Of a DNA stretch of 64,000 nt, positions 1 through 64,000 are shown piece after piece; the first letter of the stretch is position 1; every line of letters begins with the position of its first letter. The translations under genes and the position numbers were made by a program. A model generated the notes under the pieces. That model had not been told where the DNA came from and did no database searches. It saw only the letters and a program-made list of their open reading frames with translations. The DNA is taken from positions 1-64,000 of the forward strand of contig JAJFGF010000002.1 of assembly GCA_021776245.1 (NCBI GenBank), read 5' to 3'. Source of the stretch: Hyphococcus sp. Lineage in GTDB: Bacteria > Pseudomonadota > Alphaproteobacteria > Caulobacterales > Parvularculaceae.

Positions 1-38
1 TTGGTCAATTGATGAAACACGCTATTTTGATGCCGCAT
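1..38 (-). mobile_element. IS4-like transposase, first 12 codons only
   Basis: On the minus strand an AGGAG-type ribosome site (about 49-55) is followed by an ATG at 38 and the peptide MRHQNSVFHQLT, which runs off the window. That opening resembles the start of IS4-family transposases carrying a DUF4372 N-terminal domain; this is recalled from the family, not searched. The element's end would then lie somewhere in 60-150. No terminal repeat or target duplication could be fixed because the other end is outside the window. Confidence 0.5.
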
Positions 39-179
39 GACATTGATCTCCTTTTGTGTCCAAACCGTCGTCAAACGCTTGGAAACAAATAGAATCAATG
101 TCGTGCAACCAGTCCACTAGTTTAAACCGGACAGCAGTGAATCGAGTTCAGGATGACGGGGGGAAAGAAAGGACGCCGC

Positions 180-827
180 TCACACCGACGGAAACAAAAA
201 CTCTTCTTTCGTTTCTTTCCATGCCGGATATTTCCGCATGACCGACGAAAACAGATCAGAACTCATCAGCGTCTCAAGCCAGGCTCGCACTTTGGGAATG
301 GGCGCGGCGTCAAACCAGTCTTTATCCGCGATGCGGAACTGGCGGATAAACGGAAAAATCGCGATATCGGCAAAGCCGCGTTCATCGTCAGACAAAAAGG
401 CCTGTTGGCTTAGCCGCTCTTCGAGTTTTTCAATAAACTTCATGCCCGCCTGGCGGTGTTCCATCGGATCCGCGCCTTCATAGCGCGCAGCATATTTATA
501 GCGGTCGAGATGGTGCTTGAACGGTCCGTCATTTTCGTCGATCAGCGGCGCCCCGAGCGTTTCGCCCTCAAGCCAGGTTTCGGGATCGTTTTTTAAAAGC
601 GCCCAGCGCATGACGGCAAGGCTTTCATCAATCACGGCGCCATTTTCGATCAGCACCGGCACCGTTCCCTTTTGCGAGGCGGCGATCATCTCGCTGGGTT
701 TGTCTTTTAACAACACTTCGCGCAGGCGAACCTGGCATTTGCTGATCGCGATCGCCATGCGCGCGCGCATCGCATAAGGACAGCGGCGGAAGGAATAAAG
801 AACCGGCAGATCACTTGCCGCGTTCAT
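180..827 (-). CDS. glutathione S-transferase family protein
   Basis: A 215-residue protein with a thioredoxin-like N-terminal half and an all-helical C-terminal half, the usual GST size. The motif FRRCPYAMRAR places Cys16-Pro-Tyr at the position of the active-site cysteine of omega/beta-like GSTs and glutaredoxins, and the cis-Pro strand GTVPVLIENG follows. A glutathione-dependent reductase or transferase role in the cytoplasm is inferred; the substrate is unknown. The ATG at 827 overlaps the trhO stop as ATGA, so the two genes are translationally coupled. A start at 836 is possible but gives a longer overlap. Confidence 0.85.
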   Translation of the reverse strand: MNAASDLPVLYSFRRCPYAMRARMAIAISKCQVRLREVLLKDKPSEMIAASQKGTVPVLIENGAVIDESLAVMRWALLKNDPETWLEGETLGAPLIDENDGPFKHHLDRYKYAARYEGADPMEHRQAGMKFIEKLEERLSQQAFLSDDERGFADIAIFPFIRQFRIADKDWFDAAPIPKVRAWLETLMSSDLFSSVMRKYPAWKETKEEFLFPSV

Positions 828-1819
828 TTTTCCCATTTCCCAAACCCCGCCTCAAAGCCGTCCCCAAAATCATCTTCAAAGCCGTCTTTTTGCGGATTGC
901 TGCTATTTTCCTGGCGTGCGCCGATATGCGCCTCGCCGCGGGTCTTTGCCAGTTCCACCTGTTTTTGCCGCTCGGCGAAATTGCGTTTTTGGTCGTCGCT
1001 TAAACTACCATGACAGGAAGGGCAGGAAACACCCTTGATATAAAGTGGCGAGGCCATGTCGTCATCGGTAATCGGCTGGCGGCAGGCATAGCACATGGCG
1101 TATGTGCCGGGCGCGAGATCATGGGCGACGGATACGCGCTGATCGAAGACAAAACATTCGCCGCGCCACAGGCTTTTTTCTTCCGGCACGGTCTCGAGGT
1201 ATTTTAAAATCCCGCCTTTCAAATGCACCACATCGTCAATGCCTTCACTGCGCAGGAACGCGGTGGACTTTTCGCAGCGAATGCCGCCGGTGCAATACAT
1301 CGCGACTTTTTTGACATTATGCGTTTCGCGATATTGCCGAAACCATTCCGGAAAATCGCGGAAGCTCTTTGTTTTCGGATCGACAGCGCCGTCAAACCTG
1401 CCGATACTCACTTCGTAATCATTGCGCGTATCGATCACCAGCGTCTCGGGGTCCGATATTACGTCGTTCCATTCACCGGGTTCCACATAACGCTCAAAAC
1501 TTTTTTGCGGATCGATCCCGCCAACCCCCATCGTCACGATCTCTTTTTTGAGACGCACTTTCATGCGGTGAAACGGATTGTCGCCGGTAAGAGATTCTTT
1601 CCAGTCAAGACCGGCGCATCCCGGCAGGGTTATTAAATGCGCCAGCATCGCATTGATCCCGGCGCGCGGGCCGGCAATCGTGCCATTCACGCCTTCCGGG
1701 GCAAGCAATATCGTACCGTATATGCCGGCCTTTTCCGCCGCCGCGCGCAATGGCGCCTGATGCCGTTCAAAGTCGGGCAGGGCGGCGAATTTATAAAAGG
1801 CGGCGACAACAAGGGACAT
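824..1819 (-). CDS. trhO: tRNA uridine(34) hydroxylase, rhodanese family
   Basis: A 331-residue protein of the UPF0176/YceA family, shown in other bacteria to hydroxylate uridine 34 of tRNA as the first step of 5-oxyacetyluridine-type wobble modification. Seen here: an N-terminal ferredoxin-like domain (APEGVNGTIAG, residues 40-50), a rhodanese domain beginning around DTRNDYE, and the active-site loop CTGGIRCEKS with catalytic Cys176. The C-terminus has two CxxC pairs (CYAC, CPSC) typical of the family's zinc-ribbon-like tail. It is followed in the same operon by a GST with an ATGA overlap. The role is cytoplasmic RNA modification. Confidence 0.93.
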   Translation of the reverse strand: MSLVVAAFYKFAALPDFERHQAPLRAAAEKAGIYGTILLAPEGVNGTIAGPRAGINAMLAHLITLPGCAGLDWKESLTGDNPFHRMKVRLKKEIVTMGVGGIDPQKSFERYVEPGEWNDVISDPETLVIDTRNDYEVSIGRFDGAVDPKTKSFRDFPEWFRQYRETHNVKKVAMYCTGGIRCEKSTAFLRSEGIDDVVHLKGGILKYLETVPEEKSLWRGECFVFDQRVSVAHDLAPGTYAMCYACRQPITDDDMASPLYIKGVSCPSCHGSLSDDQKRNFAERQKQVELAKTRGEAHIGARQENSSNPQKDGFEDDFGDGFEAGFGKWEK

Positions 1820-1875
1820 GGCCGGGGGTATTAAGACAGGAAGCGCCCGGGCTCAAGGTGCGTGCGGAGGGATCC

Positions 1876-2042
1876 ATGATCGTCATCCCGGGCCCCGACC
1901 CGGGATCCACCGGCAGGCGCAGCGTTTGTTGGTGGATCCTGACTTTCGTCAGGATGACGGAGGAGAGGTGGCGTGCGCCAAAATCGTCATCCCGTGCGCG
2001 GTGCAATATGCAATATTGCGCCGCACTGCACACGGGATGACG
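1876..2042. repeat. intergenic inverted repeats of the GTCATCCCG type
   Basis: Two palindromic blocks lie between the divergent-facing ends of trhO and the DUF481 gene. The first (about 1880-1961) pairs CGTCATCCCGGGCCCC with a downstream CAGGATGACGG. The second (1986-2042) begins CGTCATCCCGTG and ends CACGGGATGACG with a long AT/GC-rich hairpin between. Such CGTCATCCCG palindromes are common intergenic repeats in alphaproteobacteria. They may act as transcription stops, but no T-tract is present. Confidence 0.6.
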
Positions 2043-2077
2043 TCAAAAATCGAACGCGCCGGTCATATTGAGAATTG

Positions 2078-3052
2078 TTAAAACCCGTATGTCAGCGACG
2101 CGCGCGCGGTGGTGTCGGTATTTTCCCGGCCAAGCGGCGGCGCGGTTTCATAACGATATTCAAAGGAGATCGCCGTCGAAAGACTGTCGGTCAGCGCCGT
2201 CGTCAGCGCCGTTACCGATTGAAAGGTCGTTGTTGGCGAGGTCCATGTGGAATTAAAGTCCTGCTCGAAGACGAGGCCGTCGCGAATCACCCAGTCGAGT
2301 TCGCTCGATCCATAGACTGCAAATTCCTGCTCCACGGCGCGCGTGTCGTCGATCGGCGAATAGCGAAAACCCGGTCCGCCTTCGACCTTCCATTTGAATG
2401 GATCGGATTTCGCAAAAAAATGGCCAAGGCCAACGCCGGTAAACAGGCGATAATCAAAACCGGAAAATTCGTCTTCTTCATAGGAAAACCGGCCATAGCT
2501 GTAAGTGTGCGGACTAAAATTATAGTCAAGCTGGTAGGCCGCGCCCCAGCGCTTTTTGTTGGTGACCTGATTTGAACTGCCGAGATCATAAAACGCCTTG
2601 AACTTGTGCACGAAATCGCCCGCCGTCCGCGCTGCATTAATCGCAACGCCGACCGCCGCATTGTCGGAATTGCCCGAGGAAAAAAGGCCCGACGCCTGAA
2701 TTTTGCCGTCCCATGGCGATACCGCAAACGGGCTTTTGGTCACGGTCACGTCTTTTGCGCCGGCTGTACTTTCACTGGCGGGTTCCGCCCCGGTCTCAAA
2801 TTCTGCAATCTTCGACGCCGCCTGATGGCCGATCGCCGCCTCATGATCGGCAAAGACGGCTTTAACCGCGCGCGCGACCGCCGCGATTTCATCGACGTCG
2901 CCGGTCTCATAGGCGGCGTTGAGCAGCGCCTGGGCGATGCCGGGGATGTCGGTTTCTGTTTGCGCAGCATTGGATTGCGCAGCGGCCGGACTTGCCGGTG
3001 AAAGGGCGACGGCGGCGGCAAAGCAAGTCAAAAATACAAAAGCGGTCTTCAT
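2078..3052 (-). CDS. DUF481 outer-membrane beta-barrel protein
   Basis: A 324-residue protein starting MKTAFVFLTC with a Sec signal peptide ending near AAAQS. Residues about 25-100 form an Ala/Glu-rich helical stretch. From about residue 105 (GKIQASGLFSSGNSDN) the sequence is a DUF481 barrel with alternating aromatic strands, including KFKAFYDLGSSNQVTNKKRW and a terminal strand TARASLTYGF ending in the C-terminal Phe typical of outer-membrane proteins. Function is unknown; salt-induced outer-membrane proteins belong to this family. The start at 3052 is preferred over an upstream ATG at 3118 because it opens the signal peptide and has a GAGAG site 7 bases upstream. Confidence 0.85.
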   Translation of the reverse strand: MKTAFVFLTCFAAAVALSPASPAAAQSNAAQTETDIPGIAQALLNAAYETGDVDEIAAVARAVKAVFADHEAAIGHQAASKIAEFETGAEPASESTAGAKDVTVTKSPFAVSPWDGKIQASGLFSSGNSDNAAVGVAINAARTAGDFVHKFKAFYDLGSSNQVTNKKRWGAAYQLDYNFSPHTYSYGRFSYEEDEFSGFDYRLFTGVGLGHFFAKSDPFKWKVEGGPGFRYSPIDDTRAVEQEFAVYGSSELDWVIRDGLVFEQDFNSTWTSPTTTFQSVTALTTALTDSLSTAISFEYRYETAPPLGRENTDTTARASLTYGF

Positions 3053-3366
3053 CAAAACTCTCGTTAATATTTTGAGGGGCGGCGAATATTCCGCCGATTC
3101 GAACTTTCGGCGGAACATGCGCGGCGGGCAGGAGCGCAGGCGGCGCAGCTAAATTGGAATTGCGGCGAATTTGTGAATCATCGCGGACACTATCCGCGCC
3201 ACGCTGGCGGCGCTTACGCCGCAATTATTAATTTAGTTTTAAAAGGTTTTGGCGGTTGTGTCTGTGGCGATTTGACGATGGCGGTCCGATGTCTGCGCAG
3301 CAGCAGGGCATGCTGCAACGCGCACGCGATGACGCCGGTGAGGATAAAGGAATTTAGAGCCTCAAC
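3053..3366. other. intergenic stretch, no gene seen
   Basis: This 314-base gap holds the promoter region of the DUF481 gene and the 3' flank of the cytochrome gene. An AT-rich block (about 3220-3250) is the likeliest promoter area, but no clear -35/-10 pair could be set. No convincing open reading frame or RNA gene was seen. Confidence 0.4.
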
Positions 3367-4233
3367 TCATTCTGCTTGCAGCGTTAACGCCCGGTCGGTC
3401 AAAAACGCGTGTAGCGCGTCAATTTCCCGGTCGGTGAATATGCCGAACCGGCTGCGCGCAACAGCGCCCATCAATCCAAGATCGCGGCCGTTGAAGGATG
3501 CGCCTTCGCGCATCAATTTGGCGAATTCATCACGGCTATAGGCCGAGGCGACAATGAGATCAGGCGGCGGCGTCTCGGGGCCAAAGGCGCGCCCGCCGTC
3601 AAACGCAACCCCGTGACATTCCGCGCATGCAAGACGCGCCAGATATTCGCCTTGTTGCAGGGGCGCCGAAAAATCAAAAGTCCTGCGCTGGGCGAAATGA
3701 TCAATCGCCGCCGCTTCCATCGGATTTTCATTCTGCAACAGATAAAGCCGGTCGAGGATCCAATGGCGGTCTTTGGGAAGTTTCTCTCTCTTGTCGGTCT
3801 GCGCGCGGATGAATGAAAGGATGGCTTCAAGGTCCTCGTCGCGGAGCTCAAAAAAAGCCGGCGACGGCATGCCCCAGACGCCGGTTCCATCGGCGCGCAC
3901 GCCGTGCCGGATCGACCGCGCGAAATCCGCATCGGAATAGGTTTTCGAAAGCCGCGCAAGATTGGGCGCCACCGAGCGAAAGACAAACTTCTCCTCGCCC
4001 ATGATTTTGCCATTCAATTCGGCGCCATGACAGCCGGTGCAGCCGGCAATATCGGCAAGGCGGCTTCCCACCGCGATCACATCCGCGTCCGTCGAATGGG
4101 TGACTGAATAAACAGGCGTTTCATATTGACGGCGCAGGATGCGTTCGCCGCCTGTCCAGACCGCGCTATAAACGCCTGTCACGGCGATCGCGATCACCGC
4201 AGCGATCATTCCGAGAATTCTGGCAGCCCGCAT
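3367..4233 (-). CDS. membrane-anchored dihaem cytochrome c
   Basis: A 288-residue protein starting MRAARILGMI, with one N-terminal membrane segment (residues 5-26) and two class I cytochrome c domains. The haem-binding motifs are CTGCH (Cys65, Cys68, His69) and CAECH near residue 210. GVWGMPSPAF supplies a candidate Met ligand for the first haem. It would face the periplasm and carry electrons to a partner dehydrogenase or oxidase. No such partner lies next to it, so the pathway is unknown. The start at 4233 has a G-rich ribosome site; an ATG at 4293 would add 20 unlikely residues. Confidence 0.85.
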   Translation of the reverse strand: MRAARILGMIAAVIAIAVTGVYSAVWTGGERILRRQYETPVYSVTHSTDADVIAVGSRLADIAGCTGCHGAELNGKIMGEEKFVFRSVAPNLARLSKTYSDADFARSIRHGVRADGTGVWGMPSPAFFELRDEDLEAILSFIRAQTDKREKLPKDRHWILDRLYLLQNENPMEAAAIDHFAQRRTFDFSAPLQQGEYLARLACAECHGVAFDGGRAFGPETPPPDLIVASAYSRDEFAKLMREGASFNGRDLGLMGAVARSRFGIFTDREIDALHAFLTDRALTLQAE

Positions 4234-4445
4234 AAAATGCCCCCCGAATATGTCGATCACGGCAGTATAGCAGCGCATGCGGGCCAAATCCAATGGAGGT
4301 CAGATCCCGCCGAAAGGGGGCACAGGGGGCGGGATCCGCGACTGCCCAGTGACGCGACTCCGGGGCGTGACCTTGAGGGTAGGCTGGCAGAGCGTGACCC
4401 GGCCGGGCAACGTGGCTAAAAGAACAATGGTGATTCGGAGAAGAA

Positions 4446-4934
4446 ATGTCCGGCGAGGGAGACGACGCAAGGCTTTATAAAATCGTCAAGATCGATCTTG
4501 ACGAGCGCTCGCTGGCGCCGGCGACTGCCGACATTGAGCATGAGCGAAAAGTCGCGATCTATGATCTTCTCGAAGATAATTTTTTCAAACCCAATGGCGC
4601 GGGCGCGGGGCCGTTCGAGCTTTATCTCTCCAATGTGGAACGCCGCCTCGTGTTTGACGTGCGCCGCCGGGGCGGCGACGCGCTGGGTCAGGTGCATTTG
4701 TCGATGACGCCGTTCCGCGGGATCATCAAAGACTATTTTATGCTGTGCGAAAGTTATTACGACGCGATCCGCAACGCCGCGCCGTCGCAAATCGAGACCA
4801 TCGATATGGCGCGGCGGGGGATGCATAATGAAGGCTCTGACATTTTGCGCGAGCGCCTCGAAGAAAAAATCGAACTCGATGAAAATACCGCGCGGCGGCT
4901 GTTCACGCTGATCTGCAGCTTTCACATGCGATGA
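4446..4934 (+). CDS. UPF0262 family protein
   Basis: A 162-residue cytoplasmic protein matching the alphaproteobacterial UPF0262 family in length and content, for example EHERKVAIYDLLEDNFF and the central MTPFRGIIKDYFMLCESYY. Function is not known. In many alphaproteobacteria it sits just before a low-molecular-weight phosphatase and infA, exactly as here (10-base gap to the next gene), so it is part of a conserved housekeeping cluster. Confidence 0.85.
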   Translation: MSGEGDDARLYKIVKIDLDERSLAPATADIEHERKVAIYDLLEDNFFKPNGAGAGPFELYLSNVERRLVFDVRRRGGDALGQVHLSMTPFRGIIKDYFMLCESYYDAIRNAAPSQIETIDMARRGMHNEGSDILRERLEEKIELDENTARRLFTLICSFHMR

Positions 4935-4944
4935 GGAACCCTTC

Positions 4945-5370
4945 ATGACGCAATCGATCCTCTTTGCCTGTAATATGAATTCGGTGCGCTCGCCGATGGC
5001 GGCGGCGCTGTTGCGGCGTGACGGGACCGGCGATTTCCGGGTCGATTCCGCCGGCGTTTATGAGGGCGGGCTCGACCCGTTTGTGGAAATCGTTATGAAA
5101 GAGCTTGACGTTTCCATGGCGGACCATGAGCCGAAATCTCTGGAAGGCGTGACGTTCAAGGATTTTGACACGGTGATTGCGCTGACGCCCGAGGCTGCGG
5201 TCGAGGCGCGGCGTTATCTCCCCCATGAGAGCATCGAGTTCTGGGATATTGAAAATCCGTCAGATGAGCGCGGCGGCCGCGAGGCCATATTGGACGCCTA
5301 TCGCCGGGTGCGTGATGCGCTGTCGGTGCGGCTGAAAAGCCGCTTTCCCGATCTCTACAAAAAGCCTTGA
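4945..5370 (+). CDS. low-molecular-weight protein tyrosine phosphatase family
   Basis: A 141-residue protein of the LMW-PTPase/arsenate reductase fold. The P-loop is CNMNSVRS (Cys9, Arg15), matching C-x5-R-S, at the N-terminus as in the family. The C-terminal aspartate motif appears as ENPSDERGG rather than the classical DP(Y/F), so an altered substrate range is possible. Likely cytoplasmic phosphatase or protein-modifying enzyme; an arsenate role is not supported by neighbours. It follows UPF0262 by 10 bases and precedes infA. Confidence 0.8.
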   Translation: MTQSILFACNMNSVRSPMAAALLRRDGTGDFRVDSAGVYEGGLDPFVEIVMKELDVSMADHEPKSLEGVTFKDFDTVIALTPEAAVEARRYLPHESIEFWDIENPSDERGGREAILDAYRRVRDALSVRLKSRFPDLYKKP

Positions 5371-5462
5371 TTTTACGGGCATACGCGATCATGGTCCCGC
5401 CGCGGCGGCCCACGAGAGAATCGGGGCCGTTTTGACCTGTACATGATGTGAGCTGAGGACGA

Positions 5463-5681
5463 ATGGCGAAGGAAGAACTTCTTGAATTTGAAGGCACCGT
5501 TGAGGAGTTGCTCCCCAATGCGACATTTCGCGTGAAGCTCGAAAATGAACATGAAATCATTGCCCATACAGCGGGCAAAATGCGTAAAAATCGCATTCGC
5601 GTGCTGGCGGGCGACAAGGTGCTCGTCGAAATGACGCCATATGATCTGACCAAGGGCCGCATCACCTATCGGTTCAAATAG
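5463..5681 (+). CDS. infA: translation initiation factor IF-1
   Basis: A 72-residue protein, the standard IF-1 length, covering one S1/OB-fold domain. It opens [15 protein letters not shown] and contains the conserved [19 protein letters not shown] and the C-terminal GRITYRFK. It binds the 30S A site during initiation together with IF-2 and IF-3. It begins after a 92-base gap that probably carries its own promoter, and the maf GTG follows 10 bases after its stop. Confidence 0.97.
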
Positions 5682-5691
5682 CCGGCCGCTG

Positions 5692-6288
5692 GTGACGGGC
5701 GCCTCCCTCATCCTCGCCAGCGCCAGCCCGCGCCGCAAAGAGCTTTTAAAGCTGATTGCGGTCATTCCTGACAAAACCCTTGCCGCCGATATCGACGAAA
5801 CGCCCCACAAAGGCGAATTGCCGGCAGCGTTGGTGACCCGCCTCGCCAAAGGCAAAGCCGCGGCGATCGCCGCCGATCATCCGAAAAGTTTTGTCCTTGG
5901 TTCCGATACGGTGGTCGCTGTTGGCCGCCGTATTTTGCCAAAGCCCGAAAATGCGGCTGAGGCGAGGGGTTTCCTCAAACTGCTTTCCGGCCGTTCCCAC
6001 CGGGTCTGGTCAGGCGTCGCCCTGGCGACGCCTGACGGTAATATCCTTACACGGAGTGTCGAAACCCGTGTCAAAGTCCGCCGCCTCGATGAAGCGGCGA
6101 TGGATGAATACATCGCCAGTAACGAATGGGCGGGAAAAGCCGGCGCTTACGCGATCCAGGGGCTGTTCGCCAAACACATTGTGGGCGTCATCGGTTCATA
6201 CACTAATATTGTCGGCCTGCCGCTTTACGAGACCGCCAATCTTCTCGACGGCGCCGGGTGGCGCCCAAAAAATCGCAGCGCCAAGTGA
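5692..6288 (+). CDS. maf: Maf-like nucleotide pyrophosphatase
   Basis: A 198-residue protein of the Maf/Ham1-like fold. It carries the signature LILASASPRRKELL near the N-terminus, GSDTVVAVG with the catalytic Asp, and the family's SGRSHRVWSGVAL and GKAGAYAIQG motifs. Maf proteins hydrolyse dTTP/UTP or modified nucleoside triphosphates and are linked to septum control. The start is GTG at 5692, 10 bases after infA; no better ATG exists upstream. It is followed 5 bases later by the RNase gene. Confidence 0.92.
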   Translation: MTGASLILASASPRRKELLKLIAVIPDKTLAADIDETPHKGELPAALVTRLAKGKAAAIAADHPKSFVLGSDTVVAVGRRILPKPENAAEARGFLKLLSGRSHRVWSGVALATPDGNILTRSVETRVKVRRLDEAAMDEYIASNEWAGKAGAYAIQGLFAKHIVGVIGSYTNIVGLPLYETANLLDGAGWRPKNRSAK

Positions 6289-6293
6289 CCGCA

Positions 6294-7460
6294 ATGCTGA
6301 TCATTGAATGCGGCGTGGCGCAGACCCGCGCCGCGCTGATCGACGGCGATATCGTCACGCGTTTCTGGTTTGGTCCGGCGCGCGGCGATGAAGCAACCGA
6401 CCAGGCGCCGCGCGCCGGCCGAAAATTTACCGGCCGCGTCAAATCGATCAACAGGTCGCTCAATGCGGCGTTCATTGATATTGGCGACGCGCTTGATGCA
6501 TATCTTCCATTGAAGAAAAACAACGAAGCGCTTGCGGCCGAGGGCGCGCTTGTGGGCGTCACGGTGAAATCCCCGCCGCGCCAGGGCAAGGGCGCCGTGT
6601 TGAAATTCAATCCTGATCTTGAGATTCAAGACGACGCGCCGCGCCGTGCGCCGCCAATTGACGATCCGGTGATTGACGCAGTGAAGGCGATTGGCGCGTG
6701 CGCCAAAAAAATCCTTATCGATGACGGACCCGCGCGAGCTGTGCTGGCGGCGGCGGGGCTCAAAGCTGAGATAGAATATGAAGAACACGCGGTTGCGCTT
6801 TTTGACCTGCATGGCGCCAGCGATGCGCTTGGCGCTGCGTTTGAAAGAACCGTGGCCCTTAAAGGCGGCGGCAGGCTGATCATTGACGAGACGCAAGCCT
6901 TGACCGCCATTGATGTGGACAGCGCCGGGCTCGGCGCGTCATCGCCTGCGCGCCTTCGCGAAAAAATGGCGATCGCCGCAGCAAGCGAAGCCGTCAGGCA
7001 AATCGCGCTGCGCAATATTGGCGGCCATGTTGTCATCGACTTTCCGGCGATTGGCGCCAAATCCGCACGCACAAGATTTCGCGCGCATTTGGAAAAAGCG
7101 CTCTTGCGCATTGACGGCGCCGGCGGCGGCAGTTTTTCAAAATCCGGGCTGTTTTCATTTACGGCGCCGCATATTGCGCAGAGCCTCGTGGAGCGGTTTA
7201 CGGAATGCTCGCCAGGCGATCCGGTTGCCGGACGGCATTTTACCCTCGACTGGCAGGCAAAGTCGGCCTTGAGGGCTTGCGAACATCGCCTGCGCGCATC
7301 GCCGCGCGTAAAACTGCGCCTCGCTGCCGGCAAAGATCTCTATGGCTATTTGAATGACAGGAAAACATGGATCGATCGGTTGAATGACCGCTATGGTCCG
7401 CGCGTTGAAATGACTGTGGACGAAAAACTGGAGGAGCGCGGCTTTGACCTCTCGGAATAA
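6294..7460 (+). CDS. ribonuclease E/G family protein
   Basis: A 388-residue protein resembling RNase G and lacking the long RNase E scaffold. The S1-like part (GRVKSINRSLNAAFIDIGD) is at residues about 45-65. The catalytic DNase I-like part has TAIDVDSAG and GGHVVIDFPAIG, which supply the two metal-binding aspartates of RNase E/G. The usual Asn of DxN is Asp here (DVD). It is shorter than E. coli RNase G (489 residues), and no CPxC zinc link was seen at the C-terminus. Role: endonucleolytic rRNA/mRNA processing, inferred. Start chosen at ATG 6294; a GTG at 6258 would overlap maf by 31 bases. Confidence 0.85.
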   Translation: MLIIECGVAQTRAALIDGDIVTRFWFGPARGDEATDQAPRAGRKFTGRVKSINRSLNAAFIDIGDALDAYLPLKKNNEALAAEGALVGVTVKSPPRQGKGAVLKFNPDLEIQDDAPRRAPPIDDPVIDAVKAIGACAKKILIDDGPARAVLAAAGLKAEIEYEEHAVALFDLHGASDALGAAFERTVALKGGGRLIIDETQALTAIDVDSAGLGASSPARLREKMAIAAASEAVRQIALRNIGGHVVIDFPAIGAKSARTRFRAHLEKALLRIDGAGGGSFSKSGLFSFTAPHIAQSLVERFTECSPGDPVAGRHFTLDWQAKSALRACEHRLRASPRVKLRLAAGKDLYGYLNDRKTWIDRLNDRYGPRVEMTVDEKLEERGFDLSE

Positions 7461-7659
7461 TGACAAGGATCGTGGAGAAGGCGAGGGTGCAGACGCCCAA
7501 AAAACCGATTCATGCCCGATCTGCAAAAAACCATCGCTCGCGGCTTACGAACCGTTTTGCTCAAAGCGCTGCGCCGATGTTGATCTCCATCGCTGGTTCT
7601 CCGGCGGCTATGGAATTCCGGCGACGGAAGAGGACGATAGCGCAGGAGAAGAGGGGTAG
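7444..7659 (+). CDS. yacG: YacG-type zinc protein, DNA gyrase inhibitor family
   Basis: A 71-residue protein with the YacG zinc knuckle CPIC-x11-CSKRC (Cys24, 27, 39, 43), followed by the signature ADVDLHRWFSGGYGIP. E. coli YacG binds GyrB and inhibits gyrase. The start is TTG at 7444, overlapping the RNase stop by 17 bases, which suggests coupling. Its last ~40 codons are copied in whole or part at four other places in this window (8277, 11767, 16386, 17964). Only this copy has all four cysteines and an intact frame, so it is taken as the functional gene. Confidence 0.93.
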   Translation: MTSRNNDKDRGEGEGADAQKTDSCPICKKPSLAAYEPFCSKRCADVDLHRWFSGGYGIPATEEDDSAGEEG

Positions 7660-7709
7660 GGAGGCTAGCAACGCGTGCTGCGGTCATAACTAACCCTTGC
7701 TGCGGAAAA

Positions 7710-8177
7710 TTACTCAAAGCGCGAAAATGGCTTAGGCTCTTCGATGTTCAACAGCGTCAACAACTCACCGCGTTGCTCCTTAGAAAGGCTTTGCCCCAAT
7801 AAAATGATGTCGGTGAAATCGCCTCCTTCAACGTGACGCGCCATTACTAACACTGTCTCACTTGGTGCAAAAGCGACACCGCAATTTCCGTAGATAGGAA
7901 ATAAATGCTCTATCTTGATCGTTTCAGTTTTTGGCCCTTTTAGTATTTTGCGCACCTTGAAATGGGTAGTGACAATTTCGATTGGCTCATCGTCAGGATC
8001 TTGCGAATAGTTATCGACCTCCCAATAAGATCGAACGGCAGTTCCGACAAATATCCGATCCGCCTCTTCAATTAGTGATTGCGGGGTCAGCTCGCCTATA
8101 GGAGAGCAAGCGAACGCCGATGACGACAATGAAATGAACGCCGCAATCACCATTGACGCAAAACAAGATGCATTCAT
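7710..8177 (-). CDS. small secreted protein, possibly NTR/TIMP-like
   Basis: A 155-residue protein with a signal peptide (MNASCFASMVIAAFISL to SSAFA) and a mature start at Cys-Ser-Pro. The rest (ADRIFVGTAVRSYW, HFKVRKILKGPKTETIKIEH, YGNCGVAF) follows the pattern of small bacterial netrin/TIMP-like domains, where an N-terminal Cys pairs with an internal one. This is a pattern judgement, not a search. It lies between the true yacG end and a near-identical copy of the yacG tail at 8277, on the opposite strand, so it probably arrived or was enclosed during that duplication. Function unknown. Confidence 0.7.
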   Translation of the reverse strand: MNASCFASMVIAAFISLSSSAFACSPIGELTPQSLIEEADRIFVGTAVRSYWEVDNYSQDPDDEPIEIVTTHFKVRKILKGPKTETIKIEHLFPIYGNCGVAFAPSETVLVMARHVEGGDFTDIILLGQSLSKEQRGELLTLLNIEEPKPFSRFE

Positions 8178-8276
8178 GAAATTCTCAATTCAATTAGCTA
8201 GTTTTATCCTAAATCAGAAAATATAGAGAGGCAAAATCGGCATTATGCGTATCGGAGCACAGGCTCCGCGCGTCGC

Positions 8277-8423
8277 CGCTCGCGGCTTACGAACCGTCCG
8301 CCGCTTGCTAACGCGGCGGACTGCTCAAAGCGCTGCGCCGATGTTGATCTCCATCGCTGGTTCTCCGGCGGCTATGGAATTCCGGCGACGGAAGAGGACG
8401 ATAGCGCGGGGGAAGACGGGTAG
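8277..8423 (+). pseudogene. yacG 3'-end duplicate (copy B)
   Basis: Nearly identical to 7535-7659 of yacG from the Leu-Ala-Ala-Tyr-Glu codons to the stop, including CSKRCADVDLHRWFSGGYG, with only a few changes near the stop. A palindromic insert (about 8297-8320, TCCGCCGC / GCGGCGGA arms) sits just before the CSKRC codons. It lacks a start and the first two zinc cysteines, so it is not a functional YacG. High identity to yacG marks it as a recent copy. Confidence 0.85.
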
Positions 8424-8430
8424 AGGGTAA

Positions 8431-8498
8431 GGATCATTAAGCGCAGCCCGATGCACCGTTTCAGCCGCTGGATGTGCATTGCGCTGCGCTTAATACGC
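8431..8498. repeat. paired REP-type palindromes
   Basis: Two related REP units lie head to head: CATTAAGCGCAGCCCGATGC (in 8431-8457) and TGCATTGCGCTGCGCTTAAT (in 8471-8498). They match, with changes, the better-preserved units around the RAYT gene at 18126 and 18744. The pair sits between yacG copy B and the end of the CHAT gene and could also stabilise the 3' end of the CHAT transcript. Confidence 0.75.
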
Positions 8499-8512
8499 GC
8501 TGCGCAAACCGC

Positions 8513-11314
8513 TTACCATGTCCGGTTGATCTGCGGGCTGCCATAGAGACAGTAAAACAGCCACACCGGCCGCTTGAATTTTGTCGCCGCTTCTTCCCGC
8601 GCCATTCGCATCGCCTGACCCGCAGGAAAACCTTCGGTTGCGAAAAACTTGTAAAAGATGCGGGAGAAATCTACCGCCTGCTCTTCGGGCACAGGGCCAA
8701 GCGTGCCGATAAAGGGGCGGGCGCCCGCATAATAAAATTCGCGGCCAAAGCTTTGAAACTCCGCCAGCAGCATGTCGGTAGCGCCCGAGGAACAGGCATT
8801 GGCAAAAACCACGGCGCCCCATTTCAAATTCAAATTGTGCGCCATTGCCGGAATCAATTGACCTAACGGTCCTTCTTTATAGCTCAAATGATAGGAAGGG
8901 ATTGACCGTCCATGACAGTTGAAATGAACGACGTCGCGGCCCTTCACATAGTTCTTAATGTCGCCGAGATCTTTTTTGATCATTTCCGGGCGCACGACGA
9001 GTTTTGATTTTCTGTCAAATATTCGCGACGCGAGCCGCTTCGGATACTGAATTCCGTCGCCGATAATCAGCGCGATATCTTTTAGACCTTCAGACAGCGT
9101 TCCGGGTTTGGCCACATACGCATTGGAGACCTTTGTCAGCACCGGCGCGCGAACCAGCACAAACCGCTCCCCCCACAGATCGGCTTTCGGCGTTTCCGCG
9201 AGTAACTCCCAGGCGACCCAGTCTGCATCGCTGTCAATGATCAGAAAATCCCCGTCATGGAGCTCCGCCAGATGCGGCTTCAGGCTTGCCGGCGCGATCT
9301 GCTTGTAAAGGCTGTAGCCCTCGGCGCTGAGCCGGTTGAGCACAGTTTCAATCTCACCGTCTTTCATGTCGTTTTTCAGGAGATCTTTTATGATGGCCGA
9401 CTGGGTTGCGGAATGCTGGTCAATGAGCGCCTGGGGAATCTTTTGCGGAGAGACGCCCAAGTCGATAATGGCGCCATCCGGCTTAAACAGGCGCCAGTTC
9501 AAATGACCGTCATCGAGCGTTTTCACATAAAGAACCGTCGCCGCAGCTTGCTCAACCGCAAGCGCGTCGCCCTCCAGATGATCAATCAACTGTCTTTCCG
9601 CTTTGCCGCGGCGCTCGGTCCTCGAGATTGTCGTGATCACGCGGCTTTGCCCAAGCAGCGCCGCGCCATGATAGAATTTCACGTCAATGGCCTGCGCGCC
9701 AGGATCGCGCGGCGTTAGCGGAAATTCCGCGACGCTCGATGGTCCCTGCCGGGCGATGCGGATGGTCTGATGATCGGAGTCTGCGTCAAAACCGGGCGCG
9801 CGGATAAACACCTGGATTTGCGTTTCCGTCACGCCTTTCTCGAACGGAATATCAAGCGCCGGGTCCTGTCGTTGCTGTTGTTCGGCGACGATCCACACTT
9901 TCAGGGTTTCTGTCTTGCCCTGACGGCAGACAGCCGGAAACTCCGTATCGGGATAGCGCCTGACGATTGCCGCTGGCGCCGCTTCTGTTTCAGGATCATC
10001 CCCGGCTTCAGGTTCCGGTGCGCCGGCGGTTGGCGACTTTCCCTTCAGACTCTTCACGCGCTTTACAAAACCCTCATAGGCGATGGCGCCGAGCCCCGCG
10101 GGCGGCGTCGCATAGGAAAGGTTCAGGGAACCGGCAATATCCTTTGTCGCCTCAATCGAGGCGCCGATGATTGAAATCGATGCCAGGGGATCGGCCATCC
10201 ACGGGCGCTGTTTTTGCGCCGGGACTTGCAGGGATTTGAGCCACTGAAAATGCGACGCATCATATTCCCGCAAATCGATATGATGGTGACGAATGCCGAG
10301 GTCGTCGCGTTTCGCCAAAATACCGGAGAGTAAACCAGTCGCCGCCGCCCGGCGCGCCGCCGACGGATGGTTGGCTGCGCGCCAGACCAGCGGCGGCAGC
10401 GCGATATCCGCCGACATGCGCGCGGCTATTCTTTCTGCGCGCAGCCGGATGTCGCCGGGCCAGGTGATGGCCGCCGCCGCAACCGCCGCCGCGGTTTCCC
10501 GATCGTTGAATAATTCCAGCGCTTCGCTGGCAAAATAGGCGGCGAGTATTGGGCGCGAGACCTTTATGCGTTCGCCGCTCCTCATCTCCTTTTCCAGAGA
10601 GTCATAAACGTCGTTGTCAGGCTCCAGTCCGCTGTCGCCGGAAACAACTTCCAGCAATTGCCCGGCGGCCCCAATGCCGAATGCCGGCAACGTATTGCGC
10701 GCCACGAAACGAAAGACCGGGTCAGGCGACATCACCAGGATTTGGATAAGCTCGTTTATCGCCGCGTTGGTCTTGCCGCCGCGAAGTTGGGTCTCGATAT
10801 TCTCAAAGGCGCCGTCAAGAATGGCGGCGTAATCTTTCGCCGGCTTAAAACCAGCCGCGGCGTGTTTCCATAAATCGAGTTTGCTGAGGCCGATGGCGGC
10901 GAGGTCGGCGGCGGGCTGGTTCCCGGCGTCAATGATCTTTCGCGCTTTCCATGCCGCCATCGGCCCGAGCAATCCGTAAGGTCCCTTGAGGCCGGCTTCT
11001 TTTGTCTGCTTACGGACGAATGCTAGCCATTCATCCGCGCCGCCTTCCAGGGCTTTGCCAACAGCATCGGGTTTCGCGCCCAGCAGGCGGGCGGTAATCC
11101 CGGAAGCATCGGCCCCTGCATAGGCCAGCGCCCGGGCGATCGACAGCGCTTCTTCCGTCGGCAGCGATTCCTTCAGCTTTTCGTAGCGCTCGGTCAGCAG
11201 CGCCTTGACGTAGTCAGGCGGCATCGTGGATGCAGCACGAATAGCGCCGATACGCACCCGTGTTTCGACATCGGCTAAAGCGGCCTCGATGCTTTGAGAA
11301 AGATCGAGCTTCAT
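8513..11314 (-). CDS. CHAT-domain (caspase-like) protease with helical repeats
   Basis: A 933-residue cytoplasmic protein with no signal peptide. Residues 1 to about 330 are Ala/Leu-rich paired helices resembling HEAT/ARM repeats. A middle part (about 430-620) contains predicted beta segments. The C-terminal ~250 residues form a CHAT domain with the expected dyad: His801 in VVHFNCHGRS and Cys841 in VVFANACSSG, followed by GARPFIGTLGPVP and a C-terminal WLFYCLYGSP. CHAT enzymes cleave specific partner proteins and act in some antiphage and cell-death systems. The gene follows a small membrane protein gene by 10 bases on the same strand. The partner substrate is not known; function is inferred from the dyad. 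Confidence 0.88.
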   Translation of the reverse strand: MKLDLSQSIEAALADVETRVRIGAIRAASTMPPDYVKALLTERYEKLKESLPTEEALSIARALAYAGADASGITARLLGAKPDAVGKALEGGADEWLAFVRKQTKEAGLKGPYGLLGPMAAWKARKIIDAGNQPAADLAAIGLSKLDLWKHAAAGFKPAKDYAAILDGAFENIETQLRGGKTNAAINELIQILVMSPDPVFRFVARNTLPAFGIGAAGQLLEVVSGDSGLEPDNDVYDSLEKEMRSGERIKVSRPILAAYFASEALELFNDRETAAAVAAAAITWPGDIRLRAERIAARMSADIALPPLVWRAANHPSAARRAAATGLLSGILAKRDDLGIRHHHIDLREYDASHFQWLKSLQVPAQKQRPWMADPLASISIIGASIEATKDIAGSLNLSYATPPAGLGAIAYEGFVKRVKSLKGKSPTAGAPEPEAGDDPETEAAPAAIVRRYPDTEFPAVCRQGKTETLKVWIVAEQQQRQDPALDIPFEKGVTETQIQVFIRAPGFDADSDHQTIRIARQGPSSVAEFPLTPRDPGAQAIDVKFYHGAALLGQSRVITTISRTERRGKAERQLIDHLEGDALAVEQAAATVLYVKTLDDGHLNWRLFKPDGAIIDLGVSPQKIPQALIDQHSATQSAIIKDLLKNDMKDGEIETVLNRLSAEGYSLYKQIAPASLKPHLAELHDGDFLIIDSDADWVAWELLAETPKADLWGERFVLVRAPVLTKVSNAYVAKPGTLSEGLKDIALIIGDGIQYPKRLASRIFDRKSKLVVRPEMIKKDLGDIKNYVKGRDVVHFNCHGRSIPSYHLSYKEGPLGQLIPAMAHNLNLKWGAVVFANACSSGATDMLLAEFQSFGREFYYAGARPFIGTLGPVPEEQAVDFSRIFYKFFATEGFPAGQAMRMAREEAATKFKRPVWLFYCLYGSPQINRTW

Positions 11315-11324
11315 GTTGTTTTAT

Positions 11325-11597
11325 CTAGTCGCCCAAAAACTCATTGGTTGAATTGTTAGGAAAAAACGACAACACCATCGCGATCACAAGATAGGTGAAA
11401 AAGCCGAAGGCAAGACCCTTGGCGTAAAGGTCAAAGCTGATTGTATCCGATGGAAACAGGGAAACGATGGCGCCGCCGCCAACTGCGCCGATCACCGTCG
11501 CGATATCGGAAATCGCGGCGCTGTCCTTACGTCGAAGGGTTCGGTAGGTGATGTATCCGATCACCAGGCCAAAATAGAATTCACCGGCTGAAAACAT
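11325..11597 (-). CDS. small three-helix membrane protein paired with CHAT protease
   Basis: A 90-residue protein with hydrophobic segments near residues 4-20, 33-50 and 60-84, a basic loop YRTLRRKDSAA between the first two, and a polar tail NNSTNEFLGD. The ATG at 11597 is chosen because GGGGAG lies 7 bases upstream; ATGs at 11603 and 11666 are spaced less well. It is the first gene of a two-gene operon with the CHAT protease, so it may be a membrane anchor, a regulator or a cleaved effector of that protease. No family was recognised. Confidence 0.75.
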   Translation of the reverse strand: MFSAGEFYFGLVIGYITYRTLRRKDSAAISDIATVIGAVGGGAIVSLFPSDTISFDLYAKGLAFGFFTYLVIAMVLSFFPNNSTNEFLGD

Positions 11598-11766
11598 TGT
11601 CATTCTCCCCGTTGTTCGAAGGTTAAAAGCAACTGACGGATAAACTAAGTCGGCAATAAAGATCAAAGAATTATTGCCGATTGATGCGTATTAAGTCAAA
11701 GCTTGATTGCGCATTGATCCGGCGGCGCGTGGGCGGCGGCGCGGTCCGGCGGCCGGTAGCGGCCTG
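11598..11766. promoter_or_regulatory. upstream region of the CHAT operon
   Basis: The gap upstream of the small membrane protein should hold the promoter of the two-gene CHAT operon; AT-rich blocks lie around 11640-11700. No operator palindrome was seen. The sequence then passes into the yacG-like fragment at 11767. Confidence 0.35.
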
Positions 11767-11865
11767 GTCGATCTGTTGCATCGCCGGTTTTCCGGCGGTT
11801 ACGGCGTTCCCGCAACGGAAGATGACGATAGCGATTGGCGCCGCGTTTACGCCGGGGCTGAATAG
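11767..11865 (+). pseudogene. diverged yacG 3'-end fragment (copy C)
   Basis: Translating from 11767 gives VDLLHRRFSGGYGVPATEDD then DSDWRRVYAGAE and a TAG at 11863. This matches the YacG tail (VDLHRWFSGGYGIPATEEDD) but not the CSKRC zinc half, which is absent or unrecognisable upstream. Its different ending (SDW instead of SAGEEG) suggests an older copy or one from a different yacG allele. No start codon or ribosome site. Confidence 0.75.
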
Positions 11866-12054
11866 ATATCCAACCGCACACGGAACTGGCGGGCGAATGC
11901 ACGCCCTTCAATTGCCAGCCTCCAGCGCCACAGGCGTTTTGATCAGACTGCGCCGCAACTTCTTCCTGAATTAACAAACACTTAGATTTTGCTTGCTTGG
12001 CCCTTCTCTATTTGCATAGGATGCCTGCACTAAAAATTTTTGGGAGGGCGAGTG

Positions 12055-12639
12055 ATGTTGAGAACTATATTGATGGTGAGCGCTGCAGTTACAGTGGCGG
12101 GGTGCGGCACCGTTGTTCGTGGTACAAAACAGGGCGTAAAGTTTATTAGCGAGCCGCCGGGCGCCTCGGTCATGGTTGTCCGCGCGAAAAAAGTAGACAC
12201 GAGAGATGACTGTATCGCCCCTTGCGAACTTCAACTCAGCAGGAAACGCGATTTTGATGTTACCTTCGAACTGGACGGCTACAAGCCTGCACATGGCCGG
12301 TTAGCGTCGCGCCTCGGCGCAAAAGGCGGCGCTACTGCGGTTCCGGGAAACTTTGTGCTTGGCGGGGGGATCGGCTTTATCGTTGACGCCGGCACCGGCG
12401 CTAACATGCAGCTGAAGCCGGATCCGATGCGGGCCCGACTGGCGCCGATCGACAGCGCCGAATCCTCGATCATTTACGATCTGCGTGTCGAAGGCGGCGG
12501 GCGGGAAAATACGCTCTCGGATTCCGATCAAGCAGAATTTGATCAGGGAGATACAGCCCAGGCGGAATCTGATCAAGAAGAGCTTGTCGAAGACGCGCCA
12601 ATTGACGAAACGGTTGGCGAAGAAGAATTAAGCGAATAA
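12055..12639 (+). CDS. PEGA-like lipoprotein
   Basis: A 194-residue protein starting MLRTILMVSAAVTVAGCGTV, a lipoprotein signal with lipobox VAGC. The mature part opens with VRGTKQGVKFISEPPGASVM, the pattern of PEGA-type surface domains (Pro-Gly-Ala after a beta strand). DDCIAPCELQL holds a Cys pair. The last ~50 residues are acidic (Asp/Glu/Gln-rich). An ATG at 12055 with GGGAGGG 6-12 bases upstream is preferred over the GTG one codon earlier. Role unknown; probably an envelope protein. Confidence 0.78.
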   Translation: MLRTILMVSAAVTVAGCGTVVRGTKQGVKFISEPPGASVMVVRAKKVDTRDDCIAPCELQLSRKRDFDVTFELDGYKPAHGRLASRLGAKGGATAVPGNFVLGGGIGFIVDAGTGANMQLKPDPMRARLAPIDSAESSIIYDLRVEGGGRENTLSDSDQAEFDQGDTAQAESDQEELVEDAPIDETVGEEELSE

Positions 12640-12665
12640 TCAGCGTCGATTATTGCATTTGATAT

Positions 12666-12712
12666 TGGGCCGGACCGCCGCATCATTTCCACAGTGACGG
12701 CCATCCGGCCCA
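12666..12712. terminator. hairpin between convergent genes
   Basis: TGGGCCGGA (12666-12674) pairs with TCCGGCCCA (12704-12712), and TTTT follows a few bases later on the plus strand. It sits between the lipoprotein gene and the convergent DUF885 gene and probably ends the former. Confidence 0.55.
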
Positions 12713-12729
12713 CAGTTTTGGCGTCCGTT

Positions 12730-14559
12730 CTATCCCGCCTTTTCCGCAGCGATATAATCATCAATCACGCGGGTCAGCACGGTCATGGGAACGCTGCCGC
12801 CCAGCACCAGCGCATCATTAAAGCGGCGGAAATCGAAACGCTCGCCCAGCGCCAATTCTGCTTTTTGCCGTAAGCGATTAATCGCCGAATGGCCGACCTT
12901 GTAGCCGCAGGCCTGTCCCGGCCAGGCGCAATAGCGATCGACTTCGCCTTGCACTTCGTCGAAGCTCGACCCGTTATTGGTTACAAACCAGTCGATCGCC
13001 TGTTCCCGCGTCCATTGCTTGGCGTGAAGCCCGGTATCGACCACCAGACGGCAGGCCCGGAAGGCGAGGGACTGCAAATAACCAAGGCGTCCCACGGGAA
13101 AATCATCATAGACGCCAAGCTCGTCCGCGAGTTGTTCCGCATAAAGCGCCCAACCTTCCGAATACGCATTAAAAGCCAGCAGCGACCGGACCAGCGGCTG
13201 CTTGAATGTATATTCGCCCTGCCAGACATGTCCGGGGATCGCTTCGTGATAGGTAAGGTCCGCCAGATTGTAACGATTGTGCAGGCTGGTTGTCCGCAGG
13301 TTTATCCAGAAATGGCCGGGCTGTTTGCCGTCGATTGAGCCCGGACCGCCATAGGCGCCGGGGGCGCCCGCCTCAACATCCGGCGGGATGCGCGTCACTT
13401 CCAGAAAACCCGGCACGAGCGTTTCGAAGGCTTGCGGCATCAGCGCGCGGATCTCTGCGAGCTTTTCTTCGATGAACGCCATGATCTCCGCACGGCCCGC
13501 AGCGCCTTCAGCGAAAAGATAGCGCGGATCTTTCCCGAGCGCCGTCATGCGCGCACCGACCGATCCTTCGCTGTAGCCAATGGACCGCAAAATCGGATCC
13601 ATGCGCGCTTGAATAGTCGCCAGTTCGTCAAGACCCATCTCATGCACTTCGTCCGGCGACAGGGTGGTCGTCGTTCCGGCCTTGAGGCTCCAGGCGTAAT
13701 AAGCCTCGCCGTCTGGCAACGCCCAAACGCCCGCTTCATCGGTCGCCTGCGGCGCCAATGCGTCGAGCGCTGCAATCTGCCGGTCCAGCGCCGGGCGAAT
13801 TTTCGTTTCCGCAACGGCTTTCGCATGTTCGCCGTAAGCGCTATCGATCTTGCCGCCGCGCGTTGCAAGCGATGCAACGACCCCCCATTGTTCGACTGGC
13901 GTCGCCTGCGCGCCGCGCAAGGCGCCAAGGGTTTTGGCCATGAGGAAATTTGGCAGGATGACGCCCTTGTCGCCGTCAATGGTGACCCGTTGCGTTTCGC
14001 CATCCAGCTGACCTGCATAAGCTTCCATCCGCGCGAGGTAAGCGTCGGCGTCTTCAGCGTTTTCTATTTGATGCGCGCTGTCGAGAAATGACGGGATCTC
14101 AACAAAGGCGCCGGTGTTTTGCGCCACCGCATAAGGACTGTTGCGATAAGACCAGTTGTAATTGAGGAGCGCCATGTCGCCATAGGAGAACGCAAATCCC
14201 TCCGCCGCCGTCTCATAGACCGTGCGCACCACATCCACATTGAGCGCTTCGCCGGGCGCGAGCGCCGAACCGTCAACGCCGCGCAATTTCGCCAGCGTTT
14301 CTTGAACGCCGCTTTTGATATTCGCCACGCCTGCGGGTGAGCGGTCGGAAAGCTTTGCCTTGAGGGATTGATATTTGCCGTGGTCGATGCCGGCGCTGGA
14401 CGCGCTTTCAGGATAAAGCGTCAGAATTTGATCGGTGGTTTTTGAAAGCAGATCGCTCGCCGCATCCGCTGGTGCGTCGCGGCCGGCGCATGACGGCAAG
14501 GCGGAAACAGCGGCTGCTGCGGCCGTTGTCTGAAAAAGCGTGCGGCGCGATAGTTTCAT
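12730..14559 (-). CDS. DUF885 family lipoprotein, putative metallopeptidase
   Basis: A 609-residue protein with a twin-arginine-like signal (SRRTLFQ) and a lipobox ending SALPSC, so an exported lipoprotein is likely. The body is the mostly helical DUF885 fold. The characteristic HEAIPGH at residues 438-444 resembles the HExxH zinc site (with an extra residue), and AYSEGWALYAEQLADELG follows about 28 residues later, as in the family. DUF885 proteins are thought to be metallopeptidases or carboxypeptidases. It is monocistronic between convergent and divergent neighbours. Confidence 0.88.
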   Translation of the reverse strand: MKLSRRTLFQTTAAAAAVSALPSCAGRDAPADAASDLLSKTTDQILTLYPESASSAGIDHGKYQSLKAKLSDRSPAGVANIKSGVQETLAKLRGVDGSALAPGEALNVDVVRTVYETAAEGFAFSYGDMALLNYNWSYRNSPYAVAQNTGAFVEIPSFLDSAHQIENAEDADAYLARMEAYAGQLDGETQRVTIDGDKGVILPNFLMAKTLGALRGAQATPVEQWGVVASLATRGGKIDSAYGEHAKAVAETKIRPALDRQIAALDALAPQATDEAGVWALPDGEAYYAWSLKAGTTTTLSPDEVHEMGLDELATIQARMDPILRSIGYSEGSVGARMTALGKDPRYLFAEGAAGRAEIMAFIEEKLAEIRALMPQAFETLVPGFLEVTRIPPDVEAGAPGAYGGPGSIDGKQPGHFWINLRTTSLHNRYNLADLTYHEAIPGHVWQGEYTFKQPLVRSLLAFNAYSEGWALYAEQLADELGVYDDFPVGRLGYLQSLAFRACRLVVDTGLHAKQWTREQAIDWFVTNNGSSFDEVQGEVDRYCAWPGQACGYKVGHSAINRLRQKAELALGERFDFRRFNDALVLGGSVPMTVLTRVIDDYIAAEKAG

Positions 14560-14990
14560 GGAACAGTTCCCTCGAATTGGCGGCCGGTTTTAAGGTCTCC
14601 CGCCATGGGGTTTGTGGTTACGCGATTTTGCTGCATTTGGCGAACCAATTGTTGCGGGGCGCGGGCGCGCTTTCCTTTCGCCGTCACTGCGGGTTCTCTC
14701 CCATGCGGCCCATGGATAAAATGGCAGCGGCGGTGCGCGCATGTGCGGCGCAGCGAAATGAGTTGGGCCATTACTCCCGCTCATTCCGGCGAAAGCAGGA
14801 AGCCAGGCTGCAGTTCCATATCCGCGATTGCTGATTTCAAATGAGCGTGGTGGCGTTCGCGCCCATGGTTCGTTGACGCCCCCTATGTGCAGCGCATCAT
14901 AAGAAACAGCGCATTTTCTGACCGACAAATTGAATATTGAGCATGCCTATGTCATGATCACCCATGTCGCGGGGAAATATAGGGTGTGCT
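14560..14990. other. divergent intergenic region with a dispersed repeat
   Basis: This 430-base gap carries promoters for the DUF885 gene and the HtrA gene, and a repeat at 14781-14826. No gene was recognised. Plus-strand AT-rich sequence just before 14991 is the likely promoter area for the protease. Confidence 0.4.
14781..14826. repeat. dispersed CATTCCGGC repeat, copy 1
   Basis: TCATTCCGGCGAAAGC at the left and GCAGTTCCATATCCGC at the right are shared with 31521-31566 (TCTTTCCGGCAAAAGC and GCAGTTCCATATCCGC). The two copies are about 80% alike, 17 kb apart, and both intergenic. The CCGGCRAAAGCCGG core is a common alphaproteobacterial intergenic palindrome. Confidence 0.7.
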
Positions 14991-16349
14991 ATGCGCAATA
15001 AATTCTTTTCCGCATTTTTCGCAGCGTTTTTTGTATCGATGGGATTGATGGTGAGCAGCGCTTCCGCGCGCGTTGTCGTTGACGGATTTGCTGACCTCGC
15101 TGAAACGGTCAGTCCTGCGGTCGTCAGCATATATTCAACGCCGCGCGTTAGCGGCGAGCTGGAAATATTGCAACAAAGATATAGCGGCCGGCGAAAATCT
15201 CTCGGCGCCGGCTTTTTCATCGATGCCGCCGGAACAATGGTTACGACTGATCATATTATCGGCGACAATGACGATTTGATCATAAAGCTGTCTGACGGCC
15301 GTGAATTCAGCGCTGCAATTCGCGGCCGCGATCGTGAAACGGATCTTGCGGTGCTCGAAATTACTGATGCGGAAACTGCCAGATTTCCCTTTTTGAAATT
15401 CGGCGACTCGGAAAAAGCACGCCCGGGCGATTGGGTCATGGCGATTGGCAATCCGTTCGGCCTCGGACGGTCTATCTCAATCGGCATAATTTCTGCTGTC
15501 CATCGTGATCTGCAAGCCGGTCAATATGACGATTTCATACAGACTGATGCAGCGGTCAATCGCGGCAGCTCCGGCGGCCCGCTTTTTAACGTCAAAGGCG
15601 ATGTTATTGGCGTACTGACAGCCATCTATTCACAGACCGGCGGCTCTGTCGGCGTTGGTTTTGCTGTGCCGTCGGACCTTGCCGGCACCATCGTTAGCCA
15701 GATTTTAGAATTTGGCGCTGCGCAGCGCGGTTGGCTTGGCGTATCGATTGATGATGTTACGCCGGCGCAAGCAAAGGAGATTGGTTTGCGCACGCCGCGT
15801 GGCGCGAGCGTCTCTGCTGTGCGGCCCGAAAGTCCCGCCAGCGAGGCGGGCATCCGGGCGGGCGATGTCATCTTGTCCTATAACCGGCAGAGGATATTAA
15901 ATACCCGCCATTTGTCCCGCGAAGTTGCTGAAACTACGGTCGGCGAAGCGGTTCACGTCGTCGTTTTAAGAGACCGCCGCCGCGTCTCGCTAAGCGTCAC
16001 CGTCGCCCAAAGAGCGTTGCTGGCGCGTGCAGCCGCGACTGGGCCGGTTCCGGAAGGCGCCGCGCGGGCGTCTGGCGTTACGCTTCAGGACCCGACTCCC
16101 GAAATTCTCGATCAATTCGGTCTTTCAGAAATGACCAGCGGCATTGTCGTCATTGCGGTCGATCCCGAAAGCCCGGCGGCAATGGTCTTACAGCCTGGCG
16201 ATGTCATCCATGAGATTGGCTGGGAGCGAATGAACAGCGCCCAGGAAGCCGCTGAAAAGCTCAACAAACTGCGGGACCTTAATTCCGGTCCGGTGCAGAT
16301 TTATGTCCAGCGCGGCAATCTTTTGTTCTACGAATCTCTAAGACCGTAG
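14991..16349 (+). CDS. HtrA/Deg-type periplasmic serine protease with two PDZ domains
   Basis: A 452-residue protein with a signal peptide (residues 1-26, cleavage after SASA) and the trypsin-like fold of HtrA. The triad is His88 (TTDHII), Asp118 (RETDLAVLE) and Ser194 (RGSSGGPLF). PDZ1 starts near RGWLGVSIDDVTP (residue ~245) with SEAGIRAGDVIL. PDZ2 starts near ASGVTLQDPTPE, with SPAAMVLQPGDVIHE. It would degrade or refold misfolded envelope proteins. The long Q-loop of DegP is short, nearer DegS/DegQ. The ATG at 14991 is chosen since it begins the signal peptide. Single gene. Confidence 0.92.
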   Translation: MRNKFFSAFFAAFFVSMGLMVSSASARVVVDGFADLAETVSPAVVSIYSTPRVSGELEILQQRYSGRRKSLGAGFFIDAAGTMVTTDHIIGDNDDLIIKLSDGREFSAAIRGRDRETDLAVLEITDAETARFPFLKFGDSEKARPGDWVMAIGNPFGLGRSISIGIISAVHRDLQAGQYDDFIQTDAAVNRGSSGGPLFNVKGDVIGVLTAIYSQTGGSVGVGFAVPSDLAGTIVSQILEFGAAQRGWLGVSIDDVTPAQAKEIGLRTPRGASVSAVRPESPASEAGIRAGDVILSYNRQRILNTRHLSREVAETTVGEAVHVVVLRDRRRVSLSVTVAQRALLARAAATGPVPEGAARASGVTLQDPTPEILDQFGLSEMTSGIVVIAVDPESPAAMVLQPGDVIHEIGWERMNSAQEAAEKLNKLRDLNSGPVQIYVQRGNLLFYESLRP

Positions 16350-16385
16350 ATGATTGGCAGGCATCGGGTTTGGGGAGCGGCTCGG

Positions 16386-16474
16386 GTGGGCGAGGCGGAA
16401 GAGGAAGATGTGCGGTGTGGGGTAGGGCGCATTAAGCGTTCTTCGATAAACTCGGGATGGCTGCGCAATGCACC
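16386..16474. repeat. yacG-tail remnant (copy E) fused to a REP unit
   Basis: At 16390-16412 GGCGAGGCGGAAGAGGAAGA matches the ATEEED codons of the yacG tail. It runs into GGTGTGGGGTAGGGCGCATT, the same junction seen after copy D at 18113-18137. The REP arms GCGCATTAAGCG and GCTGCGCAATGCACC are separated by a longer loop than elsewhere. This ties the yacG fragment and the REP together as one repeated block. Confidence 0.7.
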
Positions 16475-16500
16475 ATCCTGACTGATAAACCCTAACGAAA

Positions 16501-16524
16501 AAAGCCGCCCCGAAGGGCGGCTTT
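16501..16524 (-). terminator. rho-independent terminator of the trypsin-like protease gene
   Basis: GCCGCCC-CGAA-GGGCGGC forms a 7-bp GC stem with a tetraloop. On the minus strand it is followed by a run of T residues, 26 bases after the protease stop at 16550. Confidence 0.85.
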
Positions 16525-16549
16525 CATCATAATGTCAGTAGCCTGACGT

Positions 16550-17668
16550 TCAGGGACAGGTCCCCGGATTGACGACAACGCCGCCGCCGCTCAGGCTGGA
16601 CGATTTTGCCGCGTCGAAGAGGCATTCAGCTGTTGTGCCGGAAAGTATCGGACCGGCCATGCCGCTGCGTCCGCCGCGATAACCCCAGGAGTTGACGGAG
16701 ATGATCGGCCCCGAACCGGTTGCTTCATCCATCGGCTGCACCCATGGACCGCCGGATGAGCCGCCGGAAAGGCCGCAAGATCCAAGCCACCAATTGTCGG
16801 CGCCTTGCGTCGTCATGTCCTCGGCGCAATACATGAAGTTGGGATCATCACTATACGAATAGCCAAGAGCGTGGGTGAAATCGAGCGAGGTCGGGCCCTT
16901 GTCGCCGTCATTGAAATATGGCGGGAGGAAGTCGATTGCGAGTGAACCGGCGGCCGCATCCAGCGCGCCGCCTGAACCGTTTCCGGAATGCGATCCGCTG
17001 TCGCTGACGACATAATAAGCGTAATCCCATGGAATGTTGTCCGGGAATGTGCGCGTGGTCCAGTTCACGTCAACCACGCCAAAGTCCGGCGCCCAGCAAC
17101 CAATCGGATCGTTGGCGCAATCGAAGTCAGTGCCGGCGCCAGTCGTTGCATCCTGATTTGGAATGAACATCACGTTGGTCGCAAACGCCTTGGCCGCGTC
17201 ATCATAAGTACAATGTGCGGCCGTGATGATCACCGAGCGGCCGGACGTGGCGTCCGTGGCGGCCGTACCGGAGCAGACGAAAAAATTGCCGGCGCCCATT
17301 TCAAAGAGGATCCGGCCGGCTGCGTTCTGGACAGCGCCGCCAAATTCCCACGACGCGTTCTTTATTGTGCCGCCGCCGCCGCCGCCAGGTTTACCGCCGC
17401 CGCCATTGCCCGGTCGTGGTTCGATCGGCGCGCCAGGGCGGATCGTATGCCCGTATGGCGTCAGCTTGCCGTCGAAGCCTCTCAAATAGGCAAGTCCGCG
17501 GTCGTCGATGACCAGATCGCGCGGTTTCACCTGTGCAACACGTTCTGCTGTCCAGAAATCAAATACTTTCTTGGCGCGTTCATTTGGCGCAGCTTGCGCC
17601 GCCCCGAATGATGCAAGCGATAAAGAGATCGCCGCGCTGATCATTGGCAGTTTTTTGATTAAGTTCAT
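16550..17668 (-). CDS. secreted trypsin-like serine endopeptidase
   Basis: A 372-residue protein with a signal peptide (cleavage near AAQAA, residue 26). A pro-region to about residue 90 ends in a glycine-rich linker (GKPGGGGGG). The chymotrypsin-like catalytic domain has VIITAAHC (His), WDYAYYVVSD (Asp) and LSGGSSGGPW (Ser), all present. Cys pairs (FVCSG/AHC, CAND/GC, CAED/GSC) suggest disulphides, and the protein ends in a Cys-containing VNPGTCP. It is a likely exported degradative protease. It is monocistronic with its own terminator at 16501. Confidence 0.9.
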   Translation of the reverse strand: MNLIKKLPMISAAISLSLASFGAAQAAPNERAKKVFDFWTAERVAQVKPRDLVIDDRGLAYLRGFDGKLTPYGHTIRPGAPIEPRPGNGGGGKPGGGGGGTIKNASWEFGGAVQNAAGRILFEMGAGNFFVCSGTAATDATSGRSVIITAAHCTYDDAAKAFATNVMFIPNQDATTGAGTDFDCANDPIGCWAPDFGVVDVNWTTRTFPDNIPWDYAYYVVSDSGSHSGNGSGGALDAAAGSLAIDFLPPYFNDGDKGPTSLDFTHALGYSYSDDPNFMYCAEDMTTQGADNWWLGSCGLSGGSSGGPWVQPMDEATGSGPIISVNSWGYRGGRSGMAGPILSGTTAECLFDAAKSSSLSGGGVVVNPGTCP

Positions 17669-17963
17669 CGTTGAGTCCCTGTTCCTCCGTTGTGTTCAGT
17701 TCTTCCCATTGGCGGCTGAGAATTGCCGTCGATGGGACATTTCCCCGAGCGGCGGATACTGGATCAACTTTCCGTGAAGTGGCAAGCTTTGGCGTCAGAA
17801 TTCGCAAAATTTACGCCAAATATGGTCTCATTTGTGGGTACATTCTTTCTCTTGTGCCGTTTTTCCCGCGCTCTTCACAGAACTGATTCGGGGGGTGATG
17901 TTTTCAGGAAGATGCAAACACGGCTCAGTTTAACGCGCGCGCGTTTTCCCGTTTCCGCACGCT

Positions 17964-18120
17964 CCGGGCGCGTCCGCAAAAAACCGGGGCACGCGGAATA
18001 TGAACAATGCGCCGCTGTTTATTTCTCAGCGAACTGTTCAAAGCGCTGCGCCGATGTTGAAACCGCGCTGGCTCTCCGGCGGCTACGGGATTCCCGCGAC
18101 GGAAGAAGAAGATGTTAGGT
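17964..18120 (+). pseudogene. longer yacG pseudogene (copy D)
   Basis: From about 17964 the frame reads SGRVRKKPGHAEYEQ, aligning with CPICKKPSLAAYEP of YacG, with both first zinc cysteines changed to Arg (TGC to CGC). A 26-base insert with CGCTG/CAGCG arms follows (about 18007-18032), then CSKRCADV is intact at 18033. One frameshift leads to RWLSGGYGIPATEEED. No start codon. The insert sits at the same codon position as in copy B. A REP unit and the RAYT gene follow directly. Confidence 0.78.
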
Positions 18121-18125
18121 GTGGG

Positions 18126-18156
18126 GTAGGGTGCATTAAGCGAAGCGCAATGCACC
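18126..18156. repeat. REP unit upstream of RAYT
   Basis: GTAGGGTGCATTAAGCGAAG followed by CGCAATGCACC forms an imperfect palindrome (GGTGCATT / AATGCACC). It begins right after the yacG fragment and ends 43 bases before the RAYT start. The same unit, inverted, lies after RAYT at 18744. Confidence 0.85.
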
Positions 18157-18199
18157 GTCCGATATTTCAACATACATCTAATTTTGATACAAAGGCGTC

Positions 18200-18724
18200 A
18201 TGCCCAATTACCAGCGCCTTTTCGTTCCCGGCGGGGACTATTTTTTCACGGTCAATCTGCTTGACCGGCGTCAATCTTTGTTGACCGAAAACATTGATGT
18301 TTTGCGCGAAGCATACTCTTATGTTGAAAAACGCCACCTGTTTGAAACGGTTGCACTCTGCGTCCTTCCCGACCATCTCCATTGCATTTGGCGATTACCG
18401 CCTGAAGATGAAGACTATCCGGTGCGCTGGCGCTTGTTGAAAGCGCGTTTTTCAAATTCGATTCCACGTTCGACCGATTCGCGCAAAGGCCGCCGCAAGG
18501 GAGAGCGCGGCATCTGGCAAAGGCGATATTGGGAGCACTTAATCCGTGACGCTGAAGACCTCGACCGCCATGTTGACTATATTCACTTCAATCCCGTGAA
18601 ACACCGGCTTGTCGATGACCCGGATGATTGGCCGTATTCCACATGGCATAGCTGGAAAAAGGAATTTGTACGGCCGATCAATACACCGCCAGGCGAATGG
18701 GACCCGTCAAACGAATTCGTTTGA
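18200..18724 (+). CDS. REP-associated tyrosine transposase (RAYT)
   Basis: A 174-residue protein of the IS200-like Y1 transposase superfamily, RAYT branch. Seen: the N-terminal YQRLFVPGGDYFFTVNL, the metal-binding HxH in LPDHLHCIW, and the catalytic tyrosine region DYIHFNPVKHRLV followed by DWPYSTWHSW, all hallmarks of the family. RAYTs nick and move single-stranded REP palindromes. REP units flank the gene in opposite orientations (18126, 18744), so the set forms a complete REP-RAYT cassette. Confidence 0.93.
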   Translation: MPNYQRLFVPGGDYFFTVNLLDRRQSLLTENIDVLREAYSYVEKRHLFETVALCVLPDHLHCIWRLPPEDEDYPVRWRLLKARFSNSIPRSTDSRKGRRKGERGIWQRRYWEHLIRDAEDLDRHVDYIHFNPVKHRLVDDPDDWPYSTWHSWKKEFVRPINTPPGEWDPSNEFV

Positions 18725-18743
18725 CCCTCTTGACGAAAGATAA

Positions 18744-18775
18744 GGGTGCATTGCGCTGCGCTTAATGCACCCTAC
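18744..18775. repeat. REP unit downstream of RAYT, inverted
   Basis: GGGTGCATTGCGCTGCGCTT followed by AATGCACCCTAC is the reverse complement of the upstream unit with one or two changes. It starts 20 bases after the RAYT stop. Confidence 0.85.
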
Positions 18776-18883
18776 AGCGCGAAGCGCCCTGCTTTAGATT
18801 GGAAACGGCGTGAGCGGGTATGATACCCAGCCCTGTGGGCTGGTTTTCGTGCATTAATTGGGAGAAGCTGTATTGAGATTGGA

Positions 18884-18928
18884 AGTAGGGTTGTTTATGC
18901 GTCCTCAGGACGCATAAACAACCCTACT
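18884..18928. promoter_or_regulatory. perfect 45-bp palindrome upstream of abiE (site 1)
   Basis: Two perfect 21-base arms flank a 3-base centre. The left arm begins AGTAGGGTTGTTTATG and ends GCGTCC; the right arm is its exact reverse complement. The inner part TGTTTATGCGTCC is shared, with few changes, with site 2. Likely operator for AbiEi, which in streptococcal AbiE binds two inverted repeats in its promoter. Confidence 0.75.
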
Positions 18929-18974
18929 CTGTGAAATAATTACCAGGCTGGTTTCAATTTCTTGATAATTTCTC

Positions 18975-19032
18975 TTGACGTTTATATCCATACCCTGTAT
19001 ATACGTCCTTAGGACGTATATACAGGGTATGG
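18975..19032 (+). promoter_or_regulatory. abiE promoter overlapping palindrome site 2
   Basis: A -35 box TTGACG (18975-18980), a 17-base spacer and a -10 box TATATA (18998-19003) precede abiEi. The -10 lies inside a second perfect 45-bp palindrome (18988-19032) with 21-base arms (CCATACCCTGTATATACG, then TCC) around a TTA centre. The end of the palindrome also overlaps the GGAGG ribosome site at 19031-19035. Binding here would block the promoter, and a folded transcript would hide the ribosome site. Confidence 0.75.
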
Positions 19033-19040
19033 AGGTGTAA

Positions 19041-19949
19041 ATGGCAAAGCAAATTCCCGGCACCTACCCGGAAAAACTGACGCGCGCAGGCGCATATTTG
19101 TCAGATTTGCTCGAATCCGCTGGCAAACCAGTGTTGACGCAATTCGAGTTCTTCCGGGTCATTTGGCGTATGTACCAGGAATCCGCCGACGAAAAGCTCT
19201 ATCTGCGTCACGATACTCCAACCCAGGACGACTATTCGCGTCTAAGACTCAATCTGAAAAAGGCCGGGGCTATAGGCGCGGATCGTGACTATGGCGCACG
19301 TATCATTCGGATACTGACAGTATCCGACCAGCCTGCAGAAAACATCGTCTGTCTGGTCGATCCGACCTGTTATGTCTCCCATCTGTCAGCGATGCAGCGT
19401 TGGGGGCTTACAGATCGAAATCCGGAGGCGCTAATACTGACGCGTCCAGATCGGAAAACTGCTCAAGCCCGGCTTCAATCCTATATGAACGATGCTCTGT
19501 ATGACGACGAAGAGAACCCTTTTCCGCTGAAGGTTGTCGCTCATCCGGCGCGTGTTCGCCGCCGCCGGGTTCAAATCTATGAGACCAAAAACGCGGGCGT
19601 CTGCTTAAAAAACCGGAGCGATGACATTCGCGTTGCAACCATAGGACAGACTTTTCTCGATACACTTCAAAAGCCGGATCTTTGCGGCGGCATGTCACAT
19701 GTAATTGAAGTCTGGGAAGAGCATGCATCGACTTACCTCGATGAAATCGTCACAGAAGTAGCGACTGCAACGAGCGGTCTCGTTAAAAGTCGGGCAGGTT
19801 ACATCATTGAAGAGCGTCTGGGGTTAAAGCACCCGGGCGTGGAGCCCTGGAAGGCGCTTGGCCAGCGCGGCAGCTCTCGAAAACTCGACCCGGCGAAAGA
19901 ATTTGCACCGACATTCTCCGAGACCTGGATGATCTCGCTCAATGTCTGA
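19041..19949 (+). CDS. AbiEi-type antitoxin / autorepressor
   Basis: A 302-residue protein of the type IV antitoxin AbiEi kind. An N-terminal winged-helix part (residues about 10-95; LTQFEFFRVIWRMY, DDYSRLRLNLKKAGAI) is followed by the AbiEi C-terminal region (CLVDPTCYVSHLSAMQRWGL). In studied systems the antitoxin represses its own promoter and counters AbiEii without direct contact. It overlaps the toxin start by 8 bases, with two palindromes upstream. It belongs to the larger ~300-residue AbiEi branch. Start ATG with GGAGGTG upstream. Confidence 0.85.
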   Translation: MAKQIPGTYPEKLTRAGAYLSDLLESAGKPVLTQFEFFRVIWRMYQESADEKLYLRHDTPTQDDYSRLRLNLKKAGAIGADRDYGARIIRILTVSDQPAENIVCLVDPTCYVSHLSAMQRWGLTDRNPEALILTRPDRKTAQARLQSYMNDALYDDEENPFPLKVVAHPARVRRRRVQIYETKNAGVCLKNRSDDIRVATIGQTFLDTLQKPDLCGGMSHVIEVWEEHASTYLDEIVTEVATATSGLVKSRAGYIIEERLGLKHPGVEPWKALGQRGSSRKLDPAKEFAPTFSETWMISLNV

Positions 19950-20817
19950 CGCGGTCCTCGAAATTGATGTCGCCAACTGGGTTGAACGAGCGAAAGCCGA
20001 CCCGATTGCATATCGTCAGCGTCAAGCAGTGGAAGTGACACTTAATGCAATCGCCATGACGGCGAAATTGAATGACAAACTCTATTTGAAGGGTGGCATT
20101 TTAATGGGACTTGCTTACGGCAGTCCGAGACAAACCGCCGATATCGATCTGACGACAGCATTCGAAGTCGGGCCCGAGATCGATGATCAGATAACCAAGT
20201 TGATGAATGGCGCATTGCCTCGCGCTGCAGCAAAAATTGGCTATGTCGATCTGATCTTGAAAGTTCACTCTGTAAAACGAATGCCAAAACACATTTTTGA
20301 AGACGCAGAATTTCCCGCGCTCAAAATGAAAATCGCCTTCGCAGAAAGAGGCACGCGTCAGGAAAAAATATTGGAAGAGGGCAGAGCCCCAAGTGTTATC
20401 GACGTCGATATCTCATTCAACGAAACCCTGCGTCAGATACAAATTCTGGAACTGACGGGTGGGCAAGAGCTGCAGGCCTACAGTCTTGTAGATTTAATGG
20501 CAGAGAAGTATCGCGCGATGTTGCAGCAAAAAGAGCGTAACCGGAACCGCCGCCAGGACGTTTATGATCTAAATCGATTGATTGCGGAAGGTGAGTTCGA
20601 TGATGCATTCCGAGCGCAATTGCTTGATGTATACGTTGAGAAATGCCGCTCACGTCATATCGAGCCAACGAAAGACTCGCTCGATGATTCTGAGATTAAA
20701 AAGCGTTCTGGCAGTGATTGGGAGACAATGAAGCTGGAGATCGGCGAATTGCCTGTTTTTGATGACTGCTATTCGAAAGTCACCGAATTCTATCGATCGC
20801 TGCCTTGGCGTAAGTAG
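19942..20817 (+). CDS. AbiEii-type nucleotidyltransferase toxin
   Basis: A 291-residue protein of the AbiEii/AbiGii family. Seen motifs: LYLKGGILMGLAYGSPR (Lys50-Gly-Gly) and TADIDL (Asp67, Asp69), the DxD metal site of the nucleotidyltransferase fold. The segment VDLMAEKYRAMLQQKERNRN with DVYDLNRLI follows, as in the family's KxR and later DxxD region. Related toxins add nucleotides to tRNA acceptor ends or transfer GTP and halt translation; AbiE gives phage resistance by abortive infection. It overlaps the antitoxin gene by 8 bases. Confidence 0.9.
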   Translation: MSDAVLEIDVANWVERAKADPIAYRQRQAVEVTLNAIAMTAKLNDKLYLKGGILMGLAYGSPRQTADIDLTTAFEVGPEIDDQITKLMNGALPRAAAKIGYVDLILKVHSVKRMPKHIFEDAEFPALKMKIAFAERGTRQEKILEEGRAPSVIDVDISFNETLRQIQILELTGGQELQAYSLVDLMAEKYRAMLQQKERNRNRRQDVYDLNRLIAEGEFDDAFRAQLLDVYVEKCRSRHIEPTKDSLDDSEIKKRSGSDWETMKLEIGELPVFDDCYSKVTEFYRSLPWRK

Positions 20818-20844
20818 CGCCTCCGGTGTGGGGCAGGCTCCAGC

Positions 20845-20922
20845 CCGCCATCGCAACGCCTGCCGCGGTCACAACAATGGCGGGTCGCGACCCGCCCTAC
20901 CGGTGACAGCCGGCTACTGCAC
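20845..20922. repeat. interspersed repeat, copy 1 (also at 24449)
   Basis: This block and 24449-24528 share CGCGGTCACAACAATGGCGG (TGCGGTCACAAC in the second copy), then GGTCGCGACCCGCC and a weaker tail. They lie in the same orientation and bracket 3.6 kb holding three genes. A shorter piece (GCTGCGGTCATAAC) also follows yacG at about 7675, and GGCGGGTCGCGACCC occurs near 22224. Confidence 0.75.
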
Positions 20923-21097
20923 ATTAATTTCACCGCTATGGATCATCACGCAAAACAAAGGAACTATTGAACAAAATCTCGAATTGTCGATACGTATTGT
21001 ATATCGCGTAGGGACAATAGGTATTTGAATAATATTTCATGTAATCTTAAAGTGCGAAGGTATTGCGACTCCCGCATTTGCATAGATAGGGAATGTT

Positions 21098-22081
21098 ATG
21101 TCTAGTCCAACACTTGTGGTTTGGATCGACGAGTTGCTCCGAGAATTTGACGCCGCACTGCTCAAACCAGGACAACTTGAATCTAATCTATCGCCGACAT
21201 GGAGTGAGGATGCCGCTACCGTCATCGCTGAGATATCTCCATCGGAAGCCAAAAATGAGAGTGAGCATTTTCAGGTGGAAGATGTGGGGGCGCAATTAAA
21301 GCGGTTGCGACGTCTCCTTATGCACAGGCATTCGATGGAAATTATTCCGGGCATGATCAATGATGCGATAACGAGCTCCCCATGGTTTAAACTTCAATTT
21401 GCGATTCTGATTTTTGTGTTCTTTTTTGCGACGGTTGGCGTCCTTGTGGTCGGCAATTCTGTCATCAATGTTCAAGAGAAAAGTCAACAAGCTGCCCTAG
21501 AAATACAAAACAATTCCGAAGAGATCGGAGAGCAGACAAAAAACTTTTTGGAGTCTTCCAAAGAGAGCACAAAAGAGCTCCAATCTGCAATATCGAAAGC
21601 AAAGGATGCTGAATCAGAACTTGTAAGTGTTCAAGATACCGTGCGTCAGGTCACAATCGATCAGGCGGCGCTCAAGGATAGCCTCGGCGAACGACAACAA
21701 GAAGTAAGGGTGTTACAAGAAGATGTTTCACAGATGGTTTTAGATGAGCTGAGACCTCAGTGGAAAACATTCGTGACAGCCGGTGGAATGGATACTGCAC
21801 ATAAGAAGTTGCGAGAGGACTGGGGCAACACAATTACAGCGCTGAAAATTGAGTTGGTGGATTCGCGGCGCTATGAGTTGAATACGTTAAACGAGCAATC
21901 GAAAAACCCTATCCGAATTTCTCACGGACACGATCAGTGTGTCATTGAGGGAGTTACCAGCGATGGATCGACATCCGATTGTAGGCTGACAAAGGATGAA
22001 GACGAGTGGATACTGATGAGTGAAGATGCCGCCTGTTATGTATCCTGCTATAACCTCAAGCTTGCTTTCGAACCGGGTTAG
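21098..22081 (+). CDS. membrane protein with periplasmic-type coiled coil, unknown function
   Basis: A 327-residue protein. Residues 1-100 are soluble, with an acidic region and then a basic patch (LKRLRRLLMHRHS). A single strong membrane segment (about 106-130, FAILIFVFFFATVGVLVVG) is followed by a long Gln/Glu/Lys-rich coiled coil (about 135-225). The C-terminal ~80 residues hold four cysteines (DQCVIEG, SDCRLTK, AACYVSCYN). No family was recognised. It lies between AbiE and other defence-type genes. Its lower GC content and A-rich codons differ from the core genes at 4-7 kb, suggesting transfer. Confidence 0.7.
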   Translation: MSSPTLVVWIDELLREFDAALLKPGQLESNLSPTWSEDAATVIAEISPSEAKNESEHFQVEDVGAQLKRLRRLLMHRHSMEIIPGMINDAITSSPWFKLQFAILIFVFFFATVGVLVVGNSVINVQEKSQQAALEIQNNSEEIGEQTKNFLESSKESTKELQSAISKAKDAESELVSVQDTVRQVTIDQAALKDSLGERQQEVRVLQEDVSQMVLDELRPQWKTFVTAGGMDTAHKKLREDWGNTITALKIELVDSRRYELNTLNEQSKNPIRISHGHDQCVIEGVTSDGSTSDCRLTKDEDEWILMSEDAACYVSCYNLKLAFEPG

Positions 22082-22266
22082 CGTCCCACAATGCATCGGA
22101 TGTCCAATTGGCTTTAGCCTGTTTAAAAACCGGCATGCGACGTGCGCGGCGAACTTCAGTCCGATCCACAAATTCCGCGCCGCAAGACTGAAACCCGGTG
22201 CATGTCGGCAATCGCAATCAAAAGGCGGGTCGCGACCCACTCTAAGCGGCAAAGCGGCGCGGGACT

Positions 22267-23040
22267 TTATACTCCGGATGCCTGAGTTAAACTGCTTTGG
22301 ACAATAGCCAATTTCAATTCATCTGATCTGATCCGAAAGAACGGATCCGTAACCTTCTCGAAATCAAATGATGGATCTGTCAGGAAAACAGCGCGGATTT
22401 CATGTTCGGGCTCAAAATAGACCGGCTTGATAAATGATTCGGTCAATGCGCGGTATGCGTGCAACGTAACCGCACCGGCGAACTCATCGGTTGGTACGAA
22501 TAGTTCTTTTTCTCCATATCGCACAACATCAACAACCATGGCTTTGATTGCAGTGTATCTCTCTGCAGCTTCACGATACAACGCAGGAAAAAATATATCC
22601 GTGTCAAGAACTACAAACTCGGTATTGTCGGAGTTTCCAAGGTAATTGCCGATTCCATGTTGCATAGCTTTGTGATGAACGGAATCGTATCTAAATCCTG
22701 TCGCGCAAAACAGCCAACCGTTATAAACGTCCTCAACGGTGAGACCCGTTCCACAATTGTAGCTCTGGATATTTATCAGGCCGAACTCTGGCAGGTCAAC
22801 TCTCGAATTTGCATCGGCAACAGTTGTGATCACTGACCCCTCATGTTGATCAATTGACAAAGCCTGATTTCCACCGTCGCCATCTTCCATTCCTCTGTAA
22901 TATTTGGAAGTGCCGATCTGGAAGCTGCCCTTGCAAACGTGATTGATTGCTTCTTTGTTGACATATTTCGTGATGTACTTTGGCAGCGGCGGGCCGAAAT
23001 TCTGTCGTCTTTCGTTCACGCTGGCCGTTATGAATATCAT
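22267..23040 (-). CDS. uncharacterised protein of a defence-type island
   Basis: A 257-residue soluble protein, no signal peptide or membrane segment. The N-terminal half reads KYVNKEAINHVCKGSFQIGT, then SKYYRGMEDGDGGNQA, a layout (Lys-Tyr, short helix, then Tyr-Arg-x-x-Glu-Asp) reminiscent of DUF2971-like proteins. This is a loose resemblance, not a firm call. The C-terminal part contains PVYFEPEHEIRAVFL, where E/H residues could be functional. It is on the minus strand, alone. Base composition resembles its neighbour at 21098. Confidence 0.6.
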   Translation of the reverse strand: MIFITASVNERRQNFGPPLPKYITKYVNKEAINHVCKGSFQIGTSKYYRGMEDGDGGNQALSIDQHEGSVITTVADANSRVDLPEFGLINIQSYNCGTGLTVEDVYNGWLFCATGFRYDSVHHKAMQHGIGNYLGNSDNTEFVVLDTDIFFPALYREAAERYTAIKAMVVDVVRYGEKELFVPTDEFAGAVTLHAYRALTESFIKPVYFEPEHEIRAVFLTDPSFDFEKVTDPFFRIRSDELKLAIVQSSLTQASGV

Positions 23041-23419
23041 GAGATTCCTTTACCTTGGTCGGGCCGAATTCTGGCGGAATTCCCTGTCACCAAGTCGAAA
23101 ATAGGTATTCTACCATCAACTTAAAGAGGAACTGTTTCGAATTCCTGGCGTTGATCTTTGGAGCGCAAAGACTCAAAGTACTGCCTCCGACATAGCTCCG
23201 GTTTAACCCCGCCATTGCGACGTTTGCTGCTGAAAGAATAGAGCGCAGTGCATGAGAATGGATTGCGGGTCATCGATGGTCGAAAGCATGCTTTCGACGG
23301 AACCATCGATCCCGCAATGACACTTGTGGGAAGGCGGCGCCCCACGCCCCGCCCTTGTCTGTCAAAATCATGCGTTATTGAATTGGCAGGTGAGGTCCCA
23401 TGCCCCCCAACCGATAAAC
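23041..23419. other. intergenic stretch with a long inverted repeat at 23262-23318
   Basis: No gene seen. ATTGCGGG and ATCGATGGT (23262-23280) pair with ACCATCGAT and CCCGCAAT (23302-23318) around an inner palindrome CGAAAGCATGCTTTCG. It is the same kind of intergenic palindrome as at 1876, based on a GTCATTGCGGG core. Confidence 0.6.
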
Positions 23420-24355
23420 CTATTTTCCAGCTGCAGCCTTCAGCGTTTTCAATCGTTTTTCGCACGCCGTTTTAACCAGCGTCGCCAGGGTTTCCGCACG
23501 CGCGCCGAGCCAGGTCAGTTCTTCCTCGGTGATTTTGTAATGTTTTGAATAACGCGCCTTGACGTAAGCTTCTTTCAGCAGTTCGAAGCTGCGGCGCTGG
23601 AATCTGTCTTCGTCGGGCCAGATATCGCGAAAGCGTTCGTCCTTTTCCTCGGCCAGAGACCGCAGGCGGCGGACATTATGCGTAGACGGACTGTAGAGAG
23701 TCGTTGTAAGCAAATAGCAAGCGTAGAATCGCTCGACTGCCTGGTGGAGCAAGAATGCAGCTTCTTTCGGTCGTTTGTCGCCAAGCGCAGTACGAAAAAG
23801 ACGATCGTACTGATATTCGCCTGCAGACATCCACTCCTCGAAATATTCCTTCGCTGCCGCATACGCTTCTTTCGGTTTCAGCGGTTTGGGATCGACAAAG
23901 CGATGACCGCCAAGCTCGTAAAGCGCGGCGCCCTCGCGAATGATGTCGGTGAAAAAATACCGGCCCAGCGCCAGCTGGTTGTTCACGTCGGCGAGGGAGT
24001 GAACAATCAGTCCAATGGGCGTCTTAATTGTTTTGTCGCGGATGATGCGATCCTCGGCCTTGTACCAGTAGGTCGCCATGTCGGTGAGCTGCTTGAAATT
24101 GACGACAATCAGCAAATCGAAATCGCTCTGATAGCCTTTCGCGGTCTTGCCCGCTTCATCGACCCAGTCGCCGCGGGCATAGGAACCAAAGAGCACGATC
24201 TTTAAAATCCGGCCCTTCTGGATATAGATTTTTTGGCTATTGCCTTTAGCGAGATCGAATTCCTCAAACAGGATTTCCTGAATGCGGGCCAGCTCGCGCT
24301 GCTTTTTCTCCGGCAGATGATCGATCTCTGTTTTCATGAAATTCAAGGGCGGCAT
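23420..24355 (-). CDS. MNT nucleotidyltransferase fused to a HEPN domain
   Basis: A 311-residue protein. The N-terminal half is a minimal nucleotidyltransferase: VLFGSYARGDW (Gly57-Ser58) and SDFDLLIVV (Asp78, Asp80). The C-terminal half (about 165-300) is a HEPN helical domain, with FLLHQAVERFYACYLLTTTL and ARYSKHYKITEEEL. Separate HEPN-MNT pairs are toxin-antitoxin modules in which the MNT enzyme AMPylates the HEPN RNase. Here both parts are in one chain and the RxxxxH RNase motif is not clear, so a toxin activity is uncertain. No ribosome site clearly decides between ATGs at 24355 and 24337. Confidence 0.85.
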   Translation of the reverse strand: MPPLNFMKTEIDHLPEKKQRELARIQEILFEEFDLAKGNSQKIYIQKGRILKIVLFGSYARGDWVDEAGKTAKGYQSDFDLLIVVNFKQLTDMATYWYKAEDRIIRDKTIKTPIGLIVHSLADVNNQLALGRYFFTDIIREGAALYELGGHRFVDPKPLKPKEAYAAAKEYFEEWMSAGEYQYDRLFRTALGDKRPKEAAFLLHQAVERFYACYLLTTTLYSPSTHNVRRLRSLAEEKDERFRDIWPDEDRFQRRSFELLKEAYVKARYSKHYKITEEELTWLGARAETLATLVKTACEKRLKTLKAAAGK

Positions 24356-24448
24356 GGGGAGGGTTCCGGGCGGATGACTATGGCGCTCGAATCTATACTG
24401 ACCCGCCGCGCGACGCCAGTAGCGCCGCCGACTTCGCGCGGGTTATAA

Positions 24449-24528
24449 CCCGCCATCGCATCGCCTGCTGCGGTCACAACAATGGCGGGTCGCGATCCGC
24501 CTTACGGGGCGGCAGCTGGCTGCTGAAG
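24449..24528. repeat. interspersed repeat, copy 2 (also at 20845)
   Basis: CCCGCCATCGCATCGCCTGC, then TGCGGTCACAACAATGGCGG and GTCGCGATCCGCC repeat the block at 20845 in direct orientation. An upstream GCGGGTTATAACCCGC palindrome (about 24438) resembles GGCGGGTTTTAACCCGCC at 39058. Confidence 0.75.
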
Positions 24529-24608
24529 CGTGGCATTATTATGCCGTCTCTGCGGCGTAAATGTCGGCTACACTGGGAGCGCATTTTCAAAAATAGAAAG
24601 GGCTTTCC

Positions 24609-25178
24609 ATGGTCAGCGAAGTCGAGTGGGTAGAGTCTCTGAAGACCGCAATTTCAGCGTCATTTGTGCAAGATGAAATTATTGTCCAGACGCGCAAGCG
24701 CCTTCCATATGAGTTTCACATCGATCGATATGCGGATGAGAAACAAGGCCAATATTCAGTGTCAAATCCTGTCTTTTCTACGAACGCTTATCAAACAGAC
24801 ATGATATTGGTCGAACAACAGCACGGGTCGAATGGATGGATTCCGCGTGTGGTCGTGGAGTTTAAGTTCGGCTCGGTGACAACTCACGATGCGTTGACCT
24901 ATTCCACAAAAGCGGCCACTCACAAAAACGTACATCCGTATTTGCGATATGGATTAGTTATCGGCGGATTCAATAAGCCCGTGCCAACACGAGTTATTAG
25001 GCATGGTCAGCATTTTGATTTTATGGCGACTATTTCTTCAGAAAGCCTGACGAATGGAGACCAAACGAAGCTAACGTTGTTGCTGAAAGAGGAGGTGGCG
25101 GCATCGAGAACAATAGGAAAAATGATTCGTGAAAAAAATGACGCCTGGCTTATTCATCGACAACTTTCGATAAAGTGA
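24609..25178 (+). CDS. putative stand-alone PD-(D/E)XK nuclease
   Basis: A 189-residue protein. Around residues 60-90 it reads YQTDMILVEQ and VVVEFKFGSV, giving Asp64 and Glu84-x-Lys86, spaced and set in hydrophobic strands as in PD-(D/E)XK nucleases. THDALTYSTKAATHKNVHPY then YGLVIGG would form the following helix and strand. No methyltransferase or DNA-recognition gene is adjacent. It may be a restriction-type or repair nuclease; the fold call is inferred from the motif only. It lies at the end of the AbiE/MNT-HEPN island, directly after the repeat at 24449. Confidence 0.65.
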   Translation: MVSEVEWVESLKTAISASFVQDEIIVQTRKRLPYEFHIDRYADEKQGQYSVSNPVFSTNAYQTDMILVEQQHGSNGWIPRVVVEFKFGSVTTHDALTYSTKAATHKNVHPYLRYGLVIGGFNKPVPTRVIRHGQHFDFMATISSESLTNGDQTKLTLLLKEEVAASRTIGKMIREKNDAWLIHRQLSIK

Positions 25179-25403
25179 CGCGCCGAACTGCTGAAATTTG
25201 TTGTTGTCGGAAGAGAGTAAATATGACATTTGTCTTAGCTAATCAGAGACATGGGTAGGATTACTTCGACGGGGCAGGCCACTGAGTTGACAATCTGCGA
25301 TAGCCCCTCGAGCGTAAGGCCAAGTTAAACCCACCATCACCACCACCCAAACCCGCCTCAACGCCCAACACCCACCCCGCGACTTGCGGCGTCTCACGCG
25401 CTC

Positions 25404-26480
25404 ATGCAACGTAGCTCCATGAGCAGCGCAGCAAAACATCCGATCGCGGTTCCCTGGTGGCGCGTCAAACCGCTGCTCAGTCAGGCGCGCGCGGCGGGCA
25501 TCGACGTGGAAGATCTGTTCTGCGCGCTCGGCCTCGATGCGGCGTTGTTACGCAAGTCAAACCAGCACGACTTGTCGCTGGCGAATTATTACCGCATTCA
25601 AAACCGCCTGTCGATTCTGTTTGGCGATGAGACGCTGCATCTGTCGTCGCGGCAACTCCTGCCGGGCAGTACCGATTTTGTGCTGCAGCATGTGGGCGAT
25701 TGTAAAAACCTCCATGAAGTGATGCGCGTCATCGCCAAATCCTATAATCTTCTCCATGGGGGACAATATAACTCCGTCGTCAAGAAAACCGCGTCGGTTG
25801 ATTACATCATCGATGACCGGCAATTTCCCTATATCGCCGACCAGTCTCTCGAAGACATCTATTTTTCCATCGAATGCGTTCTGATTTTTTTGCACTGCAT
25901 GCTGATGATCGTATCGCCACGGGCTAAACTCGCGATCACCGAACTGCATATTCGCCGGCCGTCCCCGGGCGGCGAATGCGATCATCTCAGCTATTGGGAC
26001 GCGCCGATTAAATTCGGCGCAAGCACCTATTGCGTTTCGTTTAATCGCGACATCGCGCTGCGGCCGTTGCGCGTGCCCAACGCAGAGGCGCTGACATCGA
26101 ATGCGGTCTATCAGAAAATCGTCGATGTGGTGGCGGGCGAACATGCGCGTTACGAAAATCTGCAATCCACATCGGCGCTGGTGCGCGATGCGCTGTCGCG
26201 CGGGGTGGTGGAGCAATCGGATGTGGCCGCGCAAATGGGCGTCAGCGTCGCCACCTTGCGGCGCCGGCTGGCCGGCGAAGAAACCGGCTTTCGCGATCTG
26301 CGCCGTGACGTTTTAAATGACACCGCAAAGCGCCTGCTGTTGACCGGGCAACCGGTCGCCGACATTTCCGAAGCCTTGGGTTTTTCCGAGTTTCGCGCGT
26401 TCAATCGCGCCTTTAAGGACTGGAACGGGGTGACGCCCACCGCCTTTCAGCGGGCAGGCAAAATCCGCCCCGGCGCGTAA
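25404..26480 (+). CDS. AraC family transcriptional regulator with arabinose-binding-type N-terminus
   Basis: A 358-residue protein. The N-terminal ~220 residues (VPWWRVKPLLSQARAAGIDV onwards) match the Arabinose_bd domain seen in OruR/AraC-type regulators. The C-terminal 100 residues hold two helix-turn-helix motifs (VAAQMGVSVATLRRRL; PVADISEALGFSEFRAFNRA). It lies 160 bases before the TonB receptor gene on the same strand and probably controls the receptor-hydrolase-permease cluster in response to their substrate. Starts at 25404 and 25419 are equally possible. Confidence 0.88.
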   Translation: MQRSSMSSAAKHPIAVPWWRVKPLLSQARAAGIDVEDLFCALGLDAALLRKSNQHDLSLANYYRIQNRLSILFGDETLHLSSRQLLPGSTDFVLQHVGDCKNLHEVMRVIAKSYNLLHGGQYNSVVKKTASVDYIIDDRQFPYIADQSLEDIYFSIECVLIFLHCMLMIVSPRAKLAITELHIRRPSPGGECDHLSYWDAPIKFGASTYCVSFNRDIALRPLRVPNAEALTSNAVYQKIVDVVAGEHARYENLQSTSALVRDALSRGVVEQSDVAAQMGVSVATLRRRLAGEETGFRDLRRDVLNDTAKRLLLTGQPVADISEALGFSEFRAFNRAFKDWNGVTPTAFQRAGKIRPGA

Positions 26481-26639
26481 CAAAAAGGACACAGTTTCGA
26501 TCTTGCATCCCATGAAATGAGCGAAATAGTACACTTTTTCTGAGCAAAGCCGTCATACCACGGAGGGTCTAACCAGCCTATCGTCAGGAAAAATCAGGCG
26601 CCGGCCGGGACAGGCCGCTGCTGCATCGGGAGGCGGATC

Positions 26640-29039
26640 ATGGCTGGCAAATTCGAAACAGGACAATTGCGGAAAACCGACAAGGCGGCGCTGATGGCGT
26701 TTTGCTCGGTTCTTTCTCTCTCACTTTCTCTGGGCGTTGGCGCCGGCAGCGCGGTCGCGCAGAGTGAGGCGGCGTCTGCGGCGACTGACGATGTGATCAT
26801 TGTTTCGGCGCGCCGCCGCGACGAATCGCTGCTTGACGTGCCGATTGCGGTCACCGCGATCAGCGGCGACCAGTTGGAACTGCAAGGCGTTCAGGACATC
26901 ACCTATCTGACGCAATCGGTGCCGAACTTAACCCTGAAAGTTTCGCGGGGCACCAATTCGACATTGACGGCGTTTATTCGCGGCGTTGGCCAGCAGGACC
27001 CGGTTGCGGGTTTTGAATCCGGCGTCGGCATTTATGTTGATGATGTTTATCTCAACCGGCCCCAGGGCGCCGTGCTCGATATTTATGATGTGGAACGCAT
27101 CGAGGTTTTGCGCGGGCCGCAAGGCACCCTTTACGGCCGCAACTCGGTTGGCGGCGCCGTTAAATATGTATCGAAGCGTCTGGGCGACGAACCGCTGGCG
27201 AAATTGCGCGCATCCGGCGGCACATATGGTCAGTTTGATATTATCGGTACGGCCGAAATGCCGCTGACCGACGATTTCGCGGTTGGCGGTTCGGTCGCTT
27301 ATCTCTCGCGCAACGGGTTTGGCGAAAATCTGACCACCGGCGCAGAGAACTATGACAAGGATATTCTTGCTTTTCGCGCCAGCGCTGAATTTGACAATGA
27401 TGTGGTGTTCGTGCGCCTTGCCGGGGATTATCTGAAAGATAAATCCAATCCCAAAGGCGGTCACCGGCTTATTCCCGGGCTCTTTACCGGCGCGCCGGTG
27501 TTGAGCGACGTGTTTGACTCGCGCGGCGCCATCAGCGGTGAAAATGAAGCCGAAGCCTATGGCGCGGCGTTGCATGTGGAAGTGGCGCTCAACGATCAAT
27601 GGACCATCAAGAACATCGCCGCCTGGCGTAAGGACGATAATATCCAGCAGATTGATTTCGACGCCCTGCCGACCATCGATGTCGATGTGCCGGTCATCTA
27701 CGAAAACGAACAGTTCACGGAAGAACTGCAGCTGCTTTATGAAAGCGACGCCGTCGCCGGCGTGCTGGGGTTCTATTATATCGACGCCAATGCGACCGAC
27801 ACATTCGATGTGGTGCTCGGCGCGACCGGCGCGCTGCCGCTGGTTGGCCTGCCGGGGTTAAACGCCAACACATCCGGCGATGTGGACACAAGTTCCTGGT
27901 CGGTATTTGGCGATCTCACATTCGATCTTGAAGATATCTTCGGGCTCGCCGGCGTCGAACTGGCGGTCGGCGGCCGCTATACCAGTGACAAGCGCACCTC
28001 AACCGTGTTGCGGCAAACTTTCATCGGCGGCAACACCCCGCCCTTTGGCGGCATGACCTCTGTCCTGATCGCAACGACATCTGACTTTATGGGGGAAGAG
28101 ACCTTTACCGATTTCAGTCCCAGGGTGTCGCTCGCCTATAGTCCGAACCGCGACCATAATTTCTATGCGTCTTACAGCCAGGGCTTCAAGAGCGGGAGTT
28201 TCGATCCGCGCGGTCAGACCAGCGCGGTCACCATTGATTTTGACGGCGACGGCGATGTTGACGCCGCTGACATATTTGAATTCATGAAGTTCGATCCTGA
28301 AGAAGTCGATTCCTACGAAATCGGCTGGAAGGCGCGCTTCGCCGATGGCCGGGTCACGTCAAATCTTGCGGCGTTTTACGCCGACTATAAAAATGTGCAG
28401 ATTCCCGGCTCCCAGGGCGGGACGGATCCGATCACCATGGCGCCGACATTTCTCGGCGTGACGACCAATGCCGGCGGCGCCGAATTTTTCGGCGTGGAAT
28501 GGGAAGGCGCGGCGCTTCTCGCTGAAGATATTTTCGGCGCCGGCGATGCGTTTTCGATCGGCTGGGGCGGCGGCTGGATTGACGCCGATTATACCCGGTT
28601 TCTGGTTGGCACGGTGGATGTCTCCGCGCAGCGGGTGGTCCAGAACACGCCAGAATTTTCCGGCGCCCTCACCACGACCTATACGCATCCGGCAAATATT
28701 TTCGGCCATGACGGCGATGTCGCGTTTATCACGCAGACCTCCTACAAGTCTGAAACCCATCAATTCGAAGTCCCCAACCCGCTGCTCGACCAAAGCGGCT
28801 ATGGGCTGGTGGACGCGAGCCTCGTCTGGATCTCGGACGACGGACGTCTGCAGATCGGCGTGCACGGCAAAAACCTGTTTGACCGCGAATATCGCGTCGC
28901 TGGTTATAATTTTCTGGCGCAAAACGCCGATGGCAGTTTCGTTGCGCCGTTGACGTCGACGCTCGGCCTTGAAGGCATTCAAACCGCCTTCTTTGGTCCG
29001 CCAAGAACGGTGACGGGTACTGTGCAGGTCCAATTCTAA
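26640..29039 (+). CDS. TonB-dependent outer-membrane receptor
   Basis: A 799-residue protein with a signal peptide (to about residue 41, SAVAQS), followed by the plug domain: TonB-box-like DDVIIVSARRRDE, VPIAVTAISGDQLE, RGVGQQDPVAG and VEVLRGPQG-type sequence (ERIEVLRGPQGTLYGRNS). The rest is a 22-strand-type barrel ending in VTGTVQVQF with a C-terminal Phe. It resembles the large receptor group of sphingomonads and hyphomonads that import organic nutrients. A Ca-binding-like insert DFDGDGDVDAADIFEF occurs in an extracellular loop near residue 540 (dockerin/EF-like spacing). Substrate unknown. Confidence 0.93.
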   Translation: MAGKFETGQLRKTDKAALMAFCSVLSLSLSLGVGAGSAVAQSEAASAATDDVIIVSARRRDESLLDVPIAVTAISGDQLELQGVQDITYLTQSVPNLTLKVSRGTNSTLTAFIRGVGQQDPVAGFESGVGIYVDDVYLNRPQGAVLDIYDVERIEVLRGPQGTLYGRNSVGGAVKYVSKRLGDEPLAKLRASGGTYGQFDIIGTAEMPLTDDFAVGGSVAYLSRNGFGENLTTGAENYDKDILAFRASAEFDNDVVFVRLAGDYLKDKSNPKGGHRLIPGLFTGAPVLSDVFDSRGAISGENEAEAYGAALHVEVALNDQWTIKNIAAWRKDDNIQQIDFDALPTIDVDVPVIYENEQFTEELQLLYESDAVAGVLGFYYIDANATDTFDVVLGATGALPLVGLPGLNANTSGDVDTSSWSVFGDLTFDLEDIFGLAGVELAVGGRYTSDKRTSTVLRQTFIGGNTPPFGGMTSVLIATTSDFMGEETFTDFSPRVSLAYSPNRDHNFYASYSQGFKSGSFDPRGQTSAVTIDFDGDGDVDAADIFEFMKFDPEEVDSYEIGWKARFADGRVTSNLAAFYADYKNVQIPGSQGGTDPITMAPTFLGVTTNAGGAEFFGVEWEGAALLAEDIFGAGDAFSIGWGGGWIDADYTRFLVGTVDVSAQRVVQNTPEFSGALTTTYTHPANIFGHDGDVAFITQTSYKSETHQFEVPNPLLDQSGYGLVDASLVWISDDGRLQIGVHGKNLFDREYRVAGYNFLAQNADGSFVAPLTSTLGLEGIQTAFFGPPRTVTGTVQVQF

Positions 29040-29135
29040 TCCGGTTCGAACTGCGGTAGGGGGAGGGCGCGGCGGCGCTGAGTATTGCACCGCCGCCGCC
29101 GCCGTCACGGAATCTTTAGGGACTACGCGCCGATA

Positions 29136-30095
29136 ATGAAAAAACTGCTGGTTACGATTTTTATTCTTGTGGCCGCCGGCGCCGGTATCGTCGGCGTCGC
29201 CACATGGGGCGCGATGCAGGGCGCGTCGCCGCAAGCGCTTGAAGCAAAATACATGACCGCGTCCGACCGTTTCGTCAGCGTTGACGGCGCCCGCCTGCGT
29301 GTGCGCGAAACCGGCGCGCCAGATGCGCCGCCGATACTCCTCATTCACGGCTTCACCCACAGTCTTGAAACCTGGGACGCATGGGCGGCGGCGCTCGACC
29401 ATGATTACCGCGTTATCCGCTACGATCTTTTGGGCCATGGGCTCACCGGCCCGGATCCCCGCGAACGCTATGCGCCGGCCGAACGCGCCGCGTTTGTTGG
29501 TACGCTGATGGATGCGCTCAGCCTCGATCGCGCGGTGATTGCCGGCAATTCTCTCGGCGGGCTCTCCGCCTGGCGCTTTGCGACCGATCATCCGGCGCGG
29601 GTTGATGCGCTGATCCTTATCTCGCCCGGCGCCTATCCGCTGAACGGCGCCGGCGATACGCCGGCGGAAATTCCGGCGGCGATGAAAGCCTATCTGTTGA
29701 CCGCGCCGGAAGCGGGCGTGCGCGCCAGCGCCGGTTACATTTATGCGGACGACGCCAAAATCACCGATACCCGCATCGAAACCATGCGCGATATGATCCG
29801 CCGCAAAGGCAATGGCGCGGCGATGATCAAGTCGCTGGAAGAATTCACCCTGCCGGATCCCGCTGACGCGCTCGCGCAGGTGGCGGCGCCAACGCTCATT
29901 TTATGGGGTGAAGATGACGTCATCATCCCGATCGCGCAAGGCAGGCAATTAGAACAGGCGATAAACGATGCGCGGCTGATTGCCTATCCCGGCGTCGGTC
30001 ATGCGGCCCAGGAAGAAGCGCCCGATGCAACGGTCGCTGACGCCATGGCGTTTTTGGAAAATCTTCGCGCCGGCGCCGCAGCGGCGGCTGAATAG
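29136..30095 (+). CDS. alpha/beta hydrolase, membrane-anchored or exported
   Basis: A 319-residue protein. An N-terminal hydrophobic segment (residues 4-27) may be a signal anchor. The alpha/beta-hydrolase core follows: oxyanion region LLIHGFTHS, nucleophile elbow AGNSLGG (Ser139), acid in LWGEDDVIIP, and His in GVGHAAQEE. It would hydrolyse an ester or amide of the compound imported by the neighbouring receptor. It is 96 bases after the receptor gene and directly abuts the MFS gene (stop 30095, ATG 30096), so the two are co-translated. The ATG at 29136 starts the hydrophobic segment. Confidence 0.9.
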   Translation: MKKLLVTIFILVAAGAGIVGVATWGAMQGASPQALEAKYMTASDRFVSVDGARLRVRETGAPDAPPILLIHGFTHSLETWDAWAAALDHDYRVIRYDLLGHGLTGPDPRERYAPAERAAFVGTLMDALSLDRAVIAGNSLGGLSAWRFATDHPARVDALILISPGAYPLNGAGDTPAEIPAAMKAYLLTAPEAGVRASAGYIYADDAKITDTRIETMRDMIRRKGNGAAMIKSLEEFTLPDPADALAQVAAPTLILWGEDDVIIPIAQGRQLEQAINDARLIAYPGVGHAAQEEAPDATVADAMAFLENLRAGAAAAAE

Positions 30096-31415
30096 ATGAG
30101 CGCGGGCGCCGCTTCGCCGCTCTACCGGGCTTATGTCCTGTTCATTCTCGTTGTCGTTTACACCTTCAACTTTATTGACCGGCAGATCGTCGGCATTCTC
30201 GCCGTGCCGATCAAATCGGAACTGGCGCTTTCCGATACGCAGTTAAGCCTGATGGGCGGGCTCGCCTTCGCGCTGTTTTATACATTTCTCGGCATTCCGA
30301 TTGCGATGCTCGCGGATCGAAAAAGCCGCACCTGGATCATGACCATTGCGCTAGCGGTGTGGAGCGCCATGACGGCGGCCTGCGGTTTTGCGCAGAACTT
30401 TACGCAATTGTTTCTGGCGCGGCTTGGCGTCGGCGTCGGCGAGGCGGGCGGCGTCGCGCCGGCCTATTCGCTGATTGCGGATTATTTCCCCCAGGAAAAG
30501 CGTGCGCGCGCCATGTCGATTTACTCCTTCGGCATTCCCGTCGGATCGGCGCTCGGCATTTTGCTGGGCGGGGTTCTCACGTCCTATCTGGACTGGCGCG
30601 CGGCGTTCATCATTGTCGGCATTGCCGGGCTGGCGATTGCGCCGATTTTTCGCCTGACCATGCGCGAACCCAAACGCGGCGGCCTTGACGGCGCCGGCGC
30701 TGTCACCAGCCCGGCGTCTTTTCCCGAAGTTGTTCGGACACTGATCCGCAAGCCGAGCTTTTGGGGCCTCTCCCTCGGCGCCGCCAGCTCATCGATGATG
30801 GGCTATGGCCTGATTTTCTGGCTGCCGTCATTTTTTGTACGAAGCTTCGGCGAGGCGCTGCCCGGCTTTTTTGCGTGGATGCCAGCCTTTCTGGTGCCGG
30901 AAAACCCCGGCAGCCTGCTTTATGCATCGTATTTTTACGCCACGATCCTGTTGCTCGGCGGCGTTGCCGGCATCTGGCTTGGGGGCGCCATGGCCGACCG
31001 CTATGGGCCCGAAAGAAAAGCCGCCTATGCAATCGTGCCGGCGGTCGCCTTTCTGGCGACCATTCCATTTTTTATCGCCGGCGTGCTGGCGCCGTCATTA
31101 TGGATCGCCTTTCCGGCGTTTCTGGTGTTGCAGGCGTTAAGCCTTGTCTGGCTCGGCCCGGTGATCTCCGCCTTTCAACATCTTGTGCAACCCAATATGC
31201 GCGCCACCGCGTCAGCCGTGTTTCTCTTTATCAATAATCTGATTGGCATCGGCCTTGGCAATCTCGTCATCGGCGCCATCTCTGACGGCTTGAGCGCGCA
31301 GTTCGGCGACGAATCCCTGCGCTATGCGATCCTGTCGGGCATCTTTTTTTACGTGATCGCCGCAGGTCTTTTCATTTTTACGGCCCCGCGTCTCGTACGC
31401 GACTGGGAAGCGTGA
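30096..31415 (+). CDS. MFS transporter, Spinster-like/ACS group
   Basis: A 439-residue inner-membrane protein with twelve predicted membrane helices. The first reads LYRAYVLFILVVVYTFNFID. MFS motif A appears as MLADRKSRTWIM between helices 2 and 3, and again as GAMADRYGPERK between helices 8 and 9; RLGVGVGEAGGVAP is in helix 4-5. The group includes Spns-type and organic-anion permeases. It begins on the base after the hydrolase stop. Together with the receptor and hydrolase it completes a route across both membranes. Confidence 0.9.
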   Translation: MSAGAASPLYRAYVLFILVVVYTFNFIDRQIVGILAVPIKSELALSDTQLSLMGGLAFALFYTFLGIPIAMLADRKSRTWIMTIALAVWSAMTAACGFAQNFTQLFLARLGVGVGEAGGVAPAYSLIADYFPQEKRARAMSIYSFGIPVGSALGILLGGVLTSYLDWRAAFIIVGIAGLAIAPIFRLTMREPKRGGLDGAGAVTSPASFPEVVRTLIRKPSFWGLSLGAASSSMMGYGLIFWLPSFFVRSFGEALPGFFAWMPAFLVPENPGSLLYASYFYATILLLGGVAGIWLGGAMADRYGPERKAAYAIVPAVAFLATIPFFIAGVLAPSLWIAFPAFLVLQALSLVWLGPVISAFQHLVQPNMRATASAVFLFINNLIGIGLGNLVIGAISDGLSAQFGDESLRYAILSGIFFYVIAAGLFIFTAPRLVRDWEA

Positions 31416-31758
31416 GCGGATAGGCGAAGAGAGTGGCGCGTAGGGCGGCCACACAATTTCTGCCGTCATTGCGGGCTGTAAAAGCAAAACTCTCAATCAA
31501 TGCAAACTTTTCTCCACCGCTCTTTCCGGCAAAAGCCGGAATCTGGTCGGCAGTTCCATATCCGCAACATCTATAGCACGCATTCAATACACAGGGAATC
31601 CAGTCTGCAGTTCGCCATCCACATTCGGGGCGCTGCAAAAATTGACGCAGGCGATGATCACGGCGCTCTCGAAGATCTTCGCGCCGCTCATGCGCGGGAA
31701 AAGGACGCCTCGACTGCGGCGGGATTGCAGATTTCCATTCTCAAGATATTCTCAATGC
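31416..31758. other. intergenic region with dispersed repeat copy 2 (31521-31566)
   Basis: No gene seen in 343 bases. TCTTTCCGGCAAAAGC and GCAGTTCCATATCCGC repeat 14781-14826, and a second, weaker GTCTGCAGTTCGCCATCCAC follows at about 31601. A GTCATTGCGGGCTGTAAAAG stretch (31454) resembles the left side of similar repeats. Confidence 0.55.
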
Positions 31759-32370
31759 ATGATTAAAGAAATTCTCGACGGGTATTCCAATGCCGAACGA
31801 GACATCGTCTCGCGGTTCGAGTCAATTTCATCTGATAAACTGTATCGCCCCGTCCAAAGTGTCATGCCGGAACAGCCGGGAAGCGTTCTGGACATTGGGG
31901 CAGGCACCGGCCGCGACGCGGCATGGTTCGCCGGTAAAGGTTCCAGGGTTCTCGCTGTCGAACCTGTTTCAACATTGCGCGAGGCCGGAGCAGCGCTGCA
32001 CCGTTCCGCAAATATTGAATGGCTGGACGACGCACTGCCAGAACTCGCGAGGACAATTGCGCGCGGCGAAAGGTTTGAACTCGTTTTGCTCTCTGGTGTT
32101 TGGCAACATTTAGATGGCGCGCTGAGAACAGCGGCAATGGAAAACCTGCGCAGGCTTATCAAAGCGGGCGGGACGCTCATTATCTCTCTGCGCGACGGAC
32201 CGGGCCCGCCGACGCGGCCTGTATTTCCCGCCGATGTGGATCACACCATTCAATTGGCGAACAAGGAAAACCTCGAATTGCGACTGCGGCAGCCTGCGCT
32301 TTCAATCCAGAAAGCGAACCGCAACTCGGGTGTCAGCTGGACGTGGCTTGCGTTTTCCGCTGCCGCATAA
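31759..32370 (+). CDS. class I SAM-dependent methyltransferase
   Basis: A 203-residue protein with the Rossmann-type methyltransferase motifs: motif I VLDIGAGTGRDAAWF, motif II acid in VLAVEPVS, EWLDDALPEL, and the post-I strand FELVLLSGVWQHLD with LRRLIKAGGTLIISLR. The substrate is unknown. ATG at 31759 begins MIKEILDGYS; an upstream frame extension to 31642 has repeat-derived sequence and is not favoured. It is a single gene. Its AT content is slightly higher than that of neighbours. Confidence 0.85.
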   Translation: MIKEILDGYSNAERDIVSRFESISSDKLYRPVQSVMPEQPGSVLDIGAGTGRDAAWFAGKGSRVLAVEPVSTLREAGAALHRSANIEWLDDALPELARTIARGERFELVLLSGVWQHLDGALRTAAMENLRRLIKAGGTLIISLRDGPGPPTRPVFPADVDHTIQLANKENLELRLRQPALSIQKANRNSGVSWTWLAFSAAA

Positions 32371-32510
32371 AACAGCCCCAGGATGAACGCGCAGGGCGCC
32401 ATTTCGTCCGCTGAACGGCGCATAGCGCGTCGCATTTCACATATCGCGCATTATTCGCTATAACATATATCGGAGGGGTCGCTGTTAGCGCTTATATAAT
32501 GGAGGGGACC

Positions 32511-33836
32511 ATGACCAGCAAGTCTGGAATGGCGCTAATTCTCGTGGCAAGCTTGGCGCTGTTTTGCCAGGGCTGCGTAACGCCGGACCCTCGACAAACT
32601 GGTTTGACCCCCGATGTCAGCCAGGGTTTTGAGGCCCAAGCGCCCGCCGATGACGCACGCTTTGAGAAATTCAAGACCCATGCGGAACAATCGCGTTACA
32701 CCATAGATCATGCGCCCTGGGCGCAATTTTTGGCGGCGGCGGTGTTCGATCTTGGACCATCGACGCGTCAGCGGGCCGCTCGGCGGACAGGCGGCGTGCA
32801 CACGGGAACCCGCATTTCAACGGCCAGCCGCTCACATGTGCGGTATGAGGGGAACCGGGTCATGTTCCATCTCTTCAATGACGACACTCAGAAATTCATA
32901 TCGACCTATCGCGGCGAAATTGCCGGCATTATGGACAAATATGATTACGCCGATTTTGGCCGTGATGAGCAGCTCGCCTTTTGGCTGAATCTGCATAACG
33001 CAATTCTGATTGATGAGATTGCCAAAGCCCACCCGATTGGCCGGCCCAGGAATTTTCGCCTCAGGGATCACGATAATGCTTTGCTGTTCGACGCAAAGCT
33101 GGTTCGCGTCGCCGGCGAGCCGCTGAGCCTCAATGATATTCGACATAAAATTGTTTACGCCAACTGGAGCGAGCCGCAGGTGATTTATGGGTTTTGGGAG
33201 GGAACGATTGGCGGCGTCGATATTTTGACCAATGCTTTTACAGGCGCAAATGTTTGGTCTTTGCTCCGGTCAAATGGTAACGGCTATGTTAATTCTCTTC
33301 GCGGTGTCGAGGCATATCCCGGGAGCTTTGGCAGGATCGAATTTCGAGTTTCAAATGTCTATTTTGAAGCGCGCAGGCTGTTTCCCGATTGGCCAAATGA
33401 CCTCTATGCGCATTTAGACTCGCATGCGGGTGTTTCTGTCGGCAGATTGCTGGCGCAACCGCCGCGTCTTTTGCGGGCGCTGCCTTATGATTCATCGACG
33501 GCGGATTTTTCAGGGGGTGAAGTCGCCCGTTTCGGCGGCAATGACAATATCGCCGCGATCCTGTCTCTTAGAGAGGAGGACACAGAAAGCAACCAGGAGG
33601 GCGGGTCGGCTGGGACAGCGGCTACGGTTCTCGAAAACTTCGGCGCCCCGGTATTAAACCAGACCTTTCGCGGCGGCGTATCGCCGGATGCGATCAGATT
33701 GAGGGATATCGAGATAGAAAATCGCAAGCGGCGTGAGCGCGACGTTACGATTGAGGATATAGAGACCCCTGAAAGTGACGCCGCTGATCCCGATCCCGAG
33801 GAAAAAGACGACGACGCAGCCAACGGTGAAAACTAA
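32511..33836 (+). CDS. DUF547 domain lipoprotein-like protein
   Basis: A 441-residue protein with an N-terminal hydrophobic signal ending LALFCQGC, which may be a weak lipobox. The DUF547 domain spans about 115-280: YADFGRDEQLAFWLNLHNAI, then LNDIRHKIV and a Cys-less central part with VRVAGEPLSL. The last ~120 residues are acidic and Ser/Asp-rich, ending DDDAANGEN, and are probably disordered. Function of DUF547 is unknown; it is often exported. ATG 32511 with GGAGGGG upstream is chosen over ATG 32499. Confidence 0.82.
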   Translation: MTSKSGMALILVASLALFCQGCVTPDPRQTGLTPDVSQGFEAQAPADDARFEKFKTHAEQSRYTIDHAPWAQFLAAAVFDLGPSTRQRAARRTGGVHTGTRISTASRSHVRYEGNRVMFHLFNDDTQKFISTYRGEIAGIMDKYDYADFGRDEQLAFWLNLHNAILIDEIAKAHPIGRPRNFRLRDHDNALLFDAKLVRVAGEPLSLNDIRHKIVYANWSEPQVIYGFWEGTIGGVDILTNAFTGANVWSLLRSNGNGYVNSLRGVEAYPGSFGRIEFRVSNVYFEARRLFPDWPNDLYAHLDSHAGVSVGRLLAQPPRLLRALPYDSSTADFSGGEVARFGGNDNIAAILSLREEDTESNQEGGSAGTAATVLENFGAPVLNQTFRGGVSPDAIRLRDIEIENRKRRERDVTIEDIETPESDAADPDPEEKDDDAANGEN

Positions 33837-34239
33837 AGCCGGGTAAGGCAGTAAGTGGGTTGTCAATCCTCGCTATTGCCCTGGCGGCGGCAGTCGAACA
33901 ACAGAAATCAAAGACTATTGGGCTGTCGCTATATGAGCAATGCGCCGCCTATTCCAGTTGTATAGCGCCGGACACCGCGCGCGCAACTAATCGCGCAAAC
34001 AATCCGTAGTCGAATGTAAGCGCCAAAAGAGATTGGCGCTTAACAGTTATAATTGCGCGAAGTGGTTTTCATATACATGGCGCATGAGCATGAACTCAAC
34101 ATGCTTTGACAAAGCACTGCCGGAAAAATCCGCATGCGACTTAATAAAAACCGTTGCCATAAAATTGTTGGACGAATTTTGTTTTCGTGCGATACTCGCG
34201 CACGTTGCGTGATGTTCATCAAGGTTGAAGGGGACCTAA
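33837..34239. other. intergenic stretch with a perfect hairpin at 34017-34042
   Basis: TAAGCGCCAA (34017-34026) pairs perfectly with TTGGCGCTTA (34033-34042) around AAGAGA. It has no T-tract. No gene was recognised in the 403 bases. AT-rich sequence at about 34140-34190 probably carries the promoter of the following small genes. Confidence 0.5.
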
Positions 34240-34530
34240 GTGAAACTGCTCGCATTGGGCGTGGCGATTCTCGTCAGCGTCCTGTTCTCGAAATATGAGG
34301 TCGTCTATTTGCCGGATGCGCATATGGACTCAGCATCTGCTGTATCTTGTGATCTCGTCGCGTCCGATCCGGAATTGTTCAGCGATGAATTCGACCGGTT
34401 CCTGTGTGAAGCGTCACAGGATATCCCTTACGATAGCCTGCATTGCTTTATGAGTTCCATCATGTTGCGGATAATTGATCGCGATGAACTTGCACCAGAT
34501 ACAAATGAAAACAAGGGAGACCATATATGA
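34240..34530 (+). CDS. small exported or membrane-anchored protein, unknown
   Basis: A 96-residue protein beginning with GTG at 34240 (GGGGACC-type ribosome site). An N-terminal hydrophobic segment (residues 2-17) is followed by an acidic soluble part with three cysteines (VSCDLV, FLCEAS, LHCFMS). Its stop overlaps the next gene's start (ATGA, 34527-34530), so the two are translated together. No family recognised. Confidence 0.55.
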   Translation: MKLLALGVAILVSVLFSKYEVVYLPDAHMDSASAVSCDLVASDPELFSDEFDRFLCEASQDIPYDSLHCFMSSIMLRIIDRDELAPDTNENKGDHI

Positions 34531-34916
34531 ATAATCGCACCAGGCTTTTACGATCGATTGCAGGATTGAGCCTTGTGGCGGCATTTGCCGTTGGCGCGTC
34601 AAATACAGCCCTGGCCAAACCGGACAAGCCCATCAACGCTGCGCAGGCTGACAGCGGGACCGGGTGTTTGGTGCGCGATGCCGATGGCGACTATCATTTT
34701 GATGCAGATTGCAAATGGCACACGGTGGTTAAGCGTGACAAAGACGGAAATCTGCAAAGCTTTAGCTATCAGGATCAGGGAACGCTGCCGGATGATGCGC
34801 CGCATCCATCGTCAGCAGTCAAAAATTCGCAAGACTGGCCGGGCTGCCCTGACGGCATCAATGAAGTCACGACACCCAGCGGCGAATACAGATCGGACTG
34901 CCGTTACAAAAACTAA
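34527..34916 (+). CDS. small secreted protein, unknown
   Basis: A 129-residue protein with a clear signal peptide (RLLRSIAGLSLVAAFAVGAS, cleavage near TALA). The mature part has the Cys-spaced TGCLVRDADGDYHFDADCKW and ends with WPGCPDGINEV and SDCRYKN, giving four cysteines for two possible disulphides. The tyrosine/aspartate-rich DADGDYHFDAD could bind metal, but this is not established. It is co-translated with the 34240 gene. Confidence 0.7.
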   Translation: MNNRTRLLRSIAGLSLVAAFAVGASNTALAKPDKPINAAQADSGTGCLVRDADGDYHFDADCKWHTVVKRDKDGNLQSFSYQDQGTLPDDAPHPSSAVKNSQDWPGCPDGINEVTTPSGEYRSDCRYKN

Positions 34917-34950
34917 CATGCGACACGCATCCCGGGGAAATTGTCGCGCG

Positions 34951-34995
34951 AAAAAAACGCCGTCTGGTTCATGATTCCATGAATCAGGCGGCGTT
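34951..34995 (-). terminator. terminator for the DUF2306 gene
   Basis: AACGCCGTCTGGTTCATG pairs with CATGAATCAGGCGGCGTT with two mismatches. On the minus strand the stem is followed by seven T residues. It lies 65 bases after the DUF2306 stop and may also stop plus-strand transcription from 34916. Confidence 0.75.
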
Positions 34996-35059
34996 GGCGT
35001 GTTTGGGATGCGGATATGGCCGCAGGCGGCTTGTTGCCGATCGTTCCTGGAACCGCCGG

Positions 35060-35593
35060 TTATTTCACGCCGATCCAGCGCTGCCGGACTGGTTTCAACA
35101 ATCGATTGGTCAATATGGCGCCCGCGACGCCAAATAAAGCAACGACAATGAAAAATGGCGTCCAGAAATTATCGAAACTTCCAAACAGGCGCGGCAATCC
35201 TCTGGTCGCCGCCTCGGCGATTGCCGCCATCACAAGTCCGAAATAAGACCAGGGCATCATCTGCAGATGCAGGTCGAGCGCCCATGCCGCTTTTGTGGCG
35301 CCGTAAACAACGATGGCGATCACACCGGTCAAAACGGTTGCAAGACTTAGAACTGCAAACAGGTGGAAAAAGTTTGGCGCGCCGGTAAATGTGTACATCG
35401 TCAGCGATGATGCATTTGCCGTCATCATTGCAAATACATAGGTAAGGCCGAGCAGGCGGTGCGCGACGTCTCCTTTTCGCATTAGAAATACCAGCGGGCC
35501 AATCGCCAGCGCTGCAACAGCTGCATAGAGATGATACGCGCCAATCTCACTGTTCGCCCATTCCCAGAACGACAACGCCGCCCGCCAGTCCAT
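35060..35593 (-). CDS. DUF2306-like integral membrane protein
   Basis: A 177-residue protein with about five membrane helices (for example LYAAVAALAIGPLVFLM and LFAVLSLATVLTGVIAIVVY). It contains GDVAHRLLGLTYVFAM and LHLQMMPWSYFGLVMAAIAE, matching the layout of DUF2306 proteins, whose conserved His residues in helices suggest metal or haem binding. Function unknown. Single gene ending at its own terminator. Confidence 0.8.
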   Translation of the reverse strand: MDWRAALSFWEWANSEIGAYHLYAAVAALAIGPLVFLMRKGDVAHRLLGLTYVFAMMTANASSLTMYTFTGAPNFFHLFAVLSLATVLTGVIAIVVYGATKAAWALDLHLQMMPWSYFGLVMAAIAEAATRGLPRLFGSFDNFWTPFFIVVALFGVAGAILTNRLLKPVRQRWIGVK

Positions 35594-35957
35594 GCCCTTA
35601 TTTCCCGTCTATTTTCGCTTATAAGCTTTATATAATAAAGTACTCTGTAAGGCAAGGTATTTCTGAGACAAAGAACAGGATTGCATCCATGCTGATCAAA
35701 AGACTTGCCGCCGGCCGATTGGGTTGAACGATCAGCGATCGACGATCCGCACAGATAAGGATGTAGAGGAGTGGGTTGCCAAAACCACGGACCGTTCACA
35801 GGTCTGTGAGTGATGAGTGGAGGCGCCAACACGCCAAAATGTTGGCGTGAATGCACAATGCGATAAACCGGATAATTGATGCGGTGAATTGAACGGGCAG
35901 GGTCTTTTTTAAATCAAAACGCTTGCCTATCTCTCACTCAAGAGAGGGAGAAAAACA
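35594..35957. other. intergenic stretch, no clear gene
   Basis: 364 bases without a convincing gene. An 8-bp hairpin CGCCAACA/TGTTGGCG lies at about 35824-35847. A short readable stretch near 35730-35815 could be a gene remnant but has no start. TTTATATAATAAAG (about 35627-35640) is probably the promoter of the DUF2306 gene. Confidence 0.4.
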
Positions 35958-36047
35958 ATGACCCGCATTTTTACAGGCCTCACCACCATCGCAGTTTTCG
36001 TCGCCATTGCATTCCCGGCGATCTACGCATTTTCGTCATTCGTATAG
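35958..36047 (+). CDS. 29-residue hydrophobic peptide
   Basis: An ATG at 35958 with an AGAGAGGGAG ribosome site 7-16 bases upstream opens MTRIFTGLTTIAVFVAIAFP and ends AIYAFSSFV with TAG. One membrane helix spans almost the whole peptide. CTCTC (35931-35937) could pair with GAGAG of the ribosome site and so control translation. A nested hairpin follows the stop. The layout resembles small membrane toxins or stress peptides, but no antisense antitoxin could be shown. Confidence 0.5.
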   Translation: MTRIFTGLTTIAVFVAIAFPAIYAFSSFV

Positions 36048-36064
36048 TGCGCAACCTGCCGGTT

Positions 36065-36132
36065 TAGGCGCCGCTTCCCTGATTGCTTTTCCCCCAAAGC
36101 AACCTGACATTCCCCCCGGGAAGCGGCGCCTA
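36065..36132 (+). terminator. nested hairpin after the 29-residue peptide gene
   Basis: TAGGCGCCGCTTCCC (36065-36079) pairs perfectly over 15 bases with GGGAAGCGGCGCCTA (36118-36132). The 38-base loop itself holds TTGCTTT/AAAGCAA. There is no T-tract right after the stem, so a stabilising or regulatory 3' structure is as likely as a terminator. Confidence 0.6.
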
Positions 36133-36385
36133 TCTACTCGTCCAACCCATTATTGCCGCGTCGCGACGCGCGCATCATTGTGTCGTTCGCCGCATGAAAG
36201 GGCTTTGACTGTTTGCGCGTCGCCAAGAAGATGATCGGCCATGACTTTCGCGATCAGGGCGTTCCCTTTGGGCGTCAGATGCTTATGGCCTCTTTCCCAA
36301 TAGAGCTTTTCAGTCAGCGACGCTTTCTACGGGAAGCGGTTCGCGTGAAGAGTGAGATTGGAACAATCGAACGCGACCAAACAAT

Positions 36386-36449
36386 AATTTAGAGCGCATT
36401 CACAAAAAGTGTTTGCGGTTTTTGGGTTCGAATGCGCGACAAAACAATA
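36386..36449. repeat. dispersed palindromic repeat, copy 1 (inverted copy at 51147)
   Basis: AGAGCGCATTCACAAAAAGT then GTTTGCGGTTTTTGGGTTCG and AATGCGCGACAAAACAAT; GCGCATTC and GAATGCGC ends are inverted. The reverse complement, about 90% alike, is at 51147-51206. Just upstream, TCGAACGCGACCAAACAATA (from 36367) repeats the right end 61 bases apart. Confidence 0.8.
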
Positions 36450-36494
36450 ATCTAGGCCACTTTCGCTGATTCAGTGATTTGCGAACATGGTCTG

Positions 36495-36531
36495 GAGCCG
36501 TTCCGTAATTCAGTTCAGAACGGAACGGCTC
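36495..36531. terminator. perfect 12-bp hairpin after the M23 gene
   Basis: GAGCCGTTCCGT (36495-36506) pairs with ACGGAACGGCTC (36520-36531). It lies 27 bases past the M23 stop on the minus strand. It lacks a T-tract, so its stop activity is uncertain. Confidence 0.55.
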
Positions 36532-36557
36532 GTGCAGCGTGCGAGGGGAAATCTGCC

Positions 36558-37745
36558 TCACTCGCCAAATTTCATAAATAATCCAGGATCCTGACCCTGA
36601 TAGAGTGGGGCGGCGTTGGAAAACGAAACCGGCAGGCTGCGTGAATGAAAAGCGTCGGGACCTTCATTAAGTTGAAAATGCAAATGGGTCAGCAGGCTGT
36701 CGCCCGTATTGCCAACGGCGCCGATCACATCGCCTTGCTTCACGCGGTCGCCGATTTTGACGGCGACGGTGCCCAATTGCAGATGGCCGTATGATGAATA
36801 TTCAGCGCGGCCGTTTTGACTGTGTTTGATGGTGATCAGATTTCCCGCTGCCGCCGCGCGGAAATCTTTGGCAAACCGCCCCATTTGATATTTTGTAATG
36901 CGCGCCCGCGCCGCATCCACGCTTTCGCCGTCGCGCCGCAGCAATGCTTCATAGTTTTGGTTCTGGTCATCGATCACGAACACCACTTCACCATCGGCGA
37001 CCGCATAGACCGGCTCGCCGGCGCCGAAATCATCCGCCGCCGATTTCCTGTCGCCATTGTCAATCGCGCCGTCAGCGCCGGTTTTGAAAAAGTCTAGGGC
37101 GAATTCATTGCTGGGAATGAAACGATGATGACTGTTCACATTCGGAAAGGCGCGCATCAACCATGCGCCTTTTAGCGGTGCAATGTAGTCGATTTCCTGT
37201 TCGCGCGGTTTAACTTTCAAACTGCGGCGAGCGGTTAGAATCTCACCGGCTTCGTCGAGAAAACCGGCTGTAATTAAAATCTCCCGGGGCTCCATATCCA
37301 TTGCGAAATATTGTGACGTCGTGATCAAGGCCTCTCCCGGCGCGAGGGTTTCGCCGGCGCCAAGAGCTGCGCCGCCGCCAAGCACAGCGGTCAGCCCGGC
37401 TTCGTTTAATAGTTGCGCATTCAAAAACACCGTAAAGCCCTGGGCCGCCATGCCGGCAAATTCGCGTGTCTGGCCGATGACGCGGTCAACCGGGACATTT
37501 TTGCTCAAAAAGCCTGACCCGTCGCCGAACAGATCCAGTTGCAAACTGGTCAGGGTGATCGTCGTCGGGCCGTCATTATGAATGATGATGGTCTGCACCA
37601 TTACATCAAAATAGCCCTTTCCCGGATTGGCGGAGTTGACGAAGGCATAGCCGTCTGGGGCAACATGGATTTCAGCCGCCATCGCGAAAGAGGAGGCGCC
37701 GCTGAAGGCGCAAACGGCGAATAGTTTTCCGATGATCTTGAACAT
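36558..37745 (-). CDS. exported M23-like protein with altered zinc site
   Basis: A 395-residue protein with a signal peptide (MFKIIGKLFAVCAFSGASS to MAA). Residues about 25-190 are beta-rich with no family recognised. The C-terminal LytM/M23 domain contains AGNLITIKHSQNG, YGHLQLGTVAVKIGDRVKQG, GAVGNTGDS and the HxH pair THLHFQL. The first metal motif HxxxD reads EFALD (in SNEFALDFF), so the first zinc His is replaced and the enzyme may be inactive or use a different ligand, like activator-type LytM proteins. Start at 37745 opens the signal peptide; the frame upstream is open but not coding-like. It lies 91 bases after the AraC-type gene. Confidence 0.82.
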   Translation of the reverse strand: MFKIIGKLFAVCAFSGASSFAMAAEIHVAPDGYAFVNSANPGKGYFDVMVQTIIIHNDGPTTITLTSLQLDLFGDGSGFLSKNVPVDRVIGQTREFAGMAAQGFTVFLNAQLLNEAGLTAVLGGGAALGAGETLAPGEALITTSQYFAMDMEPREILITAGFLDEAGEILTARRSLKVKPREQEIDYIAPLKGAWLMRAFPNVNSHHRFIPSNEFALDFFKTGADGAIDNGDRKSAADDFGAGEPVYAVADGEVVFVIDDQNQNYEALLRRDGESVDAARARITKYQMGRFAKDFRAAAAGNLITIKHSQNGRAEYSSYGHLQLGTVAVKIGDRVKQGDVIGAVGNTGDSLLTHLHFQLNEGPDAFHSRSLPVSFSNAAPLYQGQDPGLFMKFGE

Positions 37746-37836
37746 TGGCGCACCCCGCTTTTTTTTGGTTTGGCTGCGCGTATTTTTGCGGTGAATTCGC
37801 GCGCGCGTCGTTCGGGAACGCGTTTGCGAACGCCGA

Positions 37837-39021
37837 TCAGGCGGGTTTTTCGGCGGGCCGAGCCGATCCGGGCGATGAAACGTTCCTTTTCCGGAAGGCG
37901 CTGGGTGTCTGGCCGGTATTTTTTCGGAAGGCTTCATTAAAGGCGGTCTTGGAATTGAAGCCCGACTGGTAGGCGATGTCGAGAATGCGCGTCGTTGGCC
38001 GTTCGATGAGGAGGCGCTTTGCGTGTTCCACGCGGGCGCTGTTGATATATTCAAAGAAAGACTGGTTCCCGACCCCGTTAATGGCTTCCGACATTTCCCG
38101 CGTTGTCGCGCCCATGAGGTCAGCGAGATCGCGCAGGGTCAAATCCGGCGCCAGAAAGGGTTTCGCCATCCGCATGGTTTCAACGGTTTTTTGAAACAGC
38201 GTCAGGCGATCTTCCGGCGATACAGCCGAGGCCTGATATTTCGGCGCTGGCGGCGCCGCCGCAACCGGCGTCTTTTCAAACTGCGCTGCGGCCGTGACCC
38301 CCATCAGCATCAGCCCGTTCACCATGGCGAGATGCAAAAAATTCAAGACATCGAGAACGCCCCGGGCAAGGGGCAGGGCGCCAAAGAGCCCCCCCGACAG
38401 CGTCCATAGTGCATGAAAGGCAAATATTGCGCCCCACATCACCATCAGCCGTTTCAGCCAGCGAAGGTCGCGATCTTCGACGCGGGAAAACCAGGTTTTC
38501 AATGTGACGCCGTATTGGTCAAGCCGGCGCAGGGCGGCGGCGACATAGCCCAACTGGACGATATCGCCAGTGAGCGGCACGACAAATCTGTGCAACAGCG
38601 TTGAAAAACCACCGGATGCAATCATCGCTGACTTCTCAGCTGTCGTAAGGCTGAAATAAACAGCGAATAGATAGACCGACATCACAGCAAACGGCGCCAG
38701 GTGCCACAGATGGCCCTGGTTCAATCTGAAGCCGGGCCTTACCTTGGCCGTGACAAATAAATAAAGCACCGGCGTCATCAGCGCCTGGATTGGCGCCAGC
38801 AGGAAACCATATTGCGGAAAATGCAGGAGACCGCCGAGCACCTGATAGAGCTGATCGGCTTTTACCGTCGCCATGATTAACAGCGCGGCAATTAAAAACC
38901 CGTTGGAGAGGGTTCCGCGAAACGGCCGCAAGGCCAAAATTGCGGCAAAGATCAGCGCTTGAAACAGCGTTACGACATTGACGACCTGACGCAACGGTAT
39001 TGCAAAATCCGGGCTATCCAT
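37837..39021 (-). CDS. AraC family regulator with membrane N-terminus
   Basis: A 394-residue protein. About seven membrane helices fill residues 15-245 (for example LFQALIFAAILALRPF and MATVKADQLYQVLGG). A linker of Pro/Ala follows, then an AraC helix-turn-helix domain (LTLRDLADLMGATTREMSEA; RILDIAYQSGFNSKTAFNEAF, then RKNTGQTPSAFRK). Such proteins sense signals in the membrane and bind DNA from there. It precedes the M23-like gene on the same strand and may control it. Confidence 0.9.
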   Translation of the reverse strand: MDSPDFAIPLRQVVNVVTLFQALIFAAILALRPFRGTLSNGFLIAALLIMATVKADQLYQVLGGLLHFPQYGFLLAPIQALMTPVLYLFVTAKVRPGFRLNQGHLWHLAPFAVMSVYLFAVYFSLTTAEKSAMIASGGFSTLLHRFVVPLTGDIVQLGYVAAALRRLDQYGVTLKTWFSRVEDRDLRWLKRLMVMWGAIFAFHALWTLSGGLFGALPLARGVLDVLNFLHLAMVNGLMLMGVTAAAQFEKTPVAAAPPAPKYQASAVSPEDRLTLFQKTVETMRMAKPFLAPDLTLRDLADLMGATTREMSEAINGVGNQSFFEYINSARVEHAKRLLIERPTTRILDIAYQSGFNSKTAFNEAFRKNTGQTPSAFRKRNVSSPGSARPAEKPA

Positions 39022-39170
39022 GCGCGCAGCATAGACGATACAGGCTGCGGAGTGTAGGCGGGTTTTAACCCGCCATTACTGCGCGCCTCCTGGACGATTC
39101 CCAACCTTGCGGCGCATTTTCCAGACATTATATATGGGGGGAGAAACCAATCCAACGGAAGGGGTTCGCC

Positions 39171-39479
39171 ATGCGCATCATCCTTGGAATACTTGCCTGG
39201 TTTTTCGCACTCGCCGCAGTTACCCGTGGCGCGATCACTTTATATGGCGTCTGGCTGGCCGCCACATTAGAGTCAGTGGCCTGGAATATCAGTGCTGAAG
39301 ACCTCATCACCGAGCATTTGGGCTTCATCAATTGGGCGCCGGATCTGGCGAGAAATATTCTGCCGGATCATTTGGTCGAGGCCATATTGGGCCAGCCCGC
39401 ACTTGTGATCACGCCGCTGGCTGCAGTGATCGCGGCGGCGCTCTCTTACATGTTCTTCAAAATGTCCCGCAGCCGTTAA
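39171..39479 (+). CDS. small membrane protein, unknown
   Basis: A 102-residue protein with membrane segments at residues 3-30 (ILAWFFALAAVTRGAITLYG) and 78-96 (ALVITPLAAVIAAALSYMFF), joined by a soluble acidic loop. It ends KMSRSR. The ribosome site GGAAGGGG lies upstream of ATG 39171. No family recognised; an open frame on the opposite strand is a shadow. Confidence 0.6.
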   Translation: MRIILGILAWFFALAAVTRGAITLYGVWLAATLESVAWNISAEDLITEHLGFINWAPDLARNILPDHLVEAILGQPALVITPLAAVIAAALSYMFFKMSRSR

Positions 39480-39614
39480 AGATCCGGCCGGGCGCTGCTG
39501 ATGCATCGCTGCGACGCCCTGCCTTTTGTCTGGCGACGGATATTTTTGGCTTTTTGCGCTCCATGCGCCGCCTCTGCTATGACGTATGCCAGGACAGATA
39601 GAGGGCGGTGAATT

Positions 39615-39920
39615 ATGACAGACCTTAGCAACGAGATGCGCGACAAGCTTGATGCAGCGACGTTCCGCCGGCTGCTCTCCCATCTCGACAGTCACAAAGA
39701 CGTTCAAAATATCGACCTGATGATTCTCGCTGATTTTTGCCGTAATTGCCTCGCAAACTGGCAGCGCGATGCGGCGGCGGAAAACGGGATTGAGATGACC
39801 ACGGACGAAGCCCGCGCGCGCATCTACGGCATGCCGTATGGGGAATGGAAAGAAAAATTCCAGAAGCCTGCAACGCCGGAACAAATGGCGGCATTTGAGG
39901 CACGACGCCCGAAGAAATAA
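39615..39920 (+). CDS. DUF1244 family protein
   Basis: A 101-residue protein matching the alphaproteobacterial/gammaproteobacterial DUF1244 family: AATFRRLLSHLDSHKDVQNI, then DLMILADFCRNCLANW with the conserved Cys pair (CRNC), and IYGMPYGEWKEKFQ. The small helical fold is known from structural genomics; function is not. A shortened second copy is at 41228. Both share the opening MTxLSxEMxDKLDAA. Confidence 0.85.
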   Translation: MTDLSNEMRDKLDAATFRRLLSHLDSHKDVQNIDLMILADFCRNCLANWQRDAAAENGIEMTTDEARARIYGMPYGEWKEKFQKPATPEQMAAFEARRPKK

Positions 39921-40118
39921 ACCCGCGCGCCCTGCCGGGATATCCGGGCGCCAGATCCGGCGCGCCGCTTGTCCCGCGGCAAAATTTATTGAATCACAGC
40001 AATTTCCTGCGGGTGGCGGGTTCGTGTCATAGTGGTGACGGGTTCCTGACGTGGTGATCTGGCCCCTTCGTCAGGATAATGGGGCTTCTTCAGCAGCCAT
40101 ATCGAATGGAGACGAGCG

Positions 40119-40580
40119 GTGAAGATAAAAGTCAATGCGGACAAGATAAAAGCGTGGAGAGAAGAGCGCTGCTGGTCTCAGGAACATTTGGCAGACATCG
40201 CGGGGATCAGCTTGCGAACGATTCAACGCATTGAAAAAGGGCAGCTTGCCTCCCGTGAGTCTGTCATGTCCCTGGCAGCGGCATTTGACGTCGATGTCAG
40301 TGTTCTGACGCTCGATATTGACGGCGAAATTGAAAAAACTGTCACGCGAGAGGAAGCAAGAAAAATGCTGGAATTCAAAATGTCGTTTTGGATCCATATG
40401 GCGAGTTATGTGCTCGTTATGGGCATCCTTCTGATGATCAACCTGGCCGGCACACCGGATCATATCTGGGTTTTATGGCCGGCAATCGGCTGGGGGATTG
40501 GGGTCCTTGCCCATGGCGCCACGGTCTTTATGGTCGGCGCCATTTCCAGGACGGAAAAGCAGATGCGAGATCTCGATTGA
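40119..40580 (+). CDS. XRE-type HTH regulator with 2TM domain
   Basis: A 153-residue protein. Residues 5-65 form a Cro/C1-type helix-turn-helix (WSQEHLADIAGISLRTIQRI, then EKGQ). The C-terminal ~75 residues hold a two-helix membrane domain of the 2TM type (FWIHMASYVLVMGILLMINL; IGWGIGVLAHGATVFMVG). A membrane-bound regulator is inferred; the target is unknown. The start is GTG at 40119. Single gene. Confidence 0.85.
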   Translation: MKIKVNADKIKAWREERCWSQEHLADIAGISLRTIQRIEKGQLASRESVMSLAAAFDVDVSVLTLDIDGEIEKTVTREEARKMLEFKMSFWIHMASYVLVMGILLMINLAGTPDHIWVLWPAIGWGIGVLAHGATVFMVGAISRTEKQMRDLD

Positions 40581-40767
40581 TGACGGCGATGGCTATGTGA
40601 AAGCGGCCGACAACATTGCGTTCGCCACAAATTGCGGATCGGGAATTTGATCCGGGCTTGACCTCGATGAGACATCGGCGCTTTCCTTGCGAAAGTCTCA
40701 ATCTCACGCTTTTCAGACATCACGCAGTCGCGTAAAAGCGCGAAATCAAAACTTTTGAGAAGACTTA

Positions 40768-41151
40768 ATGGAATTCAAATCGATTACTGCGGCAACTGGT
40801 CCAAGCGCATCCGGCGGATACTCGCAGGCTGTTGAAGTATCAGGCGCAAGGCGCCTCTTGTTCGTAAGCGGTCAGATTCCAGTAGATACGAACGGGTCTG
40901 TTCCGGGGCGCTTTGAAGATCAAGCGCGCGTCGCTTGGAAGAACATTGAAAAACAACTCATCGCGGCAGATATGACGTTGGCGAATATCGTAAAGCACAC
41001 AACCTTTCTGGCTGATCGCAAATATCGAGACGTCAATGGCGAAATTCGTCGGGAAACCCTTGGCGCGCTATCGCCAGCGCTCACGGTCGTTATTGCGGAA
41101 ATATATGATGAGGATTGGCTGCTTGAAATTGAAGCCATCGCAGCCGGGTAG
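40768..41151 (+). CDS. Rid (YjgF/YER057c/UK114) family protein
   Basis: A 127-residue protein with the family signature (RRLLFVSGQIPVDTNGSVPG; FEDQARVAWKNIEKQLIAAD; LLEIEAIAAG). RidA hydrolyses reactive enamines, but its key arginine in the ARLP motif is missing here (IAEIYDEDWLLEIEA), so it belongs to another Rid branch, perhaps with different activity. Start ATG at 40768. Single gene. Confidence 0.88.
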   Translation: MEFKSITAATGPSASGGYSQAVEVSGARRLLFVSGQIPVDTNGSVPGRFEDQARVAWKNIEKQLIAADMTLANIVKHTTFLADRKYRDVNGEIRRETLGALSPALTVVIAEIYDEDWLLEIEAIAAG

Positions 41152-41227
41152 AAAACTATTACCCTTCCGCCACAATAGACGGGACTGAATGACCGTGTTT
41201 GGTCAAACCTGTTGAAAGCGAGGAAAA

Positions 41228-41413
41228 ATGACAAACCTTAGCGGCGAGATGAGCGACAAGCTTGATGCGGCGGAACTCGGGATCGAGATCACGAAGGATG
41301 ATGCGCGAACGCGCATCTACGGCATGCCTTATGGGGAATGGAAAGAAAAATTCCAGGCTCCCGCGACGCCGGAGCCGGTGGCTGCGTTGGAGGCAAGGCG
41401 CGCGAAGAAATAA
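41228..41413 (+). pseudogene. shortened DUF1244 copy with internal deletion
   Basis: A 61-residue frame that opens MTNLSGEMSDKLDAAE, then jumps to LGIEITKDDARTRIYGMPYG and ends EARRAKK. Compared with the 101-residue gene at 39615 it lacks about 42 internal residues, including the CRNC cysteines. Both ends stay in frame and a GAGGA ribosome site is kept, so it may still be translated. Probably a decayed duplicate. Confidence 0.7.
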
Positions 41414-41508
41414 ACGCGCGCCTTGCACTCGTTGGTCTGCTAATACTTCAAACCAAAAGCCCTTATGACCTTTGTGTGTTTTTATTGAAGAAGAAATCTG
41501 CGCATGGA

Positions 41509-44440
<2,932 letters not shown>

Positions 44441-45103
44441 ATGCCGAAGACTGCCCTAATTCTCGGGATTCTAGTTGTGGTTTGTATGTTGGGGGACAGG
44501 GTTGGATGGTATTTTGACGGACTGGCGTTTTCTAAGTCCTGGTTCTACCCGACGGTGCTACTTCCCATCACACTTATCTTAGCGTTGGGATACATTGGCG
44601 CGTTAATCGCGACGGTTGTATCGGTGTGGCGCAAGAAGATCAGATTTGGACAGCTGTTTATACCGGCAATAACACCATTTCTGGTGTTCGCCATTCCCGA
44701 GTTACCGCTACCTGGATTCACCGATGGTTTGCGGCATGCCGTAAACAAGAAGTTAGAGCGCAATAAGCTAATTGAATTTGCCGAACAGGCCAAGTTGATC
44801 GCGGGCGCCGAGAATCTAGAGCGTGGGGTATGGATTCCTGGTGGGGCTTATCCGTTTGATGCGGAAAGCTCGGCAGAATGGAAAATGCTGAAGGATATCT
44901 ATCCTGAAGCGTTTGCATTGACTGGCCAGCTGCCTCGATTCGTTATTTCCTCAGACGAAGTGCGCGTCGTATACGGAGGCGCCTTGGCTAAACACTGGGG
45001 TTACACAATCGTTGACGATGATATGTGCCCAATTGACCGACTTTCGGCATCTAACTGCCAAAGAGTCTATGAAAATATTTGGGTATATAGCGATATCTAC
45101 TAG
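44441..45103 (+). CDS. membrane protein with soluble C-terminal part, unknown
   Basis: A 220-residue protein with three membrane segments (about 3-20, 37-60, 75-95; for example LILGILVVVCMLGD and LLPITLILALGYIGALIATV) and a soluble C-terminal half after residue ~100 (FVISSDEVRVVYGG, DDDMCPIDRLSASNC). The ATG at 44441 is preferred to TTG 44420. After its TAG stop the same frame stays open for 68 codons. No family recognised. Confidence 0.62.
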   Translation: MPKTALILGILVVVCMLGDRVGWYFDGLAFSKSWFYPTVLLPITLILALGYIGALIATVVSVWRKKIRFGQLFIPAITPFLVFAIPELPLPGFTDGLRHAVNKKLERNKLIEFAEQAKLIAGAENLERGVWIPGGAYPFDAESSAEWKMLKDIYPEAFALTGQLPRFVISSDEVRVVYGGALAKHWGYTIVDDDMCPIDRLSASNCQRVYENIWVYSDIY

Positions 45104-45310
45104 GGTCGGCTTAGCGGGTGTGAGTTCAACGGATCATTGCAACACTTTAGTTTTTATAAGAACTGGAGTGACATCGATGAAGCAACGCCGTCGGAAGAGT
45201 GGGCGAAAGCACCGCACAAACATCCGGCGCTTTTTTCAACGATATCGCCCCACTATTGCCATTCAGCCGATTCAAACCATATGCTGTGTGACGTTTCAGC
45301 AGCTCAATGA
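45104..45310 (+). other. in-frame open extension after the TAG of the 44441 gene
   Basis: Reading on in frame past the TAG at 45101 gives 68 codons with ordinary protein composition (NGSLQHFSFYKNWSDIDEAT, HPALFSTISPHYCHSADSN) before TGA at 45308. It may be the lost end of the 44441 protein, cut by a nonsense mutation, or chance. No separate start is convincing. Confidence 0.35.
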
Positions 45311-45365
45311 TCGCGGCGGGCTTCTTTGATGGGTGCGGACCCGGAACGGGCAGAAAGAAGACAAG

Positions 45366-45665
45366 GTGGTAAAAATTCCTAACGACAATAGCGCCCGGGA
45401 TGTTCACATCCACGACCCCAGCGCTGATGTTGAAGCAATCACGTCACCGGAGTCGATCCTGACGTCCGCGCGGCTGTCTGACAATGAGAAGATATCGCTT
45501 TTGCAGCAGTGGGAATATGATGTCCGGGAAATGCTTGTGGCGGAAGAAGAAGGTATGGGCGACGCCGACGGCGATCTGCTTTCGCGCATCATCAATGCGC
45601 TCACGGCGCTCGGCGACGGGCCGGATGCGGAGCATTCTCCGCCGACAAAACAAGGCGGCGTTTAG
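45366..45665 (+). CDS. small alphaproteobacterial protein, unknown
   Basis: A ~99-residue acidic soluble protein. The core SPESILTSARLSDNEKISLL, QQWEYDVREMLVAEEEGM and LLSRIINAL resembles small proteins found in many alphaproteobacteria next to stress or ferritin-like genes (recalled pattern; no name assigned). Start codon uncertain: GTG 45366 (AAAGAAG upstream) or GTG 45333. It is 28 bases before the ferritin-like gene and probably co-transcribed. Confidence 0.65.
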   Translation: MVKIPNDNSARDVHIHDPSADVEAITSPESILTSARLSDNEKISLLQQWEYDVREMLVAEEEGMGDADGDLLSRIINALTALGDGPDAEHSPPTKQGGV

Positions 45666-45693
45666 GCCGTTATCCGATTTTTAAAAGACGGGA

Positions 45694-45963
45694 ATGTCGA
45701 GCGAAACATTGCATGCGCCGCGGGAACAACTAAGCAAACAGACGCTGACGCTGCATTACGCAATCACCTCCCTTATGGAAGACCTGGAAGCGGTTGATTG
45801 GTATCGCCAGCGCGCTGACGACTGCGATGATGCGTCGCTTAAAAATATTCTTCTGCACAACATGCGCGAGGAAATGGAGCACGCCGAATTTGGCCTGACT
45901 GCAATACCGCTTGCAAAAAAATGCGCGCCGGAACCTGTACTTGTGATCGTCTTGCGCTTTTGA
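45694..45963 (+). CDS. encapsulated-ferritin-like protein with atypical C-terminus
   Basis: An 89-residue protein. Residues 1-70 closely follow the encapsulated ferritin pattern: SLMEDLEAVDWYRQRADDCD, LKNILLHNMREEMEHA, giving the Glu, Trp-Tyr, and ExxH iron ligands. After EHAEFGL the sequence (IPLAKKCAPEPVLVIVLRF) no longer matches the usual EWLRR...YLF tail and there is no targeting peptide, so a frameshift or truncation is likely. No encapsulin shell gene is seen within this window. Confidence 0.72.
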   Translation: MSSETLHAPREQLSKQTLTLHYAITSLMEDLEAVDWYRQRADDCDDASLKNILLHNMREEMEHAEFGLTAIPLAKKCAPEPVLVIVLRF

Positions 45964-46189
45964 ATTTTGACTTGAGGAATTTAGGTTAATTTTCGCCCTG
46001 GCGGTGAAATCCTCCTGGCGACTGCCCATCCCAGTTGTAAGTACATGTTATTATACATGTTTTTTAGGGTGCGGTGCAAAAATGCGATTGACTCGCAATT
46101 AGAATTGTGGAAATTTCGCGCTGTTGAGGCCGGTTGGTCCCATCTGAGTGGCCCGGCAGTTCGGGCGGTTGCGTTAAAGGTGAGACACG

Positions 46190-46870
46190 ATGAAATTGAT
46201 TGGCAGTTTGGCAGTGGCGGGCGTTGTTGCGTCCGGCTTAATTTTCGCGCCTGCAAATGCAGCGCCTATTGTTTTTAAGGGAAACGGTCTCAATGCCGTT
46301 CCCGCGAGCAACATCATACAAAACTGCGGCACAATCGGCATTGATTACTGCACAGTCGATCATGATCAGGGATTTCAGTATTCAGTCAGCGGATTTGATC
46401 TCACAGCAAAGGCCTATATAGGCAATCAGGCCGTGCGATTAATCCAGGACATCCGCCCGGGCAATTCGGGTCTCGGCGCGCTGTCGGAAAACAACCCCGC
46501 AGATGATCAGACGCAGGCGGACTCCGGCGAGTCGATTGAGTTTGCTTTTACCCGCAACATTTTTCTTTCTGATATCGAGTTTAATTCCGGCGCCGATCGC
46601 GATTGTTCAAATCCGGGCAACGAGGGCCCATGTGGCGATTTCGATTTTTATATCGATAATATATTTGTTGCGACGATTGCAGCGGTCGATCTCCTGACAA
46701 ATACCTTTATGGGGTCTTCGTTCAAGTTTGTTCCGGTTACATCGGGCGGCGGATTTGCCATTGCACAGTTCAATGTAAATGAAGTGCCTGTCCCGGCAGC
46801 GTTTCCGTTGCTTCTGTCCGGCCTCGCGGGCCTGGCTTTTGCCTCGCGGCGAAAGCGGAAAACCGCCTGA
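46190..46870 (+). CDS. exported protein with VPxPA/PEP-CTERM sorting tail
   Basis: A 226-residue protein with a signal peptide (LIGSLAVAGVVASGLIFAPA, cleavage after NAA). A beta-rich middle contains ADRDCSNPGNEGPCGDFDFY. It ends with VPVPAAFPLLLSGLAGLAFA then SRRKRKTA: a Pro-rich signal, membrane helix and basic tail, the hallmark of PEP/VPLPA-CTERM proteins that exosortase-type enzymes cut and anchor. No exosortase is seen in this window. Probably an exopolysaccharide-linked surface protein. Confidence 0.85.
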   Translation: MKLIGSLAVAGVVASGLIFAPANAAPIVFKGNGLNAVPASNIIQNCGTIGIDYCTVDHDQGFQYSVSGFDLTAKAYIGNQAVRLIQDIRPGNSGLGALSENNPADDQTQADSGESIEFAFTRNIFLSDIEFNSGADRDCSNPGNEGPCGDFDFYIDNIFVATIAAVDLLTNTFMGSSFKFVPVTSGGGFAIAQFNVNEVPVPAAFPLLLSGLAGLAFASRRKRKTA

Positions 46871-46977
46871 TAAAGCGCAGCATTTGCAAACAAAATTAAG
46901 GCCAGTCTCTGAAATTTTGCGGCCGCCGCCGCGCCCCCGGCTATCAACCCGTCTGATCCGGCGCCGATTCCCGATGT

Positions 46978-48270
46978 TCAATTCCCGGGGCTGGCGGCTA
47001 CGGGCGGCGCGTCGCTGTTGTCAGCTTCATTTTCCTCTTCGGCTTCGGCCGGGCTGCGTGGATCAAATTCGAACACGCCTGGCGTTGTGCGCGGTATCGG
47101 AACATAGTCGCTTTTTTCGGCTGCGGTCGGGGAGGCGCGGCGCAGCATTCTGTAAAGGCCGAACCCCGCGAGCAGACAATGTACGCCGCCGGTATATCGG
47201 AACAGCGCCGCTGGCCCGCCGATCCCCATGAAAACCGGCCCGAGGACGGGCCCGAGGATCGCGCCGGCGCCGTAAAGCAGGAACAACCCGCCGCTGACAG
47301 CGACAAACTCGCCTTCTTCGGCGTGATCATTTGCGTGCGCCGCATTAAGCCCGAAGAGCGGCATGGCGAAAAAGCCAAAAAACGCCGCACCGGCCAACAG
47401 CGCCGAATGAGATATGGCGGCGGCCTCGGCCAGAAAAAACCCGCTCGCCGCGGCCAGGATGCTCACGCTGATGATGACAATGCGCCGGTCCATTTTATCG
47501 GAGAGAAGGCCGACCGGCCATTGCGAAACGGCGCCGCCGACAATGGCGGCGCTCATGAAGGTCGCGACAGTGGCGACATCATAGCCTATTTGCTGAACAA
47601 AAACCGGTCCGATGCTCCAAAATGCGCCGTTTGCAGCGCCGACGCAAAAGCAGCCGACCGACGCCAGCGGAGACACGCTGAAGAGTTTGTTGAGGTTCAG
47701 TTTCGCCACATGCACGCGCGCCGGCGCCATCGACGTGGTGAGCGCAACGGGGACAAGCGAGATCGAAATCAGGATTGACGTAATGGCGAACAGAGCAAAC
47801 TGCGTCGGGCTCGCGACGATCAATAACAACTGTCCAAGGGTGACGGCGGCCAAATCGACAATGCGGTATATCGACAGAACGCGCCCGCGATTTTCATTGG
47901 TCGCCTTTTCATTGATCCAGCTTTCGACGATCATGTGCAGCCCGGCAAAACAGAAACCGGAAATCAGGCGCAGCACGGACCAGAATGCAGGATCTACGAT
48001 CAGCGCGTGGACGAGGGCGACCGCCGACGCAACCGAGGCAAGCGCCGTAAAGGTTCTGATATGGCCGACACGCGCAACCATCCTGGGCGCATAGCGGCAC
48101 CCGGCAATGAAGCCCACATAATAGGACGACATCAAAAATCCGATTTGCGTGAGGGTGAACCCGTCAATATTGGCTCGGACCGACAGCAATGTGGCCTGAA
48201 GTCCGTTGCCGGCCAGCAATATGGCGGCGGCGAACAAGAGGGCGGCAATGGTGATCAACGCTTCGCGCAT
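46978..48270 (-). CDS. MFS transporter, YcaD-like
   Basis: A 430-residue inner-membrane protein with twelve predicted helices, starting MREALITIAALLFAAAILLA. Motifs such as MSSYYVGFIAGCRYAPRMV, VESWINEKATNENRGRVLSI and QWPVGLLSDKMDRRIV match the YcaD/UMF1-like subgroup of unknown substrate. The C-terminal ~40 residues are acidic and cytoplasmic. Start 48270 is preferred to 48324. Single gene. Confidence 0.88.
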   Translation of the reverse strand: MREALITIAALLFAAAILLAGNGLQATLLSVRANIDGFTLTQIGFLMSSYYVGFIAGCRYAPRMVARVGHIRTFTALASVASAVALVHALIVDPAFWSVLRLISGFCFAGLHMIVESWINEKATNENRGRVLSIYRIVDLAAVTLGQLLLIVASPTQFALFAITSILISISLVPVALTTSMAPARVHVAKLNLNKLFSVSPLASVGCFCVGAANGAFWSIGPVFVQQIGYDVATVATFMSAAIVGGAVSQWPVGLLSDKMDRRIVIISVSILAAASGFFLAEAAAISHSALLAGAAFFGFFAMPLFGLNAAHANDHAEEGEFVAVSGGLFLLYGAGAILGPVLGPVFMGIGGPAALFRYTGGVHCLLAGFGLYRMLRRASPTAAEKSDYVPIPRTTPGVFEFDPRSPAEAEEENEADNSDAPPVAASPGN

Positions 48271-48590
48271 GTTTGTTTTGTCTTCCCGCCTTGTTCTGTC
48301 AAAGGCCATTGCGGCGGCTGCCATCGGGGTGAGGGATTACATATTTCATTGCAGTTCGAAATAGCCCCGGCGGTCATCAGGCAAATAAGCGTCCGGGAAC
48401 CGGCCGGAGCGCGGCAAGTGAGGTAGTGGCGCGGGCGCCAGGGCCATGCCCGTTTTGGCGAAGCTCGCATTTTCCATATTGTGTTTTCAAAAAACTTGGG
48501 TCAAATGCGACCTGTTGCGGAGAGGCTTTGATGTCCCGGAGCGCGCGGTCGTCCACGTCAATGGGCGCGATCAGGACCTTTTGAAAACCG

Positions 48591-49055
48591 ATGATGCTTG
48601 TACCGACTTATGTTGCGCCCAGCGCGATCGAAGGTGTGGGTGTTTTTGCTGCTGAGGATATTCCAGCGGGCGCGCTTATTTGGCGCCTTGACCAAAGCTT
48701 CGACCGGCTGATTCCGCAAAAGGATCTGGATGCGGCGCCTGAGCATTTCAGGGAATTCATTGAGCGCTACACCTATCCTTTCCCGGACGATCCGTCCCTG
48801 GTGGTGCTGGAAGTGGATAATGGCCGGTTCATGAACCACGATATGCTGTCTCCAAACACAGACTTTTCCGTGCCGACGCGCGGCGTGGCGCGGCGCGATA
48901 TCGCGCAAGGTGAGGAACTCACCTGCAACTATGCCGAGTTCGACCCTGATTACGAGCTGGCGCCGGCGCGGGTGTTCACGCCGGAAGCCAGTCTGTCGCG
49001 GGTCCCGCCCCATATGCGGGGCGGTGGAGCGCTGAGGTCGAACGGAGCAGCCTGA
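48591..49055 (+). CDS. SET-domain protein
   Basis: A 154-residue protein covering a compact SET domain: APSAIEGVGVFAAEDIPAGA at the start, RFMNHDMLSPNTDF (the NHxxxPN-like loop) and GEELTCNYAEFD (the ELxxDY-like part). SET enzymes transfer a methyl group from SAM to lysine. The pre-SET and post-SET zinc parts are missing, as in most bacterial versions. The last ~35 residues are variable. Target unknown. ATG 48591 or 48594. Confidence 0.87.
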   Translation: MMLVPTYVAPSAIEGVGVFAAEDIPAGALIWRLDQSFDRLIPQKDLDAAPEHFREFIERYTYPFPDDPSLVVLEVDNGRFMNHDMLSPNTDFSVPTRGVARRDIAQGEELTCNYAEFDPDYELAPARVFTPEASLSRVPPHMRGGGALRSNGAA

Positions 49056-49153
49056 TCGGCTCCGTTCACATTGCGGGCTGATTTGCGTTGACAGCTCCAC
49101 GCCCCGGTTCAATACAAACTGTCTTTGACAGAATGCGAAAGAAAGGACGCGCC

Positions 49154-49327
49154 ATGTCAAAATCGAACCGCGTTACGATTGCCGACATCGAAGAGGAAAG
49201 CGGATTTGAATATGGAACGCCAGACTTTCGCGCCTATGTGGAGCGCGAGGGCATCGACGTCGTCAACGAAAAAAAACGCCTGAAATCCGAGACGCGCGAG
49301 CGGCGCGACCGGCGCCGCACAGAATGA
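49154..49327 (+). CDS. 57-residue basic/acidic protein, unknown
   Basis: A small charged protein opening MSKSNRVTIADIEEESGFEY and ending KSETRERRDRRRTE. GAAAGGA lies 10-16 bases upstream of ATG 49154. No family was recognised. The strong charge, short length and basic tail suggest a nucleic-acid or protein partner, but this is only an inference. Confidence 0.55.
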   Translation: MSKSNRVTIADIEEESGFEYGTPDFRAYVEREGIDVVNEKKRLKSETRERRDRRRTE

Positions 49328-49478
49328 CCCTTTGCCGACGCAGTCAGCCATGAAAACCAATGAGCGAGGGTAGTGGCTGCCGGCCGAAAAGGCGGATCGA
49401 TTCGAACTGATGGCGCCGGCCGCAATAATCAACAACTGCGTCCGGGCAGGTTTAATTAATGTACAAGGGCGGGTGGGT

Positions 49479-50099
49479 TCAGGCGCGCCGATAAAGCGCT
49501 GCGGCGAGGGCCAGCGATAAAAACGCGCCGCCGACGCTGCGCTCGAACCATCGCCTGACGCGGGTGCGCGTCATTACGCGCCGCAATTCGCCAGCGGCGA
49601 GGGCATAAATCACAATGATCGAGAGATCAATCGTGACGCCGGTGATCGCCAGAATGGCAATTTGCGGTAAGGCTGCCTGCGCCGGGTCAATAAATTGCGG
49701 CACAAGCGCAACAAAGAAAAGAACCGCCTTGGGATTTGACAGGCCGACAATAACGCCGTCGCGCCAGGCGTTGTTTGCGCCCGTGGTTTCCTGCGCTGTC
49801 GCTGCGGCGGGTTTGAAGGAGCCCCTTATCGCCTTGACGCCAAGCCAGGCGAGATAGACGACGCCAAACCACTTAACCGTCATAAAAAGCATCTGCGATG
49901 TGGCGATCGCGGCGGCGAGCCCGAATGATGTCAGCACCCAGAAGATCGCGTTGGCCGTTTCAATGCCAAACGCCGCCTTTATGCCCGCCGAACGGCCGCG
50001 CCATACGGACTGGCTGGTGACGAAAATCACCGCGGGTCCGGGCGTCAGTGAGACCAGTAAATAAGCGAGTATGTATAAGGTCAGGGTTTGCACCGTCAT
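49479..50099 (-). CDS. LysE/RhtB family exporter
   Basis: A 206-residue inner-membrane protein with about six helices. The N-terminal signature LVSLTPGPAVIFVTSQSVWR and GIKAAFGIETANAIFWVLTS match LysE/RhtB amino-acid exporters; YLAWLGVKAIRGSF and NPKAVLFFVALVPQFID follow. The substrate (an amino acid or homoserine-like compound) is not known. Divergent from the repeat-protein gene at 50392. Confidence 0.92.
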   Translation of the reverse strand: MTVQTLTLYILAYLLVSLTPGPAVIFVTSQSVWRGRSAGIKAAFGIETANAIFWVLTSFGLAAAIATSQMLFMTVKWFGVVYLAWLGVKAIRGSFKPAAATAQETTGANNAWRDGVIVGLSNPKAVLFFVALVPQFIDPAQAALPQIAILAITGVTIDLSIIVIYALAAGELRRVMTRTRVRRWFERSVGGAFLSLALAAALYRRA

Positions 50100-50300
50100 T
50101 TTCGCCTCCGCATTTGCGCGGTGATCGCGGTTCCTTACCGGACCTAGTCACCGCCGGTTGTGCGCGCAAACCAGAAAAGTTGAATCTGGCGATAGATTGT
50201 CTTGAGGCTGTTGCCATTGTACCCCGGCGCACGCCCGACGCCTCATTCCGGCGCCAAATAAACGGGCGGCTTTCCCGATTGGAGACAATAAATTGCTTGA

Positions 50301-50353
50301 CGTGGGAAATAATCCCGCATATTGTTTGCGAGACGTGGGAAATATTCCCACGT
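50301..50353. promoter_or_regulatory. two CGTGGGA palindromes upstream of the 50392 gene
   Basis: Site 1 is CGTGGGAAATAATCCCGC (50301-50318) and site 2 is CGTGGGAAATATTCCCACG (50334-50352), a perfect palindrome (21 bases with its outer A/T). Their centres are 33 bases apart, about three turns of DNA, so two dimers would sit on one face. The same palindrome precedes the DUF6502 gene (51208) and the outer-membrane gene (54455). Confidence 0.8.
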
Positions 50354-50391
50354 AACCAGTGATCGGCGTCCGCGCCGAAAGGAGAGTGAGC

Positions 50392-51042
50392 ATGAGCAGT
50401 TGTTTTGACAAATTGACCCTTTTCAGCGCCCTGGCCGCCATGAGTTTTGCGGCTGCAGCTGTGCCGGCGCAGGCCGCACAGACGGCAGGTGAGGGCGTTG
50501 CGGATTCTTCCATGCGCGCGGCGCAGCATCGCCGGTCGCATCCGGATATTCCCAATCCCAATGATGTGGATGTCACCCGGGAAAATCTTCGCCGCATTAT
50601 CAATGCGCTTTTGGATGCGGGACTTAATCGCCAGCAGATCAAGCGCTGGCTTTACGCGGCCCTTGATAATGATCCGAATATTCCAAATCCCGGCGATGTG
50701 ACGGTGACGCGTGAAAACATTCGGCGCATTATCAATGCGCTCAAAGACGCAGGACTTAATCGCCAGCAGATTAAACGCTGGATTAATGCAAGCCTTGATC
50801 AGCAGACTAACAGACGGCGATATCACGGCGCTGCCCGGCGCAGAGCGGCCAGCGCTGATGCGCGCGTGCGGCCTGCGCGCGACGCAGGGGCACAACGCGC
50901 CGACCGCGCCGACCGCGCCAATCGCCCGACACGCGTTGAGCGCCCCGCGCGCCCCGCGCGCCCCGCGCGCCCCACTCGCCCCACTCGCATTGAACGACCG
51001 GCGCGCCCCGAGCGCCCATCACGCCCGGGCGGAGGGAGCTAG
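50392..51042 (+). CDS. exported two-repeat protein with basic Pro/Arg tail
   Basis: A 216-residue protein with a signal peptide (to about AQAAQ, residue 30). Residues 51-94 and 95-138 are two 44-residue repeats, each reading PNIPNP-DV-VTRENIRRII then NAL-DAGLNRQQIKRW with only a few changes. The last ~75 residues are low-complexity Arg/Pro/Ala (RPARPARPTRPTR). No known family. A GGAGAG ribosome site precedes ATG 50392, and the gene ends at a strong terminator. It is probably controlled by the two palindromes upstream. Confidence 0.75.
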   Translation: MSSCFDKLTLFSALAAMSFAAAAVPAQAAQTAGEGVADSSMRAAQHRRSHPDIPNPNDVDVTRENLRRIINALLDAGLNRQQIKRWLYAALDNDPNIPNPGDVTVTRENIRRIINALKDAGLNRQQIKRWINASLDQQTNRRRYHGAARRRAASADARVRPARDAGAQRADRADRANRPTRVERPARPARPARPTRPTRIERPARPERPSRPGGGS

Positions 51043-51066
51043 TCCGGCCCAGTCAATGCGAGCGAC

Positions 51067-51097
51067 AACGCCGGCGTTCCTTTTGGGCGCCGGCGTT
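51067..51097 (+). terminator. terminator after the repeat-protein gene
   Basis: AACGCCGGCG pairs perfectly with CGCCGGCGTT around an 11-base loop, 25 bases after the stop at 51042. Only AATTA follows, so the T-tract is weak. Confidence 0.7.
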
Positions 51098-51146
51098 AAT
51101 TAGACCACGTTCGAAGAGCGCCGAATCGGCGAACTTGGTCCGGACT

Positions 51147-51206
51147 ATGTTTTTTCGCGCATTCGAGCCCAAAAACCGCATACACTTTTTGTTAATGCGC
51201 TATATT
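51147..51206. repeat. dispersed palindromic repeat, copy 2 (inverse of 36386)
   Basis: Read on the minus strand: TAGCGCATTAACAAAAAGTG, then TATGCGGTTTTTGGGCTCGA and ATGCGCGAAAAAAC, about 90% like 36386-36449. It ends a few bases before the palindrome at 51208. Confidence 0.8.
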
Positions 51207-51207
51207 T

Positions 51208-51226
51208 CGTGGGATTGTTTCCCGCA
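51208..51226. promoter_or_regulatory. CGTGGGA palindrome before the DUF6502 operon
   Basis: CGTGGGATTGTTTCCCGCA keeps the GGGA-N5-TCCC core and both CG flanks of the sites at 50301, 50334 and 54455. It overlaps the first base of the small leader frame at 51226. Confidence 0.72.
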
Positions 51227-51309
51227 TGAATGAGGATAAACTTGGCCAGGCGGTATGGCGCAGCGCCCTCCGGAATTTATTGTCGATGAGTTGGAGTGAA
51301 GCGGTTTGA
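51226..51309 (+). CDS. 27-codon leader frame upstream of DUF6502
   Basis: ATG 51226 opens MNEDKLGQAVWRSALRNLLS and ends MSWSEAV with TGA at 51307, overlapping the TTG start of the next gene (TTGA). This overlap could couple translation of the two. There is no good ribosome site for the ATG, so it may be an unused frame. Confidence 0.3.
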   Translation: MNEDKLGQAVWRSALRNLLSMSWSEAV

Positions 51310-52154
51310 AACGGGCTCTAAGCAAATCCGAACCTGGCGGACGGCCGCCGGAGAAATTTGTCGGCGCCGTGCGCCGCATCCTTCGCCCGCTTGTGCGCAC
51401 GCTCATCGCGCATGGCGTCACCTTTCCCATGCTCTCTGAGATCCTGAAAAGCGTTTATGTGGAAACGGCGGAAAAACATTTTGCCCTGGACGGCGAAGCC
51501 GAGCCTTCGGACAGCCGAATTTCGCTGATTACGCGCGTCCACCGCAAAGATGTGCGGCGGCTGCGCAGCAAACAGAGTTCAAACGCCTTGCCCCTGGCGT
51601 CTGCTTCTCTGGGCGCGCAGATCATCGCCGAATGGACCGGCAATAGCAGCTTCACCGATAAAAAAGGCGCGCCGCTGATATTGCCGCGCGGCGCGGGCAA
51701 GCCGGACGCCCCGTCTTTTGACGCCCTGGTCGCTTCGGTCAGCAAGGATGTGCGTCCGCGCGCCGTGCTTGACGAACTGTTGCGCGCCGGCGTCGTGGAC
51801 CAAACGCCGGAAGATCATGTCAGACTGATCAAGACCGCCTTTGTCGCGGCGGAAAATTTTGAAGAACTCCTGTTTCATTACGAACGCAATTTGCATGACC
51901 ACATTGCCGCCGCCGGAAGCAATCTGGAAGGCGGCGCAAAGCCGTTCCTGGAGCGCTCGGTCTATTATGACGATCTTAAACCGGAATCGATTGAGGCGCT
52001 GGCGAAACTGGCTGAAGAAAAAGCCATGGCCGGCCTGCTGTCCGTCAACAAGTCGGCGCGCGCTCGGTCGAAAAAGGACGAGGGCGCCAAAACTGCAAAT
52101 AAGAGATTTACATTTGGCGTCTATTTTTACGCTGACGACGAGGACGAACGCTGA
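51306..52154 (+). CDS. DUF6502 family protein, likely DNA-binding
   Basis: A 282-residue soluble protein. The N-terminal third (RRILRPLVRTLIAHGVTFPM; SRISLITRVHRKDVRRLRSK) reads as a helix-turn-helix-like unit, as in DUF6502 proteins. The C-terminal part is helical, ending in a basic, then acidic tail. The family commonly precedes a DUF5666 gene, as here (overlap TGATG). It may be the regulator of the CGTGGGA palindromes, one of which lies just before it. Start TTG 51306, no nearer ATG. Confidence 0.75.
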   Translation: MKRALSKSEPGGRPPEKFVGAVRRILRPLVRTLIAHGVTFPMLSEILKSVYVETAEKHFALDGEAEPSDSRISLITRVHRKDVRRLRSKQSSNALPLASASLGAQIIAEWTGNSSFTDKKGAPLILPRGAGKPDAPSFDALVASVSKDVRPRAVLDELLRAGVVDQTPEDHVRLIKTAFVAAENFEELLFHYERNLHDHIAAAGSNLEGGAKPFLERSVYYDDLKPESIEALAKLAEEKAMAGLLSVNKSARARSKKDEGAKTANKRFTFGVYFYADDEDER

Positions 52155-53536
52155 TGGCCCGCGCGCTTTCCCGACAGATGAGTCTGGCGCTGATAACGCT
52201 CCTGGTGCTGGCGGCGGTGCTGGCGTTTTATTCGACGCGCGGACCCGGCGGTGTCGGCGGCACAGGCATTGTCGGCCCTGGCGGCGTCGGCGGCACGGGA
52301 ATTTTTGGGCGCATCGACCGTTTCGGCAGCATCTGGGTCAATGGCCGCGAGATTTTTTACGACGATAACCTGCCGCTCACCCGGAGCGGCGCCGAAGCGG
52401 GGCCTGAAAAATTTGCTCCTGGCCAGATGGTTGCTGTTGTTGCTGAAGAGCGCGATGGCGCCTGGCAGGCGCGCAGCGCCCGTATCATTGATGAAGTGAT
52501 CGGACCGATCGAAATTGCCGGCGAACACTCCATGATGGTTCTGGATCAGCAGATTCTTTTTACGGAACAAACAAATACCGCAGAGGGTTTGCGCGAAACG
52601 ATTGAAGCCGGCGGCATGGTTGCGATCAGCGGTTATCGAACGCCGGACGGCGCAATCATTGCCACAAGGATTGATCCAGTTGGACGTCATGCGGAACTTT
52701 TTGTTCGCGGCGCCGCATTTAACATTGCCGCTGACAGCTTTTCGATTGGCGGGCTTAACATCAGCTATGAGGGACTGGCGGTTTCTGAAGGCGACGTGGT
52801 GGCTGCGCGCGGCGCAATGATCGGCGCGCAATTTACAGCCTATGACGTTCGAAAAGACAGCGCCTTTGAAGGCCTTGGCCTTGAAAATATCTCCTATCAG
52901 GGCGTCGCTCATACTGAAAGCGACGGAGAAAACCTGCGCGTCGGCGAATATTCTGCGGCCAATGCTTCGATCGTTGCATCGTCTCGTGATACCGGCGACT
53001 ACACGCTTGTTGTTCTTGAGGGCGGAGCGCGGCCAAACAGCCTGGCGCTCGATCGCGATGTGCGCGCCAGCGCCATTGAAGAACAGTTTTTGGCGCCGGC
53101 GCCGGAATGGCTTGGTGGTTTGGCGGAGGGTGAAGCTGAGCCAAACGAAAACCCGGAAGAATTAGAGCGCCGCGAGCCTGCGACGAATGACGGCGTCAAT
53201 GACGCTGTCAATGACGGCGCGCGCGAAGAACCTGCGCGCGTGGAACAGGAGGAAGACGCGATAAGCGAAACGACGGCTGCGCCTGAAACGTCTTTGCGTG
53301 AAGAAGACAGCGCAAGAGAGCCGGAACCGGTTGAAGAGACCAGTGACACAGCGGCGACCGGGCGTCCGGCGGAAAATCCGGATGCGCCGGAAAGATCCGA
53401 AGACGGCGCCGAAGCGCGCCCGGATGAATTTCCCGATGCACCGGACCGCCCGGAAGTGGAACGGCCGGAGCGCCCTGAGCGACCCGAAGGGGTCAGGCCC
53501 GAACGCCCGGAGCGGCCGCAACGTCCGAACCGATAA
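52154..53536 (+). CDS. DUF5666 repeat protein with long disordered tail
   Basis: A 460-residue protein with an N-terminal hydrophobic segment (LALITLLVLAAVLAFY), probably an anchor or uncleaved signal. Glycine-rich repeats follow (GGVGGTGIVGPGGVGGTGIF). Then come DUF5666 beta domains (RIDRFGSIWVNGREIFYDDN; GQMVAVVAEERDGAWQARSA; further copies to about residue 300). The last ~150 residues are Glu/Pro/Arg-rich, ending in RPERPEGVRPERPERPQR. It overlaps DUF6502 by one base, so the two form an operon. Likely envelope-located; function unknown. Confidence 0.8.
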   Translation: MARALSRQMSLALITLLVLAAVLAFYSTRGPGGVGGTGIVGPGGVGGTGIFGRIDRFGSIWVNGREIFYDDNLPLTRSGAEAGPEKFAPGQMVAVVAEERDGAWQARSARIIDEVIGPIEIAGEHSMMVLDQQILFTEQTNTAEGLRETIEAGGMVAISGYRTPDGAIIATRIDPVGRHAELFVRGAAFNIAADSFSIGGLNISYEGLAVSEGDVVAARGAMIGAQFTAYDVRKDSAFEGLGLENISYQGVAHTESDGENLRVGEYSAANASIVASSRDTGDYTLVVLEGGARPNSLALDRDVRASAIEEQFLAPAPEWLGGLAEGEAEPNENPEELERREPATNDGVNDAVNDGAREEPARVEQEEDAISETTAAPETSLREEDSAREPEPVEETSDTAATGRPAENPDAPERSEDGAEARPDEFPDAPDRPEVERPERPERPEGVRPERPERPQRPNR

Positions 53537-53544
53537 TAAAAACG

Positions 53545-53564
53545 GGCGCCGCATAAACGGCGCC
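53545..53564. terminator. hairpin between convergent operon ends
   Basis: GGCGCCG-CATAAA-CGGCGCC, with T-rich sequence following on the minus strand. It sits between the DUF5666 stop and the convergent outer-membrane gene stop and may serve both. Confidence 0.65.
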
Positions 53565-53600
53565 AGCGAATCGTTGGTCCCCGTCTGACAATCTGCGCGT

Positions 53601-54416
53601 TTAGAATGCTGTCAATTTCAGTTGCAGACCAGCGCCAAAATCAGGGCTGCCGTCGCTGAGACCGGCAACACCATAAAGAACGACGCCCCATTTCTTTGTC
53701 GCCTTTAGGTCAAGATAGGCAAAGATCTCTTTTGAATCTTCCGCCAGCGCCGATGCGGCCTCCCTGTAATCATAGGAAACGCCAATGCTCGCCTTGTTGG
53801 AAATATAATAGGCGGCCCCTGCCGATGCGATCCAGATGTCGTTCAGCATGAATGTATCCGGCTCGCCGACAAACCGATAGCCAAGACTGGCGAAGGGAAC
53901 GACAGGGCCGATAAACTTTGACATTTCCGCCTGCACCGTCACATCCACTTTGCCAGTGCCAAGGCCCTTGTTCTCGTCTGCCGTCGGCGCCTTCACTTTG
54001 GTTGAAAGGTCAAGCATGACACCCAAATTTTCAAATTCAGGCGAATATTTTACCGTGAAATATGTATCGGCAATCCCACTTGCTTCGGTAATCTGCATCG
54101 TGCCGCGGCCGGGCGTGACGATGACGCCGCCATCGCCGCCGCCGATGACGCCGCCCGGACCTTCAATATTGATATAGCCCGATGAAATGCGAAACGACCA
54201 TTCGCCAGATGTCGCTTTGGCGCTCACCGGAACATACAATATGTCTGTATCAAGCGGCTGGCCGTAGTCGCCGCTGGAATAATCAACGCCGCTGTAAAGC
54301 GACAGTTTCACCCCATCGTCTTCGGCATGGGCGATCGCGCCGACGGCGCAAAGACTTGAAACGGCGGCTAACGTCCGCCGGCGGGATTTAGGTCGGGCGC
54401 CTGAAATTCTGGGCAT
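53601..54416 (-). CDS. outer-membrane beta-barrel protein, unknown
   Basis: A 271-residue protein with a signal peptide after a basic start (MPRISGARPKSRRRTLAAVS to AIAHA). The rest is beta-strand-like with alternating aromatics (VKLSLYSGVDYSSGDYGQPL; SYDYREAASALAEDSKEIFA) and ends GAGLQLKLTAF with a C-terminal Phe, so an outer-membrane barrel of about 12 strands is likely. The pattern resembles phenol-degradation/transporter-type barrels. ATG 54416 with GAGGTGG upstream is chosen over GTG 54425. It has a CGTGGGA palindrome in its promoter. Confidence 0.75.
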   Translation of the reverse strand: MPRISGARPKSRRRTLAAVSSLCAVGAIAHAEDDGVKLSLYSGVDYSSGDYGQPLDTDILYVPVSAKATSGEWSFRISSGYINIEGPGGVIGGGDGGVIVTPGRGTMQITEASGIADTYFTVKYSPEFENLGVMLDLSTKVKAPTADENKGLGTGKVDVTVQAEMSKFIGPVVPFASLGYRFVGEPDTFMLNDIWIASAGAAYYISNKASIGVSYDYREAASALAEDSKEIFAYLDLKATKKWGVVLYGVAGLSDGSPDFGAGLQLKLTAF

Positions 54417-54454
54417 GATATCCACCTCATAATACGCAACAAGGCGTCAATAAT

Positions 54455-54475
54455 ACGTGGGATTTTTTCCCACGT
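54455..54475. promoter_or_regulatory. CGTGGGA palindrome before the outer-membrane gene
   Basis: CGTGGGATTTTTTCCCACG with outer A/T gives a 21-base near-perfect palindrome, about 39 bases upstream of ATG 54416 on the minus strand. It shares spacing and flanks with the sites at 50301, 50334 and 51208. Confidence 0.8.
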
Positions 54476-54648
54476 CAAGGATTTTGAATAATCAGGGGCC
54501 CGGCTCAGGACCGCGCTTTTTTGTCGAATGATCTGCGTTAATGAATGATTAATAATTGGCGGCCGTCGTTTTTGCGGCGCCGGCGCCCCGTGACCGGGGG
54601 GCCGCCTATCGGCTATATTGACGGCGCCGCTGCGCAAAAGGCTAAGTG

Positions 54649-55335
54649 ATGAAACTTTATTCCGGTCCGTTGAGCCTGTTTGCCAGGAAGATCGAAATTG
54701 CGCTGGGGGAGAAAAATCTTTCCTTTGAGCGTATCATGGCGCCGTTTACACAGACCGAAGGCTATACGCCCAAGCTCCCTGAAATCATGGCCGCCAATCC
54801 CAAAGGCCAGGTGCCGGTTTTAATCGACGGCGATGTGACGCTTTATGATTCAACGGTCATTTTGGAATATCTCGAAGATGCTTATCCCGATCCGCCGCTC
54901 TATCCGAAAAATGCGAGCGCGCGCGCCAGATGCAGGTTGTTGGAGCTTTATGCGGACGAAGTGATGCTTGTGCCGTTAAAGGCGCTGATGCACAGATCCG
55001 AACCCTGGGACGATGCGCCCCGCCGCAGCGCATTGGAGGTCAAAGCCCGCGACGCGGAAACGGTGCTTGCCAATCAATTCGCCCGGCTCGACGCAGACCT
55101 CGGCGAGGGCGCTTATTTTTGCGGGGCGTTCGGCGCCGCCGACATCGCGCTGTTCATGAGCGTTCATTATGCGCAGCGTTTAGGCGGTCCGGCGCTTGGG
55201 CGGACAAAGCGGCTTGCCGATTGGTATGCGGCGCTTGGAGCGCGTCCCGCATTTAAAACCGTGATCGATGAAATTCGCACTGCCGACCGCGCCTTGTCGA
55301 GACAGGTTCCCGGCGCGTTTAAGGGGCTTGATTGA
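54649..55335 (+). CDS. glutathione S-transferase family protein
   Basis: A 228-residue protein with a thioredoxin-like N-terminal domain (MKLYSGPLSLFARKIEIALG; NPKGQVPVLIDGDVTLYDST) and a helical C-terminal domain. Ser8/Ser10 of SGPLS are candidate catalytic residues, in place of the Cys of the other GST at 180. The substrate is unknown. ATG 54649 is one codon after a GTG at 54646. Single gene. Confidence 0.88.
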   Translation: MKLYSGPLSLFARKIEIALGEKNLSFERIMAPFTQTEGYTPKLPEIMAANPKGQVPVLIDGDVTLYDSTVILEYLEDAYPDPPLYPKNASARARCRLLELYADEVMLVPLKALMHRSEPWDDAPRRSALEVKARDAETVLANQFARLDADLGEGAYFCGAFGAADIALFMSVHYAQRLGGPALGRTKRLADWYAALGARPAFKTVIDEIRTADRALSRQVPGAFKGLD

Positions 55336-55390
55336 ATTTACAGCGTAGCAGCGGGCCATCGCGTTTTGCGTTTGTCATCCGCCCGGTGAT

Positions 55391-56527
55391 CTATGGAAAG
55401 TGCGGTGTTGCGTCGAACAGATTGCGCGGGCGCAGATCGAGGCCGCTCCACATGACCAATGCCACGCCGTGCCAGCTATTGCCGATAAAGTATCCATCCT
55501 CATCGCGCGGATCGTGATGCAACGGGCTGATATGCCAGACGACAACGTCATTATTGGTGACAGATTCTCCGTTCACATAGCTATCAATGACATCGTAAGT
55601 TTTTTCCGAGTATCTGTATCTGGTGACCCAGAAATCCTCTTGCGCAAAGGCTTCACTATGGCGCGGCGCGCCAAATCTAACGGGCTTAAACTCGTAACTG
55701 ATATTTCTGCCATGGGCATTTTTCGTAACCTCATCGCGGACATGCACTTCAGTAAATTTCTCATGGTCGATTTCGACGCCGCCTTCAACGCCGCCATTAA
55801 ACGGCGTCAGACTATCCGTCGCGGCAATACCGGGTTCGCTGTGGGAATATAAAAGCGCCGAATCGTTTCTAAATCCATTCAGATCCATATCGATCCGCCA
55901 CAACCCATTATGCATATGCGCCGTGTATTCGCTGTAGGGGAGGTTGCGCGATGTGGCGCCAATGCGCAGTTTGATTGTGCCGTCGTCCTGAAAGACATAG
56001 CGCATGATGTAATTGTAGTTCGCTGAATCAAGGGTCGCCCATAGCGACAGCTCGTGGCCGATACCGACTGCGGTGTCGTCCTTCCATGAAACACCGCGCG
56101 ACGATACCTGGTGGATCACCTTGCCGTCGATGATATTGCCGCAAGCGCCGGCGTCCAGTGCTGTTGCGTTGACCAGTGGAAAACTGAAATTGGTGAGGTC
56201 ATAATAGCGCGGCGAACCCGGATGATAAGGGACGAAAATATCTGCAAGGCGTGCATCCCATAAAACGCGCATCCATGGTTCCGACGGTCCTTTTTTGAAC
56301 CATGCGCCGGTAATATAAAGACCCTTTGCTGTGGCGTTGGCAAAGCGCACGCGCCAGGCCGTTTCCATCGGTCCGTTCGGCGGGAATTGTTGCTCCACCA
56401 CATTGGAACTTGTCTGGCCCGGGGCAAAAGCCGGGCAGCCCGGCCCATGGGCGAATGCGGCGCTGGAAATCACCAAGCCGGCAACCAGGCTAATCAGATA
56501 GGAAACAATTGTTCTGCGCTTTATCAT
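55391..56527 (-). CDS. secreted copper-amine-oxidase-like catalytic domain
   Basis: A 378-residue protein with a signal peptide (cleaved after AAFA, mature start HGPGCPAF). From about residue 80 it follows the C-terminal catalytic domain of copper amine oxidases: SANYNYIMRYVFQDDGTIKL (Tyr171 at the place of the topaquinone precursor), TAHMHNGLWRIDMDLNG (His204, His206 for copper), and VVWHISPLHHDPRDEDGYF (third His). The TPQ motif TxxNY reads DSANY, with Asp for Thr. It starts 2 bases after the lipoprotein gene upstream, which looks like the missing N-terminal domains. Enzyme activity is inferred. Confidence 0.78.
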   Translation of the reverse strand: MIKRRTIVSYLISLVAGLVISSAAFAHGPGCPAFAPGQTSSNVVEQQFPPNGPMETAWRVRFANATAKGLYITGAWFKKGPSEPWMRVLWDARLADIFVPYHPGSPRYYDLTNFSFPLVNATALDAGACGNIIDGKVIHQVSSRGVSWKDDTAVGIGHELSLWATLDSANYNYIMRYVFQDDGTIKLRIGATSRNLPYSEYTAHMHNGLWRIDMDLNGFRNDSALLYSHSEPGIAATDSLTPFNGGVEGGVEIDHEKFTEVHVRDEVTKNAHGRNISYEFKPVRFGAPRHSEAFAQEDFWVTRYRYSEKTYDVIDSYVNGESVTNNDVVVWHISPLHHDPRDEDGYFIGNSWHGVALVMWSGLDLRPRNLFDATPHFP

Positions 56528-56529
56528 AA

Positions 56530-57240
56530 TTATCTCCCCCTGGCTCTTTCGATCGACACTTCTCTTGCCGTCAAATCGACGATGACAAGAGGCTCATGCA
56601 GATAGTCGCGGTCAATGCGAATAAGCGCCCGCACAATGCGACGTCCATGGAACGGATCTTTCGCGTCGCGGGTGCGCACGATCAGCCCTTCGATGGCGAC
56701 ATCTTCCCGCGACAGGCCGCTCGCGCTGAGCGCTTCGCCGATCGCAGTCTGAGCCTCGCGATTTTCCAGAACAAGCGCGCGGACTTCTTCCATTTCCTCT
56801 TCGCTCAGGCGAACAGGGCGGCCGGGATAGGCGCCCTGTTCGAGAATCTCGCCGCTCTCAATATCGACATCGGTAATCAGCGCTGCATCGTCGGAATAGC
56901 GATAAAAAAGGACGCGGTAGATTGCCCGCGACAGTTTCTCATCAAGCATTTTGTGACTCAAAAAATCCGTTCCCACATAAACCACGCGGGCATCTAATGG
57001 CGTGCGCAAAAGGGCGGATCTTTCGGCAATGTCGCGCGCGCGTTGTGCAATGATCGGCGGCACAGTTTCCGAGGCGCCCTCGAAGCCGTCGGGACGCGGA
57101 TCGTTGAATGCCGGATGATTAAAATCGACCTCATAGGAAGACACTGCTACGGCGTCTTGAGTTGACGAGGGCGACACGCATGCGCCGAGCGCAAGGGCCG
57201 GTAAGACTCCAAAGCATAGATATGAAACCACGCTGCGCAT
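56530..57240 (-). CDS. lipoprotein resembling copper-amine-oxidase N2-N3 domains
   Basis: A 236-residue protein with a lipobox (LALGAC, Cys21). The body shows two alpha/beta segments: FNHPAFNDPRPDGFEG with RVLFYRYSDDAALITDVDIE, and LSEEEMEEVRALVLENREAQ with VRALIRIDRDYLHEPLVIVD. These follow the layout of the N2 and N3 domains of copper amine oxidases (HPLxPL start; the GRRL...VVVDL end). It ends 2 bases before the catalytic-type gene, so together they would make one split, membrane-held enzyme. This is a pattern inference. Confidence 0.68.
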   Translation of the reverse strand: MRSVVSYLCFGVLPALALGACVSPSSTQDAVAVSSYEVDFNHPAFNDPRPDGFEGASETVPPIIAQRARDIAERSALLRTPLDARVVYVGTDFLSHKMLDEKLSRAIYRVLFYRYSDDAALITDVDIESGEILEQGAYPGRPVRLSEEEMEEVRALVLENREAQTAIGEALSASGLSREDVAIEGLIVRTRDAKDPFHGRRIVRALIRIDRDYLHEPLVIVDLTAREVSIERARGR

Positions 57241-57738
57241 GTTTTTGATCTCCCCAATTACAATTCAAGAATACAAAAAGTAAGTTTAAAGCGTTTGTAA
57301 CAACAAACACTAACACTGACTGGCGCTATCGAAAGAGTACCGCAATATTATACATAAACGGGAATTGTGAGTCCAGCAAATGTGCTTTTGGCGCTCAAAA
57401 GCCTGAACAAACTCAGGATCACATAGAATATGCGGGAATATCGAGGCATCTTCGGGAATTGTCGGGCGGACGGGCGGAAATCGGCGCAGCTTGTGACCGG
57501 TTGCCCAATGGCCGCCCGCTAATTTGGCGCAAATTGACAAAGGCCACGTTGCACAATTAGTTTTAGCGCAGCTGAGTCAAAACGAGATGCCTGTGACCGC
57601 CTGCCATTAATTGCATGAATGGCGCTGAAATCGCGATAAGTCCCAAGCTGCGCAATCGCGCGGGGCCGCGATCTTTTTTCTACACCATCTGATTGTTTTT
57701 CATCCGCATGATCTCTTGCGGAACACGAGGCATATCCA
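57241..57738. other. divergent intergenic stretch, no gene seen
   Basis: 498 bases between the amine-oxidase-like operon and the GNAT gene. The left part (57245-57310) is AT-rich and should hold the operon promoter. No open frame with a ribosome site or recognisable protein was found. Confidence 0.4.
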
Positions 57739-58269
57739 ATGACCGAGGAACCTTTCTTTACGCTCACTGACGGCCGGCTGCTTGCAATCGCCGGTACAGA
57801 AAAAATAATGGAGTTCGAGCTTGCCCATGATCCGGGCGTCTTTGATCTGTTGCAGACGCCGACGCCGCCGAGCTGGCCGCCGGACCTTAATGACGACGAC
57901 AGCTTCGGGCATTTCCTGAACGCGCTGCGCAAGGACGATGAAGCGCGCATCTGGGGGCTCTATTATCTGATCGATCTTGAAGCCGGCCGCCGCCTGGCGG
58001 GTTGCGGCGGCTATGTGGGCCCGCCCGGCAAAAACGGGACGGTTGAAATCGGCTACAGCATTTTGAACGCTTACCGGCGGCAAGGCTACGCGACCGGTCT
58101 GTGCCGGTTGTTGATCGATTATGCGTTTAAGGACAATCGCGTCCGCCGCATCATCGCCAATACCTATCCGCATCTCGCTCCATCAATTGGCGTCATGAAA
58201 AAATGCGGACTGACGCTGCATCGCGAAAATGACGATGGAACCGTCACCTATCAGCTGAACAAAGCATAA
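57739..58269 (+). CDS. GNAT N-acetyltransferase
   Basis: A 176-residue protein of the RimJ/RimL-like GNAT group: the acetyl-CoA-binding loop VEIGYSILNAYRRQGYATGL (RRxGxA), then CRLLIDYAFKDNRVRRIIAN and HLAPSIGVMKKCGLTLH. The acceptor substrate is unknown. Start ATG 57739 with GAGGCAT-type sequence upstream. Single gene. Confidence 0.9.
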   Translation: MTEEPFFTLTDGRLLAIAGTEKIMEFELAHDPGVFDLLQTPTPPSWPPDLNDDDSFGHFLNALRKDDEARIWGLYYLIDLEAGRRLAGCGGYVGPPGKNGTVEIGYSILNAYRRQGYATGLCRLLIDYAFKDNRVRRIIANTYPHLAPSIGVMKKCGLTLHRENDDGTVTYQLNKA

Positions 58270-58364
58270 TCGATGCGGGGCTTTTCCGTGCGAGAAGGGC
58301 CGCGCATTATCCTAACATTGATTGCCCGACGCCGCGACGTCAATCAGGGCGCTGTCGTGCAGCA

Positions 58365-59780
58365 TCATTGCGGCGAATTTGAAACCGTCGCGACGCTTGA
58401 TTTTACATCCGCTATGACGCCGTCTAGGGTCGCGCGATCATAGAGCTGGCCCGCCTTTATGACAGCGGAAATATTGCGTATCGCGGAAACGTCAATCCTG
58501 GGATCGCGATCAAGAATGACAATGTCAGCAGTCATTCCGACGGCGATGCGTCCCAGACGCTCCGCACCCATGAAGGCCGCGGGTGCGGTGGTTGCGGCAG
58601 CGAGCACGTCACGCGGACTTAGTCCAGCGAGGTTGTAAAGCATTGTCATTTCGTCTGCGACGCCTGAGCCCGGATAGGCAAACGGAACGGCTGCATCGGA
58701 TCCAACCAACACCGTGACGCCGGCGCGACGAAATTCACTCATGTCTTGCGCGGCCGTTGCGAGCGCTTCCCGCCAGCCTTCAATATTTCGCTTGCTGTCA
58801 CGCCACTCCGTCAAATATTCGCGCCAATTCGCGCGAAGATCTTGGGTTAGAAGCGCGTTTCTCGGATCACGGGCGCCGATTTCGTCTGCGAGCGCTGCTT
58901 CAAGCACGCTTATGGGCAACGTAAATCCTTTCCAGGCGGTCAGGGTGGGAACATGTGCGGCGCCGCTTTCGCGCAGGGCGCTGAAAAGCGCATTTCGTGC
59001 ATCGGCTGAAAGGCTCGACAACGGAAACGGGTAAAACCCGTGTTCGAAGCTGGCCTGTCCCCGTCGCGCAGCCTCTGCCGGCGGATAATCCCAGCGCGGA
59101 TGACCGGCGATCTGCATCTGAGCCTCTCGCCCGGCGGCAAGGATCGCCTCATAGGTTTGCGCGTCCTTTGTTTCGCGGATCTTGACGAAATCGACGCCCA
59201 TGTTCTGCAGCGCAGCAACAGCGGTTTTCGCCTCCTGCGGGCCATCGACGATAATGCGTGTTTTAGAGTGATCGTCGCCCGACTTTTCAGCAATGGCGCG
59301 TTCAACCGATTCCCGCGTATCGAGCATCGGGCCGGGTGTGAATATTCTCGGCCCAAGAAGGTCGCCGCGATTTATCATAGCTTGAATGTTGCGGATTTGC
59401 GCGAGATCGCCGCCCATGTCGCGGACGCTTGTAACGCCATTGGCAATATAAAGCGGCATGCTTTCGGGGCCAATTTTGGCGGCGTGGATATGCATGTCCC
59501 ACAATCCCGGGACAGCGTAAGCGCCCTCGTATGAATAACGGCAATTGGCGCCCTGAGTTTGTCGCGCGCCGGTGGGTGCAATCGACACGATGACGCCGTC
59601 GGCAATCTCCAGATCCTGCGGGCCTGAATAGTCTTCTGTAGAAGGATCAGCAATGATCATTCCCGAAAGGACATAGGGATCATTGGGAGAGCAAACCCTG
59701 GAAGCGCATCCTGCCGCCGTACTCAATGCAGCCAAAAGTTGGACTACGCGCCATGAACGCCGCCAAAAACGCGAGCTCAT
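58365..59780 (-). CDS. amidohydrolase-family lipoprotein
   Basis: A 471-residue protein with a lipobox (STAAGC). The amidohydrolase fold has the metal motif WDMHIHAAK (HxH), a later His in IAGHPRWDYPP, SFEHGFYPF, and the conserved Asp of LVGSDAAVPFAYPGSG. The C-terminal small beta part contains AERLGRIAVGMTADIVILDR, as in imidazolonepropionase and prolidase-like members. It overlaps the M56 gene by 4 bases (ATGA) as the last gene of the operon. It would act on a cyclic amide or dipeptide in the envelope. Confidence 0.88.
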   Translation of the reverse strand: MSSRFWRRSWRVVQLLAALSTAAGCASRVCSPNDPYVLSGMIIADPSTEDYSGPQDLEIADGVIVSIAPTGARQTQGANCRYSYEGAYAVPGLWDMHIHAAKIGPESMPLYIANGVTSVRDMGGDLAQIRNIQAMINRGDLLGPRIFTPGPMLDTRESVERAIAEKSGDDHSKTRIIVDGPQEAKTAVAALQNMGVDFVKIRETKDAQTYEAILAAGREAQMQIAGHPRWDYPPAEAARRGQASFEHGFYPFPLSSLSADARNALFSALRESGAAHVPTLTAWKGFTLPISVLEAALADEIGARDPRNALLTQDLRANWREYLTEWRDSKRNIEGWREALATAAQDMSEFRRAGVTVLVGSDAAVPFAYPGSGVADEMTMLYNLAGLSPRDVLAAATTAPAAFMGAERLGRIAVGMTADIVILDRDPRIDVSAIRNISAVIKAGQLYDRATLDGVIADVKSSVATVSNSPQ

Positions 59781-61720
59781 CCGGCCAGCCTCGCAGCCGC
59801 CTCAGTCGATGCTGCGCGTACGAATGAATTAGGGTCGTTTTCCGCGGTCCGCCGCAAATGCTTAATCGACGCAGGACCTCCGACGCGCCCCAGCGCGGCG
59901 GCGGCGGCGGTCCGCACAAATTCATTCTCATCGGAGAGAGCATTGATCAGTGCATTTTCAGCGCGCGCGTCACCCACATGCATGAGCGATTGCGCCGCGG
60001 CGTGCCGCACATATTCATTACTGTCGCGCAGCGCGGCGACAAGTCCATTGATCACGGCGGCGTCTCCGCGCGGCGCAATCTTGCCTAGCGCTTCAGCAGC
60101 GGCTTGCCGCACTTCCTTGTCGGTATCGTCGCGAAGCTGGGTCAAAAGGCCGACTATGGCGCCGCCATCCCCCACTTTGGAAAGCGAGGACGCGGCTTGC
60201 GCGCGCACGCGCTCGTCGCGATCGGTAAGCGCGGCCTGGAGCGCGTCGGCGCTTTCGTGCGTTAGATAACCGCTAAGCCCCGCAACCGAGCCGCGCCGCA
60301 CAACGCACGCCTTGTCATTTGTTCCGGCAATCAGCTTTTTTTGCACGCCGGCGAGGCGCAGATCAGCCATCGCTTCGGCTGCGGCCGCAACGACGTTGCA
60401 TGATGGATCATCGAGCGCTGCGATAATAAAAGCAGTGTTGTTTTCGGGGCGCTTTGCGAGCGCAAGCACGGCTTCGGCGCGGACCGGCGGCTGATCATCG
60501 CCCAAGGCGTTGTGCAGAGCGCCACGCGCCTCTGCCGTTGGCCAGTCTGCAAGCGCACGCGCGGCAGCTGTGCGTTCTTCGAGGACGCCGGTTTTTATCA
60601 GATGAATAAGTTGCTCTGCGTCGGCGCGCTGTTGCCGGGAAAGCTTGGCGACCGGCCAGGGTTTGATGAAAGGCGGGGCGTCTGTGCATGCGCAATTTAC
60701 ATCGGCGCGCTGCCGATCGGAATTTTGGTTCGCGGCCTCGCCCGGCGTGGTGAGTGCGAGCGCAAAACCTGCTGCTGTTGCGACAATCATTAGCCACACA
60801 TCAACAGCTCTGCTGGCAGGCGCTGCCTGTGACGTGAGAAGACGTTCAACGCGCTGTCGCAAGCTTGAGGCTCTCGCCATCGCGAGTCCCGGAGAAGGAT
60901 GATCGACAGCGCGGCGCGCGATTGACAACAGAATTTGCGCATAGTGGCGGCGATCCTCTCCTGGCGCCATCGAATGCGCATCACATCCTTGCTCTGTCGC
61001 GAGAATGTGCCGCGATGCGAGGAAACGCACCGGCGGGACCCACCAATAGGCAGTGCGAATAATTTCGCCGAGAAACGCCCAATAAAGATCGCCGCGGCGT
61101 ACGTGCGCCGCCTCATGCCGGAACACTGTCAGCCGATCAATTTCGCCCCATTGCGCGAAGTCGGCAGGCGCGATCATGCGGGGCGACAACAGGCCAAACA
61201 CCAACGGCGCCGGCGCTTCGCCGGAAAGCCTGCATTGTGGCGTTCCTTTCGGTCCGTCGAAAGGCTTTCCACGTCGAAAGATACGGTCAAGGCGCAGATG
61301 TGCGCGCCATTGTGCGATCGAGCATGAAGCAGCGCCCGTCAGCCATGCCAAAAACAGAGCGGCGATAAAGAAATCGCGCGCCTGTGACGAGCGGCTTGCA
61401 GCGGTCTGCTGCCCGGTTGCAAGCGTGGATAAAAGCTCCGTGTTTTCGTCGGCGAGGCTTTGTGTAATGGGGGTCGGCGGGGCGTCATCGGCTGTTGCAG
61501 ATGGCGCTTTTCCGATATCCAGCGCGGCGGAAAAACCATACGCTGGCGGATAAAGAGCGACCAATGGCGCGGCAAGACATAAGAGAAGTCCGGCCCTGAA
61601 TACGCCAAGACCGACAAACCGGTTATTCCGCTCCAGTACGAAAGCGGCCGCCAGTAGAACCGTACTGATTGCGGCGCCGGCAATCGTCCATCTGATGAGC
61701 CATAATGCTAAGTCAATCAT
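59777..61720 (-). CDS. M56 (BlaR1-type) membrane peptidase fused to HEAT repeats
   Basis: A 647-residue protein. The N-terminal half is a BlaR1/MecR1-type M56 peptidase: membrane helices at about 5-28, 38-56, 115-136, and zinc motif RHEAAHVRRGD (His202, Glu203, His206), then YWWVPPVRFLA. In place of the usual penicillin-sensor domain it carries, from about residue 365, HEAT-like repeats (NALGDDQPPVRAEAVLALAK; ALTDRDERVRAQAASSLSKV; several more). It overlaps BlaI and the amidohydrolase by 4 bases each. It probably senses an envelope signal and inactivates BlaI; the signal is unknown. Confidence 0.9.
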   Translation of the reverse strand: MIDLALWLIRWTIAGAAISTVLLAAAFVLERNNRFVGLGVFRAGLLLCLAAPLVALYPPAYGFSAALDIGKAPSATADDAPPTPITQSLADENTELLSTLATGQQTAASRSSQARDFFIAALFLAWLTGAASCSIAQWRAHLRLDRIFRRGKPFDGPKGTPQCRLSGEAPAPLVFGLLSPRMIAPADFAQWGEIDRLTVFRHEAAHVRRGDLYWAFLGEIIRTAYWWVPPVRFLASRHILATEQGCDAHSMAPGEDRRHYAQILLSIARRAVDHPSPGLAMARASSLRQRVERLLTSQAAPASRAVDVWLMIVATAAGFALALTTPGEAANQNSDRQRADVNCACTDAPPFIKPWPVAKLSRQQRADAEQLIHLIKTGVLEERTAAARALADWPTAEARGALHNALGDDQPPVRAEAVLALAKRPENNTAFIIAALDDPSCNVVAAAAEAMADLRLAGVQKKLIAGTNDKACVVRRGSVAGLSGYLTHESADALQAALTDRDERVRAQAASSLSKVGDGGAIVGLLTQLRDDTDKEVRQAAAEALGKIAPRGDAAVINGLVAALRDSNEYVRHAAAQSLMHVGDARAENALINALSDENEFVRTAAAAALGRVGGPASIKHLRRTAENDPNSFVRAASTEAAARLAG

Positions 61721-62109
61721 GAGCGCCTCTTGTTTTTGACGACCGTTTTCCCGGACTTGGAAATCAGGTTTTCAATTTTGCTTATTTCGTATTCAGACAG
61801 GTCCGCATCAGATAGCTTGAGCATTGCGAGCGCCGCATTTTCAATTGACCCGCCAAAAAATATGTCCGCCAGTTTGCGCGCCGTTGATTTCCACGCACTG
61901 CTTTTGGCGAGGGTAGGGGCGTAGATGAAGCGGCGTTGTTCGTTCCTGTGCGTGACCGCTCCTTTTTGTTCCAAAATGCGCAAGGTGGTCCGCACTGCGT
62001 CGTAAGACGGTTTTTCGTCGAGCTCAGCGCGGATAGCGCCGACCGACGCTTCTTTTAATCGATAGAGCGCTTCAAGGATCTCGGTTTCTCGTCGGCTGAA
62101 ACGGCGCAT
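61717..62109 (-). CDS. BlaI/MecI family transcriptional repressor
   Basis: A 130-residue protein with a winged helix (FSRRETEILEALYRLKEASV; SYDAVRTTLRILEQKGAVTH) and a C-terminal dimerisation helix region. In known systems the M56 partner cleaves the repressor to free its operators. It overlaps the M56 gene by 4 bases. Two GGTAA-N4-TTACC palindromes upstream are its likely binding sites. Confidence 0.92.
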   Translation of the reverse strand: MRRFSRRETEILEALYRLKEASVGAIRAELDEKPSYDAVRTTLRILEQKGAVTHRNEQRRFIYAPTLAKSSAWKSTARKLADIFFGGSIENAALAMLKLSDADLSEYEISKIENLISKSGKTVVKNKRRS

Positions 62110-62902
62110 GGCTTTTCCGGTAAGTTTTTACCACCATATCAGGCTGGCGCAGCCAAGACAAGGTAAAAAATTACCAGTTAAAGCCGGGTTATTAATGGCG
62201 GCAGCAGTGCGGGCTTTGCTGCGGTCTGTTATTATTTCCTGCGCCAATATTTATTGTTCGCGCGCTTGAATTGTCACCCGGCTTCTCGCCGCCATTTTCT
62301 TTTTTTGTGGTCGCTATAGCGATCAAAATTGTTATTTGCATGGGGCCGCTTAATTCGGGCGGCGAAACCAAAAGAGGCCCGCAAGCGGTGTTACCGCTCA
62401 CGGGCCTCTAAACGCTGCCGCCCCGGGGGAGTTTGGGACGGTCGCGAATGATGCAAATCACCGCGGGTCTGACGGGCCTTTTCCACCCTGCCGGGAACCG
62501 GCACATTGCCGGATTTTACCGTCGCCGGTTATCGCAAGAATCTACTAGTCAGTTATCTCAAACCCTCGGCGGCAGCGGCGGTGAATGAAGGTTGATTGGT
62601 TGCCCGCAAACTCGGCTTAACGCGAATTGACCGGGCGCCGATTGACATGGTGATCACAGACTGGATTTAGCACCGGCTAGCGGGAATTACTACCGGCTTA
62701 ACCGATCCTGCTGCGGCGCCCGTGTTGATACATATTAACGTTTGCAGCTTTCGCTGACCAATGCCAGTCTCTGTATCAAATGTGAGGAGAGTTTGTTCTG
62801 CAGGCTTTTTGAGTTTGTGTTTGGTGTTAATTGCCGAAAACGACTTGGGAGTGAGCGATAGGAATTCAGGCAAATATTGACATACGATATGCCGGTGAGC
62901 CG
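62110..62902. other. long intergenic stretch with a strong hairpin (62373-62409)
   Basis: Apart from the twin operators, 793 bases show no convincing gene. AGAGGCCCG (62373-62381) pairs perfectly with CGGGCCTCT (62401-62409), and AGCGGT/ACCGCT lies inside. GC-rich inverted pieces continue to about 62510 (for example GCCGGGAACCGGC). A structured RNA is possible, but no known family was recognised. Confidence 0.45.
62119..62175. promoter_or_regulatory. twin operators GGTAA-N4-TTACC before blaI-type gene
   Basis: GGTAAGTTTTTACC (62119-62132) and GGTAAAAAATTACC (62162-62175) share identical 5-base arms and length; centres lie 43 bases apart (about four turns of DNA). They start 10 bases upstream of the repressor ATG. 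Likely bound by the BlaI-type repressor. Confidence 0.78.
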
Positions 62903-63625
62903 GTGGCGGTTCTTTCAAGCGACATTGACAGAGCAGGCTCGCTCGCTGATCTGCATGCCGCCATTGACCGATTTTCAGAAGCGGTCGGTTTTCAAATTTT
63001 GCATTTTGGCGTTTCAAAAAGCGAAAATATCCTGATTAGAGACGTAATTTATACACGGCCCGTAACGGGATCCACACTTCAAGTCGCAGATTTCAGTGAA
63101 GATGTGAGAAGAATGATTTTTGATGAGGCGCGAATATTGTTGAAGCCTTTTGACATCATGCGCCACGAATTTCAGACTTGCGACACCGCCCATTTTGATG
63201 CGTTGCGAAAGAAGGTTTCGTCAGCGGGGATCCCGGGCGTGATGGTTATTCCCTACAAATATGAGAATACAGTTTCTATGGTGATTGTCCGCTGTGATCA
63301 TGAAATGTTCATGGCGGACATTATCGATATATTGCCTGCAATCTATACGCTGGCTGCAAAAACCTTTGCGCGATTTCCGACACTTGCGAAATGGCCTGAC
63401 GAATATCGACTGACCCGTCGCGAGGCGGAAGTTTTGCAGATTTCATCCCAGGGCGCTGTCGAAAAAGAAGTTGCGCGCATATTGGGCATTAGCGTTCATA
63501 CGGTCCGCGTCCACATTGAAAACGCCAAGCGTAAACTTGGCGCGCACAGCAAGGGGCACGCGATCATGATCGCGACGCATATTGGTGAAATTAATGCGAT
63601 GACGGATCAGACCCGCCGCTCATAA
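62903..63625 (+). CDS. LuxR-type regulator with autoinducer-domain-like N-terminus
   Basis: A 240-residue protein. The N-terminal ~160 residues (AAIDRFSEAVGFQILHFGVS; FDIMRHEFQTCDTAHFDALR) have the size and place of an autoinducer-binding domain, but the usual Trp/Asp signature is not clear. The C-terminal LuxR helix-turn-helix reads LTRREAEVLQISSQGAVEKE, then VARILGISVHTVRVHIENAK. No synthase gene is seen here. Start GTG 62903. A paralog starts 51 bases after its stop. Confidence 0.85.
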   Translation: MAVLSSDIDRAGSLADLHAAIDRFSEAVGFQILHFGVSKSENILIRDVIYTRPVTGSTLQVADFSEDVRRMIFDEARILLKPFDIMRHEFQTCDTAHFDALRKKVSSAGIPGVMVIPYKYENTVSMVIVRCDHEMFMADIIDILPAIYTLAAKTFARFPTLAKWPDEYRLTRREAEVLQISSQGAVEKEVARILGISVHTVRVHIENAKRKLGAHSKGHAIMIATHIGEINAMTDQTRRS

Positions 63626-63676
63626 ATCTGGGCCATTGCCTGACTTTGGATTGATCAACAATACGCTGGAACGATA

Positions 63677-64000
63677 ATGAATAGCAAATATAGCGGAAGT
63701 CTGCTGACGACGTTTACAAGCGGCATCGGGGCAAGCTCATCGCTTGAAGAACTGGGCGCGGCGATAGACCGTTTTTCTGAAGCGGCCGATTATCAAATTC
63801 TGCATTTCGGCGTCTGTAAAATTGACAATACGGTAATTAAAGACGTCATTTATTCGCGGCCCGTAACGGGAACCGCAATGGAAGTTAAAGATTTCAGGGA
63901 CGATCTGAAAGTAATGGCGTGTAATGAAGCGCTGAGCTTGATGAAACCGTTCGATTTGACGCGCCATGAGTTTCAGACTTGCGACACGGCTCATTTTGAT
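63677..64000 (+). CDS. second LuxR-type regulator, N-terminal part (cut by window)
   Basis: From ATG 63677 a frame runs 108 codons to the window end. It closely follows the previous gene: LGAAIDRFSEAADYQILHFG, KDVIYSRPVTGTAMEVKDF, then FDLTRHEFQTCDTAHFD. It is a tandem duplicate; the DNA-binding part lies beyond the window. Confidence 0.82.
   Translation, partial: MNSKYSGSLLTTFTSGIGASSSLEELGAAIDRFSEAADYQILHFGVCKIDNTVIKDVIYSRPVTGTAMEVKDFRDDLKVMACNEALSLMKPFDLTRHEFQTCDTAHFD

What the first reader, a model, noticed from the sequence alone, without database searches (positions are those of the whole stretch)
7535..18156. The yacG 3' end is scattered as repeated fragments that separate gene modules
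The last ~40 codons of yacG recur at 8277 (almost identical), 11767 (diverged), 16386 (short) and 17964 (longer, zinc Cys lost). Between them lie distinct cargo: a small secreted protein, a CHAT-membrane pair, a lipoprotein/peptidase group, and proteases. This looks like repeated insertion at, or copying of, the yacG 3' end, as when an integrating element restores its target gene's end. No integrase is visible, so the carrier is unknown; the RAYT/REP system beside copy D is one candidate.
Basis: partly seen in the sequence, partly recalled or inferred. Interest (0 to 1): 0.8.

Follow-up and report, generated by a model that had tools for sequence, protein, structure and literature searches.

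The report
Stack of displaced yacG gene ends
Behind the intact yacG gene lie cast-off copies of its own tail with unrelated newly acquired genes between them; they look like scars of repeated gene acquisition in which incoming DNA swapped the gene's end and pushed the old one downstream, without a visible integrase.

Summary
yacG (7444-7659) is followed by three clear, same-strand, 5'-truncated copies of its 3' end: B 8277-8423 (99/102), C about 11779-11833 (46/55), E about 17964-18118 (69/81). A fourth, 16386, holds only about 22 nt of yacG plus a REP junction shared with E. No other of 299 genomes of the order had more than two yacG matches. In 18 of 24 congeners with yacG a TonB-receptor gene follows directly: an insertion hotspot.
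It is not isolated. This contig and the sister genome G021 hold 12 clean cases of a gene whose 3' end recurs downstream beyond 0.6-8.6 kb of cargo, none with the copy upstream; 1.80 Mb of comparison sequence had none. At leucyl aminopeptidase in G021 the empty site survives in the window's own genome, and the displaced tail keeps the ancestral downstream DNA. Pooled tail differences are too synonymous for copy-then-decay, so many tails come from different functional alleles. Best reading: sequential tail displacement by homology-facilitated illegitimate recombination with related DNA, a known kind, here at a housekeeping gene. An integrase is not supported; RAYT looks like cargo.

The parts
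7444..7659 (+). yacG, intact copy (tail copy A)
   Evidence: Pfam PF03884 E 6.6e-14; maf-rng-yacG in 15 of 15 relatives' loci
7710..8177 (-). cargo 1: small secreted protein (secretion by eye), 155 aa
   Evidence: no Pfam match; 2 of 27 congeners have a weak match at E<=1e-5
8277..8423 (+). yacG tail copy B, 5'-truncated, with a 22-nt palindromic insertion near 8297-8321
   Evidence: 99/102 to A; hairpin -12.1 kcal/mol, z -3.2; insertion similar to that of copy E (0 of 5000 shuffles)
8427..8501 (.). two inverted REP-like palindromes behind copy B
8513..11314 (-). cargo 2: CHAT-domain protein, 933 aa
   Evidence: Pfam CHAT E 6.7e-9; 0 of 27 congeners at E<=1e-20
11325..11666 (-). cargo 2: small membrane protein (by eye), 113 aa
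   Evidence: ORF list; no Pfam match
11779..11833 (+). yacG tail copy C
   Evidence: 46/55 to A, protein E 2.2e-5
12040..12639 (+). cargo 3: lipoprotein-like ORF (by eye), 199 aa
   Evidence: no Pfam match
12730..14559 (-). cargo 3: DUF885 protein
   Evidence: Pfam E 6.8e-150
14964..16349 (+). cargo 3: trypsin-PDZ protease, 58% identical to the nearest other copy in this genome (contig C38)
16386..16438 (+). short yacG tail/REP junction (D'), about 22 nt of yacG
   Evidence: 43 nt 91% to copy E junction; 53/64
16550..17668 (-). cargo 4: secreted protease-like protein (by eye), 372 aa
   Evidence: no Pfam match
17964..18118 (+). yacG tail copy E, the longest truncated copy, with an insertion at the same site as B
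   Evidence: 69/81 to A; aligns with B over 184 columns, 71%
18126..18156 (.). REP
   Evidence: inverted partner 18745-18775, 97%
18200..18724 (+). cargo 5: RAYT (Y1_Tnp)
   Evidence: Pfam E 1.6e-6
18745..18775 (.). REP, inverted

Best explanation
Sequential tail displacement. DNA from related strains or sister species enters the cell. It pairs by homology with the body of a resident gene (here yacG), so the gene now ends in the incoming tail and is followed by the incoming downstream DNA (cargo). At its far end the incoming DNA is joined without homology to a point inside the resident gene's 3' part. The resident tail, cut at its 5' side, is thus pushed behind the cargo with its old downstream DNA. 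Repetition gives yacG-cargo-tail-cargo-tail..., broadly the oldest tail furthest away. Shown: structure, strand, truncation, hotspot, cargo not found beside yacG in relatives, the same structure at other genes, one case with empty site and polarity, and coding-type divergence between many tails. Inferred: the recombination mechanism (homology-facilitated illegitimate recombination), the donors, the route of entry, and that the yacG tails arose the way the LAP case did.
For: Copies. yacG-TonB within 0.5-1.6 kb in 18 of 24 congeners with yacG; own spacing 57 kb, G021 32 kb. Geometry: 13 tail-downstream pairs (12 clean; DUF1244 is a whole gene copy with an internal deletion), 0 tail-upstream, 3 head-upstream of which 2 are by-products of rows already counted, 2 head-downstream; the 13 lie in 715 kb of own C2 and G021 C1, 0 in 1.80 Mb of own C50, C65, G004, G040 and 14 relatives' loci. 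LAP case: own genome (L276) and G017 (L278) have LAP-MBOAT 80-110 bp apart; G021 has LAP, 2.7 kb cargo, second LAP tail, MBOAT; the own spacer matches DNA after the displaced tail (0 of 2000 shuffles) and not DNA after the present tail (1255 of 2000). Tail divergence over 13 pairs: 74 synonymous, 60 other, share 0.55 against 0.35-0.44 expected for copy-then-decay, p 1e-6 to 6e-3 over the settings tried; LAP 7/2, MAPEG 11/3, yacG C+E 11/7 (p 0.011-0.035). CHAT, secreted-protein and trypsin-PDZ cargo are special to this genome among congeners.
Against: No donor or intermediate for the yacG tails was found. On 51 shared nt, C and E differ from A by 9 and 8, G021 by 6, the other 23 congeners with yacG by 10-20, so in-lineage duplication is not excluded. 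Own pairs alone are only weakly non-neutral (p 0.017, 0.057, 0.10 for kappa 1, 2, 3); A/C and A/E share A and are not independent. MBOAT stands next to LAP in only 2 of 13 LAP loci read (some end early). B shares a frame-breaking insertion and a REP with E although its flanks are nearly A: this needs a later copy or gene conversion. In MAPEG the present tail, not the displaced one, has the slightly better downstream match; MFS is uninformative. In 80 RAYT loci of other bacteria the same scan gave 14 tail-down, 4 tail-up, 20 head-up and 11 head-down rows, many of them REPs or tandem repeats, so one-sided geometry is not universal. C2 was chosen because of the finding, so the density contrast is post hoc.
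Confidence: 0.6

Rival explanations
1. Insertion with long target duplication inside one lineage: cargo inserts and the 36-200 bp target (gene tail plus what follows) is duplicated at that moment; the distal copy then decays.
For: Same architecture; B, the TonB tail and the 86100 tail are 95-97% identical; 86100 has a copy-then-decay ratio (2 syn, 4 non); MFS distances fit a copy formed soon after the split from the own lineage (my arithmetic on identities).
Against: Pooled synonymous excess, strongest in G021 (39/22; p 2e-5 to 3.5e-4) and in a betaproteobacterial UbiD case (12/2, p 1e-4).
Confidence: 0.22
2. Site-specific integrating elements that target gene 3' ends and carry a replacement end; integrases lost or acting in trans.
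For: Each event leaves the target gene with an end; G021 also has a tRNA-Trp 3' end (47 bp, 100%) repeated 3 kb downstream.
Against: No PF00589 match on the contig; no recombinase in the cargo proteins tested (7, 10); many different target genes; variable tail start.
Confidence: 0.08
3. RAYT/REP-driven movement: the HUH transposase mobilises REP-bounded pieces that include the yacG tail.
For: B, D' and E are each joined to a REP; close REP copies occur only beside this RAYT in the genome; in 5 of 80 RAYT loci from other bacteria a host gene tail recurs across a RAYT.
Against: C and the other tail pairs of this contig and G021 showed no REP or RAYT to me; Nunvar 2010 (passages read) reports REPs accumulating near a rayt gene after its transfer, which would explain the REPs without tail movement.
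Confidence: 0.07

Closest known systems
Sequential displacement by homology-facilitated illegitimate recombination (T6SS effector-immunity arrays of Vibrio cholerae, PMC5361080, passages read; rhs C-terminal displacement, cited there, not read)
   Same: Anchored on a conserved gene; new module inserted; old 3' end shifted downstream; repeated events build an array with the newest nearest the gene; no fixed integration site.
   Different: Here the anchor is a small housekeeping gene whose tail is not the selected cargo; the displaced tails look inert; the cargoes are unrelated to the anchor; other genes in the same region show it too.
Insertion with long target duplication (Nobusato et al. 2000, known through passages of PMC1643837, PMC3031569 and PMC3154945)
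   Same: Cargo between long, variable direct repeats of the target, no transposase.
   Different: Described in those passages for restriction-modification genes; here the repeats are 3' gene ends, and several pairs differ in a coding-constrained way, so they are not simple copies.
Genomic islands integrating at gene 3' ends (recalled)
   Same: Target gene end restored, old end displaced.
   Different: No integrase found, no fixed core, several target genes.
RAYT/REP (Nunvar et al. 2010, PMC2817692, passages read)
   Same: RAYT flanked by inverted REPs, REPs concentrated near it.
   Different: Gene tails attached to REPs were not mentioned in the passages read.

Membership tests
Homology-facilitated illegitimate recombination / sequential displacement | One end anchored in a homologous gene, old gene part shifted downstream | tested here: met
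   LAP empty site and polarity; for yacG only the architecture, polarity not informative
Homology-facilitated illegitimate recombination / sequential displacement | Incoming end comes from a different allele | tested here: met
   Synonymous excess pooled over 13 pairs; moderate for yacG itself (11/7, p 0.011-0.035)
Homology-facilitated illegitimate recombination / sequential displacement | Far junction illegitimate, short or no homology with donor | not testable with these tools
   No donor sequence found (searched 28 congeneric genomes for copy E)
Insertion with long target duplication | Cargo flanked by long variable direct repeats of the target, empty site in a relative | tested here: met
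   (empty site shown for LAP only)
Insertion with long target duplication | Repeats are copies of one target sequence | tested here: not met
   Pooled synonymous excess against copy-then-decay; single recent pairs (86100, TonB, B) cannot tell
Integrase-dependent genomic island | Integrase gene on the element or nearby | tested here: not met
   PF00589: 6 in genome, 0 on contig C2; no recombinase in cargo tested. Serine recombinases were tested only through those Pfam scans of single proteins
Integrase-dependent genomic island | Fixed crossover core | tested here: not met
   5' breakpoints of B, C, E differ
RAYT/REP element | Y1 transposase gene between two inverted REPs | tested here: met
   18200-18724 with 18126-18156 and 18745-18775; applies to the RAYT only, not to the tail array

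The most novel reading that the evidence does not exclude
An integrase-free route of gene acquisition that acts preferentially at gene 3' ends, by exchanging the gene's tail for a donor's, is common enough to build whole hypervariable regions, is specially active in this lineage (possibly with a dedicated machinery or carrier), and is also how solitary accessory genes such as RAYTs enter new genomes.
Probability: 0.25. Interest if true: 0.8.

Novelty: new variant of a known kind. Interest (0 to 1): 0.55.

Why it matters
Many accessory genes in bacteria sit in hotspots with no visible integrase (established knowledge, recalled). Displaced gene tails are a readable scar: they mark the site, give the order of events and, by codon-level divergence, tell foreign ends from copies. 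This array at a housekeeping gene, with sister-genome cases that include an empty site, makes the route and its rate testable by simple genome scans.

Tried and rejected
tRNA-targeted island at yacG: ARAGORN found no tRNA in the window or in 15 relatives' loci. Named donor for copy E: DNA search of 28 congeneric genomes gave own yacG and G021 as the best relatives, no closer donor. yacG beside RAYT elsewhere: no yacG match (E<=1e-3) in 80 RAYT loci of up to 12.5 kb. RAYT enrichment: with called genes only 41 RAYTs were seen, 0 spanned by a tail pair, against 2 of 300 other genes, which does not support enrichment; a looser test gave 22 of 84 RAYT copies against 3 of 1954 random placements, but by eye most of the 22 are REPs at stop codons, so I rely on neither and report only five coding-tail cases read by eye. 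Their tail divergence is mixed: L107 23 syn/28 non, L109 2/3, L118 2/4, L146 1/3, L101 12/2 (that gene is partly masked by N). Rows left out of the synonymous test: the DUF1244 pair (14 syn/13 non), the pair of gene 69755-70870 (hardly any coding overlap) and D'. Polarity by downstream DNA for MFS, MAPEG and yacG: not informative. A 14-mer shared by B's insertion and a tail copy at contig position 108042 occurs (up to 1 mismatch) only there in 2.48 Mb: unexplained. Error of mine: the relatives' distances read minus-strand loci in the wrong orientation; one search repeats them correctly and is the one cited. Papers: PMC5361080, PMC3031569, PMC1643837, PMC3154945, PMC2817692, PMC3686654 and PMC2884548 were seen as passages, PMC3240628 as abstract and outline, the others as listings.
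Full report
Observation. The window lies at the left end of contig C2 (155 kb) of a 4.14 Mb genome in 76 contigs. yacG (7444-7659) is a good YacG at the end of the conserved run maf-rng-yacG (15 of 15 relatives' loci). Its 3' end recurs on the same strand at B 8277-8423 (99/102), C about 11779-11833 (46/55) and E about 17964-18118 (69/81). The place at 16386 holds about 22 nt of yacG by eye and otherwise matches the tail-REP junction of E. In the own genome the next DNA matches have E 0.08 or worse, and protein search gives four places, all here. None of 59 relatives had a second yacG match at E<=0.001; in 299 genomes of the order five others had two matches at E<=0.01, whose second places were not shown.

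Context. In 18 of the 24 congeners in which yacG was found, a TonB-receptor gene follows yacG within 0.5-1.6 kb (11, 7 more). Of the other six, G021 has it 32 kb away, G014 has none within 17 kb, and four could not be followed beyond 1.5 kb or the contig end. In the window's genome the receptor lies 57 kb away (65006-67045 of the contig). The cargo genes were not found beside yacG in the loci (19.5-20 kb each) of 15 relatives. The CHAT gene is in 0 of 27 congeners (E<=1e-20), the small secreted protein has weak matches in 2 of 27, and the trypsin-PDZ gene is 58% identical to its nearest other copy in this genome, on contig C38. So the yacG-TonB spacer is an insertion hotspot in this lineage.

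It is not only yacG. A self-comparison for direct repeats showed other genes whose 3' end recurs, 5'-truncated, on the same strand further downstream: in own C2 the TonB receptor, an exonuclease/phosphatase-family gene, and genes at 85545-86243, 122835-124067 and 116202-116615; in G021 an MFS transporter, an L,D-transpeptidase, leucyl aminopeptidase (LAP), a winged-helix gene, a MAPEG gene and one more (several of these names are by eye). Counting one pair for yacG, one search found 13 tail-downstream pairs (12 clean; DUF1244 at 39615 is a whole gene copy with an internal deletion), 0 tail-upstream, 3 head-upstream (2 of them by-products of rows already counted, 1 genuine in G004) and 2 head-downstream. 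All 13 are in 715 kb of own C2 and G021 C1; none in 1.80 Mb of own C50 and C65, G004, G040 and 14 relatives' loci. C2 was chosen because of the finding, so this contrast is post hoc. The 80 RAYT loci (855 kb) are kept apart: there the scan gave 14 tail-down, 4 tail-up, 20 head-up and 11 head-down rows, many of them REPs or tandem repeats.

The clean case. In the window's own genome (L276) and in G017 (L278) LAP is followed after 80-110 bp by an MBOAT gene; in the other 11 LAP loci read, some of which end early, it was not found. In G021 the order is LAP, 2.7 kb of cargo (a TPR/HTH protein and a SnoaL protein), a second LAP tail of 63 bp, MBOAT. The spacer of the own genome matches the DNA behind the second tail (0 of 2000 shuffles as good) and not that behind the gene (1255 of 2000) (alignment). 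So the second tail is the resident end, and the end now on the gene arrived with the cargo. The LAP tails differ by 7 synonymous and 2 other changes.

Origin of the tails. If a tail were copied and then decayed, about 35-44% of coding-frame differences should be synonymous (24-28% if both were neutral). Over 13 pairs (10 genes other than yacG, plus A/B, A/C and A/E) the figure is 74 of 134 (55%); p from 1e-6 to 6e-3 across transition bias 1-3 and settings of constraint. G021 pairs: 39/22; own pairs: 35/38 (p 0.017, 0.057, 0.10); yacG C+E: 11/7 (p 0.011-0.035). Thus many tails diverged while both were part of working genes, which points to different alleles. For yacG alone the evidence is moderate: over 51 nt C and E differ from A by 9 and 8, G021 by 6, the other 23 congeners by 10-20.

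REP and RAYT. B, D' and E are each joined to a REP-like palindrome, and E stands directly before REP-RAYT-REP. REPs within 3 mismatches of a 27-nt pattern occur only at this RAYT in the genome. B and E share an insertion of 22-24 nt at the same place (0 of 5000 shuffles), although B's flanks are nearly identical to A. That needs a copy or gene conversion after displacement and is not explained further. In 80 RAYT loci of other bacteria five show a host gene's coding tail on both sides of a RAYT (L101, L107, L109, L118, L146), so RAYTs seem to be among the cargoes of such events; the two enrichment tests disagreed and are not used.

Reading. Homology-anchored acquisition with an illegitimate far end explains structure, strand, truncation, the chain order and the foreign ends, and has a described parallel in V. 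cholerae effector arrays (PMC5361080, passages read; the idea is also invoked for short variable segments in PMC2884548, passages). Insertion with long target duplication is the main rival (passages). An integrase is not supported. The listings of my paper searches showed no description of displaced tails of a housekeeping gene such as yacG; this covers only the open-access library searched and the titles and abstract starts shown.

Noticed in passing
contig C2 66994-70870 (L066 2994-6870), outside the window: The ends of the TonB receptor gene and of a convergent exonuclease/phosphatase-family gene are interleaved in several copies, joined at a 7-nt microhomology, with a GIY-YIG ORF and a porin-like gene between them.
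   Followed up: partly
L107, L109, L118, L146, L101: In five RAYT loci of unrelated bacteria the 3' end of the neighbouring host gene is present on both sides of the RAYT.
   Followed up: partly
L157 5907-5943 and 6607-6643: A 37-bp terminator-like hairpin is duplicated exactly on both sides of a RAYT.
   Followed up: no
window 18884-18928 and 18987-19033: Two perfect 22-23 bp inverted repeats with 1-nt loops directly before the AbiE pair.
   Followed up: no
window 20813-20919 and 24418-24525: An 81% direct repeat encloses the genes behind the AbiE pair, including a HEPN/nucleotidyltransferase protein.
   Followed up: no
window 39615-39920 and 41228-41413: DUF1244-like gene (family name recalled) followed by a copy with an internal deletion, a 2TM/HTH gene between them.
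   Followed up: partly
G021 contig C1 about 424763-427807 (L259 1764-4808): The 3' end of a tRNA-Trp gene (47 bp, 100%) recurs 3 kb downstream; no integrase recognised by eye among the ORFs between.
   Followed up: partly
window 8298 and contig C2 108042: A 14-mer shared by copy B's insertion and another displaced tail occurs only twice in 2.48 Mb searched.
   Followed up: partly
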